Below, piece after piece: positions 1 through 64,000 of a DNA stretch of 64,000 bases. The notes beneath the pieces were generated by a model. The model was not told the DNA's origin. It was given only the letters and a program-made list of their open reading frames with translations, and did not search any database. A program made the position numbers and the translations under genes. Each line of letters begins with the position of its first letter. Positions within the stretch are counted from its first letter, which is position 1. The DNA is from an uncultured Eubacteriales bacterium (GTDB lineage Bacteria > Bacillota > Clostridia > Christensenellales > Aristaeellaceae): positions 82,294-146,293 of the forward strand of contig ONJM01000004.1 in NCBI GenBank assembly GCA_900318145.1. Direction: 5' to 3'.

Positions 1-1
1 C

Positions 2-958
2 AGCGTAATGCTGACCAGCGCTGTTTCCGGGGAAGGCAAGAGTACTGTCGCGGCAAACCTGGCGATCTCCCTGGCTATGAGTGGAAAAAGGATTCTGCTG
101 ATCGACGCGGACATGCGCCGCGCCTGCCAGGCGGAGATGTTCCACTACGACCCTGCCGCGATTGGTCTCTCAGATGTCCTGGTTGGGAGCGCCCGGCTGC
201 AGGATGTCGTCCTGAATTCCGGACGGGAGAACTTGGATTTGCTGCCCGCAGGCTCCGCACCGCCAAATCCTTCCGAACTGCTGGAATCCCAGGAAATGCA
301 GAACCTTCTGGAAGAACTTGAAGCAGAGTACGATATGGTTCTGCTGGACGCCCCTCCGGTCAACATCGTATCCGACCCGCTGGCTCTTTCCACCATCGCA
401 GCCGGTGCTGTCTTCGTGGTCCGACAGCATTTCTCGGATCACCGGGAGATCCGCAAGGCCCTGATCCAGTCGGAAATGACCGGGCTGGAACTGCTGGGCT
501 TCGTCTTCTGTGGCGAAAAGATCCGGCAAGGCAGCTATTTTAACCATAGATCATATAAGGGTTACCAATATTACCACCAATATGAAACTCGGTCCCGTGT
601 CTCTTCGACACCATTGATCCCGGCATCGGAAGCGAACCCGGTAATACCGGAAGAGGAACCGGAAACAGACTTGGATGAGGAATTGGAAACAGAAGTAATA
701 GCTACGGATGACGACATCGTAAGGGGGAACAAAATCGATGAGATTCTTCCGAAAGTTGAACCGACAGCGGGTGCTGGAAAAGCTTTTACCAAGGCTGTTC
801 GTGCTGGCACTGCTGTGCAGCCTGTCCGCAGGGGGAGCGTCAGCCGAAAGCCTGCCGCTCAGCCTGCCCACGTACACAGAGACGGAGTGCGAATGGAACG
901 CAGACGGCCTTCTAACCGGCGAGACAGCTTACGATCTCAACGGCGCCCCAGCTGTTAA
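2..958 (+). CDS. cpsD: BY-kinase (CpsD-like tyrosine kinase), 5' partial
   Basis: Cytoplasmic kinase domain of a bacterial tyrosine kinase. In this family it autophosphorylates on a tail tyrosine cluster and controls polymerisation and export of capsule or exopolysaccharide. Walker A (SGEGKST) is at the very start, Walker A' is LLIDADMRR and Walker B is MVLLDAPP. A tyrosine-rich tail (SYKGYQYYHQY, near bases 550-585) is the likely phosphorylation site. The first ATG (8) lies inside the strand leading into the P-loop and the frame is open to the edge, so the true start is outside the window. After an acidic stretch (EEEPETDLDEELETE) the last roughly 75 residues share DNA with the signal peptide of the next gene and look like out-of-frame translation. 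The real end is probably near 720. Confidence 0.9.
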   Translation, partial: SVMLTSAVSGEGKSTVAANLAISLAMSGKRILLIDADMRRACQAEMFHYDPAAIGLSDVLVGSARLQDVVLNSGRENLDLLPAGSAPPNPSELLESQEMQNLLEELEAEYDMVLLDAPPVNIVSDPLALSTIAAGAVFVVRQHFSDHREIRKALIQSEMTGLELLGFVFCGEKIRQGSYFNHRSYKGYQYYHQYETRSRVSSTPLIPASEANPVIPEEEPETDLDEELETEVIATDDDIVRGNKIDEILPKVEPTAGAGKAFTKAVRAGTAVQPVRRGSVSRKPAAQPAHVHRDGVRMERRRPSNRRDSLRSQRRPSC

Positions 959-3900
959 CGCACGCGGCTTTCATAAGGCGGAATATACATACACGGATCA
1001 GGGAAATCTCCTGAGCGAAGTATATACCGGCATTGGCGGAGAACCCGTGAACGCGGATGGCGGTTACGCACGCGCAGAGTATTCCTATGGCAAGAATGCA
1101 GAAGGCACGGAACATCTCCTGACTGAGGATCGATATGCGGCGAACGGATCCCGAGCGGAGATTCCGGGAGGTTACAGCTACCGCCGGGATACCTGGGACG
1201 GGGGTCGGATGCTTGCTACTGAATATTTCAATGCAGATGGCAGCCCTGCACAGCCTGTCGGAGGTTATTCGAAGATTCTCTATGATGTTGAAGAAGACGA
1301 AAACTCTGTCATTATTACCAAGCGCTATCAGGCAGCAGATGGAACCCCTCTACTTGGTACTGAAGGCGGTGCCCGGATTGTATATATTTATGCCAAAAAC
1401 AGAATTGCTGCATCAAATGCTCAGATTGACAATATGGGACTTGGCATGATTCTTCCTTCCAACGTGGTTGAAGCTGACTTTGCAGCCAATCTTCCTGAAG
1501 CTGATTCAGGAGGTCAGCGTCTATATGATACCCGCAAAGAGAATGAAGACCATCGTCCGATGCTCCTTTCTACAGAAATCTTCGGGATTGACGAGACAAA
1601 AATCCTTGGCGTAAAACGCTGGCATCGGGAAATTCGAAGCTATGATGACCGGGGTAATTTGATCCGTACGGACTATCTGGATGCGGAGGGAGAACCAATC
1701 CTTGCTGCTACCGGATATGCTTCCATGGAAAATACTTATGATGATCTAAACCGTGTCATTCAGATAGACTATCTGGATCGTGCTGGGAATCTGATTAAAA
1801 TGCTCAATGGCTATGCTCGGGTTACATATGAATATTATGAGGGTGGAAATCTTGTTCATTATATCCGTTACTTTGGTGCGGATGGCGAGCGTACGATGAT
1901 TTCTACCGGCGTATCCATGATAGAGCAGGAGTACAATGGTGATGATTGGGATTATCGGGAAACATATTATGATATTCTTGATGAATATACTCAGTCTAAT
2001 GGCGGGTTTGCTCGTGTTGAATGGAAAATAGACAAATCTGAGAATATGGACAATGGCGTATCAGCATGGGTTATCAATCCCGATGGAGTGAAATGGGAAA
2101 AGACTTATGGTACAGATATGAATCTGATACAAATTAAGTCTGGATATGCGGGATATGAAAACTTTCGAAACGAATATGGACAGATAATCCGTACAGTCTA
2201 TTACAATGATCAATGGCAGCCCACACGAAATGATGAATTCCAGTATGCCTGGGTGGATTATACTTATAAAGGGACTGATCCTGAAGAACCAGCTGCTACT
2301 GAAGCCTATTTTGATAGAGATGGCATCCCTGTGGAAGGTATTACCGGCGCGTATGCCCGTGCCATGGAATATGGCGGGCCAAAGCGGAATCTGCTCCTGG
2401 CGGAAGAATTTTTTGACGCCGACGGAAATCCTGATGTCAGTGTGCATACCGGCGCTCACCGTGCCGTTTACACCTACGACAGGAACCAGCTACAAACATC
2501 TGTATATTACTACAATGCAAATGGCAACTTATCCGCTACCCGCACCGGCCAAGCTGCTTCAATGCGGGAATACAATCGGAACGGTCAGCTCCTATGGGAG
2601 GCGACCTTCGGGGAGGATGGGAATCCTCTTCCTGTGAGCGGCCCCCATGCCACGCAGGTTCACTCCTACGACTTCTCCGGCCATCATACCGGGGAGAAGT
2701 ATTACGGCGCTGACGGACTGCCGGTGACAAACAGCAACGGCTATGCTTCCGCCTTCTATACCTACGACGAACAGGGCGATATTACCGGTATTACCTATTT
2801 CAACGCGGAGGACAAACTGACCCTGGTAGGCGGCCGTGCACAGGTTGCCCGGGAATATGACCATGCGCACCATATGACGTACGAAGCAAACTTCGGCGTC
2901 AACGGGAAACCGATCATCATCAGTGAAGGCTATTCCGCACGTAGACTCCGTTATGATCCGGAAACCGGTGAAACAAACCGGGTGGACTACTATGGGACAG
3001 ACGGAAATCCGATTTTTCTGGCCCAGGGATATGCGGCCTATGAAGTGAAATACGACCATGCGGACAACCTTATCTTTCGCGCGTACTATGACGAAACCGG
3101 CGCGCTGACGGTTCCGGCCAATCCGGGTTATGCTAAAATGGAACGGCAGACGGACGCGGAAAACCGTGTAATCGAGGAAGCGTATTACGGCGCGGATGGG
3201 AATCTTCTCGCAAACCGAAACGGATATGCAGTGATCGATACTACTTATGCCGGAAACACCGTTACAGTGACTTACCTCAGCGCGGACCGGCTGCTGGTAA
3301 AAACCGCTTTCGGTTATGCCAGGAAAGAAAGTGAAACTGATTTCCGGGGCAACAATCTGTATACTGTCTATTTCGGCGCGGACGGCAAACCGATCCGGAT
3401 CGCAGAGGGCTACGCAAAAGAAGTACGCGTCTGGAACCACGAGGGTCAGCTTCTTTCCGAAAGCTATTACGATGAAAACGGTAACCCGGCGGAATGCCGG
3501 AACGGTTACGCATCCTTTATCTGTGAATACGACGTCAACGGCAATACGACCCGGGAGGTTTACTATGCCGCGGACGGCAAGGTTGCCCGGGTAGTAGCCG
3601 GCGCGCCTGAAATCCGGCGGATGTTCGATAAGGACAGCCGTCTGTTGAGTGAACGCTACTATGACGAAACAGGCGCTCCCTATATGCTGCGTGGTGATTA
3701 TGCTGCTATCGAAAACACCTGGGATGAAAACGGCAATCTGCTGACAGAACAAACTTTCGGTACTGACGGTAAACTCGCCGTTTCCACGAAGGGCTACGCA
3801 AAAAAGACACTCACCTACGACGCGGCCGGAAATCTGCTGACAGAGGAATATACAGACGCTGAAGGCAACCTGCTGATGCAGGCTTCCGGTTATGCCAGAA

Positions 3901-6680
3901 AGGTACAGACCTGGGATGCACACGGGAACCTGACAGGTGAGGCATGGTTCGGCGCTGACGGAGCACCCGCCCTGCAGCAAAACATCTACAGCAGCGCGGG
4001 CTATACCTATGACACCCATGATAACCTCACAGCGGAAGCATGGTTTGACGCGGAAGGCAAGCCTGCTCGTTTCCCGGACGGCTATGACCGCGTGGTGCAC
4101 GAATACAATGCGGTATCGCTGGACAACCGAACCCGCAGCATCTGGTATCTCAACGGCGAGATGACCACGCTGGAGGACGGCTATACCGCGATCTCCTATG
4201 AATACGACGAACGAGGGCGCCTGATTAAGGAAAGCTACTTGGACAACGTTTTCAACCGGACCACTAACCGGAAAGGTTTTTCCGCCAGAGAATACGTTTA
4301 TGACAACGCAGACCATATCCTGCAGGTTCGGTACCTGAACGTGCTGGACCGTCTGGTTCGGCTGCCGGAAGGCTTCAGCGTCTGGCAGCGGGAATACGAC
4401 CAGTACGGGCACGTTATTCTGGAGCAGTATCTGGATGAGAACGAACGGATTGCTTCTCTTACCAGCCGCGAACCTGCAAAACGAAATCTATACGATGCCC
4501 GCGGCAATTTAGTTCGTACCGAGTACCTGAACACCGGATTACAAGCGACAGAGACTCAGTTTGGCTATTCCACAATTCAGTATACTTATGATGACCAGGA
4601 TCGCCAAATCAGCGTCACCTATCTGGATGCGGATGGGCTAAACGTCATGATTTCCCAGGGTTATGCCGGCATCCGCTATGAATACAGCGATCAGGGGAAA
4701 GTCTGGCGTACGACATATCTGGATATTGCCAAGCAGCCCACCCTGTTCCGGGATGGCTATGCCGTCTCCGAATTCATTTATGACAAGGACCTTAACCTGA
4801 CCGAAATCTATTATCTGGACGATAAATACCAGCGGACATACATCAGAGCCGGCTATTCCGGCATACGCCGCACCGTTGATAAAAACGGAGATATCCTGAC
4901 AGAAACCTACCTGGACAATAATAACCTGCCCGTGAACGGCGCTGGCGGTTACGCAACTATGGTAAATACCTGGGATACAAGACGCCGCCTGACCTACCGG
5001 CAATATCTGGACTTGGACGGACAGCCGGCCCAACTGTCCTCCGGATACTGTGCAATCAAATACGAGTACGATGACAACAACAACAGGATCCGTGAATCCT
5101 ATTACAACGGAAACAAGGAACTGACCTGGTGCAAAGATGGTTATGCCGAGATTGTCTTCACGTTTGACCAACGGAACTATTGTATCAAAGAACAATTGCT
5201 GAACCGGCAGGGACAGGCAGCACTTCATTCCTCCGGAAAGTATTCCTCCCTGATCCGGGATGTGAACGCGGATGGTCGAGTAACTTCTGTGAAGTTCTAT
5301 AATGAGATTGGACAACCGACATTCTATGCCAACGACTATGCTGAGGCACGCTACAGCTACGACCTAGCCGGTCGGGAAACTGCCGTCAGCTATTATGACA
5401 AGGAAGGTAAGCTTCATACGGTCAACCGCGGCTATGCCAGGAAAACCACAAAATATAACACGTTCGGAAACGTCACTGAAGAAGCCTATTACGACGACGC
5501 GGGCAACCTGACCGATACCACTATGGGCTATGCCATGGCTTTGTATACCTATGACGAGCTGGGTAACCGCCTGACAGAAGAATATCTGGATACGGCTAAA
5601 CTACAGGTAGTACCGACAGGTGCGGCTTATGCCACTTACAAGAAAGAATATGACGAAGACGGCCATCTTATCAGCGAGTGCTATTATGATGCGTCCGGTA
5701 ACCCGGCACTCTGCCGGAACGGCTACGCTTCCCATATCATCACTTATACGGAGAGCGGACAAATTCAGGAAGAGTATTACCTGGATGAAAAAGGCGCTCC
5801 CGTGCCGGTAGGTGGATACAGCCGCAAGGTTCTGGTCTCTGAAGATTTTGACGCACGAACCTACACGATGCGTGTAATGAATGAAACGCTCCGGGACAGT
5901 GCGTATATCGAATCGGAACAGACTTTCGACCGCTATAACCGCATGATCCGTATCCGCTACTTTGACGCGGAAGGCAGTCCGGCTGTCGGCTCCGAAGGCG
6001 TGAACACGGTAGCTTATGAATACACTGGGCGCGGCCAGGTATCCATGGAAACATACTTCAGCGCGGAAGGAAGCCCGTCTGCCGTAAATGGCGCCTACGG
6101 TGTGGGCAAGGAATATACACCCTTTGGCAGGGTCGACAAGGAGACCTGGCTCGGTATGGACGGACAGCCCGTCCGGAACAGCGAAGGGTATGCGGCTGTC
6201 CGGTATTCATATGACCTGACCAATGCCAGCCGCGTGGAAAAAACCACCCGTTACTATCTGAATGCGCAGGATGAGCCCTGCGCGGCAGTGAATGGCGCCT
6301 GGGGTGTCAGCATTCTATACTATCCAGCTGCCCGTGTTCATGAGGTCACCTTCCTGGATGCTGAAGGAAAGCCAGCCAACATTGACGACGGATACGCAAT
6401 ACTGGAATATGAAGAAGACGACAACGGCAACCGGGTCTGGGAGGGCTATTACGACAAAGACCATGCACAGACCCATTGCGCCGAAGGCTATTTCAGCAAG
6501 GAAAGCGAGTATGACAGCGAAGGACGCCTTGTTTCTGAACGTTATCTTGATTCTCACAACATCCTGACGAACAACATCCAGGGCATCGCCGGGTGGAACG
6601 GTTTCTATGATGCCAACGGCACCCTGATTGTTACCAGCCGGTATGACCAGGACCGCCTGCCTGTGCTGGTGGATCCGTAA
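738..6680 (+). CDS. giant secreted tandem-repeat protein (1,980 aa)
   Basis: Function unknown. The N-terminus is a basic segment followed by a hydrophobic signal peptide ending about residue 36 (SAGGASA). The rest is roughly 55-60 imperfect repeats of about 32 residues: YDxxGNLxxExYxDxxG, then P a few residues later, then GYA. The pattern recalls RHS/YD repeats and also choline/cell-wall-binding repeats, but there is no RHS core, toxin domain, sortase motif or C-terminal membrane helix. ATG 738 has AAGGGGG about 10 bases upstream. The gene sits between the kinase and an LCP-like gene, so a role at the cell surface with the polysaccharide is an inference. Base composition is uneven: bases about 1200-2300 are more AT-rich than the rest. 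Paralogues lie at 26.7, 43.4 and 50.0 kb. Confidence 0.85.
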   Translation: MRFFRKLNRQRVLEKLLPRLFVLALLCSLSAGGASAESLPLSLPTYTETECEWNADGLLTGETAYDLNGAPAVNARGFHKAEYTYTDQGNLLSEVYTGIGGEPVNADGGYARAEYSYGKNAEGTEHLLTEDRYAANGSRAEIPGGYSYRRDTWDGGRMLATEYFNADGSPAQPVGGYSKILYDVEEDENSVIITKRYQAADGTPLLGTEGGARIVYIYAKNRIAASNAQIDNMGLGMILPSNVVEADFAANLPEADSGGQRLYDTRKENEDHRPMLLSTEIFGIDETKILGVKRWHREIRSYDDRGNLIRTDYLDAEGEPILAATGYASMENTYDDLNRVIQIDYLDRAGNLIKMLNGYARVTYEYYEGGNLVHYIRYFGADGERTMISTGVSMIEQEYNGDDWDYRETYYDILDEYTQSNGGFARVEWKIDKSENMDNGVSAWVINPDGVKWEKTYGTDMNLIQIKSGYAGYENFRNEYGQIIRTVYYNDQWQPTRNDEFQYAWVDYTYKGTDPEEPAATEAYFDRDGIPVEGITGAYARAMEYGGPKRNLLLAEEFFDADGNPDVSVHTGAHRAVYTYDRNQLQTSVYYYNANGNLSATRTGQAASMREYNRNGQLLWEATFGEDGNPLPVSGPHATQVHSYDFSGHHTGEKYYGADGLPVTNSNGYASAFYTYDEQGDITGITYFNAEDKLTLVGGRAQVAREYDHAHHMTYEANFGVNGKPIIISEGYSARRLRYDPETGETNRVDYYGTDGNPIFLAQGYAAYEVKYDHADNLIFRAYYDETGALTVPANPGYAKMERQTDAENRVIEEAYYGADGNLLANRNGYAVIDTTYAGNTVTVTYLSADRLLVKTAFGYARKESETDFRGNNLYTVYFGADGKPIRIAEGYAKEVRVWNHEGQLLSESYYDENGNPAECRNGYASFICEYDVNGNTTREVYYAADGKVARVVAGAPEIRRMFDKDSRLLSERYYDETGAPYMLRGDYAAIENTWDENGNLLTEQTFGTDGKLAVSTKGYAKKTLTYDAAGNLLTEEYTDAEGNLLMQASGYARKVQTWDAHGNLTGEAWFGADGAPALQQNIYSSAGYTYDTHDNLTAEAWFDAEGKPARFPDGYDRVVHEYNAVSLDNRTRSIWYLNGEMTTLEDGYTAISYEYDERGRLIKESYLDNVFNRTTNRKGFSAREYVYDNADHILQVRYLNVLDRLVRLPEGFSVWQREYDQYGHVILEQYLDENERIASLTSREPAKRNLYDARGNLVRTEYLNTGLQATETQFGYSTIQYTYDDQDRQISVTYLDADGLNVMISQGYAGIRYEYSDQGKVWRTTYLDIAKQPTLFRDGYAVSEFIYDKDLNLTEIYYLDDKYQRTYIRAGYSGIRRTVDKNGDILTETYLDNNNLPVNGAGGYATMVNTWDTRRRLTYRQYLDLDGQPAQLSSGYCAIKYEYDDNNNRIRESYYNGNKELTWCKDGYAEIVFTFDQRNYCIKEQLLNRQGQAALHSSGKYSSLIRDVNADGRVTSVKFYNEIGQPTFYANDYAEARYSYDLAGRETAVSYYDKEGKLHTVNRGYARKTTKYNTFGNVTEEAYYDDAGNLTDTTMGYAMALYTYDELGNRLTEEYLDTAKLQVVPTGAAYATYKKEYDEDGHLISECYYDASGNPALCRNGYASHIITYTESGQIQEEYYLDEKGAPVPVGGYSRKVLVSEDFDARTYTMRVMNETLRDSAYIESEQTFDRYNRMIRIRYFDAEGSPAVGSEGVNTVAYEYTGRGQVSMETYFSAEGSPSAVNGAYGVGKEYTPFGRVDKETWLGMDGQPVRNSEGYAAVRYSYDLTNASRVEKTTRYYLNAQDEPCAAVNGAWGVSILYYPAARVHEVTFLDAEGKPANIDDGYAILEYEEDDNGNRVWEGYYDKDHAQTHCAEGYFSKESEYDSEGRLVSERYLDSHNILTNNIQGIAGWNGFYDANGTLIVTSRYDQDRLPVLVDP

Positions 6681-6695
6681 AGGAGTGTGTCAGCA

Positions 6696-7757
6696 ATGAA
6701 AAAGAACGCAATGTACAGACTGGCCCGGTGGACTGCCCTGCTGCTGGTGCTTTGCCTCCTGCCGGTATTCACGCTGAATGAAGCAGCAGCGGAGGACAGC
6801 GACTGGATTACGTTCCTGCTGATCTGCAACGAGGGCATGAACAATGACAGGGGCAATGCCGGTAATACTCTGATGGTGGCGGCCATGGATCCGAACAGGG
6901 GAAAAATCCACCTGATGATGTTCACCTGGGATACCTTTGTGGATTATGAAGGTTACGATGTTCCCCAGAAGCTGGATATGCCTTACCGCAACAACGGTCC
7001 GGAAGAGTCCATGAAAGTCTTTAACGACAACTTCGGCCTGAACATCAACCATTACCTGTCCCTGAACTACCTGAATCTGGCTTCCCTGATCGATGAGTAC
7101 GGCGGCGTGACAGTGGATCTTTCCCGTGCTGAGCGAAACGCCCTGAACGGTATGGTGGCCTCCAAGAAGGTTCGCCTGCAGGAGGAAATAGCTTCCGGAT
7201 TTCTTTCCCAGCTGGTTATTGACATGCTGGCCCAAGATTATTATCTGAATGATTTTGGCCCGGATACACACCTGAAAGGCCTGCAGGGCGTTGGCTACGG
7301 CTGGCTGCAGTATGACTCCGTATACAACTGCTGCGAGCGGGACGCGGAGGTTATCGCCTCATTATTCCACAGTGTGGGCACCTTCCTTTCCAACCGTGTT
7401 GCCCTTTATACCGATGAAACCGGAAAACCGGAGAGCACTGAAGGGAAACGGCCAATCAACCTGGACAGCGTTACAGACGACGATTACGCGTTCCTTTTCA
7501 AAATGATTGCCCCGATCTTCGAAATGTCCGCCAACAACATGGAAGAAGAGGAAATCCGGGCAATTACCTTATCCCTTGCCCGGATTGCGTTGCAGGCGCA
7601 GCGTGAGGGAACGGATATTTTTGACCTCCTGCATACAACTGTCCTTCCCCTGGAAGCAACCCAACCCTACGACACTGTTGCAGGCGCACAAGGTCACCTG
7701 ATTGACAAGGAAGCCAACATCACAGCAATACGGAAATTCCTGTACAGCGACGATTAA
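6696..7757 (+). CDS. degenerate LytR-CpsA-Psr (LCP) family protein
   Basis: Extracytoplasmic protein with the LCP fold. Active family members attach undecaprenyl-linked glycopolymers to peptidoglycan. A signal peptide (LLLVLCLLPVFTLNEAAAED) precedes the domain. Family landmarks are NTLMVAAMDPNRGKIHLM, then a WDTFVD segment, NDNFGLNINHYLSLNY, LIDEYGGVTVDL and a HLKGLQGVGYGWLQYD segment. Residues normally essential are changed: the usual S-D before T-M is GN, the R of PRDT is W, and the YaRxR segment reads YGWLQYD. It may bind rather than transfer glycan lipids, or be inactive. I chose ATG 6696, 10 bases after AGGAG; GTG 6687 in the same frame is too close to the ribosome site. It follows the repeat protein by 15 bases and is probably co-transcribed. 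Confidence 0.7.
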   Translation: MKKNAMYRLARWTALLLVLCLLPVFTLNEAAAEDSDWITFLLICNEGMNNDRGNAGNTLMVAAMDPNRGKIHLMMFTWDTFVDYEGYDVPQKLDMPYRNNGPEESMKVFNDNFGLNINHYLSLNYLNLASLIDEYGGVTVDLSRAERNALNGMVASKKVRLQEEIASGFLSQLVIDMLAQDYYLNDFGPDTHLKGLQGVGYGWLQYDSVYNCCERDAEVIASLFHSVGTFLSNRVALYTDETGKPESTEGKRPINLDSVTDDDYAFLFKMIAPIFEMSANNMEEEEIRAITLSLARIALQAQREGTDIFDLLHTTVLPLEATQPYDTVAGAQGHLIDKEANITAIRKFLYSDD

Positions 7758-7819
7758 GAAAGGGAAGAACGGCACTGACCGGATTGGCAGGCCGGGACGC
7801 CCCGGAGCATATCTCAGAC

Positions 7820-7850
7820 CTGCCCGCAAGCAACCAAGCTCTGCGGGCAG
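7820..7850 (+). terminator. possible hairpin after the LCP-like gene
   Basis: CTGCCCGC (7820-7827) pairs with GCGGGCAG (7843-7850) around a 15-base loop. No T-run follows directly; the nearest is at about 7905. It lies in the 324-base gap between the LCP-like gene and the next start (8082), where composition changes from GC-rich to AT-rich. I saw no clear promoter in the gap. Confidence 0.3.
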
Positions 7851-8081
7851 AATCAAATCCCGGTATAATTTACTCTTTCATTCCGGGAAGGGCGGAGCTT
7901 ACTCTTTTTTCTGATTTTAGCTTGTTATTCTGATATGGCAAATGTGTTTTCTTATGTAATTCCGATTCACTATGTAATTTTGTCGGAAATAGACTTATGA
8001 AAATAGAATCTTGTTGAGACAGTATTGGTATAGATATTCTAAATGAGCTTTTATAATGTTAGTACGGAGGCATTTGACACA

Positions 8082-10199
8082 ATGGAACAATCAAATAGAA
8101 AAAGCAAAGTGATCGAATTTGTAAAGAGTGATTTATGGGTTGTTCTGTTAGATATAATCTCCGTTAATGCCGCCTATTTTTTGGCGCTTCTTGTACGTTT
8201 CTTTGTAGGAGGAAAATTTTACGAATCTTTACGGAGGCTTCCGTTTTTTTACAGTCAATTTGCTCCATATTATACTGTTTTCTGCATATTTATTTTTGCT
8301 TTGTTTAAATTATACGGAGGAATGTGGCGATATGCCGGTGTTAATGATATGAACCGGATAGTATTCGCGTCAACTATAACAGCTGTTGCACAGGTGGCGG
8401 GGACACTTCTTTTTGTTGCGCGGATGCCTTTAACTTTCTATTTTATCGGAGCAGCTCTCCAGTTTGTTTTTATTTCGGCTACTCGCTTTGGATACCGTTT
8501 TTTTGTTGTTGAACGCAATAGAATTTCACGAAAAGAAGCAGATGCTCTGGTGATAGGAGGAGGTGAGGAAGCGCATTATATCCTTCGTGTTCTGAATAAT
8601 GGTATTACTTATCGTCCGGTTTGTGTTGTGGATAAAAACAACCGGGTAAAAGTGATGGATGGCTTGCAGGTATATTCATCCCTGGAAAAGGCACTGGATC
8701 ATCATAGCAATGTAAAATGTGTTTTCATCGCAGATTCTTCATTGAGCGTAGAAGAAAAGCGGTTCATTCATGATCAATGTGAAAAAAAGAAGTTAATTAT
8801 CCGGGACTATACCAGCTTTTTTGCTTTCCCTGCAGAGAATGATAACTTTTACGGTGCACAGGAAGTTATCCAGAGTTCAAAAGGAGACAAACAGGTTATC
8901 CCATTTAGTCCTCCGGACATCAGTAATAGTGAGATTGGTGAAGTTGTGGATACTCTTCGGTCCGGCTGGATTACAACCGGACCGAGAACCAAACTCCTTG
9001 AAAGAAGACTTGCAGCATATATTGAAACCGGAGATGCATCTGTTGATACCGAACGTGATCCGGATCGCTGGAAAAACCGTGTAGTTTGCCTGAATTCAGC
9101 TACTGCGGCAGAGGAACTGAATCTCCGCATCCTGGGAATCCGGGAAGGAGACGAGGTTATTGTTCCTGCTTATACCTATACGGCCAGCGCTTCCGCGGCA
9201 ATTCATTGCGGTGCGACTGTGAAGTTTGTGGATATCCAGAAAGACGGCGATAAATCCACCCATATGCCTGAGATGGATTATGAACAGCTGGAAGCTGCAA
9301 TCACTCCAAGAACAAAAGCGGTTATTACGGTAGATCTCGGCGGCATTGTCTGCGACTATGAAAGAATCTTTGAAATCGTCAAGCGGAAAAAGGATCTGTT
9401 TACACCTCTTGAACCGGATGGCACACCGCTGGGAGACCTGTCAGCCAGAATCCAGAAAGGTATCGGAAGGGTCGCTGTTGTTGCTGATTGCGCACATAGC
9501 CTTGGAGCTTCCCGGATTATTAATTTTAAAAAGACATACTGCGGTGCGATTGCAGACTTTACGTCTTTCTCCTTCCATGCTGTAAAGAACTTTACCACTG
9601 CGGAAGGCGGCGCCAGCACGTGGAACCGAGTATTAGGCGTTACAAACAAGGAAATTTACAAGTTTTACCAGCTTCTATCCCTGCACGGTCAGAGCAAGGA
9701 CGCTCTGGCAAAAACAAAGGCAGGTGCCTGGGAATATGATATTGTCGGTCCCTGGTACAAATGCAATATGACCGATATTATGGCTGCAATCGGTCTTCGG
9801 CAACTGGACCGTTATCCAAAGCTGCTGGAGAAACGGGAACGGATCATCCGGAAATATGATGAATTGTGTGACGAACTGGGAATCAGCCATCTATGTCACC
9901 ATGTTGATGGAATGGACAGTTCTAATCATCTGTACTTGATTCGTATTCCAGAGTTTGATACAGAGAAAAGAAATCTCTTTATAGAGAAGATGGCTGAACA
10001 GGGTGTTTCAACAAATGTTCACTATAAACCTCTCCCGATGATGACAGCTTACAAAACCTACGGCTGGGATGTGAAAGATTTCCCAAATACCTTTGATTAT
10101 TATTCAAATCTGGTTTCTTTACCGTTACACACTTTGTTGACCGAAGAAGACACGGACCATATTTGTGATGTAATTAGAAAAGTTATAGCAGTCATCTGA
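8082..10199 (+). CDS. fusion: PglF-type membrane/Rossmann domain + DegT/DnrJ aminotransferase
   Basis: Two-part enzyme of 705 aa. Residues 1 to about 130 form membrane helices of the PglF/CapD type (with KLYGGMWRYAG), followed by a Rossmann domain (ALVIGGGEEAHYILRVL) to about residue 265. The short-chain dehydratase domain that normally follows is absent. From about residue 290 comes a PLP-dependent sugar aminotransferase: RSGWITTGP, LNSATAAEELNLR, VPAYTYTASA, VADCAHSLGA, and SFHAVKNFTT with Lys502 as predicted Schiff-base lysine. It probably aminates a UDP-4-keto-6-deoxy sugar made by the dehydratase at 28.1 kb, here tethered to the membrane. ATG 8082 has GGAGG 11 bases upstream; the in-frame ATG 8043 has no ribosome site. 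It opens the AT-rich core. Confidence 0.85.
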   Translation: MEQSNRKSKVIEFVKSDLWVVLLDIISVNAAYFLALLVRFFVGGKFYESLRRLPFFYSQFAPYYTVFCIFIFALFKLYGGMWRYAGVNDMNRIVFASTITAVAQVAGTLLFVARMPLTFYFIGAALQFVFISATRFGYRFFVVERNRISRKEADALVIGGGEEAHYILRVLNNGITYRPVCVVDKNNRVKVMDGLQVYSSLEKALDHHSNVKCVFIADSSLSVEEKRFIHDQCEKKKLIIRDYTSFFAFPAENDNFYGAQEVIQSSKGDKQVIPFSPPDISNSEIGEVVDTLRSGWITTGPRTKLLERRLAAYIETGDASVDTERDPDRWKNRVVCLNSATAAEELNLRILGIREGDEVIVPAYTYTASASAAIHCGATVKFVDIQKDGDKSTHMPEMDYEQLEAAITPRTKAVITVDLGGIVCDYERIFEIVKRKKDLFTPLEPDGTPLGDLSARIQKGIGRVAVVADCAHSLGASRIINFKKTYCGAIADFTSFSFHAVKNFTTAEGGASTWNRVLGVTNKEIYKFYQLLSLHGQSKDALAKTKAGAWEYDIVGPWYKCNMTDIMAAIGLRQLDRYPKLLEKRERIIRKYDELCDELGISHLCHHVDGMDSSNHLYLIRIPEFDTEKRNLFIEKMAEQGVSTNVHYKPLPMMTAYKTYGWDVKDFPNTFDYYSNLVSLPLHTLLTEEDTDHICDVIRKVIAVI

Positions 10200-10212
10200 A
10201 ACAGAGGTTTAT

Positions 10213-11403
10213 ATGAAAACGATTCTTATAATTGGAGCTGGCTTTCTGCAGGATTTTGTCATTCAGAAGGCAGTCTTAATGGGGTACAGGACATTAACTG
10301 TTGATGCCGATCCGAAAGCCGTAGGCTTTTCGCACGCCCATAAGCATGCCGTCGTGAATATTATTGATGAAGAAGCATGTTTGCAATATGCGAAAAAAGA
10401 ACAGATTGATGGGGTAATTACTGCAGCGACTGACTTTGGGGTTTTGACAGCTTCGTATATTGCTCAGGAGATGGGTCTGCCGGGACTGAAATATGAAGTG
10501 GCAAAACTTATAAAAAATAAGTATCGTGTACGTAAACGTTTGTATGAGCAGCATGTGGATGATACAGAGCAAGCATATGCAGTTGATAAAGATACTGATA
10601 TTGAAATGCTGGCGAGACTGCTTAATTATCCTGTAATCGTAAAACCATGTGATGGATCAGGCAGTCGCGGAACAAGCAGAGTGGATTATCCGGAACAATT
10701 GGCGGAAGCGTGTATGTATGCAATGTCCGGGTCAATTACACACCAGGCAGAAATAGAGACTTTTATTACCGGACAGGAATATGGAGCAGAAAGCATTGTT
10801 GTTGATGGTCAGATACATGTATTAGGGATCATGAAAAAATGGATGACAAGACCACCGTATTATGCGGAACTTGGACATGCAATTCCTTCGGGATTATCAT
10901 GTGAAATCGAGAAAAAAGCAAAAGAGTGCGTGGAAAAGGCTATTACTGCTTTGGGAATCAACTTTGGTTCTGTCAATATGGATATGCTTATTACGGATGA
11001 AGGGAAGGTATACATCGTTGACATTGGTGCACGCATGGGAGGAAATATGATTGGTCCATGCGTTATTCCCTATGGAACAGGTGTTGATTACGTTGGTGCT
11101 ATGATCCAGAATGCGGTTGGAGACTCAGTAAATTTAAGTGTAAATCCTCATAAAACTGTTGCCACACGTTTGCTGGCATTTCATGAAGGAATTGTACATA
11201 GTATTCCGGATATGCGGGAAATTGAAAATAAATATAATGTTGAAGTGTTCCATCATTTGTCAAAGGGTATGCATGTGAACGAATATCACACAAACCTTGA
11301 TGGCTGTGGATATGTAGTGGCGAAAGCAAATGATGTTCAAGAAGCAATTCAAAAGGTACAGCAAGTTAGTGATATTATTGAAAAAAAGTGCTTGGAGATA
11401 TAA
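10213..11403 (+). CDS. ATP-grasp ligase (first of tandem pair)
   Basis: ATP-grasp carboxylate ligase of 396 aa. Such enzymes activate a carboxylate as acyl-phosphate and join it to an amine or thiol. An N-terminal pre-ATP-grasp Rossmann part (ILIIGAGFLQDFVIQ) is followed by the nucleotide-binding YPVIVKPCDGSGSRG loop and the metal-binding SVNMDMLITDEGKVYIVDIG stretch. The substrate cannot be read from sequence. Placed between a 4-amino-sugar aminotransferase and a phosphoglycosyl transferase, it may acylate or aminoacylate the new amino group, a job done by an acetyltransferase in the Pgl pathway; that is inference. AGAGG lies 6 bases before ATG. The next gene follows at once. Confidence 0.8.
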   Translation: MKTILIIGAGFLQDFVIQKAVLMGYRTLTVDADPKAVGFSHAHKHAVVNIIDEEACLQYAKKEQIDGVITAATDFGVLTASYIAQEMGLPGLKYEVAKLIKNKYRVRKRLYEQHVDDTEQAYAVDKDTDIEMLARLLNYPVIVKPCDGSGSRGTSRVDYPEQLAEACMYAMSGSITHQAEIETFITGQEYGAESIVVDGQIHVLGIMKKWMTRPPYYAELGHAIPSGLSCEIEKKAKECVEKAITALGINFGSVNMDMLITDEGKVYIVDIGARMGGNMIGPCVIPYGTGVDYVGAMIQNAVGDSVNLSVNPHKTVATRLLAFHEGIVHSIPDMREIENKYNVEVFHHLSKGMHVNEYHTNLDGCGYVVAKANDVQEAIQKVQQVSDIIEKKCLEI

Positions 11404-12606
11404 ATGAAAAAGATTTTAGTCGTAGGCGGTGGGAATTATCAGGTTCCACTGATAAAAAGAATCCGAGAATTAGGGCTGGAAGCTTATTGTGCAGATAAAA
11501 ACAGAACAGCTCCGGGTTTTAGAGAAGCAAATGGGTATAGAATCATCGATATTCTGAATCAAAAGGAATGCCTGGATTATGCGAAAGAGTTAAAGATCGA
11601 TGGTGTTGCAACATATGGAGCAACAATTACCCTTCCGACAGTATCATTTATTGGGGAATGCCTGAACCTTCCTGCACTATCCCGCGAAACGGCTGAAATA
11701 GCAAGCAATAAGTATCAGATCAAAAAAAAGCTTATTGAATTTGGCTGTAATACAAAAGGTAAATTTGCTGTATTCCATAGCATCGATGAAATGCTTCGTT
11801 TTGTACCGGATGAATATCCATGTGTGGTTAAACCGAGCGATGGTTCCGGAAGCAAAGGTGTTGTGATTGTTCAGGAGAGTAGTCAATATGAAGCAGCCGT
11901 AAATAGTGCCTTTGAAGCGGCTCGTTTTGGCGAAGTATATGTGGAAAATTTTTTCAGAGGTGAGGAGTATAGTGCAGAAGCATTTATTCATAATAATGCG
12001 ATTTACATATATTCAATCGTAAAGACTAATTTTGTGAGATATACCAGTGGAAATACCGGAATATCATATGGGCATACTACTCCACCAGGCATTGATACAG
12101 ACAAAGAGAATGCAATTTGTGAGGAAATAAAAAAGGCAATCAGGATTTTAGACATTAATATGGGGAGCGTCAATTTCGATGTTATTTTATCAGAAAATGG
12201 CAGAGCCTATATTATAGATTGCGGAATCAGGGTAGGGCAAAATCTTATTGCTTCACATATCATACCTCTTGCCAGAGGTGTGAATGAAATGGATATGTAT
12301 ATTTCTCAGGTTTTGGGGGAAGCGGTGGATCCTGAACCAAAGAAGAATAAATGTATTGCCACGAAGCTACTGATTACTGAACCAGGAATAATTGAAGCAA
12401 TAGAACCAATGGAACAATATATCGGAACGAATGGGATTCTGGCTGTTGTAATGAGAAAAAAACCAGGTGACATACAAAGGATATTTACGGACAAATCAGA
12501 CAACTGTGGGTGGGTCATCTGCGGAGGAAATACTGTGGAGGAAGCTGAAAGAAATGCTGAAAATGCACGGATTCAACTTTTGAAGAACATATATATAAAG
12601 AGGTAA
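11404..12606 (+). CDS. ATP-grasp ligase (second of tandem pair)
   Basis: Diverged paralogue of the preceding gene, 400 aa, with the same order: a Rossmann start (ILVVGGGNYQVPLIKRIREL), EYPCVVKPSDGSGSKG as the ATP-binding loop, and SVNFDVILSENGRAYIIDCG as the metal site. Both catalytic parts look intact, so the pair probably makes two different or successive amide bonds, or a heteromer; neither can be decided here. GGAG sits 7 bases before ATG, and the start follows the previous stop by one base, so translation is coupled. AT-rich like its neighbours. Confidence 0.78.
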   Translation: MKKILVVGGGNYQVPLIKRIRELGLEAYCADKNRTAPGFREANGYRIIDILNQKECLDYAKELKIDGVATYGATITLPTVSFIGECLNLPALSRETAEIASNKYQIKKKLIEFGCNTKGKFAVFHSIDEMLRFVPDEYPCVVKPSDGSGSKGVVIVQESSQYEAAVNSAFEAARFGEVYVENFFRGEEYSAEAFIHNNAIYIYSIVKTNFVRYTSGNTGISYGHTTPPGIDTDKENAICEEIKKAIRILDINMGSVNFDVILSENGRAYIIDCGIRVGQNLIASHIIPLARGVNEMDMYISQVLGEAVDPEPKKNKCIATKLLITEPGIIEAIEPMEQYIGTNGILAVVMRKKPGDIQRIFTDKSDNCGWVICGGNTVEEAERNAENARIQLLKNIYIKR

Positions 12607-12608
12607 AT

Positions 12609-13274
12609 ATGTATAAATACATAAAACGTGGTATAGATATTCTGATTGGGATAGCTGCAATGCCATTTTTAGGGATTGTAATTATATTTGTTGGATTAGC
12701 AATAAAGATGGATGACGGCGGGCCGGTTTTTTACAGATCAAAGAGAATTGGCTTAAGAAGCAAGATATTTGACATGCTAAAGTTTAGGTCGATGATTGTG
12801 AATGCTCCGAACTGGACCAACAAAGATGGCAGTACTTATAATGCGGTGGATGATGATCGTGTCACAAAAGTTGGACGATTTATTCGAAAAACGAGTATTG
12901 ATGAATTACCGCAATTTTGGAATATTCTTAAGGGAGATATGAGTTTTATTGGGCCAAGAGCAAGCGGTGCTTTGGCGTTGAGTAATTATCAACCGGACGA
13001 AATGGCTAAAATGAATGTCAGACCAGGGCTGACAGGTTATACACAAGCATATTTCAGGAATGATTTGTCAGTCAGGGAAAAAAGATTAAAAGATGCCTGG
13101 TATGCGGAGCATATGACGTTTGCCTTGGATGTTAAGATTTTTTTCAGGTCTTTTCTGACTGTTTTTAGAAGAGACAACCTTTACACAAACAAATCCAATA
13201 CATCTAAAGACGATCTATGGATTGATAACGGCAACGGAAAGCCTGAAGACGATAATAAAGTTGGTAAGGAGTAA
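12609..13274 (+). CDS. monotopic phosphoglycosyl transferase (sugar transferase, PglC/WcaJ-like)
   Basis: Short form (221 aa) of the bacterial sugar transferase family, which moves a phospho-sugar from UDP-sugar to undecaprenyl phosphate and so starts the lipid-linked repeat unit. One N-terminal reentrant helix (DILIGIAAMPFLGIVIIFVG) is followed by FYRSKRIGLRSKIFDMLKF, the DELPQFWNILKGDMSFIGP block with the catalytic acidic pair, and VRPGLTGYTQ. Its size matches PglC-type enzymes rather than long WbaP types. The amino-sugar genes before it suggest the priming sugar is a 4-amino-6-deoxyhexose derivative. AAGAGG precedes the ATG. Confidence 0.9.
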   Translation: MYKYIKRGIDILIGIAAMPFLGIVIIFVGLAIKMDDGGPVFYRSKRIGLRSKIFDMLKFRSMIVNAPNWTNKDGSTYNAVDDDRVTKVGRFIRKTSIDELPQFWNILKGDMSFIGPRASGALALSNYQPDEMAKMNVRPGLTGYTQAYFRNDLSVREKRLKDAWYAEHMTFALDVKIFFRSFLTVFRRDNLYTNKSNTSKDDLWIDNGNGKPEDDNKVGKE

Positions 13275-13279
13275 ATAAC

Positions 13280-14545
13280 TTGCATATTCTGAAATTGTCT
13301 GCATACTGCTATCCAGAACAGGAATCCAGTTCCCATCTGACGGATGACCTGTATGAAGCCTTTGCAGAAGCAGATTTTTATATTGAAAACTATGTCCCTA
13401 TGCCGACAAGAGGCGTATCTGACGAAGTCCGGAAAATATATAAAAAGAAGAAAGATGAGATATTATATAACGGCCATGTGATAATTCATCGTTTTTCTAT
13501 GTTTCGGGAAGGCCGGAATCCTGTAGGACGCGCGATCAGATATGTACTGGTGAATACAATTCAGTACTGGAAGGGAACTCACGCCAAAGGTGTTGACGTT
13601 GTGCTGAGCGGAAGCACGCCGCCAACACAGGGAATGCTCTGTGCCCTTGTTAAAAAGAAACTCATGAAGAAGTACAAACGCTCAGTACGAATGGTATTTG
13701 CAATCCAGGACATCTTTCCGGATTCTATGGTTACCACTGGGATCACGCATAACGAAAGCTTGCTTTATAAAATCGGCAGCAGGATTTCTAATTTCGCCTA
13801 CAGGTCGGCGGACCAAATTATTACAATCAGCGAATCAATGAAGCGCAATCTGGAAGAGAAAGGAGTACCGCCGGAAAAGATCATAGTGATATCCAACTGG
13901 ATTGATGCAGACAAGGTGAAGTATGTCGACAAAAGCGAAAACACTTTGTTTGAAGAATACTCTATCGACAGAAACAAGTTTATCGTAGTTTATGCCGGCA
14001 ACACCGGAGCATCACAGGGAGCCAGTGTCATTCCGTCAGCGGCTCGCTTGCTGGAAAAGGAAACGGATATCCAGTTTGAAATCTTTGGGGAAGGGACTGA
14101 ATTCAGTACTATTGTCAGAGAGTGTGAAAGCCTCAGCAATGTTTCTGTTCATGGCTTGCTTCCGATAGAAAGAGTCTCCGAGGTGTACAGCCTTGGAGAT
14201 ATTGCACTGATTACCTGCAGACGAGGCGTAGGGAAAGCAGGTTTGCCCAGTAAAACCTGGAGTATTATGGCTTGCGACACACCGATTATTGCCTCGTTTG
14301 ATACAGACAGTGATCTGGAGGAAACTCTGAGGAGTGCAAACGCTGGGGAATGTGTGGCGCCGGAGGAGCCCGAAGCACTGGCGGAAGCGATCAAAAAAGC
14401 ATATGCAAAGTGGAAAAAAGGGCAGTATATAAAGGCGGATACACGGTCTTTTGTAATGCAATTTGCAGACAAGAAATCATGTGTGTCTAAGTATGTGGAG
14501 ACTATCAATGATTTTGCAGATAATGGAAGTGATTACAGAAAATGA
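13280..14545 (+). CDS. glycosyltransferase family 4 (WcaI/WbuB-like)
   Basis: GT-B fold retaining glycosyltransferase, 421 aa, predicted to add a sugar to the lipid-linked intermediate on the cytoplasmic face. The N-terminal half includes VLSGSTPPTQGML and FAIQDIFPDSM. The C-terminal half has VISNWIDADK, FIVVYAGNTGASQGA and the nucleotide-binding end VGKAGLPSKTWSIMACDTP, where the usual E-x7-E second Glu region is reduced. The start is TTG 13280, supported by AAGGAG 8 bases upstream; no ATG fits. The start falls 5 bases after the previous stop. The next gene overlaps the end by ATGA. Confidence 0.85.
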   Translation: MHILKLSAYCYPEQESSSHLTDDLYEAFAEADFYIENYVPMPTRGVSDEVRKIYKKKKDEILYNGHVIIHRFSMFREGRNPVGRAIRYVLVNTIQYWKGTHAKGVDVVLSGSTPPTQGMLCALVKKKLMKKYKRSVRMVFAIQDIFPDSMVTTGITHNESLLYKIGSRISNFAYRSADQIITISESMKRNLEEKGVPPEKIIVISNWIDADKVKYVDKSENTLFEEYSIDRNKFIVVYAGNTGASQGASVIPSAARLLEKETDIQFEIFGEGTEFSTIVRECESLSNVSVHGLLPIERVSEVYSLGDIALITCRRGVGKAGLPSKTWSIMACDTPIIASFDTDSDLEETLRSANAGECVAPEEPEALAEAIKKAYAKWKKGQYIKADTRSFVMQFADKKSCVSKYVETINDFADNGSDYRK

Positions 14546-15627
14546 AAAAAGTCATTCTTCTCGCACCAACGCCTCCTCCTGCTGGTGGTATAGCGGGATG
14601 GACAGCAAGAATGTTGAAAGCAAAACTCAAAAACGGATGGCAAGTAGAAGTCGTTGATGAAAAAAGCATTGGAAACAGAGAAGTTTTTGGGGAAAGCGGG
14701 AAGAGACATTTTGCAGAAGAAATAAGTCGCAGTTTTCAGATATGGAAAAAGCTAAAAGAATCACTACGGGATCCTGAGGCAAAAGTAGTACAATCCTGTA
14801 TTCCTGCTTATACATTCAGCATGTTGAGGGAATACGTATGTGCATTAATAACAAAACAAAAAAAGCGGAAGTTTATTGTTCATTTCAGATGTACGGTACC
14901 GAATGCAATTGTTCATAGATATGAGAAGTTTATTCTGAAAAGATTGTGCAATATTAGCGACATGGTTTTTTCACTGAACAGACAGTCTAAAGAGATGCTG
15001 TGTGAATTAACAAAAACGCCAGTCAGAATTATTCCTAATTTTATTTCTGAAGATGAACTCGTTCTCGATAGAAATATAAATGATGAACTGAGAACAATTA
15101 TTTATGTAGGAGGCATTGTTGAAAACAAAGGGATCAGAGAAATAATCAATGTAGCAGAAAAAATACCGGATATACAATTTCTTTTAATTGGAAAAGGTGA
15201 CAGCATTTTTGAAGAAGAAGCAAAACGCAGAGAAATAGCAAATGTGGTTTTCTCCGGAGGAAAAGATCACGAAACAGTAAAAAAAGAGCTTTTGAAGGCA
15301 GATGCTTTTATTTTTCTGACGCATTTTCGCGGAGAAGGTTTTTCTAATTCTTTATGTGAAGCAATGGCAGCAGGATTGCCCTGTATTGTGACAGACTGGG
15401 CTGCAAATAGAGATATGATAGGAGAAGAAGGAGGAATAGTGATTTCTTCTATTGGTGATATTGATACAGTTGTTTCAGCAATACAATCCATTAGAAATAG
15501 AGATGTCAGAGTAAATATGTCAAAAAGAAATATTCAAAAGGTGAAAGCTGATTATATTGAGTCTGCTGTTATAAAACAATATATTGATTCATATGAAGAA
15601 TTAATAGGAAAAAACCTTATCGAATGA
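14542..15627 (+). CDS. glycosyltransferase family 4
   Basis: GT4 glycosyltransferase of 361 aa. The glycine-rich N-terminal loop APTPPPAGGIAGWT binds acceptor, IIYVGGIVENKGIREI opens the nucleotide-binding half, and FRGEGFSNSLCEAMAAGLP carries the paired glutamates of the E-x7-E motif. The start overlaps the previous stop by four bases (ATGA), which indicates tight coupling. Sugar specificity cannot be read. A 94-base AT-rich gap follows, in which I see no gene or clear signal. Confidence 0.85.
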   Translation: MKKVILLAPTPPPAGGIAGWTARMLKAKLKNGWQVEVVDEKSIGNREVFGESGKRHFAEEISRSFQIWKKLKESLRDPEAKVVQSCIPAYTFSMLREYVCALITKQKKRKFIVHFRCTVPNAIVHRYEKFILKRLCNISDMVFSLNRQSKEMLCELTKTPVRIIPNFISEDELVLDRNINDELRTIIYVGGIVENKGIREIINVAEKIPDIQFLLIGKGDSIFEEEAKRREIANVVFSGGKDHETVKKELLKADAFIFLTHFRGEGFSNSLCEAMAAGLPCIVTDWAANRDMIGEEGGIVISSIGDIDTVVSAIQSIRNRDVRVNMSKRNIQKVKADYIESAVIKQYIDSYEELIGKNLIE

Positions 15628-15721
15628 AATAATCAAAATGAAAAAAATGGAACGATAGATGAATTTGTTCAAAAATAGTTTTATTTGTTTTTGAAATAGC
15701 GAATCAAGAGGTTTTGAATAT

Positions 15722-16822
15722 ATGCGTTATTTATTTGTTGCTCAGACGCTTTCACAAGGAGGAGCAGAACGTGTAATAACTGTTCTTTCATCAGCTTTAA
15801 CGAAAGGAGGAGCAGATGTTACAGTAATAAAATATTTTAATACTGAAAATGAATATGAGATAGACGAGAAAGTAAAAGTAATAAATCTATTAAGTAGTGA
15901 TACTTCCACATATAGAAAAAAAGACAAATTGATAGTAATTAATAGATTAAGGAAAGAAATAAAAAAGATTAAGCCTGACTGTATTATTCCTTTTACATTG
16001 CCAGTTGCAGAATTGACACAGATTGCAGTTGTAGGTTTAAATGTTAATGTTTTTCAATCTATTCGTATAAATCCAAAGGTTATGCCTGCTAATCGATGGA
16101 AGAGAATAATTCGGGATTGGCTGGTATATCGATCGAAATGTACATTTGTACAGAATTCTCAACAAAAGCAGTATTTTAAAGCAAGCCATCATGATCGTAT
16201 ACATGTTTTATACAATCCTGTTTCTGAAGGCTTTTTTGAAGTCAATCCAAAGATTCATAGTGAAAAATTTACAATTTGCGCACTTGGAAGGTTGACCGAT
16301 CAAAAGAATTATCCATTGATGATCGATGCATTTGTCGAAGCATTCAAAGATGAATCATCAGTAGAATTGAGGATATTTGGGGAAGGACCTCAAAAAGAAA
16401 TACTGAAGGATTATATTGATAGATATAATATGGCAACAAGAATTAAGCTTATGGGTCGTACTAGTGATGTTATATCAGTATTTCAAGAGGCAGATCTATA
16501 TGTGTTATCTTCAGACTGGGAAGGTATGCCAAATGCATTGATTGAAGCGATGGCATGTCAAACCTTCTGTATATCTACAGATTGTCCAACAGGTCCATCA
16601 GATCTAATCCAAAATGGTATTAATGGATTATTGGTTCCTGTTGGTGATAAACAGGCTTTAAAAGAGGCATTCATATATGTTTTCAATTTACCATACAGTG
16701 AAAAAAAGATAATAAGTGAAAGAGCAAGAGAAACTATCAAGCGCCTGTGCTCTAGCCAAAGCATTGCATTCAAAATGAATATGATTTGTGAATCTGTTGT
16801 TATGAAAAGGAAAAAGAAATGA
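15722..16822 (+). CDS. glycosyltransferase family 4
   Basis: GT4 glycosyltransferase, 366 aa, with all hallmarks: AQTLSQGGAERVITVLS at the N-terminus, ICALGRLTDQKNYPLMIDAF at the domain junction, and LSSDWEGMPNALIEAMAC with the E-x7-E pair. SQGGAERV is common in N-acetylhexosamine and galactosyl transferases, but the donor here is unknown. It is followed by a TupA-like ligase whose ATG overlaps its stop. Very AT-rich with many AAA, ATA and TTA codons, unlike the backbone genes. Confidence 0.87.
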   Translation: MRYLFVAQTLSQGGAERVITVLSSALTKGGADVTVIKYFNTENEYEIDEKVKVINLLSSDTSTYRKKDKLIVINRLRKEIKKIKPDCIIPFTLPVAELTQIAVVGLNVNVFQSIRINPKVMPANRWKRIIRDWLVYRSKCTFVQNSQQKQYFKASHHDRIHVLYNPVSEGFFEVNPKIHSEKFTICALGRLTDQKNYPLMIDAFVEAFKDESSVELRIFGEGPQKEILKDYIDRYNMATRIKLMGRTSDVISVFQEADLYVLSSDWEGMPNALIEAMACQTFCISTDCPTGPSDLIQNGINGLLVPVGDKQALKEAFIYVFNLPYSEKKIISERARETIKRLCSSQSIAFKMNMICESVVMKRKKK

Positions 16823-17715
16823 GAAGAATTACAGCATATGATCTATTTTCTTACTTTGGAGCTAGAGGATTATTAAATTGGATACCGGATAATGAATATT
16901 TAAAGATACAATACTATTTGAAGCTTCATAGAAAATTGCATTTAGATACACCAAAAACGATGAACGAAAAGCTTCAATGGCTGAAAATACATGATAGGAA
17001 TCCAGTTTATTCTGAATTAGTTGATAAGTACAAAGTACGAAGTCATATTGAAAAGATTGTTGGCAAAGAAGTATTGCTTCCATTATTAGGCGTTTGGGAT
17101 AAGCCTGAGGACATTTGTTTTAAAAAACTTCCAAATCAGTTTGTATTAAAGTCCAATCATGATAGTGGGGGCGTAGTATTGTGCAAAGATAAGACGAGTT
17201 TGGATTTTAGAGCAGTAATAAAGAAACTAAATCGAAAAATGCACCGAAACTATTACTGGGGGAATAGAGAATGGCCATACAAAAATGTTCAACGATTAGT
17301 TCTTGCTGAAGAATATATACAAGATAATTATGAAGAAAGTACATTAACTGATTACAAGTTTTACTGTTTTAATGGTAAACCTGATTTTGTATTGGCATGT
17401 GTTGATCGAAAACCTGGATATGCCAATTTCATTTTTTTTGATAGAAATTGGAATAAAATGAATTATAATTTTCAAACAGATGAAGAAGAGAAGAGGATTG
17501 TTCCTAAACCAATTAATTTAGAGATAATGTTTGAGATGGCAGAGAAGATTGCAAAATACGTGAATAGTCCATTTCTAAGAGTAGATCTATATAATTCTCA
17601 GGGGAAAGTATACTTTGGCGAAATAACTTTCTATCCGCATAGTGGTATGGATGGCACAATAAAAACAGAAATAGATAATATGCTTGGTGAAAAAATAAAG
17701 CTTCCCATTGTTTAA
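16819..17715 (+). CDS. TupA-like ATP-grasp ligase
   Basis: Member of the ATPgrasp_TupA family, 298 aa, named after a Bacillus protein needed for teichuronopeptide, a cell-wall glycan-polypeptide. These proteins are often mislabelled glycosyltransferases. Family landmarks are TMNEKLQWLKIHDRNPVYSE, DKYKVRSHI, LPLLGVWDKPEDI, FVLKSNHDSGG (the ATP-binding loop), DYKFYCFNGKP and FLRVDLYNSQGKVYFGEITF with metal-binding residues. It probably ligates an amino acid or other carboxylate to the polymer or its precursor. ATGA overlap with the preceding GT4. A close paralogue lies at 18947. Confidence 0.85.
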   Translation: MRRITAYDLFSYFGARGLLNWIPDNEYLKIQYYLKLHRKLHLDTPKTMNEKLQWLKIHDRNPVYSELVDKYKVRSHIEKIVGKEVLLPLLGVWDKPEDICFKKLPNQFVLKSNHDSGGVVLCKDKTSLDFRAVIKKLNRKMHRNYYWGNREWPYKNVQRLVLAEEYIQDNYEESTLTDYKFYCFNGKPDFVLACVDRKPGYANFIFFDRNWNKMNYNFQTDEEEKRIVPKPINLEIMFEMAEKIAKYVNSPFLRVDLYNSQGKVYFGEITFYPHSGMDGTIKTEIDNMLGEKIKLPIV

Positions 17716-17739
17716 CAGAAATGATATAAGGGAATCAGT

Positions 17740-18975
17740 ATGAGATACATAAAGGAAAATCAAACGGGATCATCTATAAAAAATTTATGCACATGGTTGT
17801 TCCAATTGTGCGTAATAGCAGATGCGATTATCGGTTTTGATCCAAGGCTGTATATTGTTTCAAAAGGTTGCATGCTAGCTTTTTTTATAGTCATGTTGTT
17901 TAATATTATATGGAATTTGGATCTAAAGATTGGTAGTGCATTTGTATTACCAGTACTTTTCATGTTAGTTACTGTGGCTAGTTGTATGTGGGCAGATTAT
18001 CCAAATGCAACTATTTTAAAGTTAACTACTCAAGTGCAATTATATGTTTTATTCTTTTTTACTTATGCACTATTTACTAATGAAACAATTGATGTTAGAA
18101 AGTATTTTGACGCACTATATATAGCTGGCATTGGAATGACACTTTTTGCTTTATATCGATATGGCTTAACTGGGATTATAAAAGGAATGAATGAGGGCAA
18201 ACGCATTGGAAGAATGATAACAAACGAAAATGTGTTTGGCATGGTTTTTTCGAAAGCAGCAATAGTTGCTTTCTTTTATTATTTGAGATCAAAAAAAGCC
18301 CAAATACGGCTAATTCATATTTTTCTTATAATTATTTTTACTTTTTTTGCCTTCAGTAGCGGATCTAAAAAGGCGTTTCTCATGATATTAGCTGGTATCT
18401 TTGGTATCAATATATTAGAAAATGGAATAAAAAAATCATGGAAAACAATAATGGTGAGTGTACTAATCATTTTATGTATTTTTTTGATTTTGCAATTGCC
18501 GGTTTTTTCTACGATGAATGAGCGTATTATGGGCTTTTTTACAGGTGAAAAAGATAAAAGTGAATTGCAACGTACGAAAATGATAGATTTAAGTTTGCAA
18601 TTATTTTATGAAAAACCAATACTAGGCCATGGTTTTAATAATTTTGGTACGATTACAGGATTAGGAGCATACTCACATAACAATATGACAGAAGTGCTTG
18701 TAAGTACTGGATTGATCGGCTTCATTTTATTCTATTTTCCATATGTAAATATATTAAAATGGGGTTGGAAAAATGGTGTAATGAAGAAAGATTACGTTGT
18801 GATTTTGTTTTTGATTCTTTCTGTTATATATCTAATCTTTGGATACGGAATGGTCGAGTATTATGACAAAGAATATTGGATGTTTTTAGGGGTTATGGTT
18901 GCATGTGTTGATAATGAGAAAATAATGCGAAAAGAGGAAGGAATAAATGCATCATTACAGACAATACCTTGTTAA
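17740..18975 (+). CDS. O-antigen polymerase/ligase-like membrane protein (Wzy-like)
   Basis: Integral membrane protein of 411 aa with about ten hydrophobic helices. The conserved loop KPILGHGFNNF, then AYSHNNMTEVLVSTGLIGFI, matches the Wzy_C/O-antigen ligase signature (H-N followed by a late helix). It is the likely polymerase that joins flipped repeat units outside the membrane; with a Wzx-like flippase at 23925 this makes a Wzx/Wzy-type pathway. AAGGGAA lies upstream of the ATG. The next start overlaps its last 29 bases. Confidence 0.85.
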   Translation: MRYIKENQTGSSIKNLCTWLFQLCVIADAIIGFDPRLYIVSKGCMLAFFIVMLFNIIWNLDLKIGSAFVLPVLFMLVTVASCMWADYPNATILKLTTQVQLYVLFFFTYALFTNETIDVRKYFDALYIAGIGMTLFALYRYGLTGIIKGMNEGKRIGRMITNENVFGMVFSKAAIVAFFYYLRSKKAQIRLIHIFLIIIFTFFAFSSGSKKAFLMILAGIFGINILENGIKKSWKTIMVSVLIILCIFLILQLPVFSTMNERIMGFFTGEKDKSELQRTKMIDLSLQLFYEKPILGHGFNNFGTITGLGAYSHNNMTEVLVSTGLIGFILFYFPYVNILKWGWKNGVMKKDYVVILFLILSVIYLIFGYGMVEYYDKEYWMFLGVMVACVDNEKIMRKEEGINASLQTIPC

Positions 18976-19870
18976 TCCTTGGAAACTCATAAGAGTTTTA
19001 GGTGCATTGGGATATATGAATTGGATTCCAGATAGATTGTTTTTGCAGTTAATGTACCGTGCTGAATTTGGTATAAAGCTTGATCTAGACAATCCAAAGC
19101 GATTTAATGAAAAAATACAATGGCTTAAGCTCTACGATAGAAGACCAATTTATTCGGATTTAGTTGATAAGTATAAGGTGAGAAATTATGTAAAAGAAAA
19201 AATAGGTAGCGAATATCTAGTTCCCTTATTAGGAGTCTGGGAAAACCCGGAGGAAATTGCATTTGATAGTCTTCCAGAGAAATTTGTTCTTAAATGCAAT
19301 CACGATAGTGGAACTGTTGTTATTTGTAAAGATAAATCGAAACTAGATATTCATAAAACAGTGGAATATTTAAAAAAACGGTGCAGTAATAACTTTTATT
19401 GGGGAGGACGTGAATGGCCATATAAAAATGTAAAACCAAAAGTGATTTGTGAACAGTATTTGGAGAATACTGATATGCATGGTTTGATAGATTATAAAAT
19501 CTATTGTTTTGATGGCAATCCTAAATTAATGATGATTGCAACGGATAGATTTACAGGAAAAGAAACTCATTTTGATTTCTTTGATCAGGATTTCAAATGG
19601 CTAGACTTAGAATGGGAAGTTCATCGCTCAGAAGTACCTCCTAAGAAACCAAATAGATTTGATGAGATGATGAAGATAGCAAAGAAGCTTTCAGTAGATA
19701 TACCACAAGTCAGAGTGGATCTATATGAGGTGAACGACAAAATTTACTTTGGTGAAATGACCTTTTATGATGGAAGTGGTATGCAGAAAATTACTCCAGA
19801 TAAATGGGATTATATTCTTGGTTCATGGATTAATTTGCCTCAAAAGGAGAGTAAAAAATGCGCATACTAA
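18947..19870 (+). CDS. TupA-like ATP-grasp ligase (second copy)
   Basis: Paralogue of the gene at 16819 (307 aa): KRFNEKIQWLKLYDRRPIYS, DKYKVRNYV, VPLLGVWENPEEIA, FVLKCNHDSGT, DYKIYCFDGNPKLM and VRVDLYEVNDKIYFGEMTF. It overlaps the polymerase gene by 29 bases, with AGGAAGG before its ATG. Two diverged copies in one operon suggest two separate ligations, for example two amino acids or two acceptor sugars; the copies need not be redundant. It leads directly into a CapA-like gene, overlapping it by 13 bases. Confidence 0.85.
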   Translation: MHHYRQYLVNPWKLIRVLGALGYMNWIPDRLFLQLMYRAEFGIKLDLDNPKRFNEKIQWLKLYDRRPIYSDLVDKYKVRNYVKEKIGSEYLVPLLGVWENPEEIAFDSLPEKFVLKCNHDSGTVVICKDKSKLDIHKTVEYLKKRCSNNFYWGGREWPYKNVKPKVICEQYLENTDMHGLIDYKIYCFDGNPKLMMIATDRFTGKETHFDFFDQDFKWLDLEWEVHRSEVPPKKPNRFDEMMKIAKKLSVDIPQVRVDLYEVNDKIYFGEMTFYDGSGMQKITPDKWDYILGSWINLPQKESKKCAY

Positions 19871-21018
19871 TCGGGGCGGATATAGTACCTACGAGAAGTA
19901 ATATAGATCTTTTCAAATCTGGGGATGCTAAGGCATTGATTGGAGATGAATTGCAGAGTATTTTCAAACAAGCAGATTATAGAATATTTAACCTTGAAGT
20001 ACCGTTGACAGAAATAGAAACTCCAATTCAAAAATGTGGAGAATCGCTTATTGCTCCTGTCCAGAGTATTGAAGGCTTGAAAGCGATGAATATTGACCTT
20101 GTGACTTTGAGCAATAATCATATAATGGATCAGGGAAGACAAGGCCTAGATAGTACAATAAGAGAGTTGGAAGAAGCTCATATTGCTCATGTGGGGACAG
20201 GCTATACTTCTGATGAGGCGTCAAAACCTTATGTTTTTTTTTGTGATGGAAACAAAATTGGTGTATATGCGTGCACAGAACATGAGTTCTCTGTTGTTAA
20301 CGAAAAGAATCCTGGGGCTAATCCTATTGATCTATTGGAAAGTTTTGACCATGTGTATCATCTAAAGCAAAATTGTGATTTTGTGATTGTCCTTTATCAT
20401 GGTGGAAAGGAGCATTATCGCTATCCATCTCCAAACCAGCAAAAAATTTGTCATAAACTAGTAGATAAAGGCGCTGATTTAGTCGTATGTCAGCATAGTC
20501 ATTGTATTGGCTTGGAAGAAAAGTATAGACAAGGAACCATTGTTTATGGACAGGGAAATTTTTTGTTTGATGGTTCCAATAGTGAATATTGGCAGACTAG
20601 TTTGTTGATTGAAATAGGTGATAGATTTTGTATAAATTATTTGCCATTAAAGAAAGAAAAAAATGTAGTAAGATTGGCTGATTCTAAAACAAGAAGAGAG
20701 ATACTAGATGACTTTTTTTCTCGTAGCTGTGAAATAAAAGAAGATGGAATAGTAGAAAAAAAATATAAGGAATTTGCAAATCATTACTTAACTGATTTTC
20801 TTTCAATAGCTTCAGGAAAGAGATACGGAATTTTCATTCGTGCTTTAAATAGAATATGTGGCAATAAGATAATTGACGCATGTATTCACAGAAGATATAC
20901 GAAAAGCAAATGTTTGACACTATTAAATCGCATAGAATGCGAAGCAAATAATGAGTTGTTTATTACGGGGTTAAGAATAAGCTTGGAAGGAGGAAAAATA
21001 GAAAATGTTAACAAATGA
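19858..21018 (+). CDS. CapA-like metallophosphatase-fold protein
   Basis: PGA_cap family protein (386 aa), the family of CapA/PgsA needed for poly-gamma-glutamate capsule. Visible metal-site motifs are ADIVPT, FNLEVPLT, LSNNHIMDQG, VLYHGGKEHY, CQHSHCIG and YGQGNFLF, all in order and intact. No signal peptide or membrane anchor is evident, so it is probably cytoplasmic, unlike classical membrane-anchored CapA. Next to two TupA-like ligases it points to a glycan carrying amino acids or a peptide. AAAGGAG precedes ATG 19858. The last 14 bases overlap the next gene. Confidence 0.85.
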   Translation: MRILIGADIVPTRSNIDLFKSGDAKALIGDELQSIFKQADYRIFNLEVPLTEIETPIQKCGESLIAPVQSIEGLKAMNIDLVTLSNNHIMDQGRQGLDSTIRELEEAHIAHVGTGYTSDEASKPYVFFCDGNKIGVYACTEHEFSVVNEKNPGANPIDLLESFDHVYHLKQNCDFVIVLYHGGKEHYRYPSPNQQKICHKLVDKGADLVVCQHSHCIGLEEKYRQGTIVYGQGNFLFDGSNSEYWQTSLLIEIGDRFCINYLPLKKEKNVVRLADSKTRREILDDFFSRSCEIKEDGIVEKKYKEFANHYLTDFLSIASGKRYGIFIRALNRICGNKIIDACIHRRYTKSKCLTLLNRIECEANNELFITGLRISLEGGKIENVNK

Positions 21019-21601
21019 ATTACGAATAAATTCCAAAAAAAAACTCAAAGAATATTTGCAGAAAGAATCTACACTTTATGAGTGCGGGTTATTACAAAGA
21101 ATATTTTGTATTTCTGAAAAAGCCATATTGAGAAAGCACCAAATACTTTTGCGAAAAACAGAGTATTATACAAATATTCATTCGGTAGTTTTAAAAAACA
21201 TATATCGGTTTAAACTGTGCTTATTACAAAACAAATACTCACTTCATATACCAATTAATTGTTGTGAAGAAGGTTTACATATCATGCATTTAGGGCCAGT
21301 GTTGATAAATAATAAAGCAGTACTAGGCAAGAAGTGTTCATTACATGTTAATTCTGCAATTGTTGCGAATGGAATTACCGATGAAGCTCCACATTTGGGA
21401 GATAACGTAGTAGTAGGTATTGGTGCAGTAATTATTGGACCTATTTATTTGGCAGATAATATTGCTGTTGGAGCAAACGCATTGGTGAATAGAAATTTTA
21501 TGGAAGAAAATATTGCGATTGCAGGTATTCCTGCTAAAAAAATCAGCAATAATGGCAGCTTGGAATGGAACAAACAAAAAACGCAAGAGGTACCACAATG
21601 A
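21005..21601 (+). CDS. left-handed beta-helix acetyltransferase (CysE-like)
   Basis: Hexapeptide-repeat acyltransferase, 198 aa. The helical N-terminal part is followed by repeat turns (IHMLG-type IMHLGPVLINNKAVLG, PHLGDNVVVGIGAVIIGPI, LADNIAVGANALVNR) and the closing IAGIPAKKI loop, the arrangement of serine O-acetyltransferase relatives found in capsule loci. It probably O- or N-acetylates a sugar or serine of the polymer. Good GGAGG site before ATG. First of three consecutive beta-helix transferases; the next starts inside its stop codon. Confidence 0.82.
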   Translation: MLTNELRINSKKKLKEYLQKESTLYECGLLQRIFCISEKAILRKHQILLRKTEYYTNIHSVVLKNIYRFKLCLLQNKYSLHIPINCCEEGLHIMHLGPVLINNKAVLGKKCSLHVNSAIVANGITDEAPHLGDNVVVGIGAVIIGPIYLADNIAVGANALVNRNFMEENIAIAGIPAKKISNNGSLEWNKQKTQEVPQ

Positions 21602-22188
21602 ATGCAGCTGTTTTTTTTCAAAAGCATGGGCGAGGTTTTATTAATACTGTATTGAAGAAATTATATTTTTTAATATTTATCAGAAACGACAAAGCCAGAG
21701 TTAAATATTTGCGAGACGCTGGTGCGAGTATTGGGAAGAATGTTCATATCGCGAAAATTGATCAAATTGGTACCGAACCCTTTTTGGTATCAATTGGAGA
21801 CAATGTGTTTTTTTCTGGGACAGAAACACAATTGATCACTCATGATGGAGGAGTTTCTCAGACATATTTAATGGGAATATCCACACATAAATATGATTGT
21901 TTTGGAAAAATAACAATTGGGAACAACTGCTTTATTGGCATGCGTAGTATTATTTTGAAAGATGTGAACATTGGAGATAATTGCATAATTGGTGCGGGAT
22001 CTGTGGTTACAAAGGATATACCAAGCGGAAGTGTGGCTTGCGGAGTTCCTGCGCGTATTATAGAAACTGTTGAAGAATATTATAATAAGAATAAAACAAA
22101 AGTTGATGATACAATTGGATGGAATACATATAATAAGCGCAAGTATTTAGAGAATAAAGGGACTGTAGAGGTTCATTGTGATGATTAA
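21598..22188 (+). CDS. left-handed beta-helix acyltransferase (WbbJ-like)
   Basis: Hexapeptide-repeat O-acyltransferase, 196 aa from the chosen start. Repeats include GASIGKNVHI, KITIGNNCFIGMRSIILK, VNIGDNCIIGAGSVVTKD and the terminal VACGVPARII. The H-D-G-G segment (QLITHDGGV) supplies the probable catalytic histidine. I chose ATG 21598, which overlaps the previous stop by ATGA and has AGAGG 7 bases upstream; the open frame reaches 11 codons further up without a ribosome site. The substrate is presumably a polymer sugar. Confidence 0.82.
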   Translation: MNAAVFFQKHGRGFINTVLKKLYFLIFIRNDKARVKYLRDAGASIGKNVHIAKIDQIGTEPFLVSIGDNVFFSGTETQLITHDGGVSQTYLMGISTHKYDCFGKITIGNNCFIGMRSIILKDVNIGDNCIIGAGSVVTKDIPSGSVACGVPARIIETVEEYYNKNKTKVDDTIGWNTYNKRKYLENKGTVEVHCDD

Positions 22189-22702
22189 AAAAGCATGTTT
22201 TATCATGCGTGGTATTATAGCAAGAATAAGAAATCAGGGTCGGATAGTGTTACCTTTTCATTCACATTTAGAGAAACGGACTAGTATCTATACTTCAAAT
22301 GGACAAATTGAATTTGGGCATGGTTTTACTTCTTCAACAAATACTGCTTTTTCTGCTGTTGATGGTGGAAAAATGAAATTTGGTGAAAGAGTAAATGTAA
22401 ACAGGAATTGTATTTTTGTATGTAGGAAGAGTATTATTATTGGAAATCATTGTTCATTTGGGCCAAATGTATGTGTTTATGATCACGATCATAAATATAA
22501 TAAAGAAGGAATAACAGCAGGATATAAATACGGTGAAGTGATAATCGAGGATTATTGTTGGATTGGGGCAGGAGTTACAATTCTACGTGGTTCGCATATT
22601 GGAAAGGGGTGTATTATTGGAGCTGGATGTTTGATTAAAGATAATATTCCGCCACATAGCATAGTAACAATGGAACGGTGTTTAAGAATACGGGAGATTT
22701 AA
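22181..22702 (+). CDS. left-handed beta-helix acyltransferase
   Basis: Third hexapeptide-repeat transferase, 173 aa. Repeats: MKFGERVNVNRNCIFV, IIIGNHCSFGPNVCVYDHDH (probable catalytic His), VIIEDYCWIGAGVTILRG and IGKGCIIGAGCLIKDN. The start overlaps the previous gene by eight bases; AGAGG sits 9 bases before ATG 22181 (a GTG one codon earlier is also possible). The three adjacent acyltransferases suggest a heavily acylated polymer. Confidence 0.8.
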   Translation: MIKKACFIMRGIIARIRNQGRIVLPFHSHLEKRTSIYTSNGQIEFGHGFTSSTNTAFSAVDGGKMKFGERVNVNRNCIFVCRKSIIIGNHCSFGPNVCVYDHDHKYNKEGITAGYKYGEVIIEDYCWIGAGVTILRGSHIGKGCIIGAGCLIKDNIPPHSIVTMERCLRIREI

Positions 22703-22708
22703 TATATA

Positions 22709-23914
22709 ATGACTAAACCAATAGAAATAATAAAAAAAGCTTATGCTATTATAAAATTGTTTTTTTCTTATATATGGGTAAAATTTTTTGCAAATGATAT
22801 TATGAAAGATGATATCTGGCTCATTTGTGAAAAAATAACAGAAGCACGTGATAATGGTTATCATTTGTTTGCTTTTTTAAGACAATACCATCCTGAGATT
22901 TCTGCTTATTATGTTATAAAAAAAGACTCTGTAGATTATGAAAAAATCAGACCATATGGTAATATTATCTTTGCTAACACATTTAAGCACTATTTATATT
23001 ATATTTGTGCTTTATATAACATAAGTTCACAACCAGCAGGAGCAACGCCAGAACCAAAGAGCATAATTAATAAATTAAAAAAGTTTAAAAGAAAAGATCA
23101 GCATATTGTTTTTCTACAACATGGCATTATAAAAGATGAGCTAACACATAGTTTTGATTATTCTGTATCGGGATATTCTTTGTTTGTCTGTTCTTCACAG
23201 CGGGAACAGGATTTTGTTGAAAAAACATACAAATATCCCAAGGGAATAGTGCAGAATTTGGGCCTTTGCCGTTTTGATAATTTATTGAATTCAAATTCAC
23301 AGAGAAAGAAAATAATTCTGGTTATGCCGACTTTTCGCAAGTGGTTGATTAGTAAAAAAATGCCGGAGGAAGCATCAGAGAATGAAAAAGAGATTTTTCT
23401 TAAAAGCAAGTATTATTCCGTTTTTTGTGATTTACTGAATAATCACTACCTACAAAATTATCTATCATCTAAGGGATATGAGTTGGTTTTTTATCCGCAT
23501 TATGCGATGCAACCATATATTCAATGCTTTTCACAATGCAGTTCTGATGTTGTTACTATAGCTGATAGATATCATTATGATGTTCAGAATCTATTAATTC
23601 AAAGCTCATGTTTGATAACCGACTTTTCTAGTGTTTTTTTTGATTTTGCTTATATGGAAAAACCAGAAATATTTTTCCAATTTGATGAATCTCAATATCG
23701 ATCTACTCATTACAAAAAAGGATATTTCGATTATCGAGAAGATGGATTTGGTCCTGTATTCTATGAAGCTGATCAAGTAGTAGCATATTTGATAAATCTG
23801 ATTGAGAATGGATGTAGAATTGAAGAACAATATCGAAAGCGAATCCATGCTTTTTTTGATCATCGAGACAACCATAATTGCGAGAGAACATATGAAGCAA
23901 TTAAGCGATTATAG
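22709..23914 (+). CDS. CDP-glycerol glycerophosphotransferase family protein (TagB/TagF-like)
   Basis: Member of the Glyphos_transf family, 401 aa, which transfers glycerol-phosphate or ribitol-phosphate from CDP-alcohols in teichoic-acid and capsule synthesis. Landmarks: VFLQHGIIKDEL (acceptor-side histidine), LGLCRFDNLL, ILVMPTFRKWL, FYPHYAMQPYI and LITDFSSVFFDFAYMEKP. The glycan is thus likely to carry a polyol-phosphate side group or link. No CDP-glycerol synthase is in the window, so the donor must come from elsewhere. GGGAGA precedes the ATG. Confidence 0.83.
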   Translation: MTKPIEIIKKAYAIIKLFFSYIWVKFFANDIMKDDIWLICEKITEARDNGYHLFAFLRQYHPEISAYYVIKKDSVDYEKIRPYGNIIFANTFKHYLYYICALYNISSQPAGATPEPKSIINKLKKFKRKDQHIVFLQHGIIKDELTHSFDYSVSGYSLFVCSSQREQDFVEKTYKYPKGIVQNLGLCRFDNLLNSNSQRKKIILVMPTFRKWLISKKMPEEASENEKEIFLKSKYYSVFCDLLNNHYLQNYLSSKGYELVFYPHYAMQPYIQCFSQCSSDVVTIADRYHYDVQNLLIQSSCLITDFSSVFFDFAYMEKPEIFFQFDESQYRSTHYKKGYFDYREDGFGPVFYEADQVVAYLINLIENGCRIEEQYRKRIHAFFDHRDNHNCERTYEAIKRL

Positions 23915-23924
23915 ATGAGGTAAT

Positions 23925-25469
23925 ATGAAAAAAGGCAGAGGGGAAAAAGCAGTATATAATGTGATAGCAAGTATAATGTCACAGATAGTTACCGTGATTA
24001 GCGGGTTTATTTTGCCTCATTTGATCATGAGAAGTTTTGGATCCGCTTATAATGGTATAACATCTTCTGTCACGCAATTTTTATCTGTAGTTGCACTTTT
24101 ACGTGGTGGAGTTGGGGGAGCAACTCGTGTTGCATTGTATAAAGCTCTGGCAAAAAACGATATGAACCAGATAAGTGCTACTATAAGAGCGACTGAGATA
24201 TTTATGCGTAAAATCGCATTTATTTTCGCTGGTTTTATTGTCATTTTTTCCTGTTTATATCCTTTTCTAGTACGAGATGAATTCTCATGGGTGTTTTCAT
24301 CATCACTTGTACTGATAATTTCGATTAGTACTTTTGTACAGTATTTCTTTGGAATAACCTATCAGTTTCTTCTTCAAGCAGATCAAAAACAGTACATAAC
24401 TACTTTCGTTGATATTATAGCAATACTTTTAAATGTTGTATTATCAGTTCTCCTGATAAAGGCAGGAGTTGGAATACATGGCGTTAAACTTGGAAGTGCG
24501 TTTGCATTTAGTATTTTACCTCTTTTCCTGTTTTTTTATTGCAGAAAGCACTATAATATTCAGAAAGATATTAAACCTGATTTCAGTTCAATCAGCCAAC
24601 GCTGGGATGCTTTTTACCATCAATTAGCTGCATTTGTACATAATAATACTGATGTAGCTTTGCTTACTGTTTTTTTCTCTCAAAAGGTTATTTCAGTATA
24701 TACAACGTATTATCTTGTAGGAAATGGAATCAAGAGAATACTTTTGACAGTTTCATCCGGTGTGGAGGCGGCCTTTGGAGATATTATTGCAAAAGATGAA
24801 AAAAAGGTATTACAGGAAGATTTAAGTATATATGAAACAATTATACACATTTTATCTTGTCTTATTTTTGGCCCTGCACTCATCCTTGTAACACCTTTTG
24901 TGCGGGTGTATACTTTGGGAATGACAGACATAAATTATATAAGATATGCGTTCGGGTATATGGTGATTATTTCAGAAATGCTTTACTGCCTCCGTTCTCC
25001 GTATGAAGCCATAGTTAATGCATCAGGGCATTTTAAGCAGACAAAAAGATATGCATTTACTGAAGCAGGTTTAAACCTCATCATATCTATAGGCCTTGTA
25101 TGGAAATATGAATTGTTGGGAGTAGTTATTGGTACGCTTGTTGCGATTGTTTTCAGGATTGTCGCATATGGAATTTATGCAGATACTATAATAGTTCATC
25201 GTTCGATATGGATTGGAATAAAGAGATTTATTGTAACCGGAATAACAATGCTAATAAGTTTTTTGATAAGCTATTTGATTGTTCCACCAGAGATGACTAA
25301 TTATATGAATTGGATTTTATATGCGATTCCAGTGACAGTTATTTCTTTTGTTGTGACGATACTGATTAACTTACTTTTATATAGAAAAGCAACTTTGATA
25401 ACCGGCAAGAAAATTGGAAATATTGCGAAAAGAATGATTAAAAGAGGAAAGAAACAAAAGAATGGATAG
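23925..25469 (+). CDS. polysaccharide flippase (Wzx/MATE-like)
   Basis: Multi-pass membrane protein, 514 aa with 12 or more hydrophobic helices, of the polysaccharide biosynthesis/flippase superfamily. It opens with VIASIMSQIVTVISGFILPHL followed by RSFGSAYNGITSSVTQFLS, the usual first two helices of Wzx-type flippases. It probably moves the undecaprenyl-linked repeat to the outer face for polymerisation by the protein at 17740. A Lys/Arg-rich C-terminal tail (MIKRGKKQKNG) lies inside. The next gene overlaps by eight bases. Confidence 0.85.
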   Translation: MKKGRGEKAVYNVIASIMSQIVTVISGFILPHLIMRSFGSAYNGITSSVTQFLSVVALLRGGVGGATRVALYKALAKNDMNQISATIRATEIFMRKIAFIFAGFIVIFSCLYPFLVRDEFSWVFSSSLVLIISISTFVQYFFGITYQFLLQADQKQYITTFVDIIAILLNVVLSVLLIKAGVGIHGVKLGSAFAFSILPLFLFFYCRKHYNIQKDIKPDFSSISQRWDAFYHQLAAFVHNNTDVALLTVFFSQKVISVYTTYYLVGNGIKRILLTVSSGVEAAFGDIIAKDEKKVLQEDLSIYETIIHILSCLIFGPALILVTPFVRVYTLGMTDINYIRYAFGYMVIISEMLYCLRSPYEAIVNASGHFKQTKRYAFTEAGLNLIISIGLVWKYELLGVVIGTLVAIVFRIVAYGIYADTIIVHRSIWIGIKRFIVTGITMLISFLISYLIVPPEMTNYMNWILYAIPVTVISFVVTILINLLLYRKATLITGKKIGNIAKRMIKRGKKQKNG

Positions 25470-26634
25470 TATTCTATATTCAACATTAGCTTTGATACAA
25501 AAAGCATTATGGGAAAACGGATCCGCAACGATCTCTTTTAATAATGTCGAAGGTGTTTACGCCATATTAAAAGAACATGCTATTGTTATTCTTCCTGCAA
25601 AGTTGCTTGGTGACATTACAATGCCGGAAAGTTTAAGGACAGAATGGAAAAAACAAATATTACAGAAATTATATTATTATCAGAATATTGTACTTGCTCA
25701 AACTGAGATATTGACTGCATTGGCTAATGAAGGAATACCAGTAGTAGTACTTAAGGGGACATCAGCATCACAGTACTATCCAAATCCCGAGTATCGTACT
25801 ATGGGCGATATTGACTTGCTAGTCAAACAAAAAGATTTTTATCTGGCAGAAAGAACAATCTTATCATGTGGATATTCCACTACAGAATCTGATCACAATA
25901 TTGATCGTCATATTACTCTATCAAAAGGTTTTATACAGATTGAGCTCCATTGGCGTTATGCATCGGAAAACATAATAGAAAACCCTGAAGAGTTTGACAA
26001 AATGCTTTTTGACGATATTCAATTTGGTCAAACAGTGCTTTCTGATCCAATTAATGGTTTGGTTCTTCTGGAACACATCGCACAACATTTAAATAATGGA
26101 ATCGGATTCAGACAAATAATAGACTGGATGATGTATGTAAACAAATGTTTAGATGATAAGATGTGGGATGAAAAATTTATTTTTTTAGCTGAAAATACTG
26201 GTTTGGAAAAATTAGCTATTTATGTGACTCGGATGTGTCAGTTGTTTTTGGGCTTGAAGGAAGAAAATATCACATGGTGTAAATGTGCAGAGGAAGACAC
26301 ATGCAAAAACCTTTTGAATTATATAGCCAATTGTGGTAATTTTGGCCATTCAAGAAGTTCATGGGAATCAGGCGAGATAACAAAATTGCCGTCTCCTTTA
26401 CACCCTATCCTGTTTTTTCGCTATTTACAGAATCGCGGTCAAAGGAGTTGGATTCTATCCCAAAAACATCCTGTACTAAAGCCATTTGCCTGGTGTTATC
26501 AATCATTCAAATATATTAAAATGGCCAAAGAACAGAAAAAAAATGGAATTACAGTGAAAACAGTTTACGATGAAGGAGATTCGAGAAGATGTTTGTTCCA
26601 AAAGGTTGGAATCAGTATTAAGAATGATTCTTAA
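25462..26634 (+). CDS. NTP_transf_5 family nucleotidyltransferase-like protein
   Basis: Protein of 390 aa with a nucleotidyltransferase-fold signature: VVLKGTSASQYYPNPEYRTM, then GDIDLLVKQKDFYLAE, and later QIELHWR. This 'uncharacterised nucleotidyltransferase' family is common in capsule loci and also in RiPP clusters with PqqD, HPr-kinase-like and S26 genes, all of which occur 11-15 kb downstream here. The substrate is unknown. It overlaps the flippase gene by 8 bases. It could belong functionally to either system. Confidence 0.75.
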   Translation: MDSILYSTLALIQKALWENGSATISFNNVEGVYAILKEHAIVILPAKLLGDITMPESLRTEWKKQILQKLYYYQNIVLAQTEILTALANEGIPVVVLKGTSASQYYPNPEYRTMGDIDLLVKQKDFYLAERTILSCGYSTTESDHNIDRHITLSKGFIQIELHWRYASENIIENPEEFDKMLFDDIQFGQTVLSDPINGLVLLEHIAQHLNNGIGFRQIIDWMMYVNKCLDDKMWDEKFIFLAENTGLEKLAIYVTRMCQLFLGLKEENITWCKCAEEDTCKNLLNYIANCGNFGHSRSSWESGEITKLPSPLHPILFFRYLQNRGQRSWILSQKHPVLKPFAWCYQSFKYIKMAKEQKKNGITVKTVYDEGDSRRCLFQKVGISIKNDS

Positions 26635-26652
26635 AACTAAATCGGGAGTTGA

Positions 26653-28095
26653 ATGATTATCAAAAAAAAAATAGCTGCTAGTATGATATGTGCCTTTGTT
26701 TTGCTATCAATTATACATATTAATTCAAATCAAATAATTAGAAAAGAAGAAGATATTTCTTCAGTTTTGGTTGAAACAAAAATATCAGAAGTGAAGCAAG
26801 ACACAAACGATTATTCAGATGAAAATGGAATTCAAACTGCTGCTGATGATCAAAGTAACATAATCATAAAAAAGAAAAGCATAAAAAAGGGCACAGGTAT
26901 TCTTGAAGAATATTTTGATAACAACAATAATCCTGTTACAAATATTGAAGGATATCATTCTATACTCAGAGAGTATGATAACAAGGGAAATAATATTAAA
27001 AATACGTATATGGATTTCAATGAAAATCCTATTATTAGTTCTACCGGATATGCAATTGAAAAAATAAGTTATTCAGATGATGGAAGAAAGATATCTATCA
27101 GGTATTTTGACATAAATGAAAAGCCAATATGCATTCCCTCCTACGGATATGGGAAAGACAATGAATATGATGAGAATGGAAGAGTATGCAAAATAACATA
27201 TGTCGATGACAAGGGGAATCCTTATAAGATAAAACGTGGATATGCAATTATAACACGAACATATTATCATACAGAGGATATCAACAATGGGAAAATTGAA
27301 TATGAGTTTTATTTTGATGAAAACAATAAACCAATAAGTTTGGCAAACGGCGAATATGGTTTTCATAAGGAACATCGGGATAATCACTCATTTCTAACAT
27401 ATCTAAATGCGAATGGGGAGCCAATAGTAACTTTATCTGGATACACATCTATCGCTCGAACACTTAATGCGGATAATTCTGTAAATACAGAAATGTACTT
27501 TGATATTGATGGAAACCCTATGCCTCTTGCTGATGGTCAATATGGAATTAAAATTGCAAATGGAAAAACGGTATATTTGGATCAAAACGGACATGAGATG
27601 TTTAGTATTAAAACTTTTCTGTATGCGAACTCACAACTTGTTATAGCATTTGCATTTTTACTTATTATATTGTCAGCTGTTATGAAAAAGAAACTAGTTA
27701 TTATTTCTCTTATATTATATATATTTGTTGTTCTGTATATGACAATAATGTTCAGGAATACAAGCAAACCTAATGTAAATATTGAACTTTTCTGGTCATA
27801 TAAGCAATTATTTCGTTCTTCAGGAACGCGAGCAGATATTTTGAGAAACATTTGGCTTTTTATTCCAATAGGAGCATTATTATATCAGTTATACCCTAAG
27901 AAAATAGTTTTGCTTTATCCTGTATTTATTTCGATATTAATAGAGATATATCAATTTTTTTCAGGAACAGGATTGTGCGAATTAGATGATATAATCAGCA
28001 ATGGACTTGGTGGATGCATCGGTTTCTGTGCCGAAAAGATGGTAAGCGAATTGATATCGTATGTAAAGGAACGGAAGATATTACATACTGCGTAA
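26653..28095 (+). CDS. repeat protein fused to VanZ-like membrane domain
   Basis: 480 aa. A single N-terminal membrane helix (ASMICAFVLLSIIHI) is followed by an extracytoplasmic part (about 80-300) with six or seven repeats of the same 32-residue type as the giant protein at 738 (EEYFDNNNNPVTNIEGYHS, REYDNKGNN). The C-terminal 170 residues form a VanZ-like domain: several helices, IELFWSYKQLF, ILRNIWLFIPIGALLYQL, and IEIYQFFSGTGLCELDDI. VanZ relatives are associated with glycopeptide resistance and cell-envelope processes. The fusion ties the repeats to the membrane and to the envelope. AT-rich, unlike the GC-rich paralogues. Confidence 0.85.
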   Translation: MIIKKKIAASMICAFVLLSIIHINSNQIIRKEEDISSVLVETKISEVKQDTNDYSDENGIQTAADDQSNIIIKKKSIKKGTGILEEYFDNNNNPVTNIEGYHSILREYDNKGNNIKNTYMDFNENPIISSTGYAIEKISYSDDGRKISIRYFDINEKPICIPSYGYGKDNEYDENGRVCKITYVDDKGNPYKIKRGYAIITRTYYHTEDINNGKIEYEFYFDENNKPISLANGEYGFHKEHRDNHSFLTYLNANGEPIVTLSGYTSIARTLNADNSVNTEMYFDIDGNPMPLADGQYGIKIANGKTVYLDQNGHEMFSIKTFLYANSQLVIAFAFLLIILSAVMKKKLVIISLILYIFVVLYMTIMFRNTSKPNVNIELFWSYKQLFRSSGTRADILRNIWLFIPIGALLYQLYPKKIVLLYPVFISILIEIYQFFSGTGLCELDDIISNGLGGCIGFCAEKMVSELISYVKERKILHTA

Positions 28096-28108
28096 AGAAG
28101 GTACTCGC

Positions 28109-30016
28109 ATGAAACGACAACAACCTCGGTGGAAGTTATTCCTGTTTGACCTGGTTTTCTATCTGTTTACAGCGCTTTTTATTTTTGTGTTGTATCCAAC
28201 AACAATAGACAAATTGACGACGTTAGAAACCATCCTCCATATAGCTTTTGCCGGTGTGTGTATCTTTGCACTGCGCTTTCTTTTTAATATCTATAACCGG
28301 ATCTGGCGCTACGCGGGGCAGGCAGATTACCTGTGGCTGGTGGTTGCGGATTTTATCGGCGGCCTGGCGTTTGTGCTGCTTCGGCATTTTATCTCGGCGA
28401 CAAAGGTTACTTTTGTCCGCGCGGTTTCTTTGATCTGCCTGAATCTGCTCGGCGCGATCTGTATGCGGCTGGTGTATCAGTTTGCGTATCAGAACCGGAA
28501 TCATAGCTCAAAGGTGCAGCGGAAGATCCTTCAGTTTTTCCAGTTTGTTTCCGGCGTTGAATTTACTCAGGAGGACGCCACACCAGAAAACCGGAAAATT
28601 CGGATTGCCATTATCGGGGCCGGAAGTGTCGGCGCGATGCTGGCGGAAGAATTGCTGAATAACCCGAAAGCAGTCTATAAGCCGGTTTGCTTTGTGGACG
28701 TCAACAAAGGAAAAGTCGGCAGGATGATCTCCAATATCCCTGTTGTGAATAATGTGAGCGATCTGAACGATTTCGACGTCCAGGAGGTTGTGTTTGCGCT
28801 TCCGAACACAGGAGATGAACGGAGAAGGGAACTCTTTGAAATCTACAAGGGAAGAGGGTACAAGATCAAAGTATACGATTATCCTTCCCTCGCAAATACG
28901 GACGGGCGCCGGCAGCTGCGTGACTTCGCCATTGAAGACCTGCTGTATCGCAGAACGGTGAATGTAATCGATGAGAAAACCGCAGCCTGGTACCGCGGGA
29001 AGAGCGTCCTGATCACCGGCGGCGGCGGATCCATCGGTTCGGAGCTGGCAAGGCAGATCGCGAAGATTGAGCCCGCACGGCTGACGCTCCTGGATATCTA
29101 TGAGAACGGGGTCTATGATATCCAGCAGGAACTGCGGCAGCGGTATCCGAACCTGAACCTACGGGTGGAAATCGCGAACGTATGTGACAAGGTGGTCATC
29201 GACCGGATCCTGAAGGACCATACGCCGGATATCGTACTGCATGCCGCTGCCCACAAACACGTTCCGCTGATGGAGAGGAATGTTATTGAAGCGGTTCAGA
29301 ACAATGTCTTCGGTACACTGAACATGGTGGAAGCCTGTGAACGGAACGGCGTAAAGCGGTTCATTATGATCAGCACAGACAAGGCGGTCAATCCCACGAA
29401 CGTGATGGGCGCGACAAAGCGGATGTGCGAGATGATCGTCCAGAGCCGGAAAGGGGACACCACTTCCTTCTCCGCCACGCGTTTCGGGAACGTGCTTGGA
29501 AGCAACGGGTCCGTGATTCCGCTCTTCCGACGGCAGATCGCCAACGGCGGACCGGTGACAGTTACTGACAAAAGGATTACCCGGTACTTCATGACGATTC
29601 CGGAAGCCAGCCAGCTGGTGATGACCAGCGGTGCCATGGCAAAGAACGGCGAACTGTATGTGCTGGACATGGGACAGCCGGTAAAAATCCTGGATTTCGC
29701 GGAAGAAATGATCCGGCTGACCGGACTGGAACCGTACAAGGATATCGATATTATCGAAACCGGACTTCGCCCGGGAGAAAAGCTGTATGAAGAGCTCCTG
29801 ATCCGGACAGAGGAAATGGACAAGACGGAGAATGAACTGATCTTCATCGAACGGGACAAACCGCTGAGTGAAGTAGAAATCAACGAGAAGCTGGGTATTC
29901 TGCGGGAAGCGCTGGCTACCGGACACAATGCCGCAGTGAAGGAAGCACTGAAAAAGGTTGTTCCGACCTACCACGCGCCGGAAGAAGTGAACGGCAGGCA
30001 TAATATGGACAACTGA
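28109..30016 (+). CDS. UDP-GlcNAc 4,6-dehydratase, membrane type (PglF/CapD-like)
   Basis: 635 aa. Four N-terminal helices, a Rossmann domain (RIAIIGAGSVGAMLAEELLN), then the SDR catalytic domain with LITGGGGSIGSELARQIAK, AAHKHVPLMERN, ISTDKAVNPTNVMGATKRM (T-D-K and the Met-x3-Lys that replaces Tyr-x3-Lys in this subfamily), FSATRFGNVLGSNGS and ETGLRPGEKLYEELL. It is expected to convert UDP-GlcNAc to UDP-4-keto-6-deoxy-GlcNAc at the inner membrane, the substrate for the aminotransferase fusion at 8082, with which its N-terminus is homologous. Composition returns to GC-rich within the first few hundred bases, marking the right end of the AT-rich core. Confidence 0.88.
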   Translation: MKRQQPRWKLFLFDLVFYLFTALFIFVLYPTTIDKLTTLETILHIAFAGVCIFALRFLFNIYNRIWRYAGQADYLWLVVADFIGGLAFVLLRHFISATKVTFVRAVSLICLNLLGAICMRLVYQFAYQNRNHSSKVQRKILQFFQFVSGVEFTQEDATPENRKIRIAIIGAGSVGAMLAEELLNNPKAVYKPVCFVDVNKGKVGRMISNIPVVNNVSDLNDFDVQEVVFALPNTGDERRRELFEIYKGRGYKIKVYDYPSLANTDGRRQLRDFAIEDLLYRRTVNVIDEKTAAWYRGKSVLITGGGGSIGSELARQIAKIEPARLTLLDIYENGVYDIQQELRQRYPNLNLRVEIANVCDKVVIDRILKDHTPDIVLHAAAHKHVPLMERNVIEAVQNNVFGTLNMVEACERNGVKRFIMISTDKAVNPTNVMGATKRMCEMIVQSRKGDTTSFSATRFGNVLGSNGSVIPLFRRQIANGGPVTVTDKRITRYFMTIPEASQLVMTSGAMAKNGELYVLDMGQPVKILDFAEEMIRLTGLEPYKDIDIIETGLRPGEKLYEELLIRTEEMDKTENELIFIERDKPLSEVEINEKLGILREALATGHNAAVKEALKKVVPTYHAPEEVNGRHNMDN

Positions 30017-30147
30017 GAACAAAAACTGGGGAAAAGTGATTTGGGATGAGAGATGTTTTTTGTATAAAAAGCACAATTGAGTATTCAACAATGCATTCTG
30101 GAAAATATTTATATTTGCTGCATAATGAAAACAAAGGGTAGAATTAT

Positions 30148-31235
30148 ATGAATTTGAAACTGAGAGAAAAAGAAAATAGAGGCATAGATATCGCTAAGTT
30201 TTTATGTTCCATACTAGTCATAGCAATACATGTTAAGCCATTTAATTCGGATCTTGATACTGGCATATTGAATTTTATTAATTTTGCATTCAACAATATA
30301 TTGCAAGAATTGCGGTTCCTTTTTTCTTTATTTCAGCGGGTTTTTTCCTTTATAAAAAAACAGGCACTATACATTTCGATATAAGCTATTCAAAAAAATA
30401 TATTGTCAGGATGATAAAACTTTATGTACTTTGGAGCATTATTTATTTTCCTATTATTATCTATAACACATTGAAAAGCAATAATAGCATCTTATATTCG
30501 TTTGTTGAATATTTAAAAAAATTTATATTTGTTGGAAGTTATACTCATCTATGGTATATAAATGCTCTGATTATATCGGTTGCCATTATTTCTTTTTTAC
30601 TATACAAGAAAATAAGCCCTCTAAAAATACTCTTTTTTTCTTTTGCTTTATATATTATTGGTTTATTTGGCAATTCTTGGTTTTCTTTTCTTTTGCCAAT
30701 AAAAGAAAAAATGCCAACGATATGGAGCATATTAGGAATTATGAAGGATGTGATGAATACAACAAGGAATGGTATATTTTTTGGTTTCTTTTTTGTTTCA
30801 TTAGGTATGAGCTTTGCACATTATGGTAATAGAGTTAGTAAAAAAAGGGCTATTATAGGATTTTCTTTTTCTATGCTTTTTCTCGGTGGAGAAATACTTT
30901 TTTTACGATATAATCACTTACCTACTTTGGGAGATGATATGTTCTTTTTTTTATTTCCAGCAACTTACTTTTTCTTTTCATATTTTGAGCAGCTTGCATT
31001 ATTTGGTGATGATGATAAATACATTAAATTAAGAGCCATGAGCTCTTTGGTATTTTTTACACATTTATGGATAGCTTTTTTATTTGATGTAATAACAAAG
31101 GTTTTTTATATGAGTATAAAGATTAAAGGTATAAAATACTTGTTTGTTGTTTTTATAACCATAATTATCTCAAATAGAATCTATTGGTTATCAATGAAGG
31201 ATAGATACAAGTTTTTACGGAAACTGTATAAATAG
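30148..31235 (+). pseudogene. acyltransferase 3 family, single-base frameshift
   Basis: Remains of an integral-membrane acyltransferase 3 (OafA/WecH type), which O-acylates sugars. The first part begins RGIDIAKFLCSILVIAIHVKP, typical of the family. Around base 30302 the frame breaks. Read one base back, it continues ARIAVPFFFISAGFFLYKK and then into the long open frame from 30411 (MIKLYVLWSII...FFTHLWIAFLF). One missing base after TT at 30301-30302 would explain it: together they form about 362 residues, a normal length. It lies in the second AT-rich stretch. Could be a recent inactivation, phase variation or a sequencing error. Confidence 0.75.
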
Positions 31236-31317
31236 TTCAAATTCTGAAGCAATTATCATTTAATAATTTGGAGAAATTCTCATTACAGCCCCTATGAAAA
31301 ATTATGCTTGACATTTG

Positions 31318-31505
31318 CACCGGACTGAGATTGAACGCTACTTCAGCACCGCCAAGCGGCGATACGGAATGGGACTGATCACGAAGAAACGGGAGGATAC
31401 TTCCTTGACGACAATCTCACACTGTCAGTCCTGGTTACCAACATTTTCGCTTCCTTCAAACTTGCAGTTGAAGGACTGGAATCGGACTCATCAACAACGG
31501 CGTAA
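31318..31505 (+). mobile_element. transposase 3' remnant (DDE type), frameshifted
   Basis: The DNA encodes the C-terminal end of an IS transposase: RTEIERYFSTAKRRYGMGL, ITKKREDTSLTTIS, then in another frame LSVLVTNIFASFKLAVEGLE and a stop at 31503-31505. The two parts join if two extra bases (CA in TCACACTG near 31425) are removed. Only about 60 codons survive, with no recognisable terminal inverted repeat. It directly abuts the acyltransferase fragment that follows, and one open frame (31315-32049) runs artificially across the joint. Confidence 0.7.
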
Positions 31506-32049
31506 TGCCTTGCGGTATTTGTTGCACAATGAAAATGTAGAAAGCATAATTCTTGCAACCACTTTTTACTATATTATTCCATACGGGGCATTAGCTTATT
31601 TGGGGTACTATTATATAGATATAAATATAAAAGTGAAAAGGATTATAGCAGCTGTATCATTTGTCATTTTTACATTAGTTGGAATATATTACTGGATAGA
31701 TTTCGGTTCTATACAGCTTATCAGTATTGCGAAGTATCCTCCTCGCATATATTATCTTTGTTATGGTGTTACATGCTCCTTTTTTTTCTTGTTGTTTCTA
31801 GAAAAGCATCCAACTAAATTACCCCCAAACAGTCTTATACGATTCATTTCAATGCATTCAATGTGGATTTATCTTTGGCACATTCTTTGGCTAACAATTT
31901 ATGAAAAGTTGCAATTGCCATCTTTTGGGCTGTTGAAATATATTTTTGTATATATTGGTGCAATAATAACTGTTATTGGTTTGAATAAGTTGCTTGATAT
32001 AGTAGAAAAGAGATGCAGTTTTCCAATTTTAAAATATCTTCGAGGTTAG
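31506..32049 (+). pseudogene. acyltransferase 3 C-terminal fragment
   Basis: The last roughly 165 residues encode five or six membrane helices and the family ending FISMHSMWIYLWHILWLTIYE, typical of acyltransferase 3 proteins. The N-terminal half is missing, replaced by the transposase remnant, so IS insertion followed by deletion is the likely cause. Recoverable coding begins near VESIILATTFYYIIPYG. It is strongly AT-rich, whereas the transposase piece resembles the host backbone. It is not a second half of the frameshifted gene before it, which has its own C-terminus. Confidence 0.7.
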
Positions 32050-32117
32050 GTAAATTGGATATTTTGATAGATTGGTTTCTTCGTTAGTTTTATTTGTTCA
32101 ACGGAGGCGGGGATGCT

Positions 32118-33311
32118 ATGCATTGTGAAGAGCGGTTTGCTGAAATCTACGGAAGATCACCGGAAGGACTCTCTTTTTCACCTTACCGGATTTGCCCTAT
32201 CGGGGCGCACAGCGACCATAACCTGGGGAAGATTACGGGGCTTGCCATTGACAAAGGGATCCATATTGCTTACCGGCCGAAACACAACGGCGTCATTGAA
32301 ATGGCGTCGCTGCAGTTTCCCAAGCGCGCCCAGTGGCATATCCGGGAGATCGGGGAGAAGACCGGAGACTGGGCAGACTATCTGCGCGGAGCGACCTGGG
32401 CGCTTTGCAAGGAATATACGCTGTCTGTCGGACTGTGCGGGGTGATTGAAGGCTCCCTGCCGATCGGCGGACTGTCCTCTTCCGCAGCGGTGATTCTGGC
32501 CTTTCTGGACGCGCTGTGCAATGTGAACCGGATCAGCCTTCCGCCGCAGAAGTTGATCGATGTCGCGTTTGATGCGGAAAAGAACTATGTGGGCGTCAAT
32601 GTGGGAACCCTGGACCAGAGCTGCGAGGTGCTGAGCAAAAAAGACCATCTGCTGTATCTGGACTGTATGGACAACCATTATGAACTGATTCCGACGAACC
32701 CGGTCATGAAACCGTATCAGATCGCGATCTTCTTTTCCGGACTGGAACACAGCTTGGCCGGGAGCAAATACAACATGCGCGTGGACGAACTGCGGGCGGG
32801 CGTATACGCACTGCAGGCATTCAGCGGGTGTGACTACGGAAAATTCAACCAGGCAAACGCCCGGGATGTGAGCTGGAACATTTACCAGAAATATAAAGAG
32901 AAGCTGCCGGCTTCCTGGGCAAAGCGCTGCGAGCACTGGTACACCGAATTCCGGCGGGTGGAAGCCGGCGCGGAAGCCTGGCGGAACGGGGATATTGAGG
33001 AATACGGAAGACTGTCCTTCGAATCCGGCTGGAGCAGTATTCATAACTGGGAAAGCGGCGCACCGGAACAGATCCGGCTGTACGAGATCATGCGGGAAAC
33101 ATCCGGGATTTACGGCGGACGGTTTTCGGGAGCCGGGTTCAAGGGATGCTGCATGGCATTGATTGATCCGGAGAAAGCGGACAGTATCCGTGAACGCGTG
33201 GAGCGGGAATACCTGACAGCATATCCGGAGATGAAAGGGAAGTATTCCTTCCATCTGTGCGCAAGCGCGGACGGGATCGCAAACCAGAAACGGGAGGGTG
33301 GCTTGATATGA
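32118..33311 (+). CDS. GHMP sugar kinase, galactokinase superfamily (possibly galacturonokinase)
   Basis: 397 aa. The substrate-binding signature reads SPYRICPIGAHSDHN instead of the usual GEHTDY of galactokinase; galacturonokinases, as I recall them, carry GAHxDH. The ATP loop LPIGGLSSSAAV and the third motif FSGAGFKGCCMAL are intact. With UDP-GalA genes downstream, phosphorylation of free galacturonate at C1 is a reasonable proposal, galactose the alternative. ATG 32118 has ACGGAGG 10 bases upstream; the in-frame TTG 32094 lacks one. First gene of a coupled four-gene operon. Composition is back to backbone GC. Confidence 0.8.
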   Translation: MHCEERFAEIYGRSPEGLSFSPYRICPIGAHSDHNLGKITGLAIDKGIHIAYRPKHNGVIEMASLQFPKRAQWHIREIGEKTGDWADYLRGATWALCKEYTLSVGLCGVIEGSLPIGGLSSSAAVILAFLDALCNVNRISLPPQKLIDVAFDAEKNYVGVNVGTLDQSCEVLSKKDHLLYLDCMDNHYELIPTNPVMKPYQIAIFFSGLEHSLAGSKYNMRVDELRAGVYALQAFSGCDYGKFNQANARDVSWNIYQKYKEKLPASWAKRCEHWYTEFRRVEAGAEAWRNGDIEEYGRLSFESGWSSIHNWESGAPEQIRLYEIMRETSGIYGGRFSGAGFKGCCMALIDPEKADSIRERVEREYLTAYPEMKGKYSFHLCASADGIANQKREGGLI

Positions 33312-34045
33312 AATGCATCATTCTGGCGGCAGGCTACGCGACCCGGCTGTATCCCTTGACGGAGAACTTTCCCAAGCCGCTGCTTCCGGTAGGGGACAAG
33401 ACGATTGTGGACTGGCTGATCGAGGATATCGATACAGCCGGTGTTGTGGATCAGTATATCGTTATTACGAATCACCGGTTTGCGGAGCATTTCAGGAAAT
33501 GGGCGGACATCTGCCCGCTGACGGTGACCGTTGTGGACGACGGAACGGAAACCAATGAAACCCGCCTTGGAGCGGTCCGGGATATTCTGTACACGGTGGA
33601 ACAGCTGAAGCTGGATGATGATCTGCTGATCATTGCCGGGGACAATGTGTTGGATTTTTCACTGGTTTCCTTTATACGGTACGCGCAGGAAAAGCAGACC
33701 TCCTGCGTGATGCGGTATTATGAACCGGACGGGAAAAGGCTGACGAAGAGCGGCGTTGCCGTGGTCGGAGAGGACGACGTTCTTCTGGAACTGGAGGAAA
33801 AACCGGCAGCACCGAAATCCCACTGGTGCACACCGCCGTTCTATTTCTATAAAGCGGAAGACGTAAGGAGAATCAGCCAAGCCATAGAGGACGGCTGCGG
33901 AACGGACGCTCCGGGCAGCCTGGTGGCCTGGATGTGTAAACACGCCGTACTGCACAGCATGGAAATGCCCGGCAGCCGGTATGATATCGGGAATTTGGAA
34001 AGTTACCGGGCAGTACAGGAAAACTATAAGGGGATCACAAAATGA
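33308..34045 (+). CDS. sugar-1-phosphate nucleotidyltransferase
   Basis: NTP_transferase family, 245 aa: [20 protein letters not shown] is the nucleotide-binding signature with the catalytic Lys, [17 protein letters not shown] follows, IAGDNVLDF holds the metal Asp, and ELEEKP is the conserved loop. Length and motif order fit RmlA/GalU-like cores. It likely activates the sugar phosphate made by the preceding kinase to a UDP-sugar (inference). ATG 33308 overlaps the previous stop (ATGA), with GGGAGGG 9 bases upstream; the frame extends further upstream without a ribosome site. Confidence 0.85.
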
Positions 34046-35274
34046 AGATTGCAGTTGCGGGCACAGGATATGTGGGACTTTCGCTGGCGGTATTGCTGAG
34101 CCAGCATAACGATGTCACCGCGGTGGACATTGTTCAGGAAAAAGTGGATATGCTGAACCGGTGGGAAAGCCCGATTCAGGATGATTATATTGAAAAGTTT
34201 CTGTCAGAGCATGAGGAAAGAGGCTTGCAGCTTCATGCTACGCTGGACGGAGCGTCCGCTTACGCGAACGCGGACTATGTGATTATTGCCGCGCCGACCA
34301 ATTATGATCCGCAGCGGAACTTCTTTGATACATCCGCAGTGGAAAGCGTCATTGAGCTGGTACTGGCTTCTTCTGAAAAAGCGGTGATGGTGATCAAATC
34401 CACGATTCCCGTAGGATATACCGAAAGGATCCGGGAAAAGTACAAAACGGATCGGATTCTCTTCAGCCCGGAATTCCTGCGGGAAAGCAAGGCGCTGTAT
34501 GATAACCTGTATCCTTCCCGAATCATTGTTTCCTGTGATGAAGGAACCCGGAAAGCGGCGGAAACCTTTGCGGCGCTGCTGGTGGAAGGGGCCGAGAAGA
34601 AGGATACCCCGGTATTGTTCATGGGGTATACCGAAGCGGAAGCTGTGAAGCTTTTTGCCAACACCTATCTGGCGCTGCGGGTGAGCTTCTTCAATGAGCT
34701 GGATACCTATGCCGAGATGAAGGGCCTGAGCACAAAGGACATTATTGACGGGGTGTGCCTGGATCCACGGATCGGGAATCATTACAATAATCCTTCCTTC
34801 GGCTACGGCGGATACTGCCTGCCGAAGGACACCAAACAGCTGCTGGCCAATTATGACGACGTGCCGCAGAACCTGGTGCAGGCGATTGTGGAGAGCAACC
34901 GGACAAGAAAAGACTTCATTGCGGACCGGGTGCTGAACAAAGCAGGGTATTATACAGCTTCCTCCATGTGGAACGCGGAGAAGGAACGTCCGATTACGGT
35001 GGGCGTATACCGGCTGACGATGAAGGCCAACAGTGACAATTTCCGGCAAAGCTCCATCCAGGGCGTTATGAAGCGGATCAAAGCCAAAGGCGCGACGGTG
35101 ATTATCTATGAACCGACGCTGCCGGACGGAACCACCTTCTTCGGCTCCCTGGTAGTGAACGATATCGAGAAGTTCAAGAAGGGTTCGGACGCCATCATAG
35201 CCAACCGGTACGAAAGCGTGCTGGACGATGTGGAGGAGAAGGTATATACGAGAGATCTTTTCAGGAGAGACTGA
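34042..35274 (+). CDS. ugd: UDP-glucose 6-dehydrogenase
   Basis: 410 aa nucleotide-sugar dehydrogenase that oxidises UDP-glucose to UDP-glucuronate with 2 NAD+. The N-terminal Rossmann motif is [27 protein letters not shown] and [15 protein letters not shown] are family blocks, and [14 protein letters not shown] holds the catalytic cysteine. The C-terminal UDP-binding domain is complete ([18 protein letters not shown]). Start overlaps the previous stop by ATGA. With the epimerase that follows it makes UDP-GalA from UDP-glucose, parallel to the kinase route. Confidence 0.93.
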
Positions 35275-35276
35275 TC

Positions 35277-36365
35277 ATGAAGCAGCCAATTGATCTGAAC
35301 AATAAAACAATTCTGGTTACCGGAAGCCCCGGGTTTATCGGAGCAAATCTTGTGCTGCGGCTTCTTTCGGAGATGAAAAGCGGAACGGTCATCAGCTTCG
35401 ACAATATGAACGATTATTATGATCCGAAGCTGAAGGAATACCGTCTGTCCCTTATCGAAAAAGCAGCGGAAACATCTTCAGCTTCACATGTCTTCATCCG
35501 CGGATCAATTGCCGACAAGGCGCTGGTGGATGAACTGTTCGCGAAGTACAAACCGGATATCGTCGTAAACCTGGCCGCGCAGGCGGGTGTACGGTACAGC
35601 ATTGACCATCCGGACGTATATATCGAGAGCAACATTATCGGTTTCTATAACATTCTGGAAGCCTGCCGGCACAGCTATGACGGCGGAGAGACCGGCGTCC
35701 AGCATCTGGTCTATGCTTCCAGCAGCAGCGTATACGGCGGAAACAAAAAGGTGCCGTTCAGCACGGAAGACCGGGTGGACAATCCGGTGAGCCTGTACGC
35801 GGCGACAAAGAAGAGCAACGAGCTGCTGGCGCACAGCTACGCCAAGCTTTACAATATCCCGAGCACAGGACTGCGCTTCTTTACGGTCTACGGACCCGCA
35901 GGTCGGCCGGACATGTTCTATTTCTCAGCGACCCAGAAACTGGTGAGGGGAGAAACGATCTCCATCTTCAACTATGGCAACTGCAGACGGGATTTTACCT
36001 ATATAGACGATATCGTCGAAGGCGTGATCCGGGTCATGCGGGGAGCGCCGGAGAAGGCGACCGGAGAAGACGGGCTGCCGCTGCCGCCATACGCGGTGTA
36101 CAACATCGGCGGCGGACAGCCGGAGAACCTGCTGGACTATGTGCAGACCCTGCAGGAAGAACTGGTACGGGCCGGTGTTTTACCGGAAAACTACGACTTC
36201 GAAGCGCATAAAAAGCTGGTGCCCATGCAGCCGGGAGATGTGCCGGTGACCTACGCGGACAGCGAAGCGCTGGAACGGGATTACGGATTTACCCCGACGA
36301 TCGGGATCCGGGAAGGGCTGCGGGCGTTTGCGGAGTGGTATAAAGGATATTATGGAGGAAAATAA
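35277..36365 (+). CDS. UDP-glucuronate 4-epimerase-like SDR
   Basis: Extended SDR, 362 aa. The NAD loop GSPGFIGANLVLRLL carries a Pro in the usual GxxG spot. SFDNMNDYYDPKLKEYRL is the signature of UDP-glucuronate 4-epimerases, and the catalytic pair is in SLYAATKKSNELLAHSY (Tyr-x3-Lys). LRFFTVYGPAGRPDM and RRDFTYIDDIVEG are also typical. It should interconvert UDP-GlcA and UDP-GalA. Two bases separate it from ugd. Its last codons contain the ribosome site of the PqqD-like gene, joining sugar genes and RiPP genes in one transcript. Confidence 0.88.
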   Translation: MKQPIDLNNKTILVTGSPGFIGANLVLRLLSEMKSGTVISFDNMNDYYDPKLKEYRLSLIEKAAETSSASHVFIRGSIADKALVDELFAKYKPDIVVNLAAQAGVRYSIDHPDVYIESNIIGFYNILEACRHSYDGGETGVQHLVYASSSSVYGGNKKVPFSTEDRVDNPVSLYAATKKSNELLAHSYAKLYNIPSTGLRFFTVYGPAGRPDMFYFSATQKLVRGETISIFNYGNCRRDFTYIDDIVEGVIRVMRGAPEKATGEDGLPLPPYAVYNIGGGQPENLLDYVQTLQEELVRAGVLPENYDFEAHKKLVPMQPGDVPVTYADSEALERDYGFTPTIGIREGLRAFAEWYKGYYGGK

Positions 36366-36366
36366 A

Positions 36367-36633
36367 TTGCGGATTAAGGAAGGATATGTGCTCAAGAAAC
36401 TAGGCACAGGATTTGTGGTGGTGACCATTGGAGAAGCCAGCAAGAACTTTAATGGCTTCATCCGCTTAAATTCTACCGGAGCGTTCATATGGCAGCGGAT
36501 AGAAGCAGGAGATGATACCCGGGAAAAGCTGATTGCGTCAATGAAGTCATATTATACGGACATGGATGAGCAGACTGCCCGGGAAGACCTGGAGGAACTC
36601 CTGAAGGGTGTGGCGTTCGCACTGGAAGAATGA
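36367..36633 (+). CDS. PqqD-like RiPP recognition protein (copy 1)
   Basis: 88 aa with the winged-helix PqqD fold signature: IKEGYVLKKLGTGFVVVTIG, then RLNSTGAFIWQRIE, and a C-terminal helix pair with EEQ-type acids. PqqD-like proteins bind leader peptides of RiPP precursors and hand them to the modifying enzyme. The best start is TTG 36367: GGAGG lies 8 bases upstream, the previous stop is 36363-36365, and the resulting N-terminus (M-R-I-K-E-G) is the family norm. A start at ATG 36352 would place the gene inside the epimerase. Similar proteins lie at 38033 and 49542. Confidence 0.85.
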   Translation: MRIKEGYVLKKLGTGFVVVTIGEASKNFNGFIRLNSTGAFIWQRIEAGDDTREKLIASMKSYYTDMDEQTAREDLEELLKGVAFALEE

Positions 36634-36685
36634 CAGGCGGTTTTTGCCGGAAATTAATGATTTTTGCTACTGATTTGATCTTTAT

Positions 36686-36737
36686 CTATAACTTCTATAA
36701 CTTTTTTCTTGACGGATGCTATTTCTTTTGTTAACAT
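36686..36737 (+). promoter_or_regulatory. sigma-A promoter with tandem 9-bp repeats upstream
   Basis: TTGACG (36709-36714) and TAACAT (36732-36737) are separated by 17 bases. Directly upstream, CTATAACTT occurs twice in tandem (36686-36694 and 36695-36703), five bases before the -35, a placement that suits an activator or response regulator. The promoter is 60 bases before the Cys-rich precursor gene. The 164-base gap after the first PqqD-like gene holds nothing else I can see. Confidence 0.7.
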
Positions 36738-36797
36738 AAAAAAGCTAAATTGATTTTTGTGCAATGGTATGCTTTGGGATTATGGGGAGGTTATCAC

Positions 36798-37070
36798 ATG
36801 AAGAAGTACGAGAAGCCGGAATTTGAAGTGCTGGATTTTAACTTTGCAGAGTTTATGACGGGTTCAGCGGGCACCCCCTGCAGCGGGTATACGGATTCTG
36901 TAGGTCATTACTGTGGATCGTATGTACCGGGGTCGTCGTGTTCATCCTGGACTACGCCGAGCTTTAGCCACGGTTCCTGCAATAACTATAACGGAAAGAA
37001 ATGCTATGGCTATACAGATAGTACGCATAGTTATTGCGCTGAGTATGGAATAAGCTGCGGAAGTTTTTAA
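36798..37070 (+). CDS. candidate RiPP precursor, Cys-rich with duplicated core (90 aa)
   Basis: Small peptide with a leader-like start (MKKYEKPEFEVLDFNFAEFM, then TGS) of the pattern seen in clostridial RiPP precursors, and a core rich in Cys, Gly, Ser, Tyr. Seven cysteines lie at 28, 39, 48, 61, 69, 80 and 87. Two blocks match: C-SGYTDSVGHY-C and C-YGYTDSTHSY-C, each with ten residues between the cysteines. A radical SAM/SPASM enzyme downstream could make thioether crosslinks from them (inference). ATG 36798 has GGGGAGG 7 bases upstream; the frame extends further up without a site. It has its own promoter and terminator. Confidence 0.75.
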   Translation: MKKYEKPEFEVLDFNFAEFMTGSAGTPCSGYTDSVGHYCGSYVPGSSCSSWTTPSFSHGSCNNYNGKKCYGYTDSTHSYCAEYGISCGSF

Positions 37071-37124
37071 TCTTTTCCTTCTATTGTTTTTATACATTCT
37101 GGTGTTATGCAAATACGTTATCCG

Positions 37125-37154
37125 CGCCTTCGGGATAAAACCGAAGGTGTTTTT
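37125..37154 (+). terminator. intrinsic terminator after the Cys-rich precursor
   Basis: CCTTCGG (37127-37133) pairs with CCGAAGG (37141-37147) around a seven-base A-rich loop, followed by TGTTTTT. It sits 55 bases after the precursor stop. The 235 bases after it (to 37390) hold no convincing gene: one open frame of about 60 codons ends at about 37410 but has no start codon with a ribosome site. Confidence 0.75.
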
Positions 37155-37390
37155 ATGCAAAACGTAATATAATTGTAACATGTTGCTTGCTGCTTCGGGG
37201 TGACGTATTCCGATTTTATGCGTATAAAAAGATGAAAGGATTCAAAAGGAAACAAATGAAAGTCAGGACCTGGCGAAACCTTTAAAAGTGCTCAATCAGA
37301 GAGAAAAATATCTTCTTGGAAGGGAGGCGGCAGAAAAAAATACTGGAGTTTTTACAGCCAAATCGAGGATATCATATGCGCAGAAAATCG

Positions 37391-37419
37391 TTGACAGGGA
37401 ACAGGTTTAAGTGTATACT
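37391..37419 (+). promoter_or_regulatory. strong sigma-A promoter for precursor genes
   Basis: TTGACA (37391-37396), 17-base spacer, TATACT (37414-37419): a near-consensus promoter. It would start transcription near 37426, leaving a leader of about 90 bases before the 77-aa precursor gene. Strong dedicated promoters are expected for precursor peptides. Confidence 0.8.
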
Positions 37420-37515
37420 ATAAATGCTATATGCTGATTGCTTTTCATGTGTATAGCAAGTAGACTCAAGTGCAAGCAAATTTTTAAATTTTGATTATGG
37501 ATAGGGGGTTTTTCA

Positions 37516-37749
37516 ATGTCAGATCGTATTGAGCTTAATGAGCAGGAACTGGATCAGGTTGTTGGTGGTGCGTTCCATTATAATTACGCTGAAGATGGAA
37601 GCATGACCTGCCGTGTAGATGGTGCGGATACTTATCATTGTACTGCGAATGCGAAGGATCAAATTTCCGCTTACATTATTACACATAAGGGCTGCACCTT
37701 AAATGACGTGATCAATTATGCTACCCAGAATGGTTATTTCTGGAATTAA
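37516..37749 (+). CDS. candidate precursor peptide with double-glycine leader (77 aa)
   Basis: The start MSDRIELNEQELDQVVGG is a classic acidic leader ending in Gly-Gly at 17-18, as in class II bacteriocin-type peptides. The remainder of 59 residues has cysteines at 32, 42 and 60 and many Tyr, Asn and His residues. The exporter downstream has no C39 peptidase domain, so the S26-type peptidase or a protease elsewhere would have to cleave. GGGGG lies seven bases before ATG 37516, behind a near-consensus promoter. Function unknown; a bacteriocin or signal is possible. Confidence 0.75.
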   Translation: MSDRIELNEQELDQVVGGAFHYNYAEDGSMTCRVDGADTYHCTANAKDQISAYIITHKGCTLNDVINYATQNGYFWN

Positions 37750-37768
37750 AAACAGGGGGTAACGATTT

Positions 37769-37936
37769 ATGAAGCGCAATTATGATGGACTCGAGGCCGT
37801 GAAGATCCAGTTCGCAAACAATGACGTTATTGCCAGCAGTAACTGTGTGTCGATGATTCAGCTTGAACTGGAGAATGGTATCTGCATTAGTGATGAATGG
37901 CAATGGCAGATTACTTATATAGGTGATCAAGGTTAA
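37769..37936 (+). CDS. candidate RiPP precursor (55 aa)
   Basis: Short gene, 19 bases after the previous one, with GGGGG about 10 bases before the ATG. The leader-like start MKRNYDGLEAVKIQFANNDV, then IASS, resembles that of the 90-aa precursor (basic-aromatic start, E-x-V/hydrophobic-x-F, acidic residue, hydrophobics, Ser). The core has two cysteines (26 and 39) and ends EWQWQITYIGDQG. Too small for routine calls. It is followed by a hairpin that separates it from the PqqD-like and radical SAM genes. Confidence 0.65.
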   Translation: MKRNYDGLEAVKIQFANNDVIASSNCVSMIQLELENGICISDEWQWQITYIGDQG

Positions 37937-37958
37937 TTAACATAATAATGTTATGATG

Positions 37959-38001
37959 CATAACAGGGGCCAATAAATGGCACCCTGTTATGTTGTTTTA
38001 C
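37959..38001 (+). terminator. strong hairpin terminator/attenuator between precursors and enzymes
   Basis: CATAACAGGG (37959-37968) pairs perfectly with CCCTGTTATG (37983-37992); three further pairs (GCC with GGC) form after one bulged base, with a seven-base AT loop, followed by a U-rich tail (TTGTTTTA). No separate promoter for the PqqD-like gene is evident, so partial read-through would give many precursor transcripts and few enzyme transcripts (inference). Confidence 0.8.
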
Positions 38002-38032
38002 GAGAGATTTTAATTTGAAAGGATGCATTGTA

Positions 38033-38299
38033 ATGGTTTTAAAATCCGGATTTGAACTGGTGGAAATTGCCGATGAACATATGGTGATACCTGTTGGGGA
38101 TCATGCTGCTTCATTTCAGGGAGTTGTAGCATTGAGCGAAGCTGCCTACTTTTTACTTGGGAATCTGAAAACTCCCAAGACAAGCGATGAACTACTTAAC
38201 CTGCTAATCAATGAGTATGAAGTAGATAAGGATACAGCCAAAAAAGACTTGGATGATTTAGTGAAAAAACTATTAGACCTCGGCATTGTTGAAGAATAA
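38033..38299 (+). CDS. PqqD-like RiPP recognition protein (copy 2)
   Basis: 88 aa with VLKSGFELVEIADEHMVIPV at the N-terminal strand pair, VALSEAAYFLLGNLK, and a C-terminal helical part TSDELLNLLINEYEVDKDTA ending DLGIVEE, all typical of PqqD-like proteins. ATG 38033 has GAAAGGA 9 bases upstream; an upstream in-frame TTG would bury that site. Directly precedes the radical SAM gene, so it most likely presents precursor leaders to it. Confidence 0.85.
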   Translation: MVLKSGFELVEIADEHMVIPVGDHAASFQGVVALSEAAYFLLGNLKTPKTSDELLNLLINEYEVDKDTAKKDLDDLVKKLLDLGIVEE

Positions 38300-38310
38300 A
38301 CAAACGTTCG

Positions 38311-39477
38311 ATGTGTAAACAATACAATAATATGAATAATAAAGAACCTCATTCTCTTGTTGAATTAGCCAAGTGTCTTCAGGAGAAAAATGTATCAGAC
38401 GTAGAGTCTAAACTAATTTTTGTGCGCTTTATTGAAAACAAGGCACGTACTTGTGGCATTCCTCTTACTGGTAAATTTGAATTAACTCCATTATGCAATC
38501 TTGATTGCAAAATGTGTTATGTGCATCTGGACAATTCAAAATACAAAGCGACAAAACTGTTGAAGGTTAATGAGTGGAAGAAATTAATCCATCAGGCATA
38601 TCAGTCCGGAATGAGGAATGCGTCCATTACAGGGGGAGAATGCCTCACTTATCCCGGTTTTGATGAATTATATGTATACTTCCATAGTCTTGGGATAAAG
38701 CCAGGAATACTTTCAAACGGTATTCTGATCGATCAGGAAAAGATTAAATTGTTCTCCGCTTATCCTCCTCAAATAATACAGATTTCACTATACGGAAGCT
38801 CAGAAGATGCATATGAGAAAGTAACCGGACGAAGAGTGTTTCATACGGTTTATAACAATCTGCAGATGATTCGTGATTCCGGAATTCCTGTAAAGATCAC
38901 TATTACACCTAATTCTTTTATGAGGGAGGATATTATACCGCTATTGGAAACTGCAAAAAGCCTTGGGATCCAAACGAATATCAACGCAAACCTGATTCCG
39001 CCCAGAAAAAACACCGGTCGGGAGGTTCATGACCTTACAGTTGATGAATACGTGGAAATATACAAAATCCAAAATATGATGAATAATAAGACTCCTATAG
39101 AAGTGGATCCTCTTGAACTGCCTGATGAAAGCCATGAAGGAATCAAGAGGTTTGGATTGTTATGCGGGGCAGGCAGAAGTTCATTTGGAATAAAATATGA
39201 TGGAAGTATGTGCCCATGCCTTTCATTGGGGGACATATCTGTGGATGTATTGGAATCCGGATTTGAATCAGCATGGAAACAAATCAATAGTATCGCAAAA
39301 AACTATCCCTTACCGGAAGAATGCGGCACATGTGTATATCAAGATCGATGCCTCCTTTGTGTAGCAATGCACAGCAATGCACCTGCTGCAGGTCATTGTG
39401 ATCCAAGAATATGTGAGCGCACAAAGAAACTAATTTCAGCAGGATTTATTCCTGTGCCAGTTCAAAACAAGGATTAA
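38311..39477 (+). CDS. radical SAM/SPASM peptide-modifying enzyme
   Basis: 388 aa. The SAM [4Fe-4S] motif is C62-x3-C66-x2-C69 (CNLDCKMCY), followed by the SITGGECLTYPGF loop and the QISLYGSS strand. The C-terminal SPASM region has cysteines in LLCGAGRSSFG, CPCLSL, CGTCVYQDRCLLC and GHCDPRICER, enough for two auxiliary clusters. SPASM enzymes next to PqqD-like proteins make thioether, C-C or similar crosslinks in peptides. The likely substrates are the Cys-containing peptides at 36798 and 37769. No clear ribosome site; ATG 38332 is an alternative start. Confidence 0.88.
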   Translation: MCKQYNNMNNKEPHSLVELAKCLQEKNVSDVESKLIFVRFIENKARTCGIPLTGKFELTPLCNLDCKMCYVHLDNSKYKATKLLKVNEWKKLIHQAYQSGMRNASITGGECLTYPGFDELYVYFHSLGIKPGILSNGILIDQEKIKLFSAYPPQIIQISLYGSSEDAYEKVTGRRVFHTVYNNLQMIRDSGIPVKITITPNSFMREDIIPLLETAKSLGIQTNINANLIPPRKNTGREVHDLTVDEYVEIYKIQNMMNNKTPIEVDPLELPDESHEGIKRFGLLCGAGRSSFGIKYDGSMCPCLSLGDISVDVLESGFESAWKQINSIAKNYPLPEECGTCVYQDRCLLCVAMHSNAPAAGHCDPRICERTKKLISAGFIPVPVQNKD

Positions 39478-40256
39478 TGGATATGGGTAATACTTGTAAT
39501 GATACTATCTTTTTTTGTAAGATCAGTTTAGCAGGAAAGAAGATAGAAATTGAAAGCAGAAACAAACATGTTCTTGCACTATGTAAAAACTACCTGGATC
39601 AATTTGAGCATCCTGATTTTGTGATTCAGGCATCTCAAAGTGAAATTGACCAGGAAATGCAAAATGTTTACGGAAGTTTCCTTCATAAAAAGACGGCAGA
39701 AAAAGAAATAGCTGCTGAATGTACCGGTATAGAATCAAATGTTATCTACCGTAAGATTGCAGATGCCATGCTGAACTGTGAGACTATTCTCATGCATGGG
39801 GCTGCAATTGCTGTTGATCAAAAGTGCTATGTATTTATTGCTCCTAGCGGCACCGGAAAAACAACACAAATCAATCATTGGCTGGATTGTATTCCGGGCA
39901 CAATAGTAGTGAATGGAGATAAACCGTTGGTCAATGTAAAAACAGAACTTGTTTACGGAACCCCCTGGTGCGGTAAAGAAGGAATGAACAGTAATGCTGC
40001 TGCAAAATTAGCTGGTATCATCATTGTTGAGCGCAGCAAAACAAATTCCATTATACCAATTTCTTTCAAAGAAATGCTGCCATCTCTTTTAAAACAAGTA
40101 TATATTCCAGAAGAAGAAAACAAGAAAATACAGGCCTATAAGCTGATCGGACAGCTTGCAGATGTTTCCTGTTACCGGCTGTTATGCAATATAAACCGAG
40201 AGTCTGCCATAATTGCTTACGATGGGATCAAGAAAAATGAACGAAACAAGGAATAG
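39477..40256 (+). CDS. HPr-kinase-like P-loop protein of RiPP cluster
   Basis: 259 aa. The central HGAAIAVDQKCYVFIAPSGTGKTTQ region has a Walker A loop preceded by the strand pattern of HPr kinase/PEPCK-like proteins, and VVNGDKPLVN follows as the acidic loop. Length is shorter than true HprK, and the regulatory N-terminal domain is missing. Relatives in some lasso-peptide clusters phosphorylate the precursor; elsewhere their role is unknown. The ATG shares a base with the previous stop (TAATG). The end overlaps the peptidase gene. Confidence 0.7.
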   Translation: MDMGNTCNDTIFFCKISLAGKKIEIESRNKHVLALCKNYLDQFEHPDFVIQASQSEIDQEMQNVYGSFLHKKTAEKEIAAECTGIESNVIYRKIADAMLNCETILMHGAAIAVDQKCYVFIAPSGTGKTTQINHWLDCIPGTIVVNGDKPLVNVKTELVYGTPWCGKEGMNSNAAAKLAGIIIVERSKTNSIIPISFKEMLPSLLKQVYIPEEENKKIQAYKLIGQLADVSCYRLLCNINRESAIIAYDGIKKNERNKE

Positions 40257-40722
40257 CGTGAAACCTGAAAACAAAAAGTATACATTTGAAGAATTGCTTA
40301 ATGAACGGGATCATATTGTTTATACCAATGTGGGAAACAGCATGATGCCTCTTCTCCGACAGCGAAAAGATATTATTGAAATAAAGAAAAAGGGATCTGA
40401 ACGATGCAAGAAATATGATGTAGTTTTCTACAAACGCAGGGAAAGGTATCTTTTACACAGGATCATTAAGGTGCTACCAGATGGATATCTTATTGCCGGA
40501 GATCACTGTACGGTCATAGAGCGGGATATAAAAGACAAGGACATTCTTGGCAAAATGACCCGGGTGATCCGGAACGGGAAAAGTATCACGCCGGATAATT
40601 TCTTTTACAAGCTCTATGTCCACCTCTGGTGCGACTGCTATCCGGTCCGGATGTGGATTATCCGGACAAAGCAGCGGACCTGGCGAGTATTGAGCAGAAT
40701 CAAGCATAGGGTGTTGGGATGA
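40237..40722 (+). CDS. S24/S26-type signal-peptidase-like protein
   Basis: 161 aa. GNSMMPLL holds the catalytic Ser35, and YDVVFYKRRERYLLHRIIKV contains His74-Arg where bacterial enzymes have Lys, the arrangement of the archaeal/ER S26B branch; IAGDHCTVIERD is the third block. No obvious membrane anchor, though the C-terminus (FFYKLYVHLWCDCYPVRMWI) is hydrophobic and aromatic. It is the best candidate for removing leaders, because the exporter has no peptidase. I chose ATG 40237, overlapping the previous gene by 20 bases; a longer TTG start is possible. Confidence 0.75.
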   Translation: MNETRNSVKPENKKYTFEELLNERDHIVYTNVGNSMMPLLRQRKDIIEIKKKGSERCKKYDVVFYKRRERYLLHRIIKVLPDGYLIAGDHCTVIERDIKDKDILGKMTRVIRNGKSITPDNFFYKLYVHLWCDCYPVRMWIIRTKQRTWRVLSRIKHRVLG

Positions 40723-42401
40723 ACAGAAGCATTCGGAAAATCAAGGAAATATTCAGCGGCCCTGCTCTGCGGGCGGTTTACCGGTGGAGCAAGCCAGCGC
40801 ACGGATCGATCGCCCTGATTTCTGTGATCGGAATCGTCAGTTCCCTTATGTCCCTGGGGGTTACCCTGGTGACGAAGAACCTGATCGACGGGGCTACGGG
40901 CGGTAAGGAATCCGCGCTGTGGGCCTGGGGGATTACACTGGTTGCGCTGATTGCCGGGAACCGGCTTCTGACGGCCCTGACCGGCTATATCCGGATCAAA
41001 GCATCCGCAACGCTGCAAAAGCATCTGCAGGGAATGGTGACCGAATCCCTGATGAGCAAGGAGTATCCGGCACTGAAACCCTTCCACAGCGGAGAACTGG
41101 TGAGCCGGGTGTTTTCGGATGTCTCTGTGGTGAAAAACGGGGTACTGGGTCTGCTGCCGTCCCTGCTGCAGATTTCGGTTTCCTTTGTCGGCGCTGCGGT
41201 GATCCTGATCACCATGGACTGGCGGTTTGTGCCGGTGCTGATCCTTGCGTCAGTCCTCGGGAGCCTGATGGCGGTAGCTTTCCGTGAACCGATGAAGCGG
41301 CGGCACAAGCGGATGCAGGAGGCGGAAGCAAAGCTGCATGCGTCCACACAGGAAACACTGGAGAATGTTCGGCTGATCAAAGCATCCGTTTCCGAAGAGC
41401 GGGCGCTGGACACCATGGATGAACACCGGGAGCATCTGGTCAGTGAACAGATGCGGAACGGGAAGCTTTCCATCCTGTTCCACAACGGAATGGGAGTCGC
41501 TTTTGACATCTCCTGGCTGCTGTGCAACCTGTGGGGCTGCGTTAAGATCTACCATGGAACGTTTACTTACGGATCCCTGGCGGCGCTGATCCAGCTGATC
41601 GGTCGGATCCAGAGCCCGATTGCCAGCGCGGTGGAGCTGGTCAGCCAGATGTACGGGGTGACGGCCTCAGCAGAACGCTTGCTGGAAGTGGTCGGACTGC
41701 CGGATGAGGAAGCCGGAATCCGGATCGGGTCGTTTGATGAGATCCGGCTGGAGAAGGTCAATTTCCAGTATGAGGACAGCCGGGAAGATGTGCTGGTTGA
41801 TATAAACGGAAGGATCCGGCGCGGGGATTTCGTGGCGCTGACGGGAATTTCCGGCGGTGGAAAGTCAAGCCTGTTCCAGCTGCTCCTGGGAATTTACAAG
41901 CCTGTGAGTGGATCGGTGCTGTTTGTTTCAGACGGAAAAGAGATCCCGGCGGCAAAGGGAACCCGAGGCTTGTTTGCATATGTTCCGCAGGGGAATACCC
42001 TGATGTCCGGGACGCTGCGGGATAATCTGACGATGTTCACGGACGAGGCTTCGGAGGAAGCGATCGCGTCCGCGGTGCACGCGGCGTGCCTGGATGACCT
42101 GGTGGCGGAGATCGGGATGGACGCGAAGATCGGGGAGCGGGGCGTCGGGCTTTCGGAAGGCCAGGCGCAGCGGGTAGCTGTGGCCCGGGCCCTGCTGAGC
42201 GGCGCGCCGATTCTGCTGCTGGACGAAGCGACAAGCGCACTGGACGAGCGGACGGAAGCGAAGCTGCTGGAGAATATCGACGCTATGCGGGACAAGACGG
42301 TGATCATTGTGACGCACCGCAGGGCAGCACTGGCAATCTGCGACTATACACTGCATATCGAGAACGGGCATATGACGCGGATTGACGGCGCGAAGGAATA
42401 A
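40719..42401 (+). CDS. ABC exporter, fused membrane and ATPase domains
   Basis: 560 aa half-transporter. Six membrane helices occupy about residues 20-310. The ATPase domain has Walker A TGISGGGKSSL, the Q-loop, signature LSEGQAQRVAVARALL, Walker B ILLLDEATSALDE and the H-loop IVTHRR. No N-terminal C39 peptidase is present. It probably exports the modified peptides. The start overlaps the peptidase gene by ATGA, so the two are translationally coupled. GC-rich, unlike the AT-leaning radical SAM and HPrK-like genes before it. Confidence 0.88.
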   Translation: MNRSIRKIKEIFSGPALRAVYRWSKPAHGSIALISVIGIVSSLMSLGVTLVTKNLIDGATGGKESALWAWGITLVALIAGNRLLTALTGYIRIKASATLQKHLQGMVTESLMSKEYPALKPFHSGELVSRVFSDVSVVKNGVLGLLPSLLQISVSFVGAAVILITMDWRFVPVLILASVLGSLMAVAFREPMKRRHKRMQEAEAKLHASTQETLENVRLIKASVSEERALDTMDEHREHLVSEQMRNGKLSILFHNGMGVAFDISWLLCNLWGCVKIYHGTFTYGSLAALIQLIGRIQSPIASAVELVSQMYGVTASAERLLEVVGLPDEEAGIRIGSFDEIRLEKVNFQYEDSREDVLVDINGRIRRGDFVALTGISGGGKSSLFQLLLGIYKPVSGSVLFVSDGKEIPAAKGTRGLFAYVPQGNTLMSGTLRDNLTMFTDEASEEAIASAVHAACLDDLVAEIGMDAKIGERGVGLSEGQAQRVAVARALLSGAPILLLDEATSALDERTEAKLLENIDAMRDKTVIIVTHRRAALAICDYTLHIENGHMTRIDGAKE

Positions 42402-42429
42402 AATACAGGACTGGATGAAACGGGATCAA

Positions 42430-42459
42430 TGGACAAATAATGGAATCCCATGATAAAAT
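42430..42459 (+). promoter_or_regulatory. candidate promoter for the sigma-factor pair
   Basis: TGGACA (42430-42435), 18-base spacer, TAAAAT (42454-42459). Each box differs from consensus at one position. It lies in the 199-base gap between the exporter gene and the small gene at 42601. I see no terminator in this gap. Confidence 0.45.
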
Positions 42460-42600
42460 AAAGACAGTATCCGGAAAGATGATTCACAGATCCATACCGG
42501 ACCCGCAATGCCCCAGGATTTGTCGGAGACGTTGCCTTCTTTCCGGGCTGTCCGTATAAACAATAAAGAGAATTCCGCAGGGAAGGAGGCCGGGCGCGGA

Positions 42601-42807
42601 GTGGAGAAAAAACTCAGTCTGCTTTTTGACTATCAGAAATTCGCGCAGAATCCGGAACTGCAGCGCGTGATCGACAAGGTACACGCACGCTTTTCCAAAC
42701 GGGAACTGAGCGACGAGGAAGCGGATCTCGTGGCAGCGGCGGGGCAGCCGGAGATGGCTTCACTGCGGAAGAAACCGCGGGAAAAAGAGAATGACGAAAT
42801 CCTCTGA
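42601..42807 (+). CDS. small acidic/basic protein upstream of ECF sigma factor
   Basis: 68 aa: LSLLFDYQKFAQNPELQRVI, then DKVHARFSKRELSDEEADLV, AAAGQPEM and a charged tail. I do not recognise the family. A GTG start is supported by AAGGAGG 11 bases upstream; the frame remains open further upstream without a site. It overlaps the sigma-factor gene by 17 bases, so it is probably coupled and may regulate or accompany the sigma factor. No membrane helix, so it is not a classical transmembrane anti-sigma factor. Confidence 0.6.
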   Translation: MEKKLSLLFDYQKFAQNPELQRVIDKVHARFSKRELSDEEADLVAAAGQPEMASLRKKPREKENDEIL

Positions 42808-43279
42808 GTGGGATGATATATACCGCCAGTACAGCGGCAGGGTGATGGGATACATGACAGCCCGGGTGCAGCGCCGGGAGGAAGCCGAGGACCTGTGCGC
42901 GGATGTGTTTGAAAAAGTATTCCGGAAGATGGAGGCCTACGACAAGGAAAAGGCCGCCATCGGGACCTGGATCTATACGATTGCGCGGAATACGGTGATT
43001 GACTATTACCGGAAAAACCGCCCGACCGCGGAACTGAACGAGAACCTGGCCTGGGACAAGGAGATCGACGAATCCATCCTGAAGGATGAGACACTGGAGG
43101 AGCTTGCTGCAGCGGTGGAGAAGCTTCCCCCGGATCTGCAGAATATCGTGGTGCTGGCATATTTTGAACGGATACCGCTCATCGAAGTGAGCAAAATTGT
43201 GCATTTCAGCTACCGGACTGTGAAACTGAAACACCAGAAAGCACTGAAACTGCTGCGGGAAAGCCTGGAGAAAGAATGA
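42791..43279 (+). CDS. ECF-type RNA polymerase sigma factor
   Basis: 162 aa. The sigma-2 region spans about residues 8-70 (YRQYSGRVMGYMTARV, EEAEDLCADVFEKVFRKM, GTWIYTIARNTVIDYYRK) and the sigma-4 region about 105-155 (LPPDLQNIVVLAYFERIPLI, EVSKIVHFSYRTVKLKHQKA). The linker is acidic. It lies just before the secreted repeat-protein gene, which could be its target; no sigma-4-type promoter can be recognised by eye. The 139-base gap that follows holds no gene. Confidence 0.88.
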   Translation: MTKSSEWDDIYRQYSGRVMGYMTARVQRREEAEDLCADVFEKVFRKMEAYDKEKAAIGTWIYTIARNTVIDYYRKNRPTAELNENLAWDKEIDESILKDETLEELAAAVEKLPPDLQNIVVLAYFERIPLIEVSKIVHFSYRTVKLKHQKALKLLRESLEKE

Positions 43280-43418
43280 ATCAGCATCGCGTTGAAGCAT
43301 TGGTTCTCCGGGCTTTATGCATTTATATCCCTCACCGGGAACGGAATGGCCGGCGTAGCGGAAAACGGAATATCCAGGAACAAAATAAATAACAGAGCAG
43401 AAACAGAGAGGAAAAGAC

Positions 43419-46409
43419 ATGAGCAGATTATTTCGGAAGGCTTCCAGCAAAAACACATATACCCCTGAACAGCGGAACATTCCGTCTTTTTTAACCGGCA
43501 GGCGCTGGATCTGTGCCATTGCCCTGTGCATGGCTTTTCTTCTTATTCATACCGCGTCCGCGGAGCTGAGTACAAATCTGGGTATTCAGAAAACAATGAA
43601 CCGCAACAACAAGAAGATCGAGAGCGAGACATATACGGACGCTGCCGGCAATCCGGTGACTGCAGACGATAAGGGATACGCGACAGTGAAGTATACCTAT
43701 ACATCCGGGAACCGGATTTCAAAGACGGAATACCTGGATCCTTCCGGAAACCTGACCAACAGCGTGGACGGTGTCGCACAGATCATTTACACCTATGCCG
43801 TAGGCGGACTGGCGAAGACAGAGTACCTGAACGCTGCCGGACAGCCGGTAAACGGGCCGGAAGGATACGCGCTGCAGGAGACCAAGTATACCTACGGGAA
43901 GCATAAAAGTACCTGGGAATATGACGCAAACGGAAATCCGGTGAACCTGCACCGGATTTCGGACCATATGAAAAACAAGCCGGGCCTGATTGTCAAGGAC
44001 GGCTGGTATGATACGGCTGGAAACCCCGCGGAAGGGCCGGAGGGATATTCCTGGGTTGAATACGGATATGCCGGGACAAGGGTTTCCAGGACTGCGTACT
44101 ATGATGTGAATGGAGAACTGTATTTCAACGCCGGAAAGGGATTTGCCATCCAGGAAACGGTCTATGAAAACAGAAACGTCAAGGAAAAGAGATATTACGG
44201 CGATGATGGGGAGCTGACAGCCGGTCCGGAAGGATTTGCCCGCGCGGTATACAGCTACCACCGGAAGGACAACCATTCCACGACGAAGATCATGTACTAC
44301 AACGCGGACGGAAGCCTGTTCTTTACGGAAAAAGGCTACTGCGGAATCGAGCAGGCGCGTACGAAGTGGGGTACTATCTGCGACGAAAGGTACTACATCG
44401 GAGAGAACGAGCAGCGGGGACGCAGCACGGACGGGTACAGCCGGGAGACCCGGACATATAACATGCGGGGAAAACTGTCCGAACAGCGCTTTTATGACGA
44501 AAACAACAAGCTGATGATTCCGGAAACCGTCGGGTATGCCATGCTGAAGAACACCTACAGCGGCAATTACCTGACGCGTACGGAGTATTTCAACGAGAAT
44601 ATAAAGCCGATGATCGGCCCGGACGGATACTACGCGGCTGAAAATAAATATATAGACAGGCTCCTGGTAAAAACTACCTACTACGATACAGATGGAAAAA
44701 CGCTTATAAACGGAAAAGACGGATACGCCCGGATTGAATACGAGCGGGATAAGGATAAGAAGGTCCTGAGCGAAAAGTACTTTGATGCGGAAGGAAACCG
44801 GGTTGTGGTACGGGACAACGCGGATGAAATCCGGTATACATGGGTAAACGGAAACAAGGCCAGCGAAAGTTACTGGGCCAACGGGGCACCTGCCGTGAAC
44901 AGCAAAGGGGCCCATGAGATCCGGTATGAATATACGGGAGCGAACAGGGTCAGCACACAGGTGTTCCTGGATACGGAAGGGAATATTACGACGATTGCGG
45001 ACGGTTATGCCCGGCTGGAAAACCAGTTCAACAGCCAGGGGAAGGTCATGTGCACGTTGTACTACGGCGTGGACGGGGAACTGGTAACGGCTCCGGGAAA
45101 AGAATATGCCTATACACGTACCATCTCCATGCGGGATAAGGACTATCTGGGAGAGGAAGAAGTGGAACCGGAACAGGAAGAGGATCCGGATGAGGAACCC
45201 GCAGAAGTACCGGAAGAGAACGAAGCAGCAGAAGAAGAACCCGGGGAAGAAGAGCCTGAAAACCATGGAGGGGATACGCTGTACGTCGAATACTATGGAA
45301 CAGACGGGCAGCTGATGAACCTTGCCGCCGGGTATGCGGTTATCGTACGGCAGGTGGACGAAAACGGAAAGACGACGGAAGAGGCATATCTGGATAAGGA
45401 CAACAGGAAAGTTCTGACCGCGGACGGAATCCAGGCTGTGCGGTACACCATCGGAGAGGATGGTTTTGCGTCTTCGATTGCCTATTACGGATTGGAAGAC
45501 GAGCCGGTAATCAACACGCGGACAAGGTATCATCGGGTTGACCGGACGTATCTGGACGGAAACCATATAACAAGTGAAACATGGTTTGACACTGAAGGCA
45601 AGCCGATGACAACCGGGAATACGTACTGCCGGATCGAACGGGAGTTTGACGAACGGAAGAATCCGGTTATTGAACGGTATTGCGACGAGAACGGCCTGCA
45701 GATTGCCCGGAGTGAAGGGTATGATGAAATTCATCAGGTATTCAACGAGCAGAACAAAGTAAGCCGGATCGAATACTACCTGGAGGGGCAGCCATTCTGC
45801 CGTCCGGCAGGGTATGCGGGAGTCGAACGGGATTATGATGAACTAGGCCGCGTTATTGCGGAACGTTATTATGGAACAGATGGAGTAAAGGGCCCCGTTA
45901 CGGACGGTTATGACGAGATTCATCAGGCATATAATGAACAGGGTAAGATCAGCCGAATTGATTATTATCTGAACGGAGAACCATTTTATCTGCCGGCGGG
46001 ATACGCAGCAGTGGAGCGGGAATATGATGAAGCAGGACATATAATTACCGAGAGATACTATGACGGAAACGGTGAGAAGGTACTGCTTACAGACGGATAT
46101 CACTTCTATACGCAGGTATACGGCGAAGACGGATATGTGGCATCCCTGGCATACTTTGGGCTGGACGGAGAAGCTGTTGTCAATACCCGTACGGGTTATC
46201 ACAGGCTTGACCGGACGTATCTGGATTCCAGACATGTGACCAGTGAAGCGTGGTTCGGGGTGGAAGATGAACCGATTACGCTGGGAGATACGTTTGTCCG
46301 GGTGGAACGGGAATTTGATGAGCGAGGAAACCCAGGAAAGACGGATATGACGAAATCCGCCAGGTTTATGATGAAGAAAATAGACCCAGCCGGATTGGCT
46401 ACTATCTGA
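43419..46409 (+). CDS. secreted repeat protein, truncated by frameshift (N-terminal 970 aa)
   Basis: Start of what was one long gene reaching 49470. The signal peptide (WICAIALCMAFLLIHTASA) is followed by AELSTNLGIQKTMNRNN and then 32-residue repeats of the same family as the protein at 738. An acidic linker (about residues 575-610, rich in E, P and D) divides an upstream and a downstream repeat block. After base 46331 a 43-base deletion shifts the frame: the last 26 residues (PGKTDMTKSARFMMKK...) are nonsense to the stop at 46409. GAGGAAA precedes ATG 43419. The upstream architecture matches the intact paralogue at 49953 closely. Confidence 0.8.
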   Translation: MSRLFRKASSKNTYTPEQRNIPSFLTGRRWICAIALCMAFLLIHTASAELSTNLGIQKTMNRNNKKIESETYTDAAGNPVTADDKGYATVKYTYTSGNRISKTEYLDPSGNLTNSVDGVAQIIYTYAVGGLAKTEYLNAAGQPVNGPEGYALQETKYTYGKHKSTWEYDANGNPVNLHRISDHMKNKPGLIVKDGWYDTAGNPAEGPEGYSWVEYGYAGTRVSRTAYYDVNGELYFNAGKGFAIQETVYENRNVKEKRYYGDDGELTAGPEGFARAVYSYHRKDNHSTTKIMYYNADGSLFFTEKGYCGIEQARTKWGTICDERYYIGENEQRGRSTDGYSRETRTYNMRGKLSEQRFYDENNKLMIPETVGYAMLKNTYSGNYLTRTEYFNENIKPMIGPDGYYAAENKYIDRLLVKTTYYDTDGKTLINGKDGYARIEYERDKDKKVLSEKYFDAEGNRVVVRDNADEIRYTWVNGNKASESYWANGAPAVNSKGAHEIRYEYTGANRVSTQVFLDTEGNITTIADGYARLENQFNSQGKVMCTLYYGVDGELVTAPGKEYAYTRTISMRDKDYLGEEEVEPEQEEDPDEEPAEVPEENEAAEEEPGEEEPENHGGDTLYVEYYGTDGQLMNLAAGYAVIVRQVDENGKTTEEAYLDKDNRKVLTADGIQAVRYTIGEDGFASSIAYYGLEDEPVINTRTRYHRVDRTYLDGNHITSETWFDTEGKPMTTGNTYCRIEREFDERKNPVIERYCDENGLQIARSEGYDEIHQVFNEQNKVSRIEYYLEGQPFCRPAGYAGVERDYDELGRVIAERYYGTDGVKGPVTDGYDEIHQAYNEQGKISRIDYYLNGEPFYLPAGYAAVEREYDEAGHIITERYYDGNGEKVLLTDGYHFYTQVYGEDGYVASLAYFGLDGEAVVNTRTGYHRLDRTYLDSRHVTSEAWFGVEDEPITLGDTFVRVEREFDERGNPGKTDMTKSARFMMKKIDPAGLATI

Positions 46410-47707
46410 ACGGAGAACCTTTTTACAGGTCTGCCGGATATGCAGCGCTGGAACGGGAATATGACGAAGCAGGACGCATAGTTTCCGAAAGATATTATGA
46501 CGGAAACGGCGAGAAGATACTGGTCACAGACGGATATCATTTCTATACGCAGGTATACGGCGAAGACGGATATGTGGCATCCCTGTCATATTTCGGACTG
46601 GACTCCAGGCATGTGACCAATGAAGCGTGGTTCGGGGTGGAAGATGAACCGATTACGCTGGGAGATACGTTTGTCCGGGTGGAACGGGAATTCGATGAGC
46701 GTGGGAATGCTACGGTACAACGGACATACGGAGCGGACGGAAATCTGATCGCCAGGAAAGACGGATATGACGAAATCCACCAGGAATACAATGAAGAAAA
46801 CAAACCCAGTCGGATTGAATACTATCTGAACGGGGAACCGTACTATATGTCTACGGGATATGCAGCAGTGGAGCGGGAATACGACGAAGCGGGCCGCGTC
46901 AATATAGAACGGTACTATGACGGGAACGGCGGGAAGATGCTGCTTCCGGACGGGTACCATTCCTACAGGCAGATTTACGGTGAAGACGGATATGTGGCAT
47001 CCCTGTCATATTTCGGACTGGAAGGAGAAGCCGTCATCAATACCCGTACGGGTTACCACCGGATTGACCGGACGTATCTGGATTCCAGGCACGTGACCAG
47101 TGAAGCGTGGTTCGGGGTGGAAGATGAACCGATTACGTTGGGAGATACGTTTGTTCGGGTGGAACGGGAATTTGACGAACGAGGAAACATTGCGGTACAG
47201 CGGACATACGGAGCGGACGGGAATCTGATTGCCAGGAAAGATGGGTATGACGAAATCCGCCAGGTTTATGATGAAGAGAACAGGCCCAGCCGGATTGGGT
47301 ACTATCTGAACGGAGAACCGTTTTACAGGTCGGCGGGATACGCAGCAGTGGAGCGGGAATATGACGAAGCAGGGCGCATAATTTCCGAAAGGTATTTTGA
47401 TGGTAACGGCCAGAAGGTACTGCTTACAGACGGATATCACTTCTATACGCAGGTATACGGCGAAGACGGATTTGTTGCATCTCTGGCATACTTCGGACTG
47501 GACGGAGAAGCTGTTATCAATACCCGCACAGGTTACCACCGGATTGACCGGACGTATCTGGACGCCAGGCATGTGACCAGTGAAGCGTGGTTCGGGGTGG
47601 AAGATGAACCGATTACGCTGGGAGATACGTTTGTCCGGGCGGATATGACGAAATCCGCCAGGTTTATGATGAAGAAAACAGGCCTAGCCGGATCGGGTAC
47701 TATCTGA
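46332..47707 (+). pseudogene. repeat-protein fragment 2 (frame-shifted continuation)
   Basis: The repeats resume in a second frame directly after the 43-base deletion and run to 47639. They include two complete 480-base super-repeat units. A 60-base in-frame deletion at 46602 joins SYFGLD to SRHVTNEAWFG, removing 20 residues. At 47639/47640 an 82-base deletion shifts the frame again, and translation runs on as DMTKSARFMMKKTGLAG to a stop at 47707. An ATG at 46574 could in principle start a fragment, but it is internal and without a signal peptide. Confidence 0.7.
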
Positions 47708-47901
47708 ACGGGGAACCGTTTTACAGGTCCACCGGATATGCAGCACTGGAACGGGAATATGACGAAGCAGGACGCATAGTTTCCGAAAGGTATTTTGACG
47801 GGAACGGCGAGAAGATACTGGTCACAGACGGATATCATTTCTATACGCAGGTATACGGCGAAGACGGATATGTGGCATCCCTGTCATATTTCGGACTGGA
47901 C

Positions 47902-48455
47902 CATGGTTTGGCGTGGAGAACGAACCGGTTACGCTGGGAGATACATATGTCCGGGTGGAACGGGAATTCGATGAACGTGGGAATGTTGCGATTCAGCGGA
48001 CATACGGAGCAGACGGAAATCTGATCGCCAGGAAAGACGGATATGACGAAATCCGCCAGAAATACAATGAAGAGAACAAGCCCAGCCGGATTGAATACTA
48101 TCTGAACGGGGAACCGTACTATATGCCGGCGGGATACGCAGCAGTGGAACGGGAATACAACGGAGCTGGCCGTGTCAATGTAGAACGGTACTATGACGGG
48201 AATGGAGCGAAGATGCTGCTGCCGGACGGGTACCATTCCTGCAGGCAGATTTACGGTGAAGACGGATATGTGGCATCCCTGTCATATTTCGGACTGGACG
48301 GAGAATCCGTAATCAATACCCGCACAGGTTACCACAGGATTGACCGGACGTATCTGGACGCCAGGCATGTGACCAGTGAAGCGTGGTTCGGGGTGGAAGA
48401 TGAACCGATTACGCTGGGAGATACGTTTGTCCGGGGCCAGGAAGGACGGGTATGA
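47902..48455 (+). pseudogene. repeat-protein fragment 3
   Basis: Between 47640 and about 47901 the repeats continue in a third frame. A second 82-base deletion near 47902 moves them into this one. The segment holds one nearly full super-repeat (MENEPVTLGDTYVRVEREF ... GVEDEPITLGDTFVRG) and ends by a 71-base deletion at 48435/48436, after which it stops at 48455. No signal peptide or credible ribosome site, so it is unlikely to be a gene by itself. Confidence 0.7.
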
Positions 48456-49470
48456 CGAAATCCGCCAGGTTTATGATGAAGAGAACAGGCCCAGCCGGAT
48501 TGGCTACTATCTGAGAGGAGAACCGTTTTACAGGTCTGCCGGATACGCAGCACTGGGACGGGAATATGACGAAGAAGGCCGTATTGTTACAGAACGGTAC
48601 TATGACGGAAACGGTGAAAAGATGCTGATTCCGGACGGATATCACTTCTATACCCAGGTATATGGAGAAGATGGTTTCGTGGCGTCTCTATCATATTTCG
48701 GACTGGATGGAGAGCCAGTGATCAATACGCGGAGGGATTATCATCGGATTGATCGTACATGGCTGGATAAAGATCATGCAACCAGTGAAGCCTGGTTTGA
48801 TACTGAAGGGAATCCAATGACGAGGGGAAACAGCTACTGCCGGATTGAACGGGAATTCGACGAACGGAAGAATCCGGTGGTGGAACGGTACTGTGACGAA
48901 AACGGGGAAAAGATCGCCCGGAGCGAAGGCTACGATGAGATCCACCAGGCGTTTGATGAGCAGAACAGAGTAAGCAGGATCGAATACTTCCGGGACGGGG
49001 AACCGTTCTATTTGTCATCCGGATACGCGGCGATGGAACGGGAGTATGACGAGGTTGGGAATATCAGCTGCGAACGGTACTTCAACGCGGATAATGGGCC
49101 TGTGCCGTGTACGCGGGGATATGAAGTGTTCCTCCGGGAATACGATGAATTGAAACGGGTGGTTTCGGAAAAGTATACGGATGCTGCCGGAACCCCTGTG
49201 ATGAGCAGCAAGGGCGTATACCAGGTCACCTATGCGTACAACGAGATCGGCAAGGTGACACGGGAAGCTTACTTTGACGAGAACGGTGAACCGATGGCAG
49301 CTATAAACGGATTTATCGCCATTGAACGGAACTGGGACAGCGACGGAAAACTGGTTGATGAGACGGGGATTCCGCCTGAAGAATTGCCGGAAGAGGAGCC
49401 TTCCGATGAACAGCCAGCTGAGAATACAGTGCCTGAAGAACAGGAAGCTGAGGAAGACGCGGCCGGTTGA
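48436..49470 (+). pseudogene. repeat-protein fragment 4 (C-terminal part)
   Basis: Final part of the broken gene, in frame from 48436: ARKDGYDEIRQVYDEEN and so on, through diverged repeats to NGFIAIERNWDSDGKLVDET, and an acidic tail rich in E and P (PEELPEEEPSDEQPAE). The end closely resembles that of the intact paralogue (NGFIAVEREWDEEGNLVSET), which confirms it as the original C-terminus. Removing the five deletions would restore one protein of about 2,130 residues. Confidence 0.7.
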
Positions 49471-49541
49471 CGGACAGGGCTTTCGCATGCTTGGGCAAGC
49501 GGATACGCAACCTGAAAAAACGGCCGGAAAGGAGCGGAAAG

Positions 49542-49808
49542 ATGAGGATTCGTTCGGGGTATATCCTGCAGCAGGTGATGGATATTTATGTCGTGATGGG
49601 TATCGGCAGCGAAGCTTATGTTCCCAACCAGATCATGAGCGTGAATGAGACAGGGGCTTTTCTATGGAGGTTAATTGAGAAGGGGACTGAAAAGCAGGAG
49701 CTTGTGGAGAACCTGGTGAAGGAATACGAGGTTGATGCGGAAACCGCGGAGAAAGATGTTGATGCATTTCTGACCAGATTGCGCGAGAAGGCGCTGATTG
49801 AAGAATGA
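49542..49808 (+). CDS. PqqD-like protein (copy 3)
   Basis: 88 aa: RIRSGYILQQVMDIYVVMGI, then MSVNETGAFLWRLIEKGTEK, and a C-terminal part KEYEVDAETAEKDVDAFLTR ending KALIEE. The same size and pattern as the proteins at 36367 and 38033. AAAGGAG lies 7 bases before ATG 49542; a longer frame reaches back into the repeat gene but lacks a site. No precursor or modifying enzyme is adjacent, so it may serve the cluster at 37-42 kb or act on its own. A strong terminator follows. Confidence 0.82.
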   Translation: MRIRSGYILQQVMDIYVVMGIGSEAYVPNQIMSVNETGAFLWRLIEKGTEKQELVENLVKEYEVDAETAEKDVDAFLTRLREKALIEE

Positions 49809-49823
49809 TCGATGAAGGAATGG

Positions 49824-49858
49824 CGCCGCCCTCACGCGAGGGCGGCGTTTCCGCTTTT
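49824..49858 (+). terminator. intrinsic terminator after PqqD copy 3
   Basis: CGCCGCCCTC (49824-49833) pairs perfectly with GAGGGCGGCG (49838-49847) around a four-base ACGC loop, followed by TTTCCGCTTTT. Ends the transcript before the next repeat-protein gene. Confidence 0.88.
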
Positions 49859-49952
49859 GGCCGGTTTTCTTTTACCGCGCCGGCTTGCTTTTTCCTGCTT
49901 GCTGTGATACGCTCCGGGAAGATCCGGGAGACGAAAAAACAAGGGTGATTGG

Positions 49953-52928
49953 ATGATCCGAATGAAGCAAAGGACCGCGGCGCTTATCATATCTGTTCTG
50001 TTTGTTCTGCTGCTGACGGCCGGGGCCGCCGCGGAGGTGAGTACAAACCTGTCCGTCCGGAAGGAGATCAATCCGGGGAACAAGCGGACTGCCAGCGAGA
50101 CGTACACCGACGCGGACGGCAATCCGGTGATTGCCGACGACAAGGGGTACGCCACGGTGCGGTATACCTATACGACGGGGAACCGGATCGGGAGGACGGA
50201 ATACCTGGACACGGAGGGGAACCTGGTCAACAACCGGGACGGGTACGCGCAGGAGGTCTGCGTCTACGGCGTAGGCGGCCTGACGCGGAAGGAATACCTG
50301 AACGCTGCCGGGGAGAGCGTGAACGGGCCCGAGGGATACGCGCGGCAGGAGACGAAGTATACATACGGGAAGCATGTGAGCACCTGGCAGTATGACGCCG
50401 ACGGGAATCCGGTGAACCTGCACCGGATTTCGGAGCATCATCCGGAGAAACCGGGGCTGATCCTGAAGGACGGCTGGTATGACGCCGCCGGGAATCCGGC
50501 GGCGGGCCCGGAAGGGTACGCATGGGTGGAATACAGGTACAGCGGGACGACGCCGGTCCGGACGGCGTACTACGACGCTTCCGGGGAACTGTTTTACAAC
50601 CCCCGGGCAGGATACGCCGTGCGGGAGGTTGTTTACAAGTACGGGAAGCTGAAGGAGATTGACTTTTACGGCGCGGACGGCGGGCTGACGGCCGGGCCGG
50701 GCGGGTACGCCCGGGAGGTTTATACCTACGGAAAGCGGGACAGCACCTCCACGAAGCGGATCATGTACTACAACGCGGACGGGAGCCTGTTCTTCAACGC
50801 CAGGGGCTGGTGCGGCGTCGAGCAGGGGCGCAACCGGCAGGGACGGACTGTAGACGAACGGTATTTTGCCGGAGAGAACGAACGGGGCCTGTGCGTGGAC
50901 GGGTACAGCCGGGTGACCTGGACCTATACCCGGGGTGGGAAAATCACGTCACAGTGCTATTACGACGAAAAGGACCGGCTGACTGCCCCGGAAAAGGCCG
51001 GGTACGCCGTGCTGCGGAATGAATACAGCGGCAATTACCTGACAAGAACGGAATACCTCGGCGCGGACCGGAAACCGGTTGCCGGGCCGGAAGGGGCCTG
51101 CGTTGTCGGATATAAATATGAGAGCGGAAAGCTGATCCGGACTTCCTATTACGGCGCGGACGGAAGGACGCCCGTGAACGGGAAGGACGGATACGCCCGG
51201 ATCGAGTACACCCGGGATGGGAACAGGCAGATTCTGTCGGAAAGATACTTTGACGCGGACGGAAACCGGTTTGCGGTCCGGGACAACGCGGACGAGATCC
51301 GGTATACCTGGAACGGCAGCAGCAAAACGAGTGAGAGCTACTGGGCGGACGGGCAGCCGGTGCTGAACGGGAAGGGATTCCACGAGGTCCGGTATGAATA
51401 CACCGGCGGGAACAGGATCAGCGCGCAGACATACCTGGATACGGAAGGAAACCCGGTCACGACCGCGGACGGGTACGCCCGGACGGAGAACCAGTACAAC
51501 AGCAGGGGGCAGATCCGGTCCGTGCTGTACTACGGAAGCGGCGGGGAACTTGTGAACGCCCCCGGGAAGGACTACGCCTATACACGGACGGTCTCCGCAA
51601 AGGAAATGGATTTCCTGGGGAAGGAGCCGGAAGGGGATAAGGAAGAGACGCTCCCCGGGGAAGCGGCCGGGCCGGAGGACGCGGAGGAACCGGGCGGCGA
51701 GGGCGCCGGAGCAGCGGAGGAGACGCCGGAGCCGGACGGGGATACGCTGTATATCGAATACTACGGGACGGACAACCGGCTGACCGACATCGCGGCCGGA
51801 TACGCCACCATCGTGCGGCAGACGGACACGAAGGGGAGGACGACCGGGGAAGCATACTTCACCGCGGACGGGAAACCGGTGATGACCTCCTTCGGGTACG
51901 CCCGGATGGAACGGGAATATGACGGGAAGGGAAACATTACCCTGGAACGGTACTTCGGCGCGGACGGGGAAAAGATCCTGACGGCGGACGGGTACCATTG
52001 CTATACCCAGGTTTTCAGCGAGGACGGGCTCGCATCCTCCCTGGCGTACTTCGGCATTGACGGGGAAACGGTTGCCAACACGCGGACAGGATATCACCGG
52101 GTTGAGAAAACCTATCTGGACCGGAACCATGTGCTGAGCGAAGCCTGGTTCGGCACGGACGGAGAACCTGTGTCCAACGGGGATACATATGTCCGGATCG
52201 AGCGGGAATACGACAGCTGCGGGAACGCCATCGCGGTGCGGACCTACGGGGCGGACGGGGCGCCGGCAGCGAGGCGGGAAGGATATGACGAGATCCGGCA
52301 GGCGTATAACGCGGAGGGAAGGATCCGCCGGATCGAGTATTACCTGGACGGGGAACCGTTCTGCCTGACGGCGGGATACGCCGCGCTGGAGCGGGAATAT
52401 GACGCCGCGGGCCATGTGTCGGATGAAAGATATTACAGCGCGGACGGAACGCCTGCCGTGCGCGGCGAGGGCTATGACGAATACCGGCAGGCGTATAACG
52501 ACCGGAACCAGGTGATCCGGATTGAATATTACCTGGGCGGCAGGCCGTTCCTGACACAAAGCGGATACGCCGCGCTGGAGCGGGAATACGACGAAGCCGG
52601 CCGCGTCAAACTGGAGCGGTATTTTGACGAAAACGGCGAAAAAACGCTTTGCCGGGACGGATATCATTTCTATACACAGACATACAGTGAAGACGGGCTG
52701 GTATCCTCCCTGGCGTACTTCGGCACGGAAGGGGAGCCGGCGGTCAACACGAGGACGCTGTATCACCGGATTGACAAGACCTATCTGGACCGGTACCACG
52801 TGCGCCGGGAAGCGTATTTTGACGTGAACAGGGAACCGACAGCCGGGCGGAACGGGTTTATTGCCGTGGAGCGGGAATGGGACGAAGAAGGGAACCTTGT
52901 CAGCGAGACGGGAATTCCGGCGGAATGA
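49953..52928 (+). CDS. secreted repeat protein, intact paralogue (991 aa)
   Basis: Signal peptide (TAALIISVLFVLLLTAGAAA), then EVSTNLSVRKEINPGNKR and 32-residue repeats (YDxxGN...E...YxDxxG...GYA) in two blocks split by an acidic Glu/Gly/Pro-rich linker near residues 553-590. It matches the start, linker and end of the broken gene at 43419 but lacks the expanded 480-bp array. No membrane anchor or sorting signal, so it is secreted or held non-covalently. Notably GC-rich. Its stop codon is the first three bases of a 30-bp palindrome shared with the following convergent gene. Confidence 0.83.
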   Translation: MIRMKQRTAALIISVLFVLLLTAGAAAEVSTNLSVRKEINPGNKRTASETYTDADGNPVIADDKGYATVRYTYTTGNRIGRTEYLDTEGNLVNNRDGYAQEVCVYGVGGLTRKEYLNAAGESVNGPEGYARQETKYTYGKHVSTWQYDADGNPVNLHRISEHHPEKPGLILKDGWYDAAGNPAAGPEGYAWVEYRYSGTTPVRTAYYDASGELFYNPRAGYAVREVVYKYGKLKEIDFYGADGGLTAGPGGYAREVYTYGKRDSTSTKRIMYYNADGSLFFNARGWCGVEQGRNRQGRTVDERYFAGENERGLCVDGYSRVTWTYTRGGKITSQCYYDEKDRLTAPEKAGYAVLRNEYSGNYLTRTEYLGADRKPVAGPEGACVVGYKYESGKLIRTSYYGADGRTPVNGKDGYARIEYTRDGNRQILSERYFDADGNRFAVRDNADEIRYTWNGSSKTSESYWADGQPVLNGKGFHEVRYEYTGGNRISAQTYLDTEGNPVTTADGYARTENQYNSRGQIRSVLYYGSGGELVNAPGKDYAYTRTVSAKEMDFLGKEPEGDKEETLPGEAAGPEDAEEPGGEGAGAAEETPEPDGDTLYIEYYGTDNRLTDIAAGYATIVRQTDTKGRTTGEAYFTADGKPVMTSFGYARMEREYDGKGNITLERYFGADGEKILTADGYHCYTQVFSEDGLASSLAYFGIDGETVANTRTGYHRVEKTYLDRNHVLSEAWFGTDGEPVSNGDTYVRIEREYDSCGNAIAVRTYGADGAPAARREGYDEIRQAYNAEGRIRRIEYYLDGEPFCLTAGYAALEREYDAAGHVSDERYYSADGTPAVRGEGYDEYRQAYNDRNQVIRIEYYLGGRPFLTQSGYAALEREYDEAGRVKLERYFDENGEKTLCRDGYHFYTQTYSEDGLVSSLAYFGTEGEPAVNTRTLYHRIDKTYLDRYHVRREAYFDVNREPTAGRNGFIAVEREWDEEGNLVSETGIPAE

Positions 52929-52955
52929 AACGGAGGGACGGTCTTTTTCGTTTCA
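52926..52955. repeat. 30-bp palindromic repeat, copy 1 (between convergent genes)
   Basis: Arms TGAAACG and CGTTTCA enclose GAGGGACGGTCTTTTT. The left end supplies the TGA of the repeat-protein gene and the right end supplies (on the other strand) the TGA of the HipA-like gene. An identical copy lies at 54382. It could act as a terminator for plus-strand transcripts because of the T5 run. Confidence 0.85.
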
Positions 52956-53759
52956 CCTGAACAAATACATATGCTTGCGCCTGCGGGCCATGATCAGGTC
53001 GATTACGCGTTTTCGGATTTCTTCACTGTATTGATCCGCTTCATTTATGATTTTTTCCACTTCATGATAACCGAAAGTGAAATGAATCCGCGTCCCGTAC
53101 AGCTGCTCAACGATATCCATCTGTTCATCAAAATCCCGGCAGAAAGTATTCGGTTTTGCCTTTTTCATCAGTTCCAGGCAGTCCTTTCCCAGCGGATAGT
53201 CCATCGATGTGTCCGACAGGAGACAGGCCCCGTTATCAAAAACAGGGCAAAGCCTGAATTCCTTTCGGTCGTTTGTCATCACAGCGATATTGTGCGTATG
53301 CCTGTCTTCATTCAGGAACAATACATCGATTGTAAGCAGCTTTGCCAGATAAATACCGAAGTTCCGGATACCGGTCACACGTTCCACCTGCTCCGCCATC
53401 ATTTTCAGGCGCTCCGTGTGATCCGGAATGGCATATATCATGCTGTTCAGGCCTTTTCCGTACACCTGCTGAAACAGCCGCTCCAGCGTGATCAGCTGCC
53501 ATCCGCCGAGAAAATCCCTGCTTTTGCAGCCGTTGAATATACTGTCGTTATATCGGATCTGTTCCGGTTCGTACAGAACAAACTCGTCTTCTTTCAGAGA
53601 CGAACAGCACAGGAGCCTGGAAACCGTATATTCAGCCAGCCCTTCATAGCCCATATAATCTGCTTTATACCAGATCCCGTCCCGTTCAAACTTCAGCTGG
53701 TTTCCTTTGGACGATTTCCGGTTCAGATCCCGGCGGTTCTGATCATGCAGATCAATCAT
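52953..53759 (-). CDS. HipA-like serine/threonine kinase domain protein
   Basis: 268 aa. The catalytic part of HipA-type kinases is visible: FLNEDRHTHNIAVMTN (the H-x-D-R-H-x2-N-like loop) followed by CPVFDNGACLLSD (metal-binding D-N-G). A conserved Lys in LKFERDGIWYKADYMGYEG may position ATP. It is shorter than E. coli HipA (no N-subdomain 1), like stand-alone HipA-like proteins. Such kinases phosphorylate targets in toxin-antitoxin systems. ATG 53759 has AGAGG 8 bases upstream; a GTG overlapping the previous stop (53768) is the alternative. The upstream partner is a helix-turn-helix gene. Confidence 0.78.
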   Translation of the reverse strand: MIDLHDQNRRDLNRKSSKGNQLKFERDGIWYKADYMGYEGLAEYTVSRLLCCSSLKEDEFVLYEPEQIRYNDSIFNGCKSRDFLGGWQLITLERLFQQVYGKGLNSMIYAIPDHTERLKMMAEQVERVTGIRNFGIYLAKLLTIDVLFLNEDRHTHNIAVMTNDRKEFRLCPVFDNGACLLSDTSMDYPLGKDCLELMKKAKPNTFCRDFDEQMDIVEQLYGTRIHFTFGYHEVEKIINEADQYSEEIRKRVIDLIMARRRKHMYLFR

Positions 53760-53764
53760 CGCTG

Positions 53765-54307
53765 TCACCTCTCAGTCCTGATCCAGAAATCATCGTCCGC
53801 CATACGGCCCTGTGTTTTCTCGATGATCATAATCGGATCGTAAAACGGGATACCAAGCTCTCTCAACTCGATCTTCATCTTATCACGTGTCGGCGGGAAA
53901 CATCTGGATTCCAGAAAAGCCTCGTAGTCTTCATACGCAGGCTCCGTATTTACACCGAAGGCCCGGTACAGCGGGTTGGTGACATAGTTATGGATCTCCA
54001 CCTGCCGGTTTAGCTCATCCACATCGATTACGGTGCATACGGTGCTCTTGTACATATACCACAGGCGAAGATTCAGGCGCTTCGACGGCAGTTCCAGCTT
54101 CCTTGCCAGTTCGGGCCACCTGAGCAGCAACTCCAGCAATGTCACAACCGGCCCGGTAACGGGTTCTTTTTTTGTTTCCCAGTTTTCCACTGTCCGCAGA
54201 GAGCAGCCTGTAAACGCGGCGAACTCCTTCTGCGTCATATGCAGCAATTCCCGCACCCGGCGGAAATCGTCCCCCGCCGCCTGCTTTCCGATCACATATT
54301 CTTTCAT
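53765..54307 (-). CDS. HTH regulator paired with HipA-like kinase
   Basis: 180 aa. An N-terminal XRE-type helix-turn-helix (FRRVRELLHMTQKEFAAFTG, then CSLRTVENWETKKEPVTGP) with the W-E-x-G-type ending of plasmid-maintenance regulators. The remaining 110 residues (with LNLRLWYMYKSTVCTVIDVD) are of unknown role and could contact the kinase. ATG 54307 has GGGAG 9 bases upstream; longer starts are possible. It ends within the ribosome site of the kinase gene. A perfect palindrome overlaps its promoter, consistent with autorepression. Confidence 0.75.
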   Translation of the reverse strand: MKEYVIGKQAAGDDFRRVRELLHMTQKEFAAFTGCSLRTVENWETKKEPVTGPVVTLLELLLRWPELARKLELPSKRLNLRLWYMYKSTVCTVIDVDELNRQVEIHNYVTNPLYRAFGVNTEPAYEDYEAFLESRCFPPTRDKMKIELRELGIPFYDPIMIIEKTQGRMADDDFWIRTER

Positions 54308-54326
54308 GCCGATCATCTCCCACAAC

Positions 54327-54378
54327 ATTAAACCACAAATATTGCTATCAATCAAGCAATATTAACCGCAATATTTGC
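54327..54378 (-). promoter_or_regulatory. promoter and palindromic operator of the HTH/HipA module
   Basis: On the minus strand TTGATT (54355-54350) and TTTAAT (54332-54327) are 17 bases apart. The arms AATATTGC (54338-54345) and GCAATATT (54356-54363) form a perfect inverted repeat that flanks the -35 box. A third half-site (GCAATATT at 54368-54375) follows. This layout fits binding of the HTH protein to shut its own promoter. Confidence 0.75.
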
Positions 54379-54381
54379 TAC

Positions 54382-54411
54382 TGAAACGGAGGGACGGTCT
54401 TTTTCGTTTCA
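54382..54411. repeat. 30-bp palindromic repeat, copy 2
   Basis: Identical over 30 bases to the copy at 52926, so the HTH/HipA module lies between two direct copies of a palindrome. Just beyond it (54412-54492), on the minus strand, is a coding-like remnant ending LNGQDAFIRLLDLLDIPYTP-stop, five bases before the repeat; I cannot name its source. Confidence 0.82.
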
Positions 54412-54492
54412 CGGTTATGGTGTGTACGGGATGTCCAGCAGGTCAAGCAGGCGGATAAAGGCATCCTGGCCGTTCAGACAGGGGTGGGTCAG

Positions 54493-54771
54493 TCAGCAGA
54501 AATAATGAATTTCACCAAAGTGTTCCTGCCAATCTTCAATTAACTTGCCGCTGTTTGCTTCAATGATCTTCAGCAGTCTGCGAAGGATTCTTTCAGGTAT
54601 TCCCGAAGCATTATGACACAGGAGTGTTTTCCCGGTGCTTGTAATCCATACTTTTGTAGCATTTGGAATTGCACGCCCCTCTGAAATGTGAACATGTATC
54701 GGTTCAAGAGGATCGCTTTCATTGGACCAGAAATAAATCGAATAAGGCCCGATTCTAAGCTCTTGTGGCAC
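54493..54771 (-). CDS. DUF4160 family protein
   Basis: 92 aa. IGPYSIYFWSNESDPLEPIH, then VHISEGRAIPNATKVWI and a C-terminal helix ending DWQEHFGEIHYFC are characteristic of DUF4160, often encoded with a small partner as a suspected toxin-antitoxin pair. I chose GTG 54771: GGAGG lies 8 bases upstream and the resulting start (M-P-Q-E-L-R-I) is like the family's. ATG 54786 is in frame with a weak site. It overlaps the preceding gene by 17 bases. Confidence 0.72.
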   Translation of the reverse strand: MPQELRIGPYSIYFWSNESDPLEPIHVHISEGRAIPNATKVWITSTGKTLLCHNASGIPERILRRLLKIIEANSGKLIEDWQEHFGEIHYFC

Positions 54772-55027
54772 ACAATACACCTCCATCCTGTGAGAATTCC
54801 AGGATCAGATGAGCATTGTTTCGTATGAGTTCCTGAAAGAAGGTCATTTCTGATTCGCTGTAGCCATTAATATTTTCCCATCTGTATTGCGGAAGCCAGC
54901 AAACAGCACTATGGAACCCGCCGCTTTCATCAGGCGTTTCGATATAGACTTTTACACTTCCATCATCCTTCATTTCAGAATGGGTAATTTCCGTGTCATC
55001 ATTCAATGTCATGTAAGGATACATCAT
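54755..55027 (-). CDS. small acidic partner of the DUF4160 protein
   Basis: 90 aa. MTLNDDTEITHSEMKDDGSV, then KVYIETPDESGGFHSAVCWL and a helix with FFQELIRNNAHLILEFSQDG. I cannot assign a named family. Its position before and overlapping the DUF4160 gene, its small size and its acidity fit an antitoxin or immunity-like partner (inference). AAAGGAG lies upstream of two adjacent ATG codons (55027 and 55024); either may start. Confidence 0.6.
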   Translation of the reverse strand: MMYPYMTLNDDTEITHSEMKDDGSVKVYIETPDESGGFHSAVCWLPQYRWENINGYSESEMTFFQELIRNNAHLILEFSQDGGVLCATRA

Positions 55028-55084
55028 ACTGCGATACTCCTTTCCCTGATGCTGTTTTCATTATAAAGGCGAGAGCGGGAATTA

Positions 55085-55942
55085 TCAAGGAGGCAACGGG
55101 AAACGGATTTTCGCGGCGAGTTCGCGGGCCAGGAGCCTGTGGGCTTCGGCGGAGGGATGGACGCCGTCGGGCAGCAGGACGGGGAGGTTTACGCTGTTGA
55201 CGCAGGAGGCGGAGGTCAGGTCGATATACTCGACGCCGTAAAGGCCGCAGATTTCCTTCATGGTATCCGTGAACTGCCGGAGGGTGCCGCTGCTTTCCAT
55301 TTCATATCCCATGGCCCAGTTGGTTTCCTCGGAGCCGAAGGTCCGGCTGAAGCCTTTGACGTTCAGGGGCAGGATCACGATGATCTTGCACAGGGGATTG
55401 CTCCGGGCAACGGCCTCGAGGGCGGCGCGCATGGCCGGGATGAAGCCGGCGACCGTTTCGGCGGAGGGATCGTCCTCCATGGATCCCATGGGGCAGCCGC
55501 TGATCCAGTCGTTGATGCCCAGGGAGACGGTGACCAGGTCGTACGGGGTGAAATCCGCGGCGCGGGCACGGACGTATCCGGGATCCCCGGATTCGTTATA
55601 CGCGGGATTCAGGTAACCCTCGTTGGCGGCGGCAAGGTTGGTCAGGCTCCAGCCGTTGGCTTCCGCCACAAGGAACGCCCAGCCGATGTTCTCCCGGTCC
55701 GCGACGGAAACGGAGACGCTGCCGTCCGGATTCCGCATGCTGTACCAGCCTTCGGTGATGCTGTCGCCCAGGGCGCACCAGCGGACGGGCCGCTGCGCTT
55801 CCGCCGCCGTATGCCGCGGGAGCATGAGGATCAGCAGGCTGGCAAGAACCAGTGCTGCCGCGGTGAGAAACGGGGTGCTCCCCTGGATCCGGGTTTTACG
55901 TTTGCGTCCGCTGTGACAGCTATTGCCGTTATATTCAACCAT
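55085..55942 (-). CDS. secreted or anchored SGNH/GDSL hydrolase
   Basis: 285 aa esterase/lipase fold. A basic N-terminus and hydrophobic helix (FLTAAALVLASLLILMLP) serve as signal anchor. All four blocks are present: WCALGDSITEGW (nucleophile Ser), NLAAANEG (Gly), VSLGINDWISG (Asn) and LLPDGVHPSAEAH (Asp and His). Acting outside the cell, it may remove acyl groups from the polymer made by the locus, though substrates of the family are diverse. It is transcribed away from the AAA ATPase gene. Confidence 0.85.
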   Translation of the reverse strand: MVEYNGNSCHSGRKRKTRIQGSTPFLTAAALVLASLLILMLPRHTAAEAQRPVRWCALGDSITEGWYSMRNPDGSVSVSVADRENIGWAFLVAEANGWSLTNLAAANEGYLNPAYNESGDPGYVRARAADFTPYDLVTVSLGINDWISGCPMGSMEDDPSAETVAGFIPAMRAALEAVARSNPLCKIIVILPLNVKGFSRTFGSEETNWAMGYEMESSGTLRQFTDTMKEICGLYGVEYIDLTSASCVNSVNLPVLLPDGVHPSAEAHRLLARELAAKIRFPLPP

Positions 55943-56051
55943 TCCGCAGGCACCTCATCCTGTTTTTCTACAGGATAACAATGAAAACCCGGTTTTTCAA
56001 CAGGATTTTTCCGGGCGCGGGGACGAATCATTCAGAAGCCGGAGGAATCTG

Positions 56052-56079
56052 TTGACAGGACAGAATGGAATGCTATAAT
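56052..56079 (+). promoter_or_regulatory. consensus sigma-A promoter of the ATPase gene
   Basis: TTGACA (56052-56057), 16-base spacer, TATAAT (56074-56079). Both boxes match consensus perfectly. Transcription would start around 56086, so the repeat tract just downstream lies in the leader RNA. Confidence 0.85.
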
Positions 56080-56164
56080 AGTAAAGAACAGTAAAGAACA
56101 GTAAAAGAAATTAAAAACAGTAAAGAACAGTAAAACAATCCGGGAACAGTAAAGGACAGTAAAA
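56080..56164 (+). repeat. ACAGTAAA iterated leader repeats
   Basis: AGTAAA or ACAGTAAA recurs seven times in about 85 bases (starts near 56080, 56090, 56100, 56118, 56128, 56147 and 56157), mostly ten bases apart, i.e. about one helical turn. It fills the region from the predicted transcription start almost to the ribosome site. It may bind a regulator or be a slippage-prone tract. Confidence 0.75.
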
Positions 56165-56188
56165 TGCGATCAGCGGAGGGAACGGAGA

Positions 56189-57238
56189 ATGGAGAATCCT
56201 TTTACCATTGTGTTCGGGCGAAAACCCGCGGAAATGATTGAACGCTTTCCGCAGCGGCATGAGATCCTGGATAATTTTATGTCTCCAAATGCCAATCAGC
56301 AGCTGTATATGATCACCGGGATCCGGGGCGCGGGAAAGACGGTGCTGATGACATCCATTGCCGAGACGCTGCGCGGGGAAGACGGCTGGATCGTGGTGGA
56401 GCTGAACCCGGAGCTGGACCTGCTGCAGAATCTGGCGGCAAAACTGGCCAGTCATACGATGTGCGTTGAATGGTTCCGTCAGGCAAAACTGAACCTTTCC
56501 TTCCTGAACCTGGGAGCGGAGATTTCCGGGGAGCCGCCGGTGACCGACCTGGAAACCGCTGTGACCCGGATGCTGGAGAGCATCCGCAGGCGCGGCAAAC
56601 GCCTGCTGATTACGATCGACGAGGTTACCAACACCAGACAGATGCGGGTATTTGCCGCATCGTTCCAGATTATGGTCCGGCTGAATCTTCCGGTTTTTCT
56701 CCTGATGACCGGACTGTATGAAAATATCTACGAGCTGCAGAATGAAAAGAGCCTGACCTTTTTGTTCCGGGCACCGAAGATCCAGCTGCCCGCGCTGGAG
56801 CTGACGGCGATCAGGAACCGTTACAAAAACGTGTTTCACCTGGAGGACGCGGACGCTGTCCGGATGACGGAGCTGACCGGCGGCTATCCGTTCGCGTTTC
56901 AGCTGCTGGGATACCTGACGTGGAGGAACGGCGGGAATTACCTGGGAGTGATGGAAGAGTACAGGCAATATTTATATGAATATGTCTACAATAAGATCTG
57001 GACAGAGCTTTCCTCCAAGGACCGCCAGATCCTGCGGGGGATTGCGGAGGCAGGCAGCCCCTATGTCCAGGAGATTAAGAAAAAACTGCAGATTACGGAC
57101 AATGAATGGAATCCGTACCGGCAGCGGCTGATCCGGAAAGGGATTGCGGACGGCAGCCAGCGCGGGATGCTCCGGCTGACGCTGCCGCTTTTTGACCGGT
57201 TTATCCTGGACAAGGCGGAATTCCACGAAATACCCTGA
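56189..57238 (+). CDS. AAA-type ATPase with C-terminal winged helix
   Basis: 349 aa. RFPQRHEILDNFMSP precedes the Walker A loop MITGIRGAGKTVLM; RLLITIDEVTNT is Walker B, LLMTGLYENIYELQ the sensor-1 region, and LTGGYPFAFQLLGYL the lid motif typical of archaeal-type/STAND-like ATPases. The C-terminal 70 residues (LQITDNEWNPYRQRLIRKGI) look like a winged helix. Proteins of this type are common orphans with no assigned function. GGAGGG lies 8 bases before ATG 56189; a near-perfect promoter and a repeat-filled leader precede it, so expression is probably high or regulated. Confidence 0.8.
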   Translation: MENPFTIVFGRKPAEMIERFPQRHEILDNFMSPNANQQLYMITGIRGAGKTVLMTSIAETLRGEDGWIVVELNPELDLLQNLAAKLASHTMCVEWFRQAKLNLSFLNLGAEISGEPPVTDLETAVTRMLESIRRRGKRLLITIDEVTNTRQMRVFAASFQIMVRLNLPVFLLMTGLYENIYELQNEKSLTFLFRAPKIQLPALELTAIRNRYKNVFHLEDADAVRMTELTGGYPFAFQLLGYLTWRNGGNYLGVMEEYRQYLYEYVYNKIWTELSSKDRQILRGIAEAGSPYVQEIKKKLQITDNEWNPYRQRLIRKGIADGSQRGMLRLTLPLFDRFILDKAEFHEIP

Positions 57239-57256
57239 AGAGCTGGCCGGGAACGC

Positions 57257-57285
57257 TTGACGGGGAAGGTTCTTACAGATATCAT
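57257..57285 (+). promoter_or_regulatory. candidate promoter of the SpoIIE-type phosphatase
   Basis: TTGACG (57257-57262), 17-base spacer, TATCAT (57280-57285). It starts 18 bases after the ATPase stop, so the palindromic element at 57327 would lie in the leader of the phosphatase transcript. Confidence 0.65.
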
Positions 57286-57326
57286 ACTTTTGTACAGTGA
57301 ATGAACCGGTGAGCCAAACGCGCCGC

Positions 57327-57379
57327 TGGGGACAGTCCGCGCTGACGCATCGGAAACGAGTCAGCGAGAACCGTCCCCA
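57327..57379. repeat. REP-like palindromic element in leader
   Basis: TGGGGAC at 57327-57333 pairs with GTCCCCA at 57373-57379; inside, CGCTGAC pairs with GTCAGCG, and CG-GAAA-CG forms the tip. The result is a long imperfect hairpin of about 53 bases. The GGGGAC-GGT type outer sequence resembles short intergenic palindromes that, as I recall, are scattered in clostridial genomes, and shares GGGAC with the repeats at 52926 and 54382. Confidence 0.65.
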
Positions 57380-57414
57380 ATGACTCATTTGATTTACAGA
57401 CGGGAGAATGTGCG

Positions 57415-59625
57415 TTGAGAAAGTTTAAGAATTTAGTGATCGGCGGGATTGAAAGCAAGATTTTCAACCTGATCCTGCTTACCGTGATCCTGCTGACGAT
57501 CGCGTTCCTGGGAATTAACCTTTATCAGGGGAACATGCTGTCCTCACTGACGGCGGAGACGAGCGTGAAGCAGCAGGAGACCACGTCGGAGATCATCTCC
57601 GGGGCCATGAACCAGGTGACGCGCAGGAGCATGGAGCGCACCACGGACATGGAAGCGCAGATCGTGGACAGGATGTTCCGGGGAATCCGGAGCCGGGTCA
57701 TGATGGCGGCCGATTACGCGTCGAAGGTGCTGGGCCATCCGGAAGCGTTTTCCCCGGTGCCCTACGCGGGACCGGACGCTTCCCGGAACGGGGAGCTGGC
57801 GGCACAGATCATCTGGGCGGAAGGAACGGATCCAGAGGATCCGGAAACAGCCGCGCGGGCGGGACTGGTGTCCAACCTGTCCGGGATGATGATTTCCATG
57901 TGCGAGGCGACGGAATCGGACAATATTTTTGTCGGGCTGCCGGACGGGATTTTCCTGTCCATCAACCGGACGCCCGCGGACTGGTTTGGGGAGGACGGAA
58001 AGGTTATAAAATATGACGCACGAACCCGGTTCTGGTACAAGCAGGCGGCGGAAGCCGGCGGGCTGGTTTTCTCCGACCTGGAGGTGGACGCCACGACCGG
58101 GGAGATGAGTGTGGTCTGCGCGATGCCGGTGTACGGCGAGGCGGGCGAACTCCTGGGCGTGGCCGGTTCCGACCTGTTCCTGCACGCCATGGAGGACACA
58201 GTGAGCGGGCTTGTGGACGACGGCGGCTACGTATGGATCATCAACCGGGAGGGGCACGTGATCTATTCCCCGAACCGGGATCTGGTGGCGCTGAACGAGA
58301 GCGCGCTGGCGCCGGACCTGCGGCAGTCGGAGAACAAGGAGCTGGCCGCGCTGGTGAACGCCGCCATGGAAGGCCGGACGGACGTGCAGGTGATCCCGGT
58401 GAACGGGCACGATTTCTATATGCTGGGCGTGCCGATTGAGACGGCGGGCTGGACGCTGTTCTCCGCCTTCCCCAAGGAAATGGTGGACCAGGTGGAGGTC
58501 TCCCTGCTGGAGAGCTATCACGGAATCACGGAGGAGGCGCGGCAGGCCTACCAGGAGAAGAGCGGGAGGAGCAAAACCACCACCTGGATCCTGATGGGCG
58601 CGCTGACGGTGCTCGCGCTGATCAACGCGCTGGTGCTGGGCAAGAGGATCGTCCGGCCGCTGAACACGATCACAAAGCGCATCGCGGATCTGAAGGAAGG
58701 GAACCTGGAATTCAAAATGGAGGATGCCTACCGCACCGGGGACGAGATCGAGGTGCTGGCGGAATCCTTCGCGAACCTGTCCCACAAGACGCTGGATTAT
58801 GTGGAGCAGGTGAAGACGGCGACGGCGGAGAAGGAACGGATCAGCACGGAGCTGCACATGGCCAACCGGATCCAGGAGAGCATGCTGCCGCACGTTTTCC
58901 CGCCCTTCCCGGACCGGAAGGAATTCGACATCTACGCCACCATGGACCCGGCGCGGGAAGTGGGCGGCGACTTCTACGACTTCTTCATGATCGATCCGGA
59001 CCATCTGTGTATCGTGATGGCGGACGTGAGCGGCAAGGGCGTGCCCGCGGCGCTGTTCATGATGATCTCCAAGACGATCCTGCAGAACTGCGCGATGCTG
59101 GGCCAGTCCGCCGGGGCGATCCTGGCCAAGACCAACGAGATGCTGTGCTCCAACAACCAGATGGAGATGTTCGTGACGGTGTGGCTGGGGATCCTGGAGA
59201 TCAGCACGGGGAAGATCACCTGCGCCAACGCGGGGCATGAGTACCCGGCGGTGTTCTCCGGGGCGGGCGAGAAGGAATTCGCCCTGCTGAAGGACAAGCA
59301 CGGATTTGTCATCGGGGGCATGGAAGGCGTACGCTACAAGGAATATGAATTCACCATGAAGCCGGGGGACAAGCTGTTCGTCTACACGGACGGCCTGGCC
59401 GAGGCGACGAACAACGACGAGCAGATGTTCGGGACGGACCGGATGATCCGGGCGCTGAACGAAGTTTCGGACGCGGGGCCGAAGGAAGTGCTGGAGAACG
59501 TCCGGGAGTCCGTGGACGCGTTTGTCGGGACCGCGGAGCAGTTTGACGACCTGACGATGCTGTGCCTGGAATACAGGGGACCGGACGGAAAATGGAAGGC
59601 TGAGGAACCGCGGGAAAGCATATGA
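57415..59625 (+). CDS. membrane SpoIIE-type (PP2C) phosphatase with dCache-like sensor and HAMP
   Basis: 736 aa. Helix 1 (IFNLILLTVILLTIAFLGI), an extracytoplasmic sensor (about 45-385, with WFGEDGKVIKYDARTRFWYK and GELLGVAGSDLFL, dCache-like), helix 2 (TTTWILMGALTVLALINALV), a HAMP domain (RIVRPLNTITKRIADLKEGN), a coiled linker (ERISTELHMANRIQESMLP) and the phosphatase domain: AREVGGDFYDFF, VMADVSGKGVPAALFM, ANAGHEYP, GFVIGGM, VYTDGLAEA and EQFDDLTML. All metal-binding aspartates are present. RsbU/SpoIIE-type enzymes dephosphorylate anti-anti-sigma factors; no partner is here. TTG 57415 has CGGGAG 8 bases upstream. Confidence 0.88.
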   Translation: MRKFKNLVIGGIESKIFNLILLTVILLTIAFLGINLYQGNMLSSLTAETSVKQQETTSEIISGAMNQVTRRSMERTTDMEAQIVDRMFRGIRSRVMMAADYASKVLGHPEAFSPVPYAGPDASRNGELAAQIIWAEGTDPEDPETAARAGLVSNLSGMMISMCEATESDNIFVGLPDGIFLSINRTPADWFGEDGKVIKYDARTRFWYKQAAEAGGLVFSDLEVDATTGEMSVVCAMPVYGEAGELLGVAGSDLFLHAMEDTVSGLVDDGGYVWIINREGHVIYSPNRDLVALNESALAPDLRQSENKELAALVNAAMEGRTDVQVIPVNGHDFYMLGVPIETAGWTLFSAFPKEMVDQVEVSLLESYHGITEEARQAYQEKSGRSKTTTWILMGALTVLALINALVLGKRIVRPLNTITKRIADLKEGNLEFKMEDAYRTGDEIEVLAESFANLSHKTLDYVEQVKTATAEKERISTELHMANRIQESMLPHVFPPFPDRKEFDIYATMDPAREVGGDFYDFFMIDPDHLCIVMADVSGKGVPAALFMMISKTILQNCAMLGQSAGAILAKTNEMLCSNNQMEMFVTVWLGILEISTGKITCANAGHEYPAVFSGAGEKEFALLKDKHGFVIGGMEGVRYKEYEFTMKPGDKLFVYTDGLAEATNNDEQMFGTDRMIRALNEVSDAGPKEVLENVRESVDAFVGTAEQFDDLTMLCLEYRGPDGKWKAEEPRESI

Positions 59626-60332
59626 GAACGATCATCATCGGGGATATCCACGGGTGCGACCGGGAGCTGCGCGCGCTGCTGGACAAGGCGCAGCCGGGGG
59701 AAGAGGACCGGCTGGTGCTGCTGGGGGATCTGTTTGACCGGGGACCGGAGTCCCGGGAGGTCTACGGGACCGTGCGGGAGCTTGCGGCGCGGTTCGGGGA
59801 GCGGTTTGTGCTGCTGCGGGGAAACCACGAGGATTACCTGCTGCAGGAGAAGCTGACGCTGCGGCAGCGGTGGATCTGGGACCAGGTAGGCCGGGGGGCG
59901 ACGGTGGCCTCCTTCAAAGCCCACGGGGAGCGGATGGAGGACGCCGCGCCGTGGCTGCGGGCGAACTGCCGGCTGTTCTGGCGGGATGAGGAGACCGGGC
60001 TGCAGTGCGTGCACGCCGGGCTGATGGTGGATCCCATTGAGGCCAACGACACGCAGACGCTGATACACGACCACGGGATCGCGCAGCGGAACGTATACGC
60101 GGGGCCGCTGACCGTCGTCGGGCATATCGCGCTGAAGGCGCCCACGTGGTTCGCCGGGGACGGGGAGACCATGGAGGAACTGCCCTACGGCGAATGGCGG
60201 GAGCTGCCGGAGAAAGGCATTATCTGCATCGATACGGGATCCGGCAAAGGCGGGTTCCTGACCGCGATGATTGTACAGGACGGGCGGTACCAGCTGGCCT
60301 GGGCCGATGAAGCAGCGCCGGAACGGGCGTAG
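59622..60332 (+). CDS. PPP-family metallophosphatase (PrpA/ApaH-like)
   Basis: 236 aa. IIGDIHGCDRELRALL, VLLGDLFDRGPESREV, VLLRGNHEDYLL, CVHAGLMVD and TVVGHIA are the full set of metal and phosphate motifs of the PPP family. It may dephosphorylate Ser/Thr proteins or cleave diadenosine polyphosphates; the sequence does not decide. The start overlaps the previous gene by ATGA, so the two phosphatases are translated together. A bidirectional terminator follows. Confidence 0.87.
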   Translation: MRTIIIGDIHGCDRELRALLDKAQPGEEDRLVLLGDLFDRGPESREVYGTVRELAARFGERFVLLRGNHEDYLLQEKLTLRQRWIWDQVGRGATVASFKAHGERMEDAAPWLRANCRLFWRDEETGLQCVHAGLMVDPIEANDTQTLIHDHGIAQRNVYAGPLTVVGHIALKAPTWFAGDGETMEELPYGEWRELPEKGIICIDTGSGKGGFLTAMIVQDGRYQLAWADEAAPERA

Positions 60333-60355
60333 GCGGCAGGAAGCATAGGGAAATG

Positions 60356-60392
60356 AAAAAGCAGCGGAGCGACACGCGTCCGCTGCTTTTTT
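60356..60392. terminator. bidirectional terminator between convergent phosphatase genes
   Basis: AAAAAGCAGCGGA pairs with TCCGCTGCTTTTTT (GCAGCGGA 60361-60368, TCCGCTGC 60379-60386) around a ten-base loop. Flanking A and T runs make it work on both strands, ending the gene pair on the left and the CHASE2 phosphatase on the right. Confidence 0.9.
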
Positions 60393-60401
60393 CGTTTTGG
60401 C

Positions 60402-62324
60402 TTACGGGTTTTCCGGGGCGGCAGCAGGGCCGTTGTACCGGAAGCAGAGCATGGTCAGGTCGTCGAACTGCGGGGCCTTGCCGACGAAGGCGGAGACGGC
60501 GCTGTTGACTTCCGCCAGGAGTTCCCGCGGGGCGCCGTCCTCCCGGACGCGGAGCGCGTTCACCATGCGCTCAGCGCCGAACATTTCCTCGGCGGCGTTG
60601 GTGGCTTCCGGGACGCCGTCCGAATAAAGGAAGATCTCCGCGCCGGGCTCCAGCGTGAGGGTGTAGTCCCGGAAACGGACGCCCTCCATGCCGCCGATGA
60701 CGAAGCCGTGGCGGTCCTTGTACAGGTCAAAGGGCGCGCCGGGCTGCTTCAGGGCCGGGTATTCGTGGCCGGCGTTGGCGGCGGTGAGGAGGCCGGTGGT
60801 GAGATCCAGGATGCCGAGCCAGACCGTGACGAACATTTCCTCCGGGTTCCGCTTGCAGATTTCATCGTTCACCTCGGTGAGGATCTTCGCCGGGCTGCGC
60901 CCCTGCATGGCGACATGGTGGATCAGGGCGCTGGCCAGCATCATGAAGAGGGAGGCAGGAACGCCCTTGCCGGAAACGTCGCCGATGATCAGGCAGAGGT
61001 GAGTTTCGTCAATGAGGAAGAAATCGTACAGGTCGCCGCCGACCTCCTTGGCCGGGGTCATGGAGAAAGCGATATCGATTTCTTCGCGGTCGGGAACCGC
61101 CTTGGGAAGGAAGTTGGCCTGGATGCGGGAGGCCAGGGACAGCTCCGTGGAGATGCGCTCCTTTTCCAGGGCCAGGGCGCGCCGGTCCCGGGCGGTCTGG
61201 ATATAATGGGCGGCCATGGCGCCCAGATAAAGCAGCAGAGCGCAGAAGGGCAGCCAGAGGACGTGCACTACATAGCCCAGGAGCCAGAAGATCCAGGCGG
61301 CCAGGAAGCCGGCGAGGATCAGGGAAAGGCACAGGATTCCGCCGAAGGCGGCCCTGCGGCGGAAGAACAGCCAGGACGCGGCGATGCTCAGGACCGCGAC
61401 GACGGCGAACTGAATGCCGTCCGGCACCTCGGTGCGGAGATTGCCCGCCAGGAGGCTCTGGATCACGTTGGCCTGGTATTCCACGCCGAACATGGGGTCC
61501 GCCTTGGAGGCGGCGGTGAAATAGGCGTCCTGCAGGGCCGCCGCGTAAGGGCCGATGAGGACGATCTTTCCGGCCCAGGCGTCGGCGGGGATCTGCCCCG
61601 TGAGGAGGCGGTAGACGGAATAGCCGTCGTCATAATCCCCGGGCTTGCCGGTGAAGGACACGTAATAGTGGCGGGCGACGTTGTCCGCGGAGAAGCCGAA
61701 ATCCTTTCCCCTGGACTCGGTGTAAAGCCGCGCGGCCTGGGCGGCCATGGAATAGACCATTTTTCCGTCCGGCCGGGTCACATAGAGCAGGGCGTGGCGG
61801 AGAATGCCATCCCTGTCGCTCATGGCGTTGATATGGCCCTGGACCGTGACGGAGCGGAGCGCCTCAAAGGGCTCGACGAAGTTCACCACCGCGGAGGCGT
61901 TGCGCTCCACGGCGTGGTTGTTTTCCCAGACAATCTCCGTGCCGTACTCCGCCATGCAGGCGGTGACCACATTGCCGAGCTTTTCCGCGGCGGCGGCGAG
62001 CCGCTCATCCGCCCCGGTGCCGCTTTCGCCTTCATACAGCACGTCGATGGCGGTGACGGTGGGGCGCTTCTCCGGATCGGCGGCCAGCTTCTCCAGGGCA
62101 TAGGCAACGACGGCCCGGTAGGAGGGGCCGTAGGGGCCCAGCTCGGCCAGCGTCTCCTCATCGATGCCGATGATCACAATCTCCCCGGAGGGGATGCCGC
62201 GCTGCTGATAAAGGGCGTCCTGCACCCATTTGTCCGGGGTATGCAGGACGCCGGCGGAGAGCAGCGCCAGGACAGCCAGGGCCGCCAGGAGGGGAAGGAG
62301 GTATTTCTGAAATATCGCTTTCAT
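60402..62324 (-). CDS. CHASE2-sensor SpoIIE-type phosphatase
   Basis: 640 aa. N-terminal helix (YLLPLLAALAVLALLSAGVL), an extracytoplasmic CHASE2 domain (about 30-300: VIIGIDEETLAELGPYGP, TAIDVLYEGES, GHINAMSDRDGILRHALLY, GKIVLIGPYAAALQDAY), three further helices, a short coiled linker (KERISTELSLASRIQANFLP) and a PP2C domain with AKEVGGDLYDFFLI, GDVSGKGVPASLFMML, NAGHEYP, GFVIGGM, YSDGVPEA and PQFDDLTML. The catalytic domain is close to that at 57415, so the two are paralogues with different inputs. Convergent with the neighbouring phosphatase pair. The 50-base gap on its upstream side allows co-transcription with the MBG-like gene. Confidence 0.9.
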   Translation of the reverse strand: MKAIFQKYLLPLLAALAVLALLSAGVLHTPDKWVQDALYQQRGIPSGEIVIIGIDEETLAELGPYGPSYRAVVAYALEKLAADPEKRPTVTAIDVLYEGESGTGADERLAAAAEKLGNVVTACMAEYGTEIVWENNHAVERNASAVVNFVEPFEALRSVTVQGHINAMSDRDGILRHALLYVTRPDGKMVYSMAAQAARLYTESRGKDFGFSADNVARHYYVSFTGKPGDYDDGYSVYRLLTGQIPADAWAGKIVLIGPYAAALQDAYFTAASKADPMFGVEYQANVIQSLLAGNLRTEVPDGIQFAVVAVLSIAASWLFFRRRAAFGGILCLSLILAGFLAAWIFWLLGYVVHVLWLPFCALLLYLGAMAAHYIQTARDRRALALEKERISTELSLASRIQANFLPKAVPDREEIDIAFSMTPAKEVGGDLYDFFLIDETHLCLIIGDVSGKGVPASLFMMLASALIHHVAMQGRSPAKILTEVNDEICKRNPEEMFVTVWLGILDLTTGLLTAANAGHEYPALKQPGAPFDLYKDRHGFVIGGMEGVRFRDYTLTLEPGAEIFLYSDGVPEATNAAEEMFGAERMVNALRVREDGAPRELLAEVNSAVSAFVGKAPQFDDLTMLCFRYNGPAAAPENP

Positions 62325-62374
62325 CGCTTTGCCTCACGCGGTGATGATTCCGAAGGGAAAAGGGGACGGGAGCG

Positions 62375-64000
62375 TCAGTCGTCTATCACTTCTATGAAAG
62401 TAACTGTGCCGCCGGTGGGCGAGATCTCCACATTCGGTATTTCTGTCGGGCTGATGCTATATGTAACCGTATAGGGACCGCCGGGACGGAGCTCCGGCAG
62501 GGTGACCGTAACATAGAATTCGACGGAAAGGGACGACAGATCACCCGGTGTGGGTATCCGCCCCCAATAGTGGGCAGTCACCTGACCGTTTTCATAATCC
62601 GTATATATATCATCAGCTATGGAGAGATGGGTGCTGGATAAACTTGTGTTCAGATAGACAGCTTCTATACTGCCAAAGAGATCATCATAAACATCATTTT
62701 GTATGTAGTAGACGTCTCCGTCCCTAAACAGGTCGTACTCTCCGCCGCCCAGGTTCACCTGAATTTTCACGGGTTCAATGGTCAGCTTGCCGTCATTGAC
62801 AATGAAATTGACGTTGAAGTTGCCATTATTGTTTGTAAACTGATCCGTTGTCAGTCCCATTTCGTAGGTGCCCGCATTTGTTCCGGAGACGGAAGCTGTA
62901 CCACTGAAGGAAAAATCTGATTCGGTGTACAACGGATTGCTGATTATAACGGGATTGTCGTCGTAGCCTTCAACGGTATGCTGGGCGCCGTTGTATACGA
63001 TTGTGTCCGCGTTCGTGTTGCCGGTGATTGTTACGTCCACGTCAAGCGGGGTGATTATCAGTTCCGCTTTTTTGGTCTCAATATTCAGTCCGCCTTCTTT
63101 GGCCTTCTGAATGGAGGTTGTCAGGGTCAGCGGGTAGGTATCGGCAGCTGTGCCTCCTCCGGAAGCGGTCACCGTGAATTCGATTTCGCCGTTTTCTGTG
63201 GTTACTTTCCACTGGGCGGGATCGCTGGATACCTTTTCGGCGGAGAATTCATAGCCGGCGTAATATCCGGCATAGTGACAGTACACGCTCAGTTCGCCGT
63301 CCGCGCCGCTGTGGGGCTGCCCGTCATAGGGAACTTCCGCCTCCAGCGTAAGCTGGACGGTGAACGGCTCAATGGCGACCTCCAGCCCATCGTAGGAGAT
63401 TACATAATTATCCGGATTTCCATTGGTGATTGTCGCTACAGGCTGATAGGTGTTGGGTCCGATGGCGGATACAGCGGGAACGACGACCGTCAGGGTTGCG
63501 CCGCCCGGGAGCTCAGAGAATTTGCCGGTGGTGGCAACTTCGTCTTCGAAGGTGATTTCCGCGTCTTCCTCATAAGAGACATAGTCGGCGGAGGCGGAAG
63601 CGTCCATTGCCCAAGGCTGGACCGGACAGTAGTAGAGATCACCGGAGGTGTATGTCCACAGCCAGACCTTCACCGGCAGCGGTTTGATAGTGAGCGTTCC
63701 GTAGTCTTCCGTGACTTCATAGTTGTCTTTGTTCACGGAACCCCAGTGAACGGTGCAGGTGTTGTCCCAGTCACCGGCATCCACCGCGGTGAAGTCCTCG
63801 GTGACGTAGACTTCGTCTGTATCCGCGTCGATGAGACCCTCGATCTCCGGCGGGTTGTCGGTTGTGGGCGGGTTGAAGGACGTTCCGGTATAGGTCGAAG
63901 TTTTGTTATAGGAGGTGACGGTCACTTTGACGGGGTTGACGGTCAGGGTGCCGTCTGCCGGGGTGACGTTGGTGAAATAATCGGATACATTGTTTGCTTC
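62375..64000 (-). CDS. MBG/YDG-repeat surface protein, 5' partial
   Basis: Last 541 residues of a larger protein whose frame stays open to the right edge. It consists of beta-rich repeats of the MBG/YDG type found in bacterial adhesins: YTGTSFNPP..., NYEVTEDYGTLTIKPLPVKV, NPDNYVISYDGLEVAIEPF, VYNGAQHTVEGY, and GTLTVNP near the edge. Tyr-Asn-Gly starts and G-x-LTI-x-P ends mark four or five modules. It ends TGGTVTFIEVIDD with no LPxTG motif or membrane helix, so anchoring must be N-terminal or absent. The ATG at 63925 is internal and not the start. Confidence 0.8.
   Translation of the reverse strand, partial: EANNVSDYFTNVTPADGTLTVNPVKVTVTSYNKTSTYTGTSFNPPTTDNPPEIEGLIDADTDEVYVTEDFTAVDAGDWDNTCTVHWGSVNKDNYEVTEDYGTLTIKPLPVKVWLWTYTSGDLYYCPVQPWAMDASASADYVSYEEDAEITFEDEVATTGKFSELPGGATLTVVVPAVSAIGPNTYQPVATITNGNPDNYVISYDGLEVAIEPFTVQLTLEAEVPYDGQPHSGADGELSVYCHYAGYYAGYEFSAEKVSSDPAQWKVTTENGEIEFTVTASGGGTAADTYPLTLTTSIQKAKEGGLNIETKKAELIITPLDVDVTITGNTNADTIVYNGAQHTVEGYDDNPVIISNPLYTESDFSFSGTASVSGTNAGTYEMGLTTDQFTNNNGNFNVNFIVNDGKLTIEPVKIQVNLGGGEYDLFRDGDVYYIQNDVYDDLFGSIEAVYLNTSLSSTHLSIADDIYTDYENGQVTAHYWGRIPTPGDLSSLSVEFYVTVTLPELRPGGPYTVTYSISPTEIPNVEISPTGGTVTFIEVIDD

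Follow-up and report, generated by a model that had tools for sequence, protein, structure and literature searches.

The closest described relatives of the locus analyzed here are the Linear Polyphosphorylated Peptides (LPPs), a RiPP family reported in May 2026 (Popov et al. 2026, PMC13381572). The available parts of that report describe a pathway of Bacillota whose intermediate is linear and phosphorylated, with polyphosphorylation of a core Ser as the primary modification of a linear product and with no radical SAM enzyme. The LPP leader carries the motif YxxPxVLxHQxIxFETxxS, in which the Ser lies at +18, and the leader peptidase LppS has the catalytic residues S29, H68, and D93. Several of the same parts also accompany lasso peptide clusters: according to the available parts of PMC7533575, paeninodin-type lasso peptides employ a PqqD protein, an HprK-like kinase, a nucleotidyltransferase, an ABC exporter, and a [Y/W]xxP leader, all of which recur in the DNA described below.

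Our subject is a 64,000-nucleotide stretch (the window) from a relative of gut and rumen bacteria, in which two small gene sets adjoin capsule-sugar genes. All five core LPP gene types are present. An earlier note, made from the sequence, had listed two PqqD-like proteins, a radical SAM/SPASM enzyme, an HprK-like protein, an S26-type peptidase, and a peptidase-less ABC exporter around three small ORFs; this gene set is real, and all of its members lie on the forward strand. The note's further remark that the combination matches none of the known classes is out of date, as the gene set, and in part the leader, match LPP as described in the available parts of PMC13381572, with a radical SAM enzyme added. 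We consider it probable that the region, within a capsule/exopolysaccharide locus, comprises two modules of an LPP pathway variant equipped with radical SAM enzymes, and that these enzymes crosslink Cys residues. The features are as follows.

25462..26634, forward strand: NTP_transf_5 nucleotidyltransferase, LppN-like, inside the polysaccharide locus (PF14907, E 2.3e-40)
36352..36633, forward strand: PqqD-A, a discrete RiPP recognition element (RRE), module 1 (PF05402, E 2.7e-12; alternative TTG start at 36367)
36709..36737, forward strand: promoter-like site upstream of precursor A (9 of 12 consensus positions, with TG)
36798..37070, forward strand: precursor A, 90 aa, an ORF supported by an RBS (leader MKKYEKPEFEVLDFNFAEFMTGS, then seven C-x-x-aromatic motifs)
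37124..37150, forward strand: terminator-like hairpin between precursor A and ORF B (pattern scan and RNA fold)
37391..37419, forward strand: promoter-like TTGACA-17-TATACT upstream of ORF B (11 of 12 consensus positions)
37516..37749, forward strand: ORF B, 77 aa (double-glycine leader, VVGG, then a conserved, possibly folded beta-beta-beta-alpha-alpha region)
37769..37936, forward strand: precursor C, 55 aa (leader MKRNYDGLEAVKIQFANNDVIAS, two-Cys core)
37958..37993, forward strand: stable hairpin followed by TTGTTTT, between precursor C and PqqD-B (RNA fold)
38033..38299, forward strand: PqqD-B, a discrete RRE, module 2 (PF05402, E 4.8e-12)
38311..39477, forward strand: radical SAM/SPASM enzyme, 388 aa (PF04055, E 2.4e-20; SPASM, E 2.4e-4)
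39477..40256, forward strand: HprK-like kinase, LppK-like (invariant P-loop residues; predicted structure)
40237..40722, forward strand: SipW/SEC11-type S26 peptidase, an LppS-like leader peptidase (invariant residues; profile)
40719..42401, forward strand: ABC exporter lacking a C39 peptidase domain, MsbA/LppD-like (ABC_membrane, E 1.7e-28; ABC_tran, E 5.4e-23)

The RiPP reading is well supported by a leader family to which precursor C belongs. When the leader HMM was trained with both window peptides left out, it recovered precursor C at E 6.6e-6. At E<=0.01, the HMM matched 84 ORFs within 1.5 kb of a radical SAM gene, distributed over 65 of 90 loci, compared with 0 of 8126 farther ORFs and no shuffled ORFs; relaxing the threshold to E<=0.1 gave 92 near ORFs and one far ORF. 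With the window and 12 seed-tied loci removed, the remaining 77 loci gave 61 near ORFs, spread over 52 of them, and none farther away (E<=0.01). The Y-x-x-P leader and a Ser at a nearly fixed position recur beside related radical SAM enzymes, followed by variable cores with mostly two Cys. In 88 of the 91 precursors the Ser is placed 17–21 residues past the leader aromatic, with 58 of these at +19. Cys were counted in 88 of the 91, as three had no cleavage-like motif: exactly two Cys occur in 61 cores and zero in none, while 82 leaders are free of Cys. Two pairs of loci illustrate the variability, with identical leaders (100%) but core identities of 47% (L057/L070) and 35% (L060/L062). Precursor C itself has YDGL, without the Pro of YxxP, and its Ser is at +18. 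No leader-type peptide was found within 1.5 kb in 19 of 79 loci, including one of the window's own clade (L022). The earlier note had made its proposal depend on whether the small peptides are conserved near this enzyme set in other genomes, and they are. None of the window's three small ORFs or ten related peptides scored above an NCBIfam cut-off, and PHROGs gave no useful match.

Conserved catalytic residues are found in enzymes that accompany precursor C. PqqD-B is 49% and 54% identical to the PqqD proteins of loci L021 and L023, respectively; among four solved RREs, LppB (9x8z) scored lowest against the PqqD profile (E 1.6e-4), with lasso RREs scoring better. Searched singly, the HprK-like and S26-like proteins of the window had no specific Pfam match, while family members did at E<=0.01: Hpr_kinase_C in 5 of 24 for the former, and Peptidase_S24 in 15 of 27 and Peptidase_S26 in 2 of 27 for the latter. 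In the kinase, the P-loop residues S124, G127, and K128, along with H107 and D148, are invariant in 24 sequences, and its structure model (pLDDT 91.5) matched PEPCK (E 1e-6) and HprK/P 1kkl (E 3e-4) in Foldseek with modest TM-scores of 0.3–0.5. The peptidase has S35, H74-R75, and G88-D89 invariant in 27 sequences, with a second acidic column farther on (D in 21, E in 6), and its profile finds SEC11A/C best in the PDB (SEC11A 7p2p, E 6.6e-7). The 39 residues from S35 to H74 equal the S29–H68 spacing of LppS, whereas the invariant D89 follows the His by 15 residues and D93 of LppS by 25 (PMC13381572, available parts), so that D89 and the second acidic column are both candidates for the third catalytic residue. 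For the ABC exporter, the MsbA model is among the best NCBIfam scores, below cut-off.

Related radical SAM genes have these partners nearby in only part of the loci. Within 6 kb, in 79 loci that include many short contigs, we found PqqD in 47, S26 in 48, HprK in 57, and ABC genes in 27; where 6 kb of sequence was available to either side (28 loci), the counts were 17, 21, 25, and 17. The PF14907 gene is located about 10 kb upstream of the cluster, within the 12 kb given in the available parts of PMC13381572. Of the 32 system loci that span 18 kb or more, 17 carry this family, against none of the 20 control regions, and we infer that the nucleotidyltransferase belongs to the system. Capsule markers occur in 22 of the same 32 loci, compared with 1 of the 20 controls.

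The window radical SAM enzyme has a CxxxCxxC motif and SPASM Cys conserved across 22 sequences, and its nearest PDB chain is SkfB (6efn, E 3.6e-18). Its scores against the curated sactisynthase models are 72.6 of 850 bits for AlbA and 64.7 of 300 bits for SkfB. A second enzyme type is represented by a relative on contig C39 of the same genome and by the enzyme adjoining A-type peptides in locus L122, both of which score best in NCBIfam against Cys-rich RiPP maturases, including CefB and PapB (90.8 of 340 bits for contig C39 against PapB). The nearest PDB chain of the contig C39 enzyme is 5wgg (CteB). The window enzyme (among the best 25 of 69 families), six relatives, and three enzymes of the second type all stayed below every curated NCBIfam cut-off, and membership in a known sacti- or ranthipeptide family was rejected.

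Precursor A contains seven Cys, each followed at +3 by an aromatic residue. Homologs are found in four other genomes (G001, G002, G016, and G023) and as an orphan copy in the same genome. In seven homologous A-type peptides, every core Cys (37 of 37) shows the CxxAro spacing, a regularity reached in 0 of 10000 shuffles; in an eighth homolog, 5 of 6 Cys do. The leader of precursor A contains YEKP and a Ser at +19 from the leader aromatic. Precursor A scored weakly against the leader HMM (E 0.06), and its assignment rests on its own homologs. PqqD-A is 60% identical to the PqqD of the contig C39 cluster and 61% identical to the PqqD adjoining the A-type peptides of L122, but only 26% identical to PqqD-B. 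The closest complete relative of PqqD-A and precursor A uses the second radical SAM type, which the genome itself encodes on contig C39; in the window, no radical SAM gene of that type adjoins module 1. Judging from these relationships, precursor A is probably served in trans by the contig C39 cluster. Contig C39 is 7.8 kb long, and the assignment of A to it rests on kinship.

Homology suggests a pathway of binding, phosphorylation, cleavage, and export. The discrete PqqD proteins would bind the Y-x-x-P part of the leader (Y-x-x-L in precursor C). The radical SAM/SPASM enzyme would modify core Cys, most likely to form thioether rings; this step, like service in trans, is suggested by the sequence pattern. 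Phosphorylation of Ser is likely given the presence of the HprK-like kinase, which would act on the conserved Ser 18–20 residues past the leader aromatic. The SipW-like peptidase would then cleave the leader near this Ser, the ABC protein would export the product, and the PF14907 nucleotidyltransferase may attach a further group. Module 2 would handle precursor C, and for precursor A the contig C39 cluster would join Cys to the aromatic residue at i+3. A further reading, somewhat less likely than not, is that an A-type enzyme links every Cys of precursor A in this way; the peptide, phosphorylated and exported at the capsule, would then carry up to seven consecutive four-residue Cys–aromatic rings. 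Such a product would represent its own thioether (or Cys-aryl) RiPP class on an LPP chassis.

ORF B is perhaps not a substrate. It belongs to a family of its own that has a GG leader and for which a small fold is predicted. AlphaFold prediction from six sequences gave a mean pLDDT of 70, with block means of 74–83 from residue 21 onward, and the region after the GG is conserved with predicted secondary structure; a search of the PDB for the fold had a best E of 1.5 and no match at E<=0.001. Homologs occur in ten other loci (L021, L023, L024, L027, L029, L126, L167 at E 1e-4, L168, L173, and L174). ORF B is not widespread: counting its own genome, it was found in 2 of the 248 genomes from the order and in 1 of 291 from the class. 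That ORF B is instead a true second RiPP precursor seems somewhat less likely than not. Its GG leader is of the bacteriocin type (an NCBIfam match below cut-off), and a leader-type peptide adjoins it in 9 of the 10 other loci, L167 being the exception. The conserved region after the GG speaks against this role, as do the exporter without a C39 peptidase domain and the occurrence of ORF B in only 6 of 90 radical SAM loci.

Cys crosslinking must be weighed against an ordinary LPP-type phosphopeptide, in which the Cys form disulfides after export and the radical SAM enzyme performs a reaction without a fixed acceptor, such as epimerization. Among non-redundant two-Cys cores, 54 of 58 have 6–15 residues between the Cys, and no acceptor residue is clearly enriched around them; a disulfide plus another radical SAM reaction is therefore possible for these peptides, and the chassis is that of LPP. 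Against this, SkfB and AlbA are among the nearest relatives of the SPASM enzyme, the enzymes for module A resemble Cys-rich-peptide maturases, and the CxxAro spacing of precursor A is highly regular. We regard the disulfide reading as unlikely and favor crosslinking.

The division into two modules, PqqD-A with precursor A and then B-C-PqqD-B-rSAM-HprK-S26-ABC, is based on PqqD kinship and on the terminator-like hairpin at 37124–37150. RNA folding of 37108–37160 gave z -3.0, with 2 of 200 shuffles equally good; the pattern scan itself returned 6 terminators in the region versus 5.4 in shuffles. The promoter-like site at 36709..36737 is weak because 20 such sites occur in the region versus 11.6 in shuffles. 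Farther downstream, the hairpin at 37958..37993 is absent from the pattern-scan matches but folds stably (-23.8 kcal/mol over 37945–38000, z -4.4, 0 of 200 shuffles equally good), and is a possible partial terminator. The earlier note had instead proposed one system with three precursors; on this reading, a single radical SAM enzyme and its partners would mature all three peptides. All genes do lie within 6 kb on one strand, and A and C have one leader type in common. This arrangement appears improbable, given the hairpin between A and B, two PqqD proteins that are each closest to the partner of a different radical SAM type, and the other leader and predicted fold of B. The proposal is not supported, since A appears to belong to a different module and B may be a folded accessory protein.

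A decayed or atypical lasso cluster, which the shared genes of PMC7533575 and the leaders might suggest (7 of 28 lasso leaders scored, of 29 distinct, reach 8 bits against the leader HMM, compared with 2 of 1400 shuffles), is highly improbable and was rejected, as the genome (88% complete) has no PF13471 match for the B2 transglutaminase-like protease, the proteins of 36352-42401 include no macrolactam cyclase, an S26 peptidase is present instead, and neither A nor C has a Gly1...Asp8/9 pattern by eye. The earlier note was thus right in observing that parts of lasso clusters are present here but neither a cyclase nor a B2 protease accompanies them. PF13471 scored above cut-off in 4 of 41 relatives, and PF00733 matches in the genome are elsewhere, at C28:7108-7974, over 110 kb away, and weakly on C29.

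Together, these loci suggest that LPP has a larger branch equipped with radical SAM enzymes, spread over several phyla of gut and rumen bacteria, in which leaders stay constant and cores vary. The two gene sets probably yield crosslinked, phosphorylated, and exported products from short Cys-rich peptides. The CxxAro pattern of precursor A predicts a chemistry specific enough to be checked with a single mass spectrum, and the fixed Ser makes the kinase target testable.

With sactipeptide maturases, the window enzyme has in common SkfB as the closest solved structure, SkfB and AlbA among the best curated models, and Cys in the core; the scores remain below the curated cut-offs, and the systems differ in leader, separate RRE, kinase, and peptidase. 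Ranthipeptide and Cys-rich-peptide maturases (TIGR04463, CefB, and PapB) are the best-scoring families for A-type enzymes, all below cut-off. The CxxAro spacing differs from the motifs known for these families. The available portions of PMC10352776, PMC4289311, and PMC8172795 do not describe the window gene set, and PMC10885120 has no matches for S26, signal peptidase, S24, SipW, or HPr. Relative to paeninodin-type lasso peptides, the window has a radical SAM enzyme and an S26 peptidase in place of the cyclase and B2 protease, and no lasso core pattern by eye.

With LPP, the window has in common a SipW-like leader peptidase, a discrete RRE, an HprK-like kinase, an NTP transferase, and an MsbA-like exporter, and the loci likewise combine a YxxP...S leader with a variable core and lie at capsule genes. 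Several features differ. The Ser is mostly at +19 in the precursors rather than at the +18 of the LPP motif (PMC13381572, available parts), and the HQ and FET leader parts are absent by eye from A and C. Cores here contain Cys, unlike those of LPP, and some loci carry the extra GG-leader ORF B. LPP was described in Bacillota, whereas this system also has relatives among Bacteroidota and Actinomycetota and in single bins from other phyla. The radical SAM/SPASM enzyme is an addition to the LPP gene set, as the main text of PMC13381572 has no matches for radical SAM, rSAM, or SPASM; a literature search covering mostly the main texts of open papers pointed to no radical SAM enzyme in an LPP-like cluster. 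New relative to the available parts of PMC13381572 are thus the radical SAM/SPASM enzyme and the relatives outside Bacillota. While the basic toolkit has been known since 2026, the putative crosslinking enzyme and the highly regular cysteine-x-x-aromatic peptide look new.

These genes make up a real RiPP system of the Linear Polyphosphorylated Peptide (LPP) kind, in a variant that carries an rSAM and is arranged in two modules. All of the parts listed in the earlier note (two PqqD-like proteins, a radical SAM (rSAM)/SPASM enzyme, an HprK-like kinase, an S26-like peptidase, an ABC exporter, and three small ORFs) are present on the + strand. The genome (G000; window at G000:C28:82294-146293) is a 3.2 Mb assembly of 63 contigs, 88% complete.

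25462-26634: PF14907 nucleotidyltransferase, within the polysaccharide locus upstream of the RiPP genes
35277-36365: final gene of the polysaccharide locus, a sugar-nucleotide epimerase by eye; 14-base overlap with PqqD-A
36352-42401, + strand: PqqD-A, ORF A, ORF B, ORF C, PqqD-B, radical SAM/SPASM, HprK-like, S26-like, ABC exporter

Searching genome contigs for relatives of the rSAM protein yielded 79 distinct loci, drawn from the best 80 of 94 relatives; congeners hold further rSAM loci. Among these 79 (again, from the best 80 of 94), the region within 6 kb of the rSAM gene encodes PqqD in 47, S26 in 48, HprK in 57, and ABC in 27, with PqqD, S26, and HprK found jointly in 33, and a leader-type peptide lies within 1.5 kb in 60. 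The 19 loci lacking such a peptide are mostly distant relatives, with L022 from the window's own clade also there. Restricted to the 28 loci in which 6 kb was available to either side, the counts were PqqD 17, S26 21, HprK 25, ABC 17, and leader-type peptide 22. A lack of conservation of the small peptides near this enzyme set had been named beforehand as refuting the RiPP reading, but they are conserved: a leader HMM built without the window's own peptides matched 84 ORFs within 1.5 kb of an rSAM gene, 0 of 8126 ORFs farther away, and no shuffled sequence (E<=0.01). Relaxing the cut-off to E<=0.1 brought the near matches to 92 and admitted a single far one. Leaving out the window and 12 seed-tied loci still gave 61 matches in 52 of 77 loci, none of them far (E<=0.01). 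Across 20 control regions from three congeners, the leader, PqqD, HprK, S26, and rSAM profiles were all without a match at E<=1e-3. The S26 family has 22 matches among 61 congener genomes, 13 of which, judged from coordinates, have a strong rSAM match no more than ~6 kb away; four, open frames of 178 aa, are probably housekeeping, and the other five include one (G028) adjoining a weak rSAM match.

The leader is common to 91 peptides from 71 loci (leader HMM E<=0.1). An aromatic-x-x-P motif sits close to its start in 84; of the seven misses, the L064 peptide carries the motif slightly later, and ORF C of the window is a true miss. Ser occurs at +17 to +21 from the leader aromatic in 88/91 (+19 in 58, +20 in 22), against a background of 18% (leader) and 37% (core) for five-residue stretches elsewhere. 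Among the 88 peptides with a cleavage-like motif (3/91 dropped), the core most often contains two Cys (61), and otherwise one (10), three (13), or four (4); 82 leaders have none. In chosen related pairs, leader versus core identity was 1.00 versus 0.47 (L057/L070), 1.00 versus 0.35 (L060/L062), and 1.00 versus 0.32 (L076/L097); the contrast is weaker in some pairs, such as L034/L040 (0.96 versus 0.77). A constant leader with a changing core is the pattern expected for RiPP precursors and, with the recurrence of leader peptides near the rSAM, bears out the RiPP system first proposed. Two loci from bins named Lachnospiraceae (L074) and Anaerolineaceae (L098) have almost identical rSAM genes and identical leaders with different cores, reflecting either recent transfer or a binning error.

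The window rSAM family has the CxxxCxxC motif and SPASM Cys residues, with C285, C303, and C338 invariant and C341, C347, C350, and C368 at least 90% conserved (22 sequences). Its top NCBIfam scores, all far below cut-off, are to NirJ2 (82.9 bits), AlbA, AhbD, and then SkfB, the last also being the closest PDB chain. In the rSAM tree, the window enzyme groups with L021-L024 (support 100/95). The tree spans Bacillota, Bacteroidota, and Actinomycetota, plus one bin each of Chloroflexota and Synergistota that may be binning errors. From sequence, we predict with moderate confidence that the rSAM crosslinks Cys.

Precursor A suggests a partner for such a link. In seven A-type peptides, Tyr, Phe, or Trp lies at +3 of the core Cys in 37/37 cases, a count reached in 0 of 10000 shuffles; aromatics make up 15% of A-type cores, and any other offset gives at most 8 of 36-37. 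These peptides are not independent, being homologs, with an internal repeat in A. An eighth (genome G016) has this CxxAro pattern at 5/6 Cys; a ninth, A-like and following an S26 gene (L124 11800-12365, genome G023), has leader and core in different frames and 7/7 past FMAGS. The rSAMs of A-type modules score best, all below cut-off, with the TIGR04463, CefB, Clo7bot, geopeptide, and PapB maturases, and the one on contig C39 of G000 best matches 5wgg in the PDB. Confidence in the predicted Cys-aromatic link is modest. Streptosactin, with its Cys31-Gly34 S-C-alpha ring (PMC8172795), offers a precedent for a ring spanning i to i+3, although its acceptor differs from the aromatic residue proposed for A.

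The idea of a single system serving three precursors is not supported, and the genes fall into two modules, PqqD-A with A (36352-37070) and the remaining genes (37516-42401). PqqD-A is only 26% identical to PqqD-B, versus 60% to the PqqD of the C39 cluster and 61% to a PqqD adjoining A-type peptides in G002; PqqD-B is 49% and 54% identical to the L021 and L023 proteins. Between A and B lies a hairpin with a T-run. The G002 order is rSAM(485 aa)-HprK-PqqD-A-A', and that of C39 is rSAM(513 aa)-HprK-PqqD-S26, with the contig ending soon after. Of 120 genomes, G000, G002, and G023 encode members of the close subclade of rSAM-513 (E < 1e-200), and each of the three also has A-type peptides. The G002 match runs across a single TGA, which its coordinates place at the stop codon of the ORF. 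A-type peptides occur in G000, G001, G002, G016, and G023 of 150 genomes, with G591 doubtful as its match contains a stop. The PqqD kinship, this co-occurrence, and the hairpin suggest that A is probably matured in trans. Upstream of the window, an orphan A-type peptide (L123:12112-12390; G000:C28:78111) shows CxxAro at 6/6, and no maturase was seen next to it. G016 (L177) and G023 (two copies, L125) hold comparable orphans.

A third PqqD (49545-49808; PF05402, E 6.8e-21) shares 34% identity with PqqD-A and 30% with PqqD-B, and no neighbouring precursor was seen in the ORF list. It is flanked by large repeat proteins; 'YYDADGNPV'-like repeats make up those at 738-6680, 43419-49470, and 49953-52928. 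No Pfam family matches the 43419-46409 protein at E<=0.001, and 46409-49470 appears to consist of several overlapping or adjoining frames.

ORF B has relatives at ten other loci (L021, L023, L024, L027, L029, L126, L167, L168, L173, and L174; L167 weak, E 1e-4), all adjoined by a leader-type peptide except L167. In L126, L167, L168, L173, and L174, it accompanies a 46x-aa rSAM type. The protein is conserved past GG, where a fold is predicted (block pLDDT 74-83, six sequences) that has no match in the PDB. We lean, tentatively, towards an accessory role. Four congener loci (L126, L168, L173, and L174) share the order rSAM(46x aa)-Cys peptide(s)-B-PqqD-HprK-S26-ABC, with some of the Cys peptides containing at least seven Cys.

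LPP loci, by the main-text account of PMC13381572 (May 2026), are often capsular and restricted to Bacillota. Among the 32 system loci that are 18 kb or longer, which come from many taxa and are not independent, 22 have a capsule marker, versus 1/20 control regions (Fisher p 7e-6), with markers seeded from the window and L124 and controls from three congeners only. A PF14907 gene was present in 17/32 versus 0/20 (Fisher p 3e-5); leaving PF14907 out, 13/32 loci retain a marker.

The same account lists a SipW-like peptidase (LppS; catalytic S29, H68, and D93), an RRE (LppB), an HprK-like kinase (LppK), an NTP transferase (LppN), and an MsbA-like exporter (LppD). The S26 family, closest in the PDB to SEC11A/C, has invariant Ser, His-Arg, and Gly-Asp. 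Ser-His spacing in the window protein equals that of LppS, whereas the invariant Asp falls at +15 from His versus +25 in LppS (another column is D in 21/27 and E in 6/27); Ser and His thus agree with LppS, and either acidic position is a candidate for the third catalytic residue. The PqqD RREs do not group specifically with LppB by profile, as TbiB1, TfuB1, and 9x90 outscore it. The HprK-like family keeps the P-loop, His, and Asp, and its model (pLDDT 91.5) matches the PEPCK (E 1e-6) and HprK/P (E 3e-4) folds with modest TM-scores. LPP leaders read YxxPxVLxHQxIxFETxxS, with cleavage after the T, and LppK phosphorylates core Ser3 (PMC13381572, main text). The LPP phospho-Ser lies at +18 from the leader aromatic, which is where the conserved Ser of the present peptides (+18 to +20) also falls, so we propose the latter as the residue that the HprK-like kinase would phosphorylate.

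The view that the locus matches no known class is outdated. Its chassis corresponds to LPP gene by gene, an assignment we make with high confidence, but it carries a radical SAM/SPASM enzyme, and the main text of PMC13381572 contains no occurrence of radical SAM, rSAM, or SPASM.
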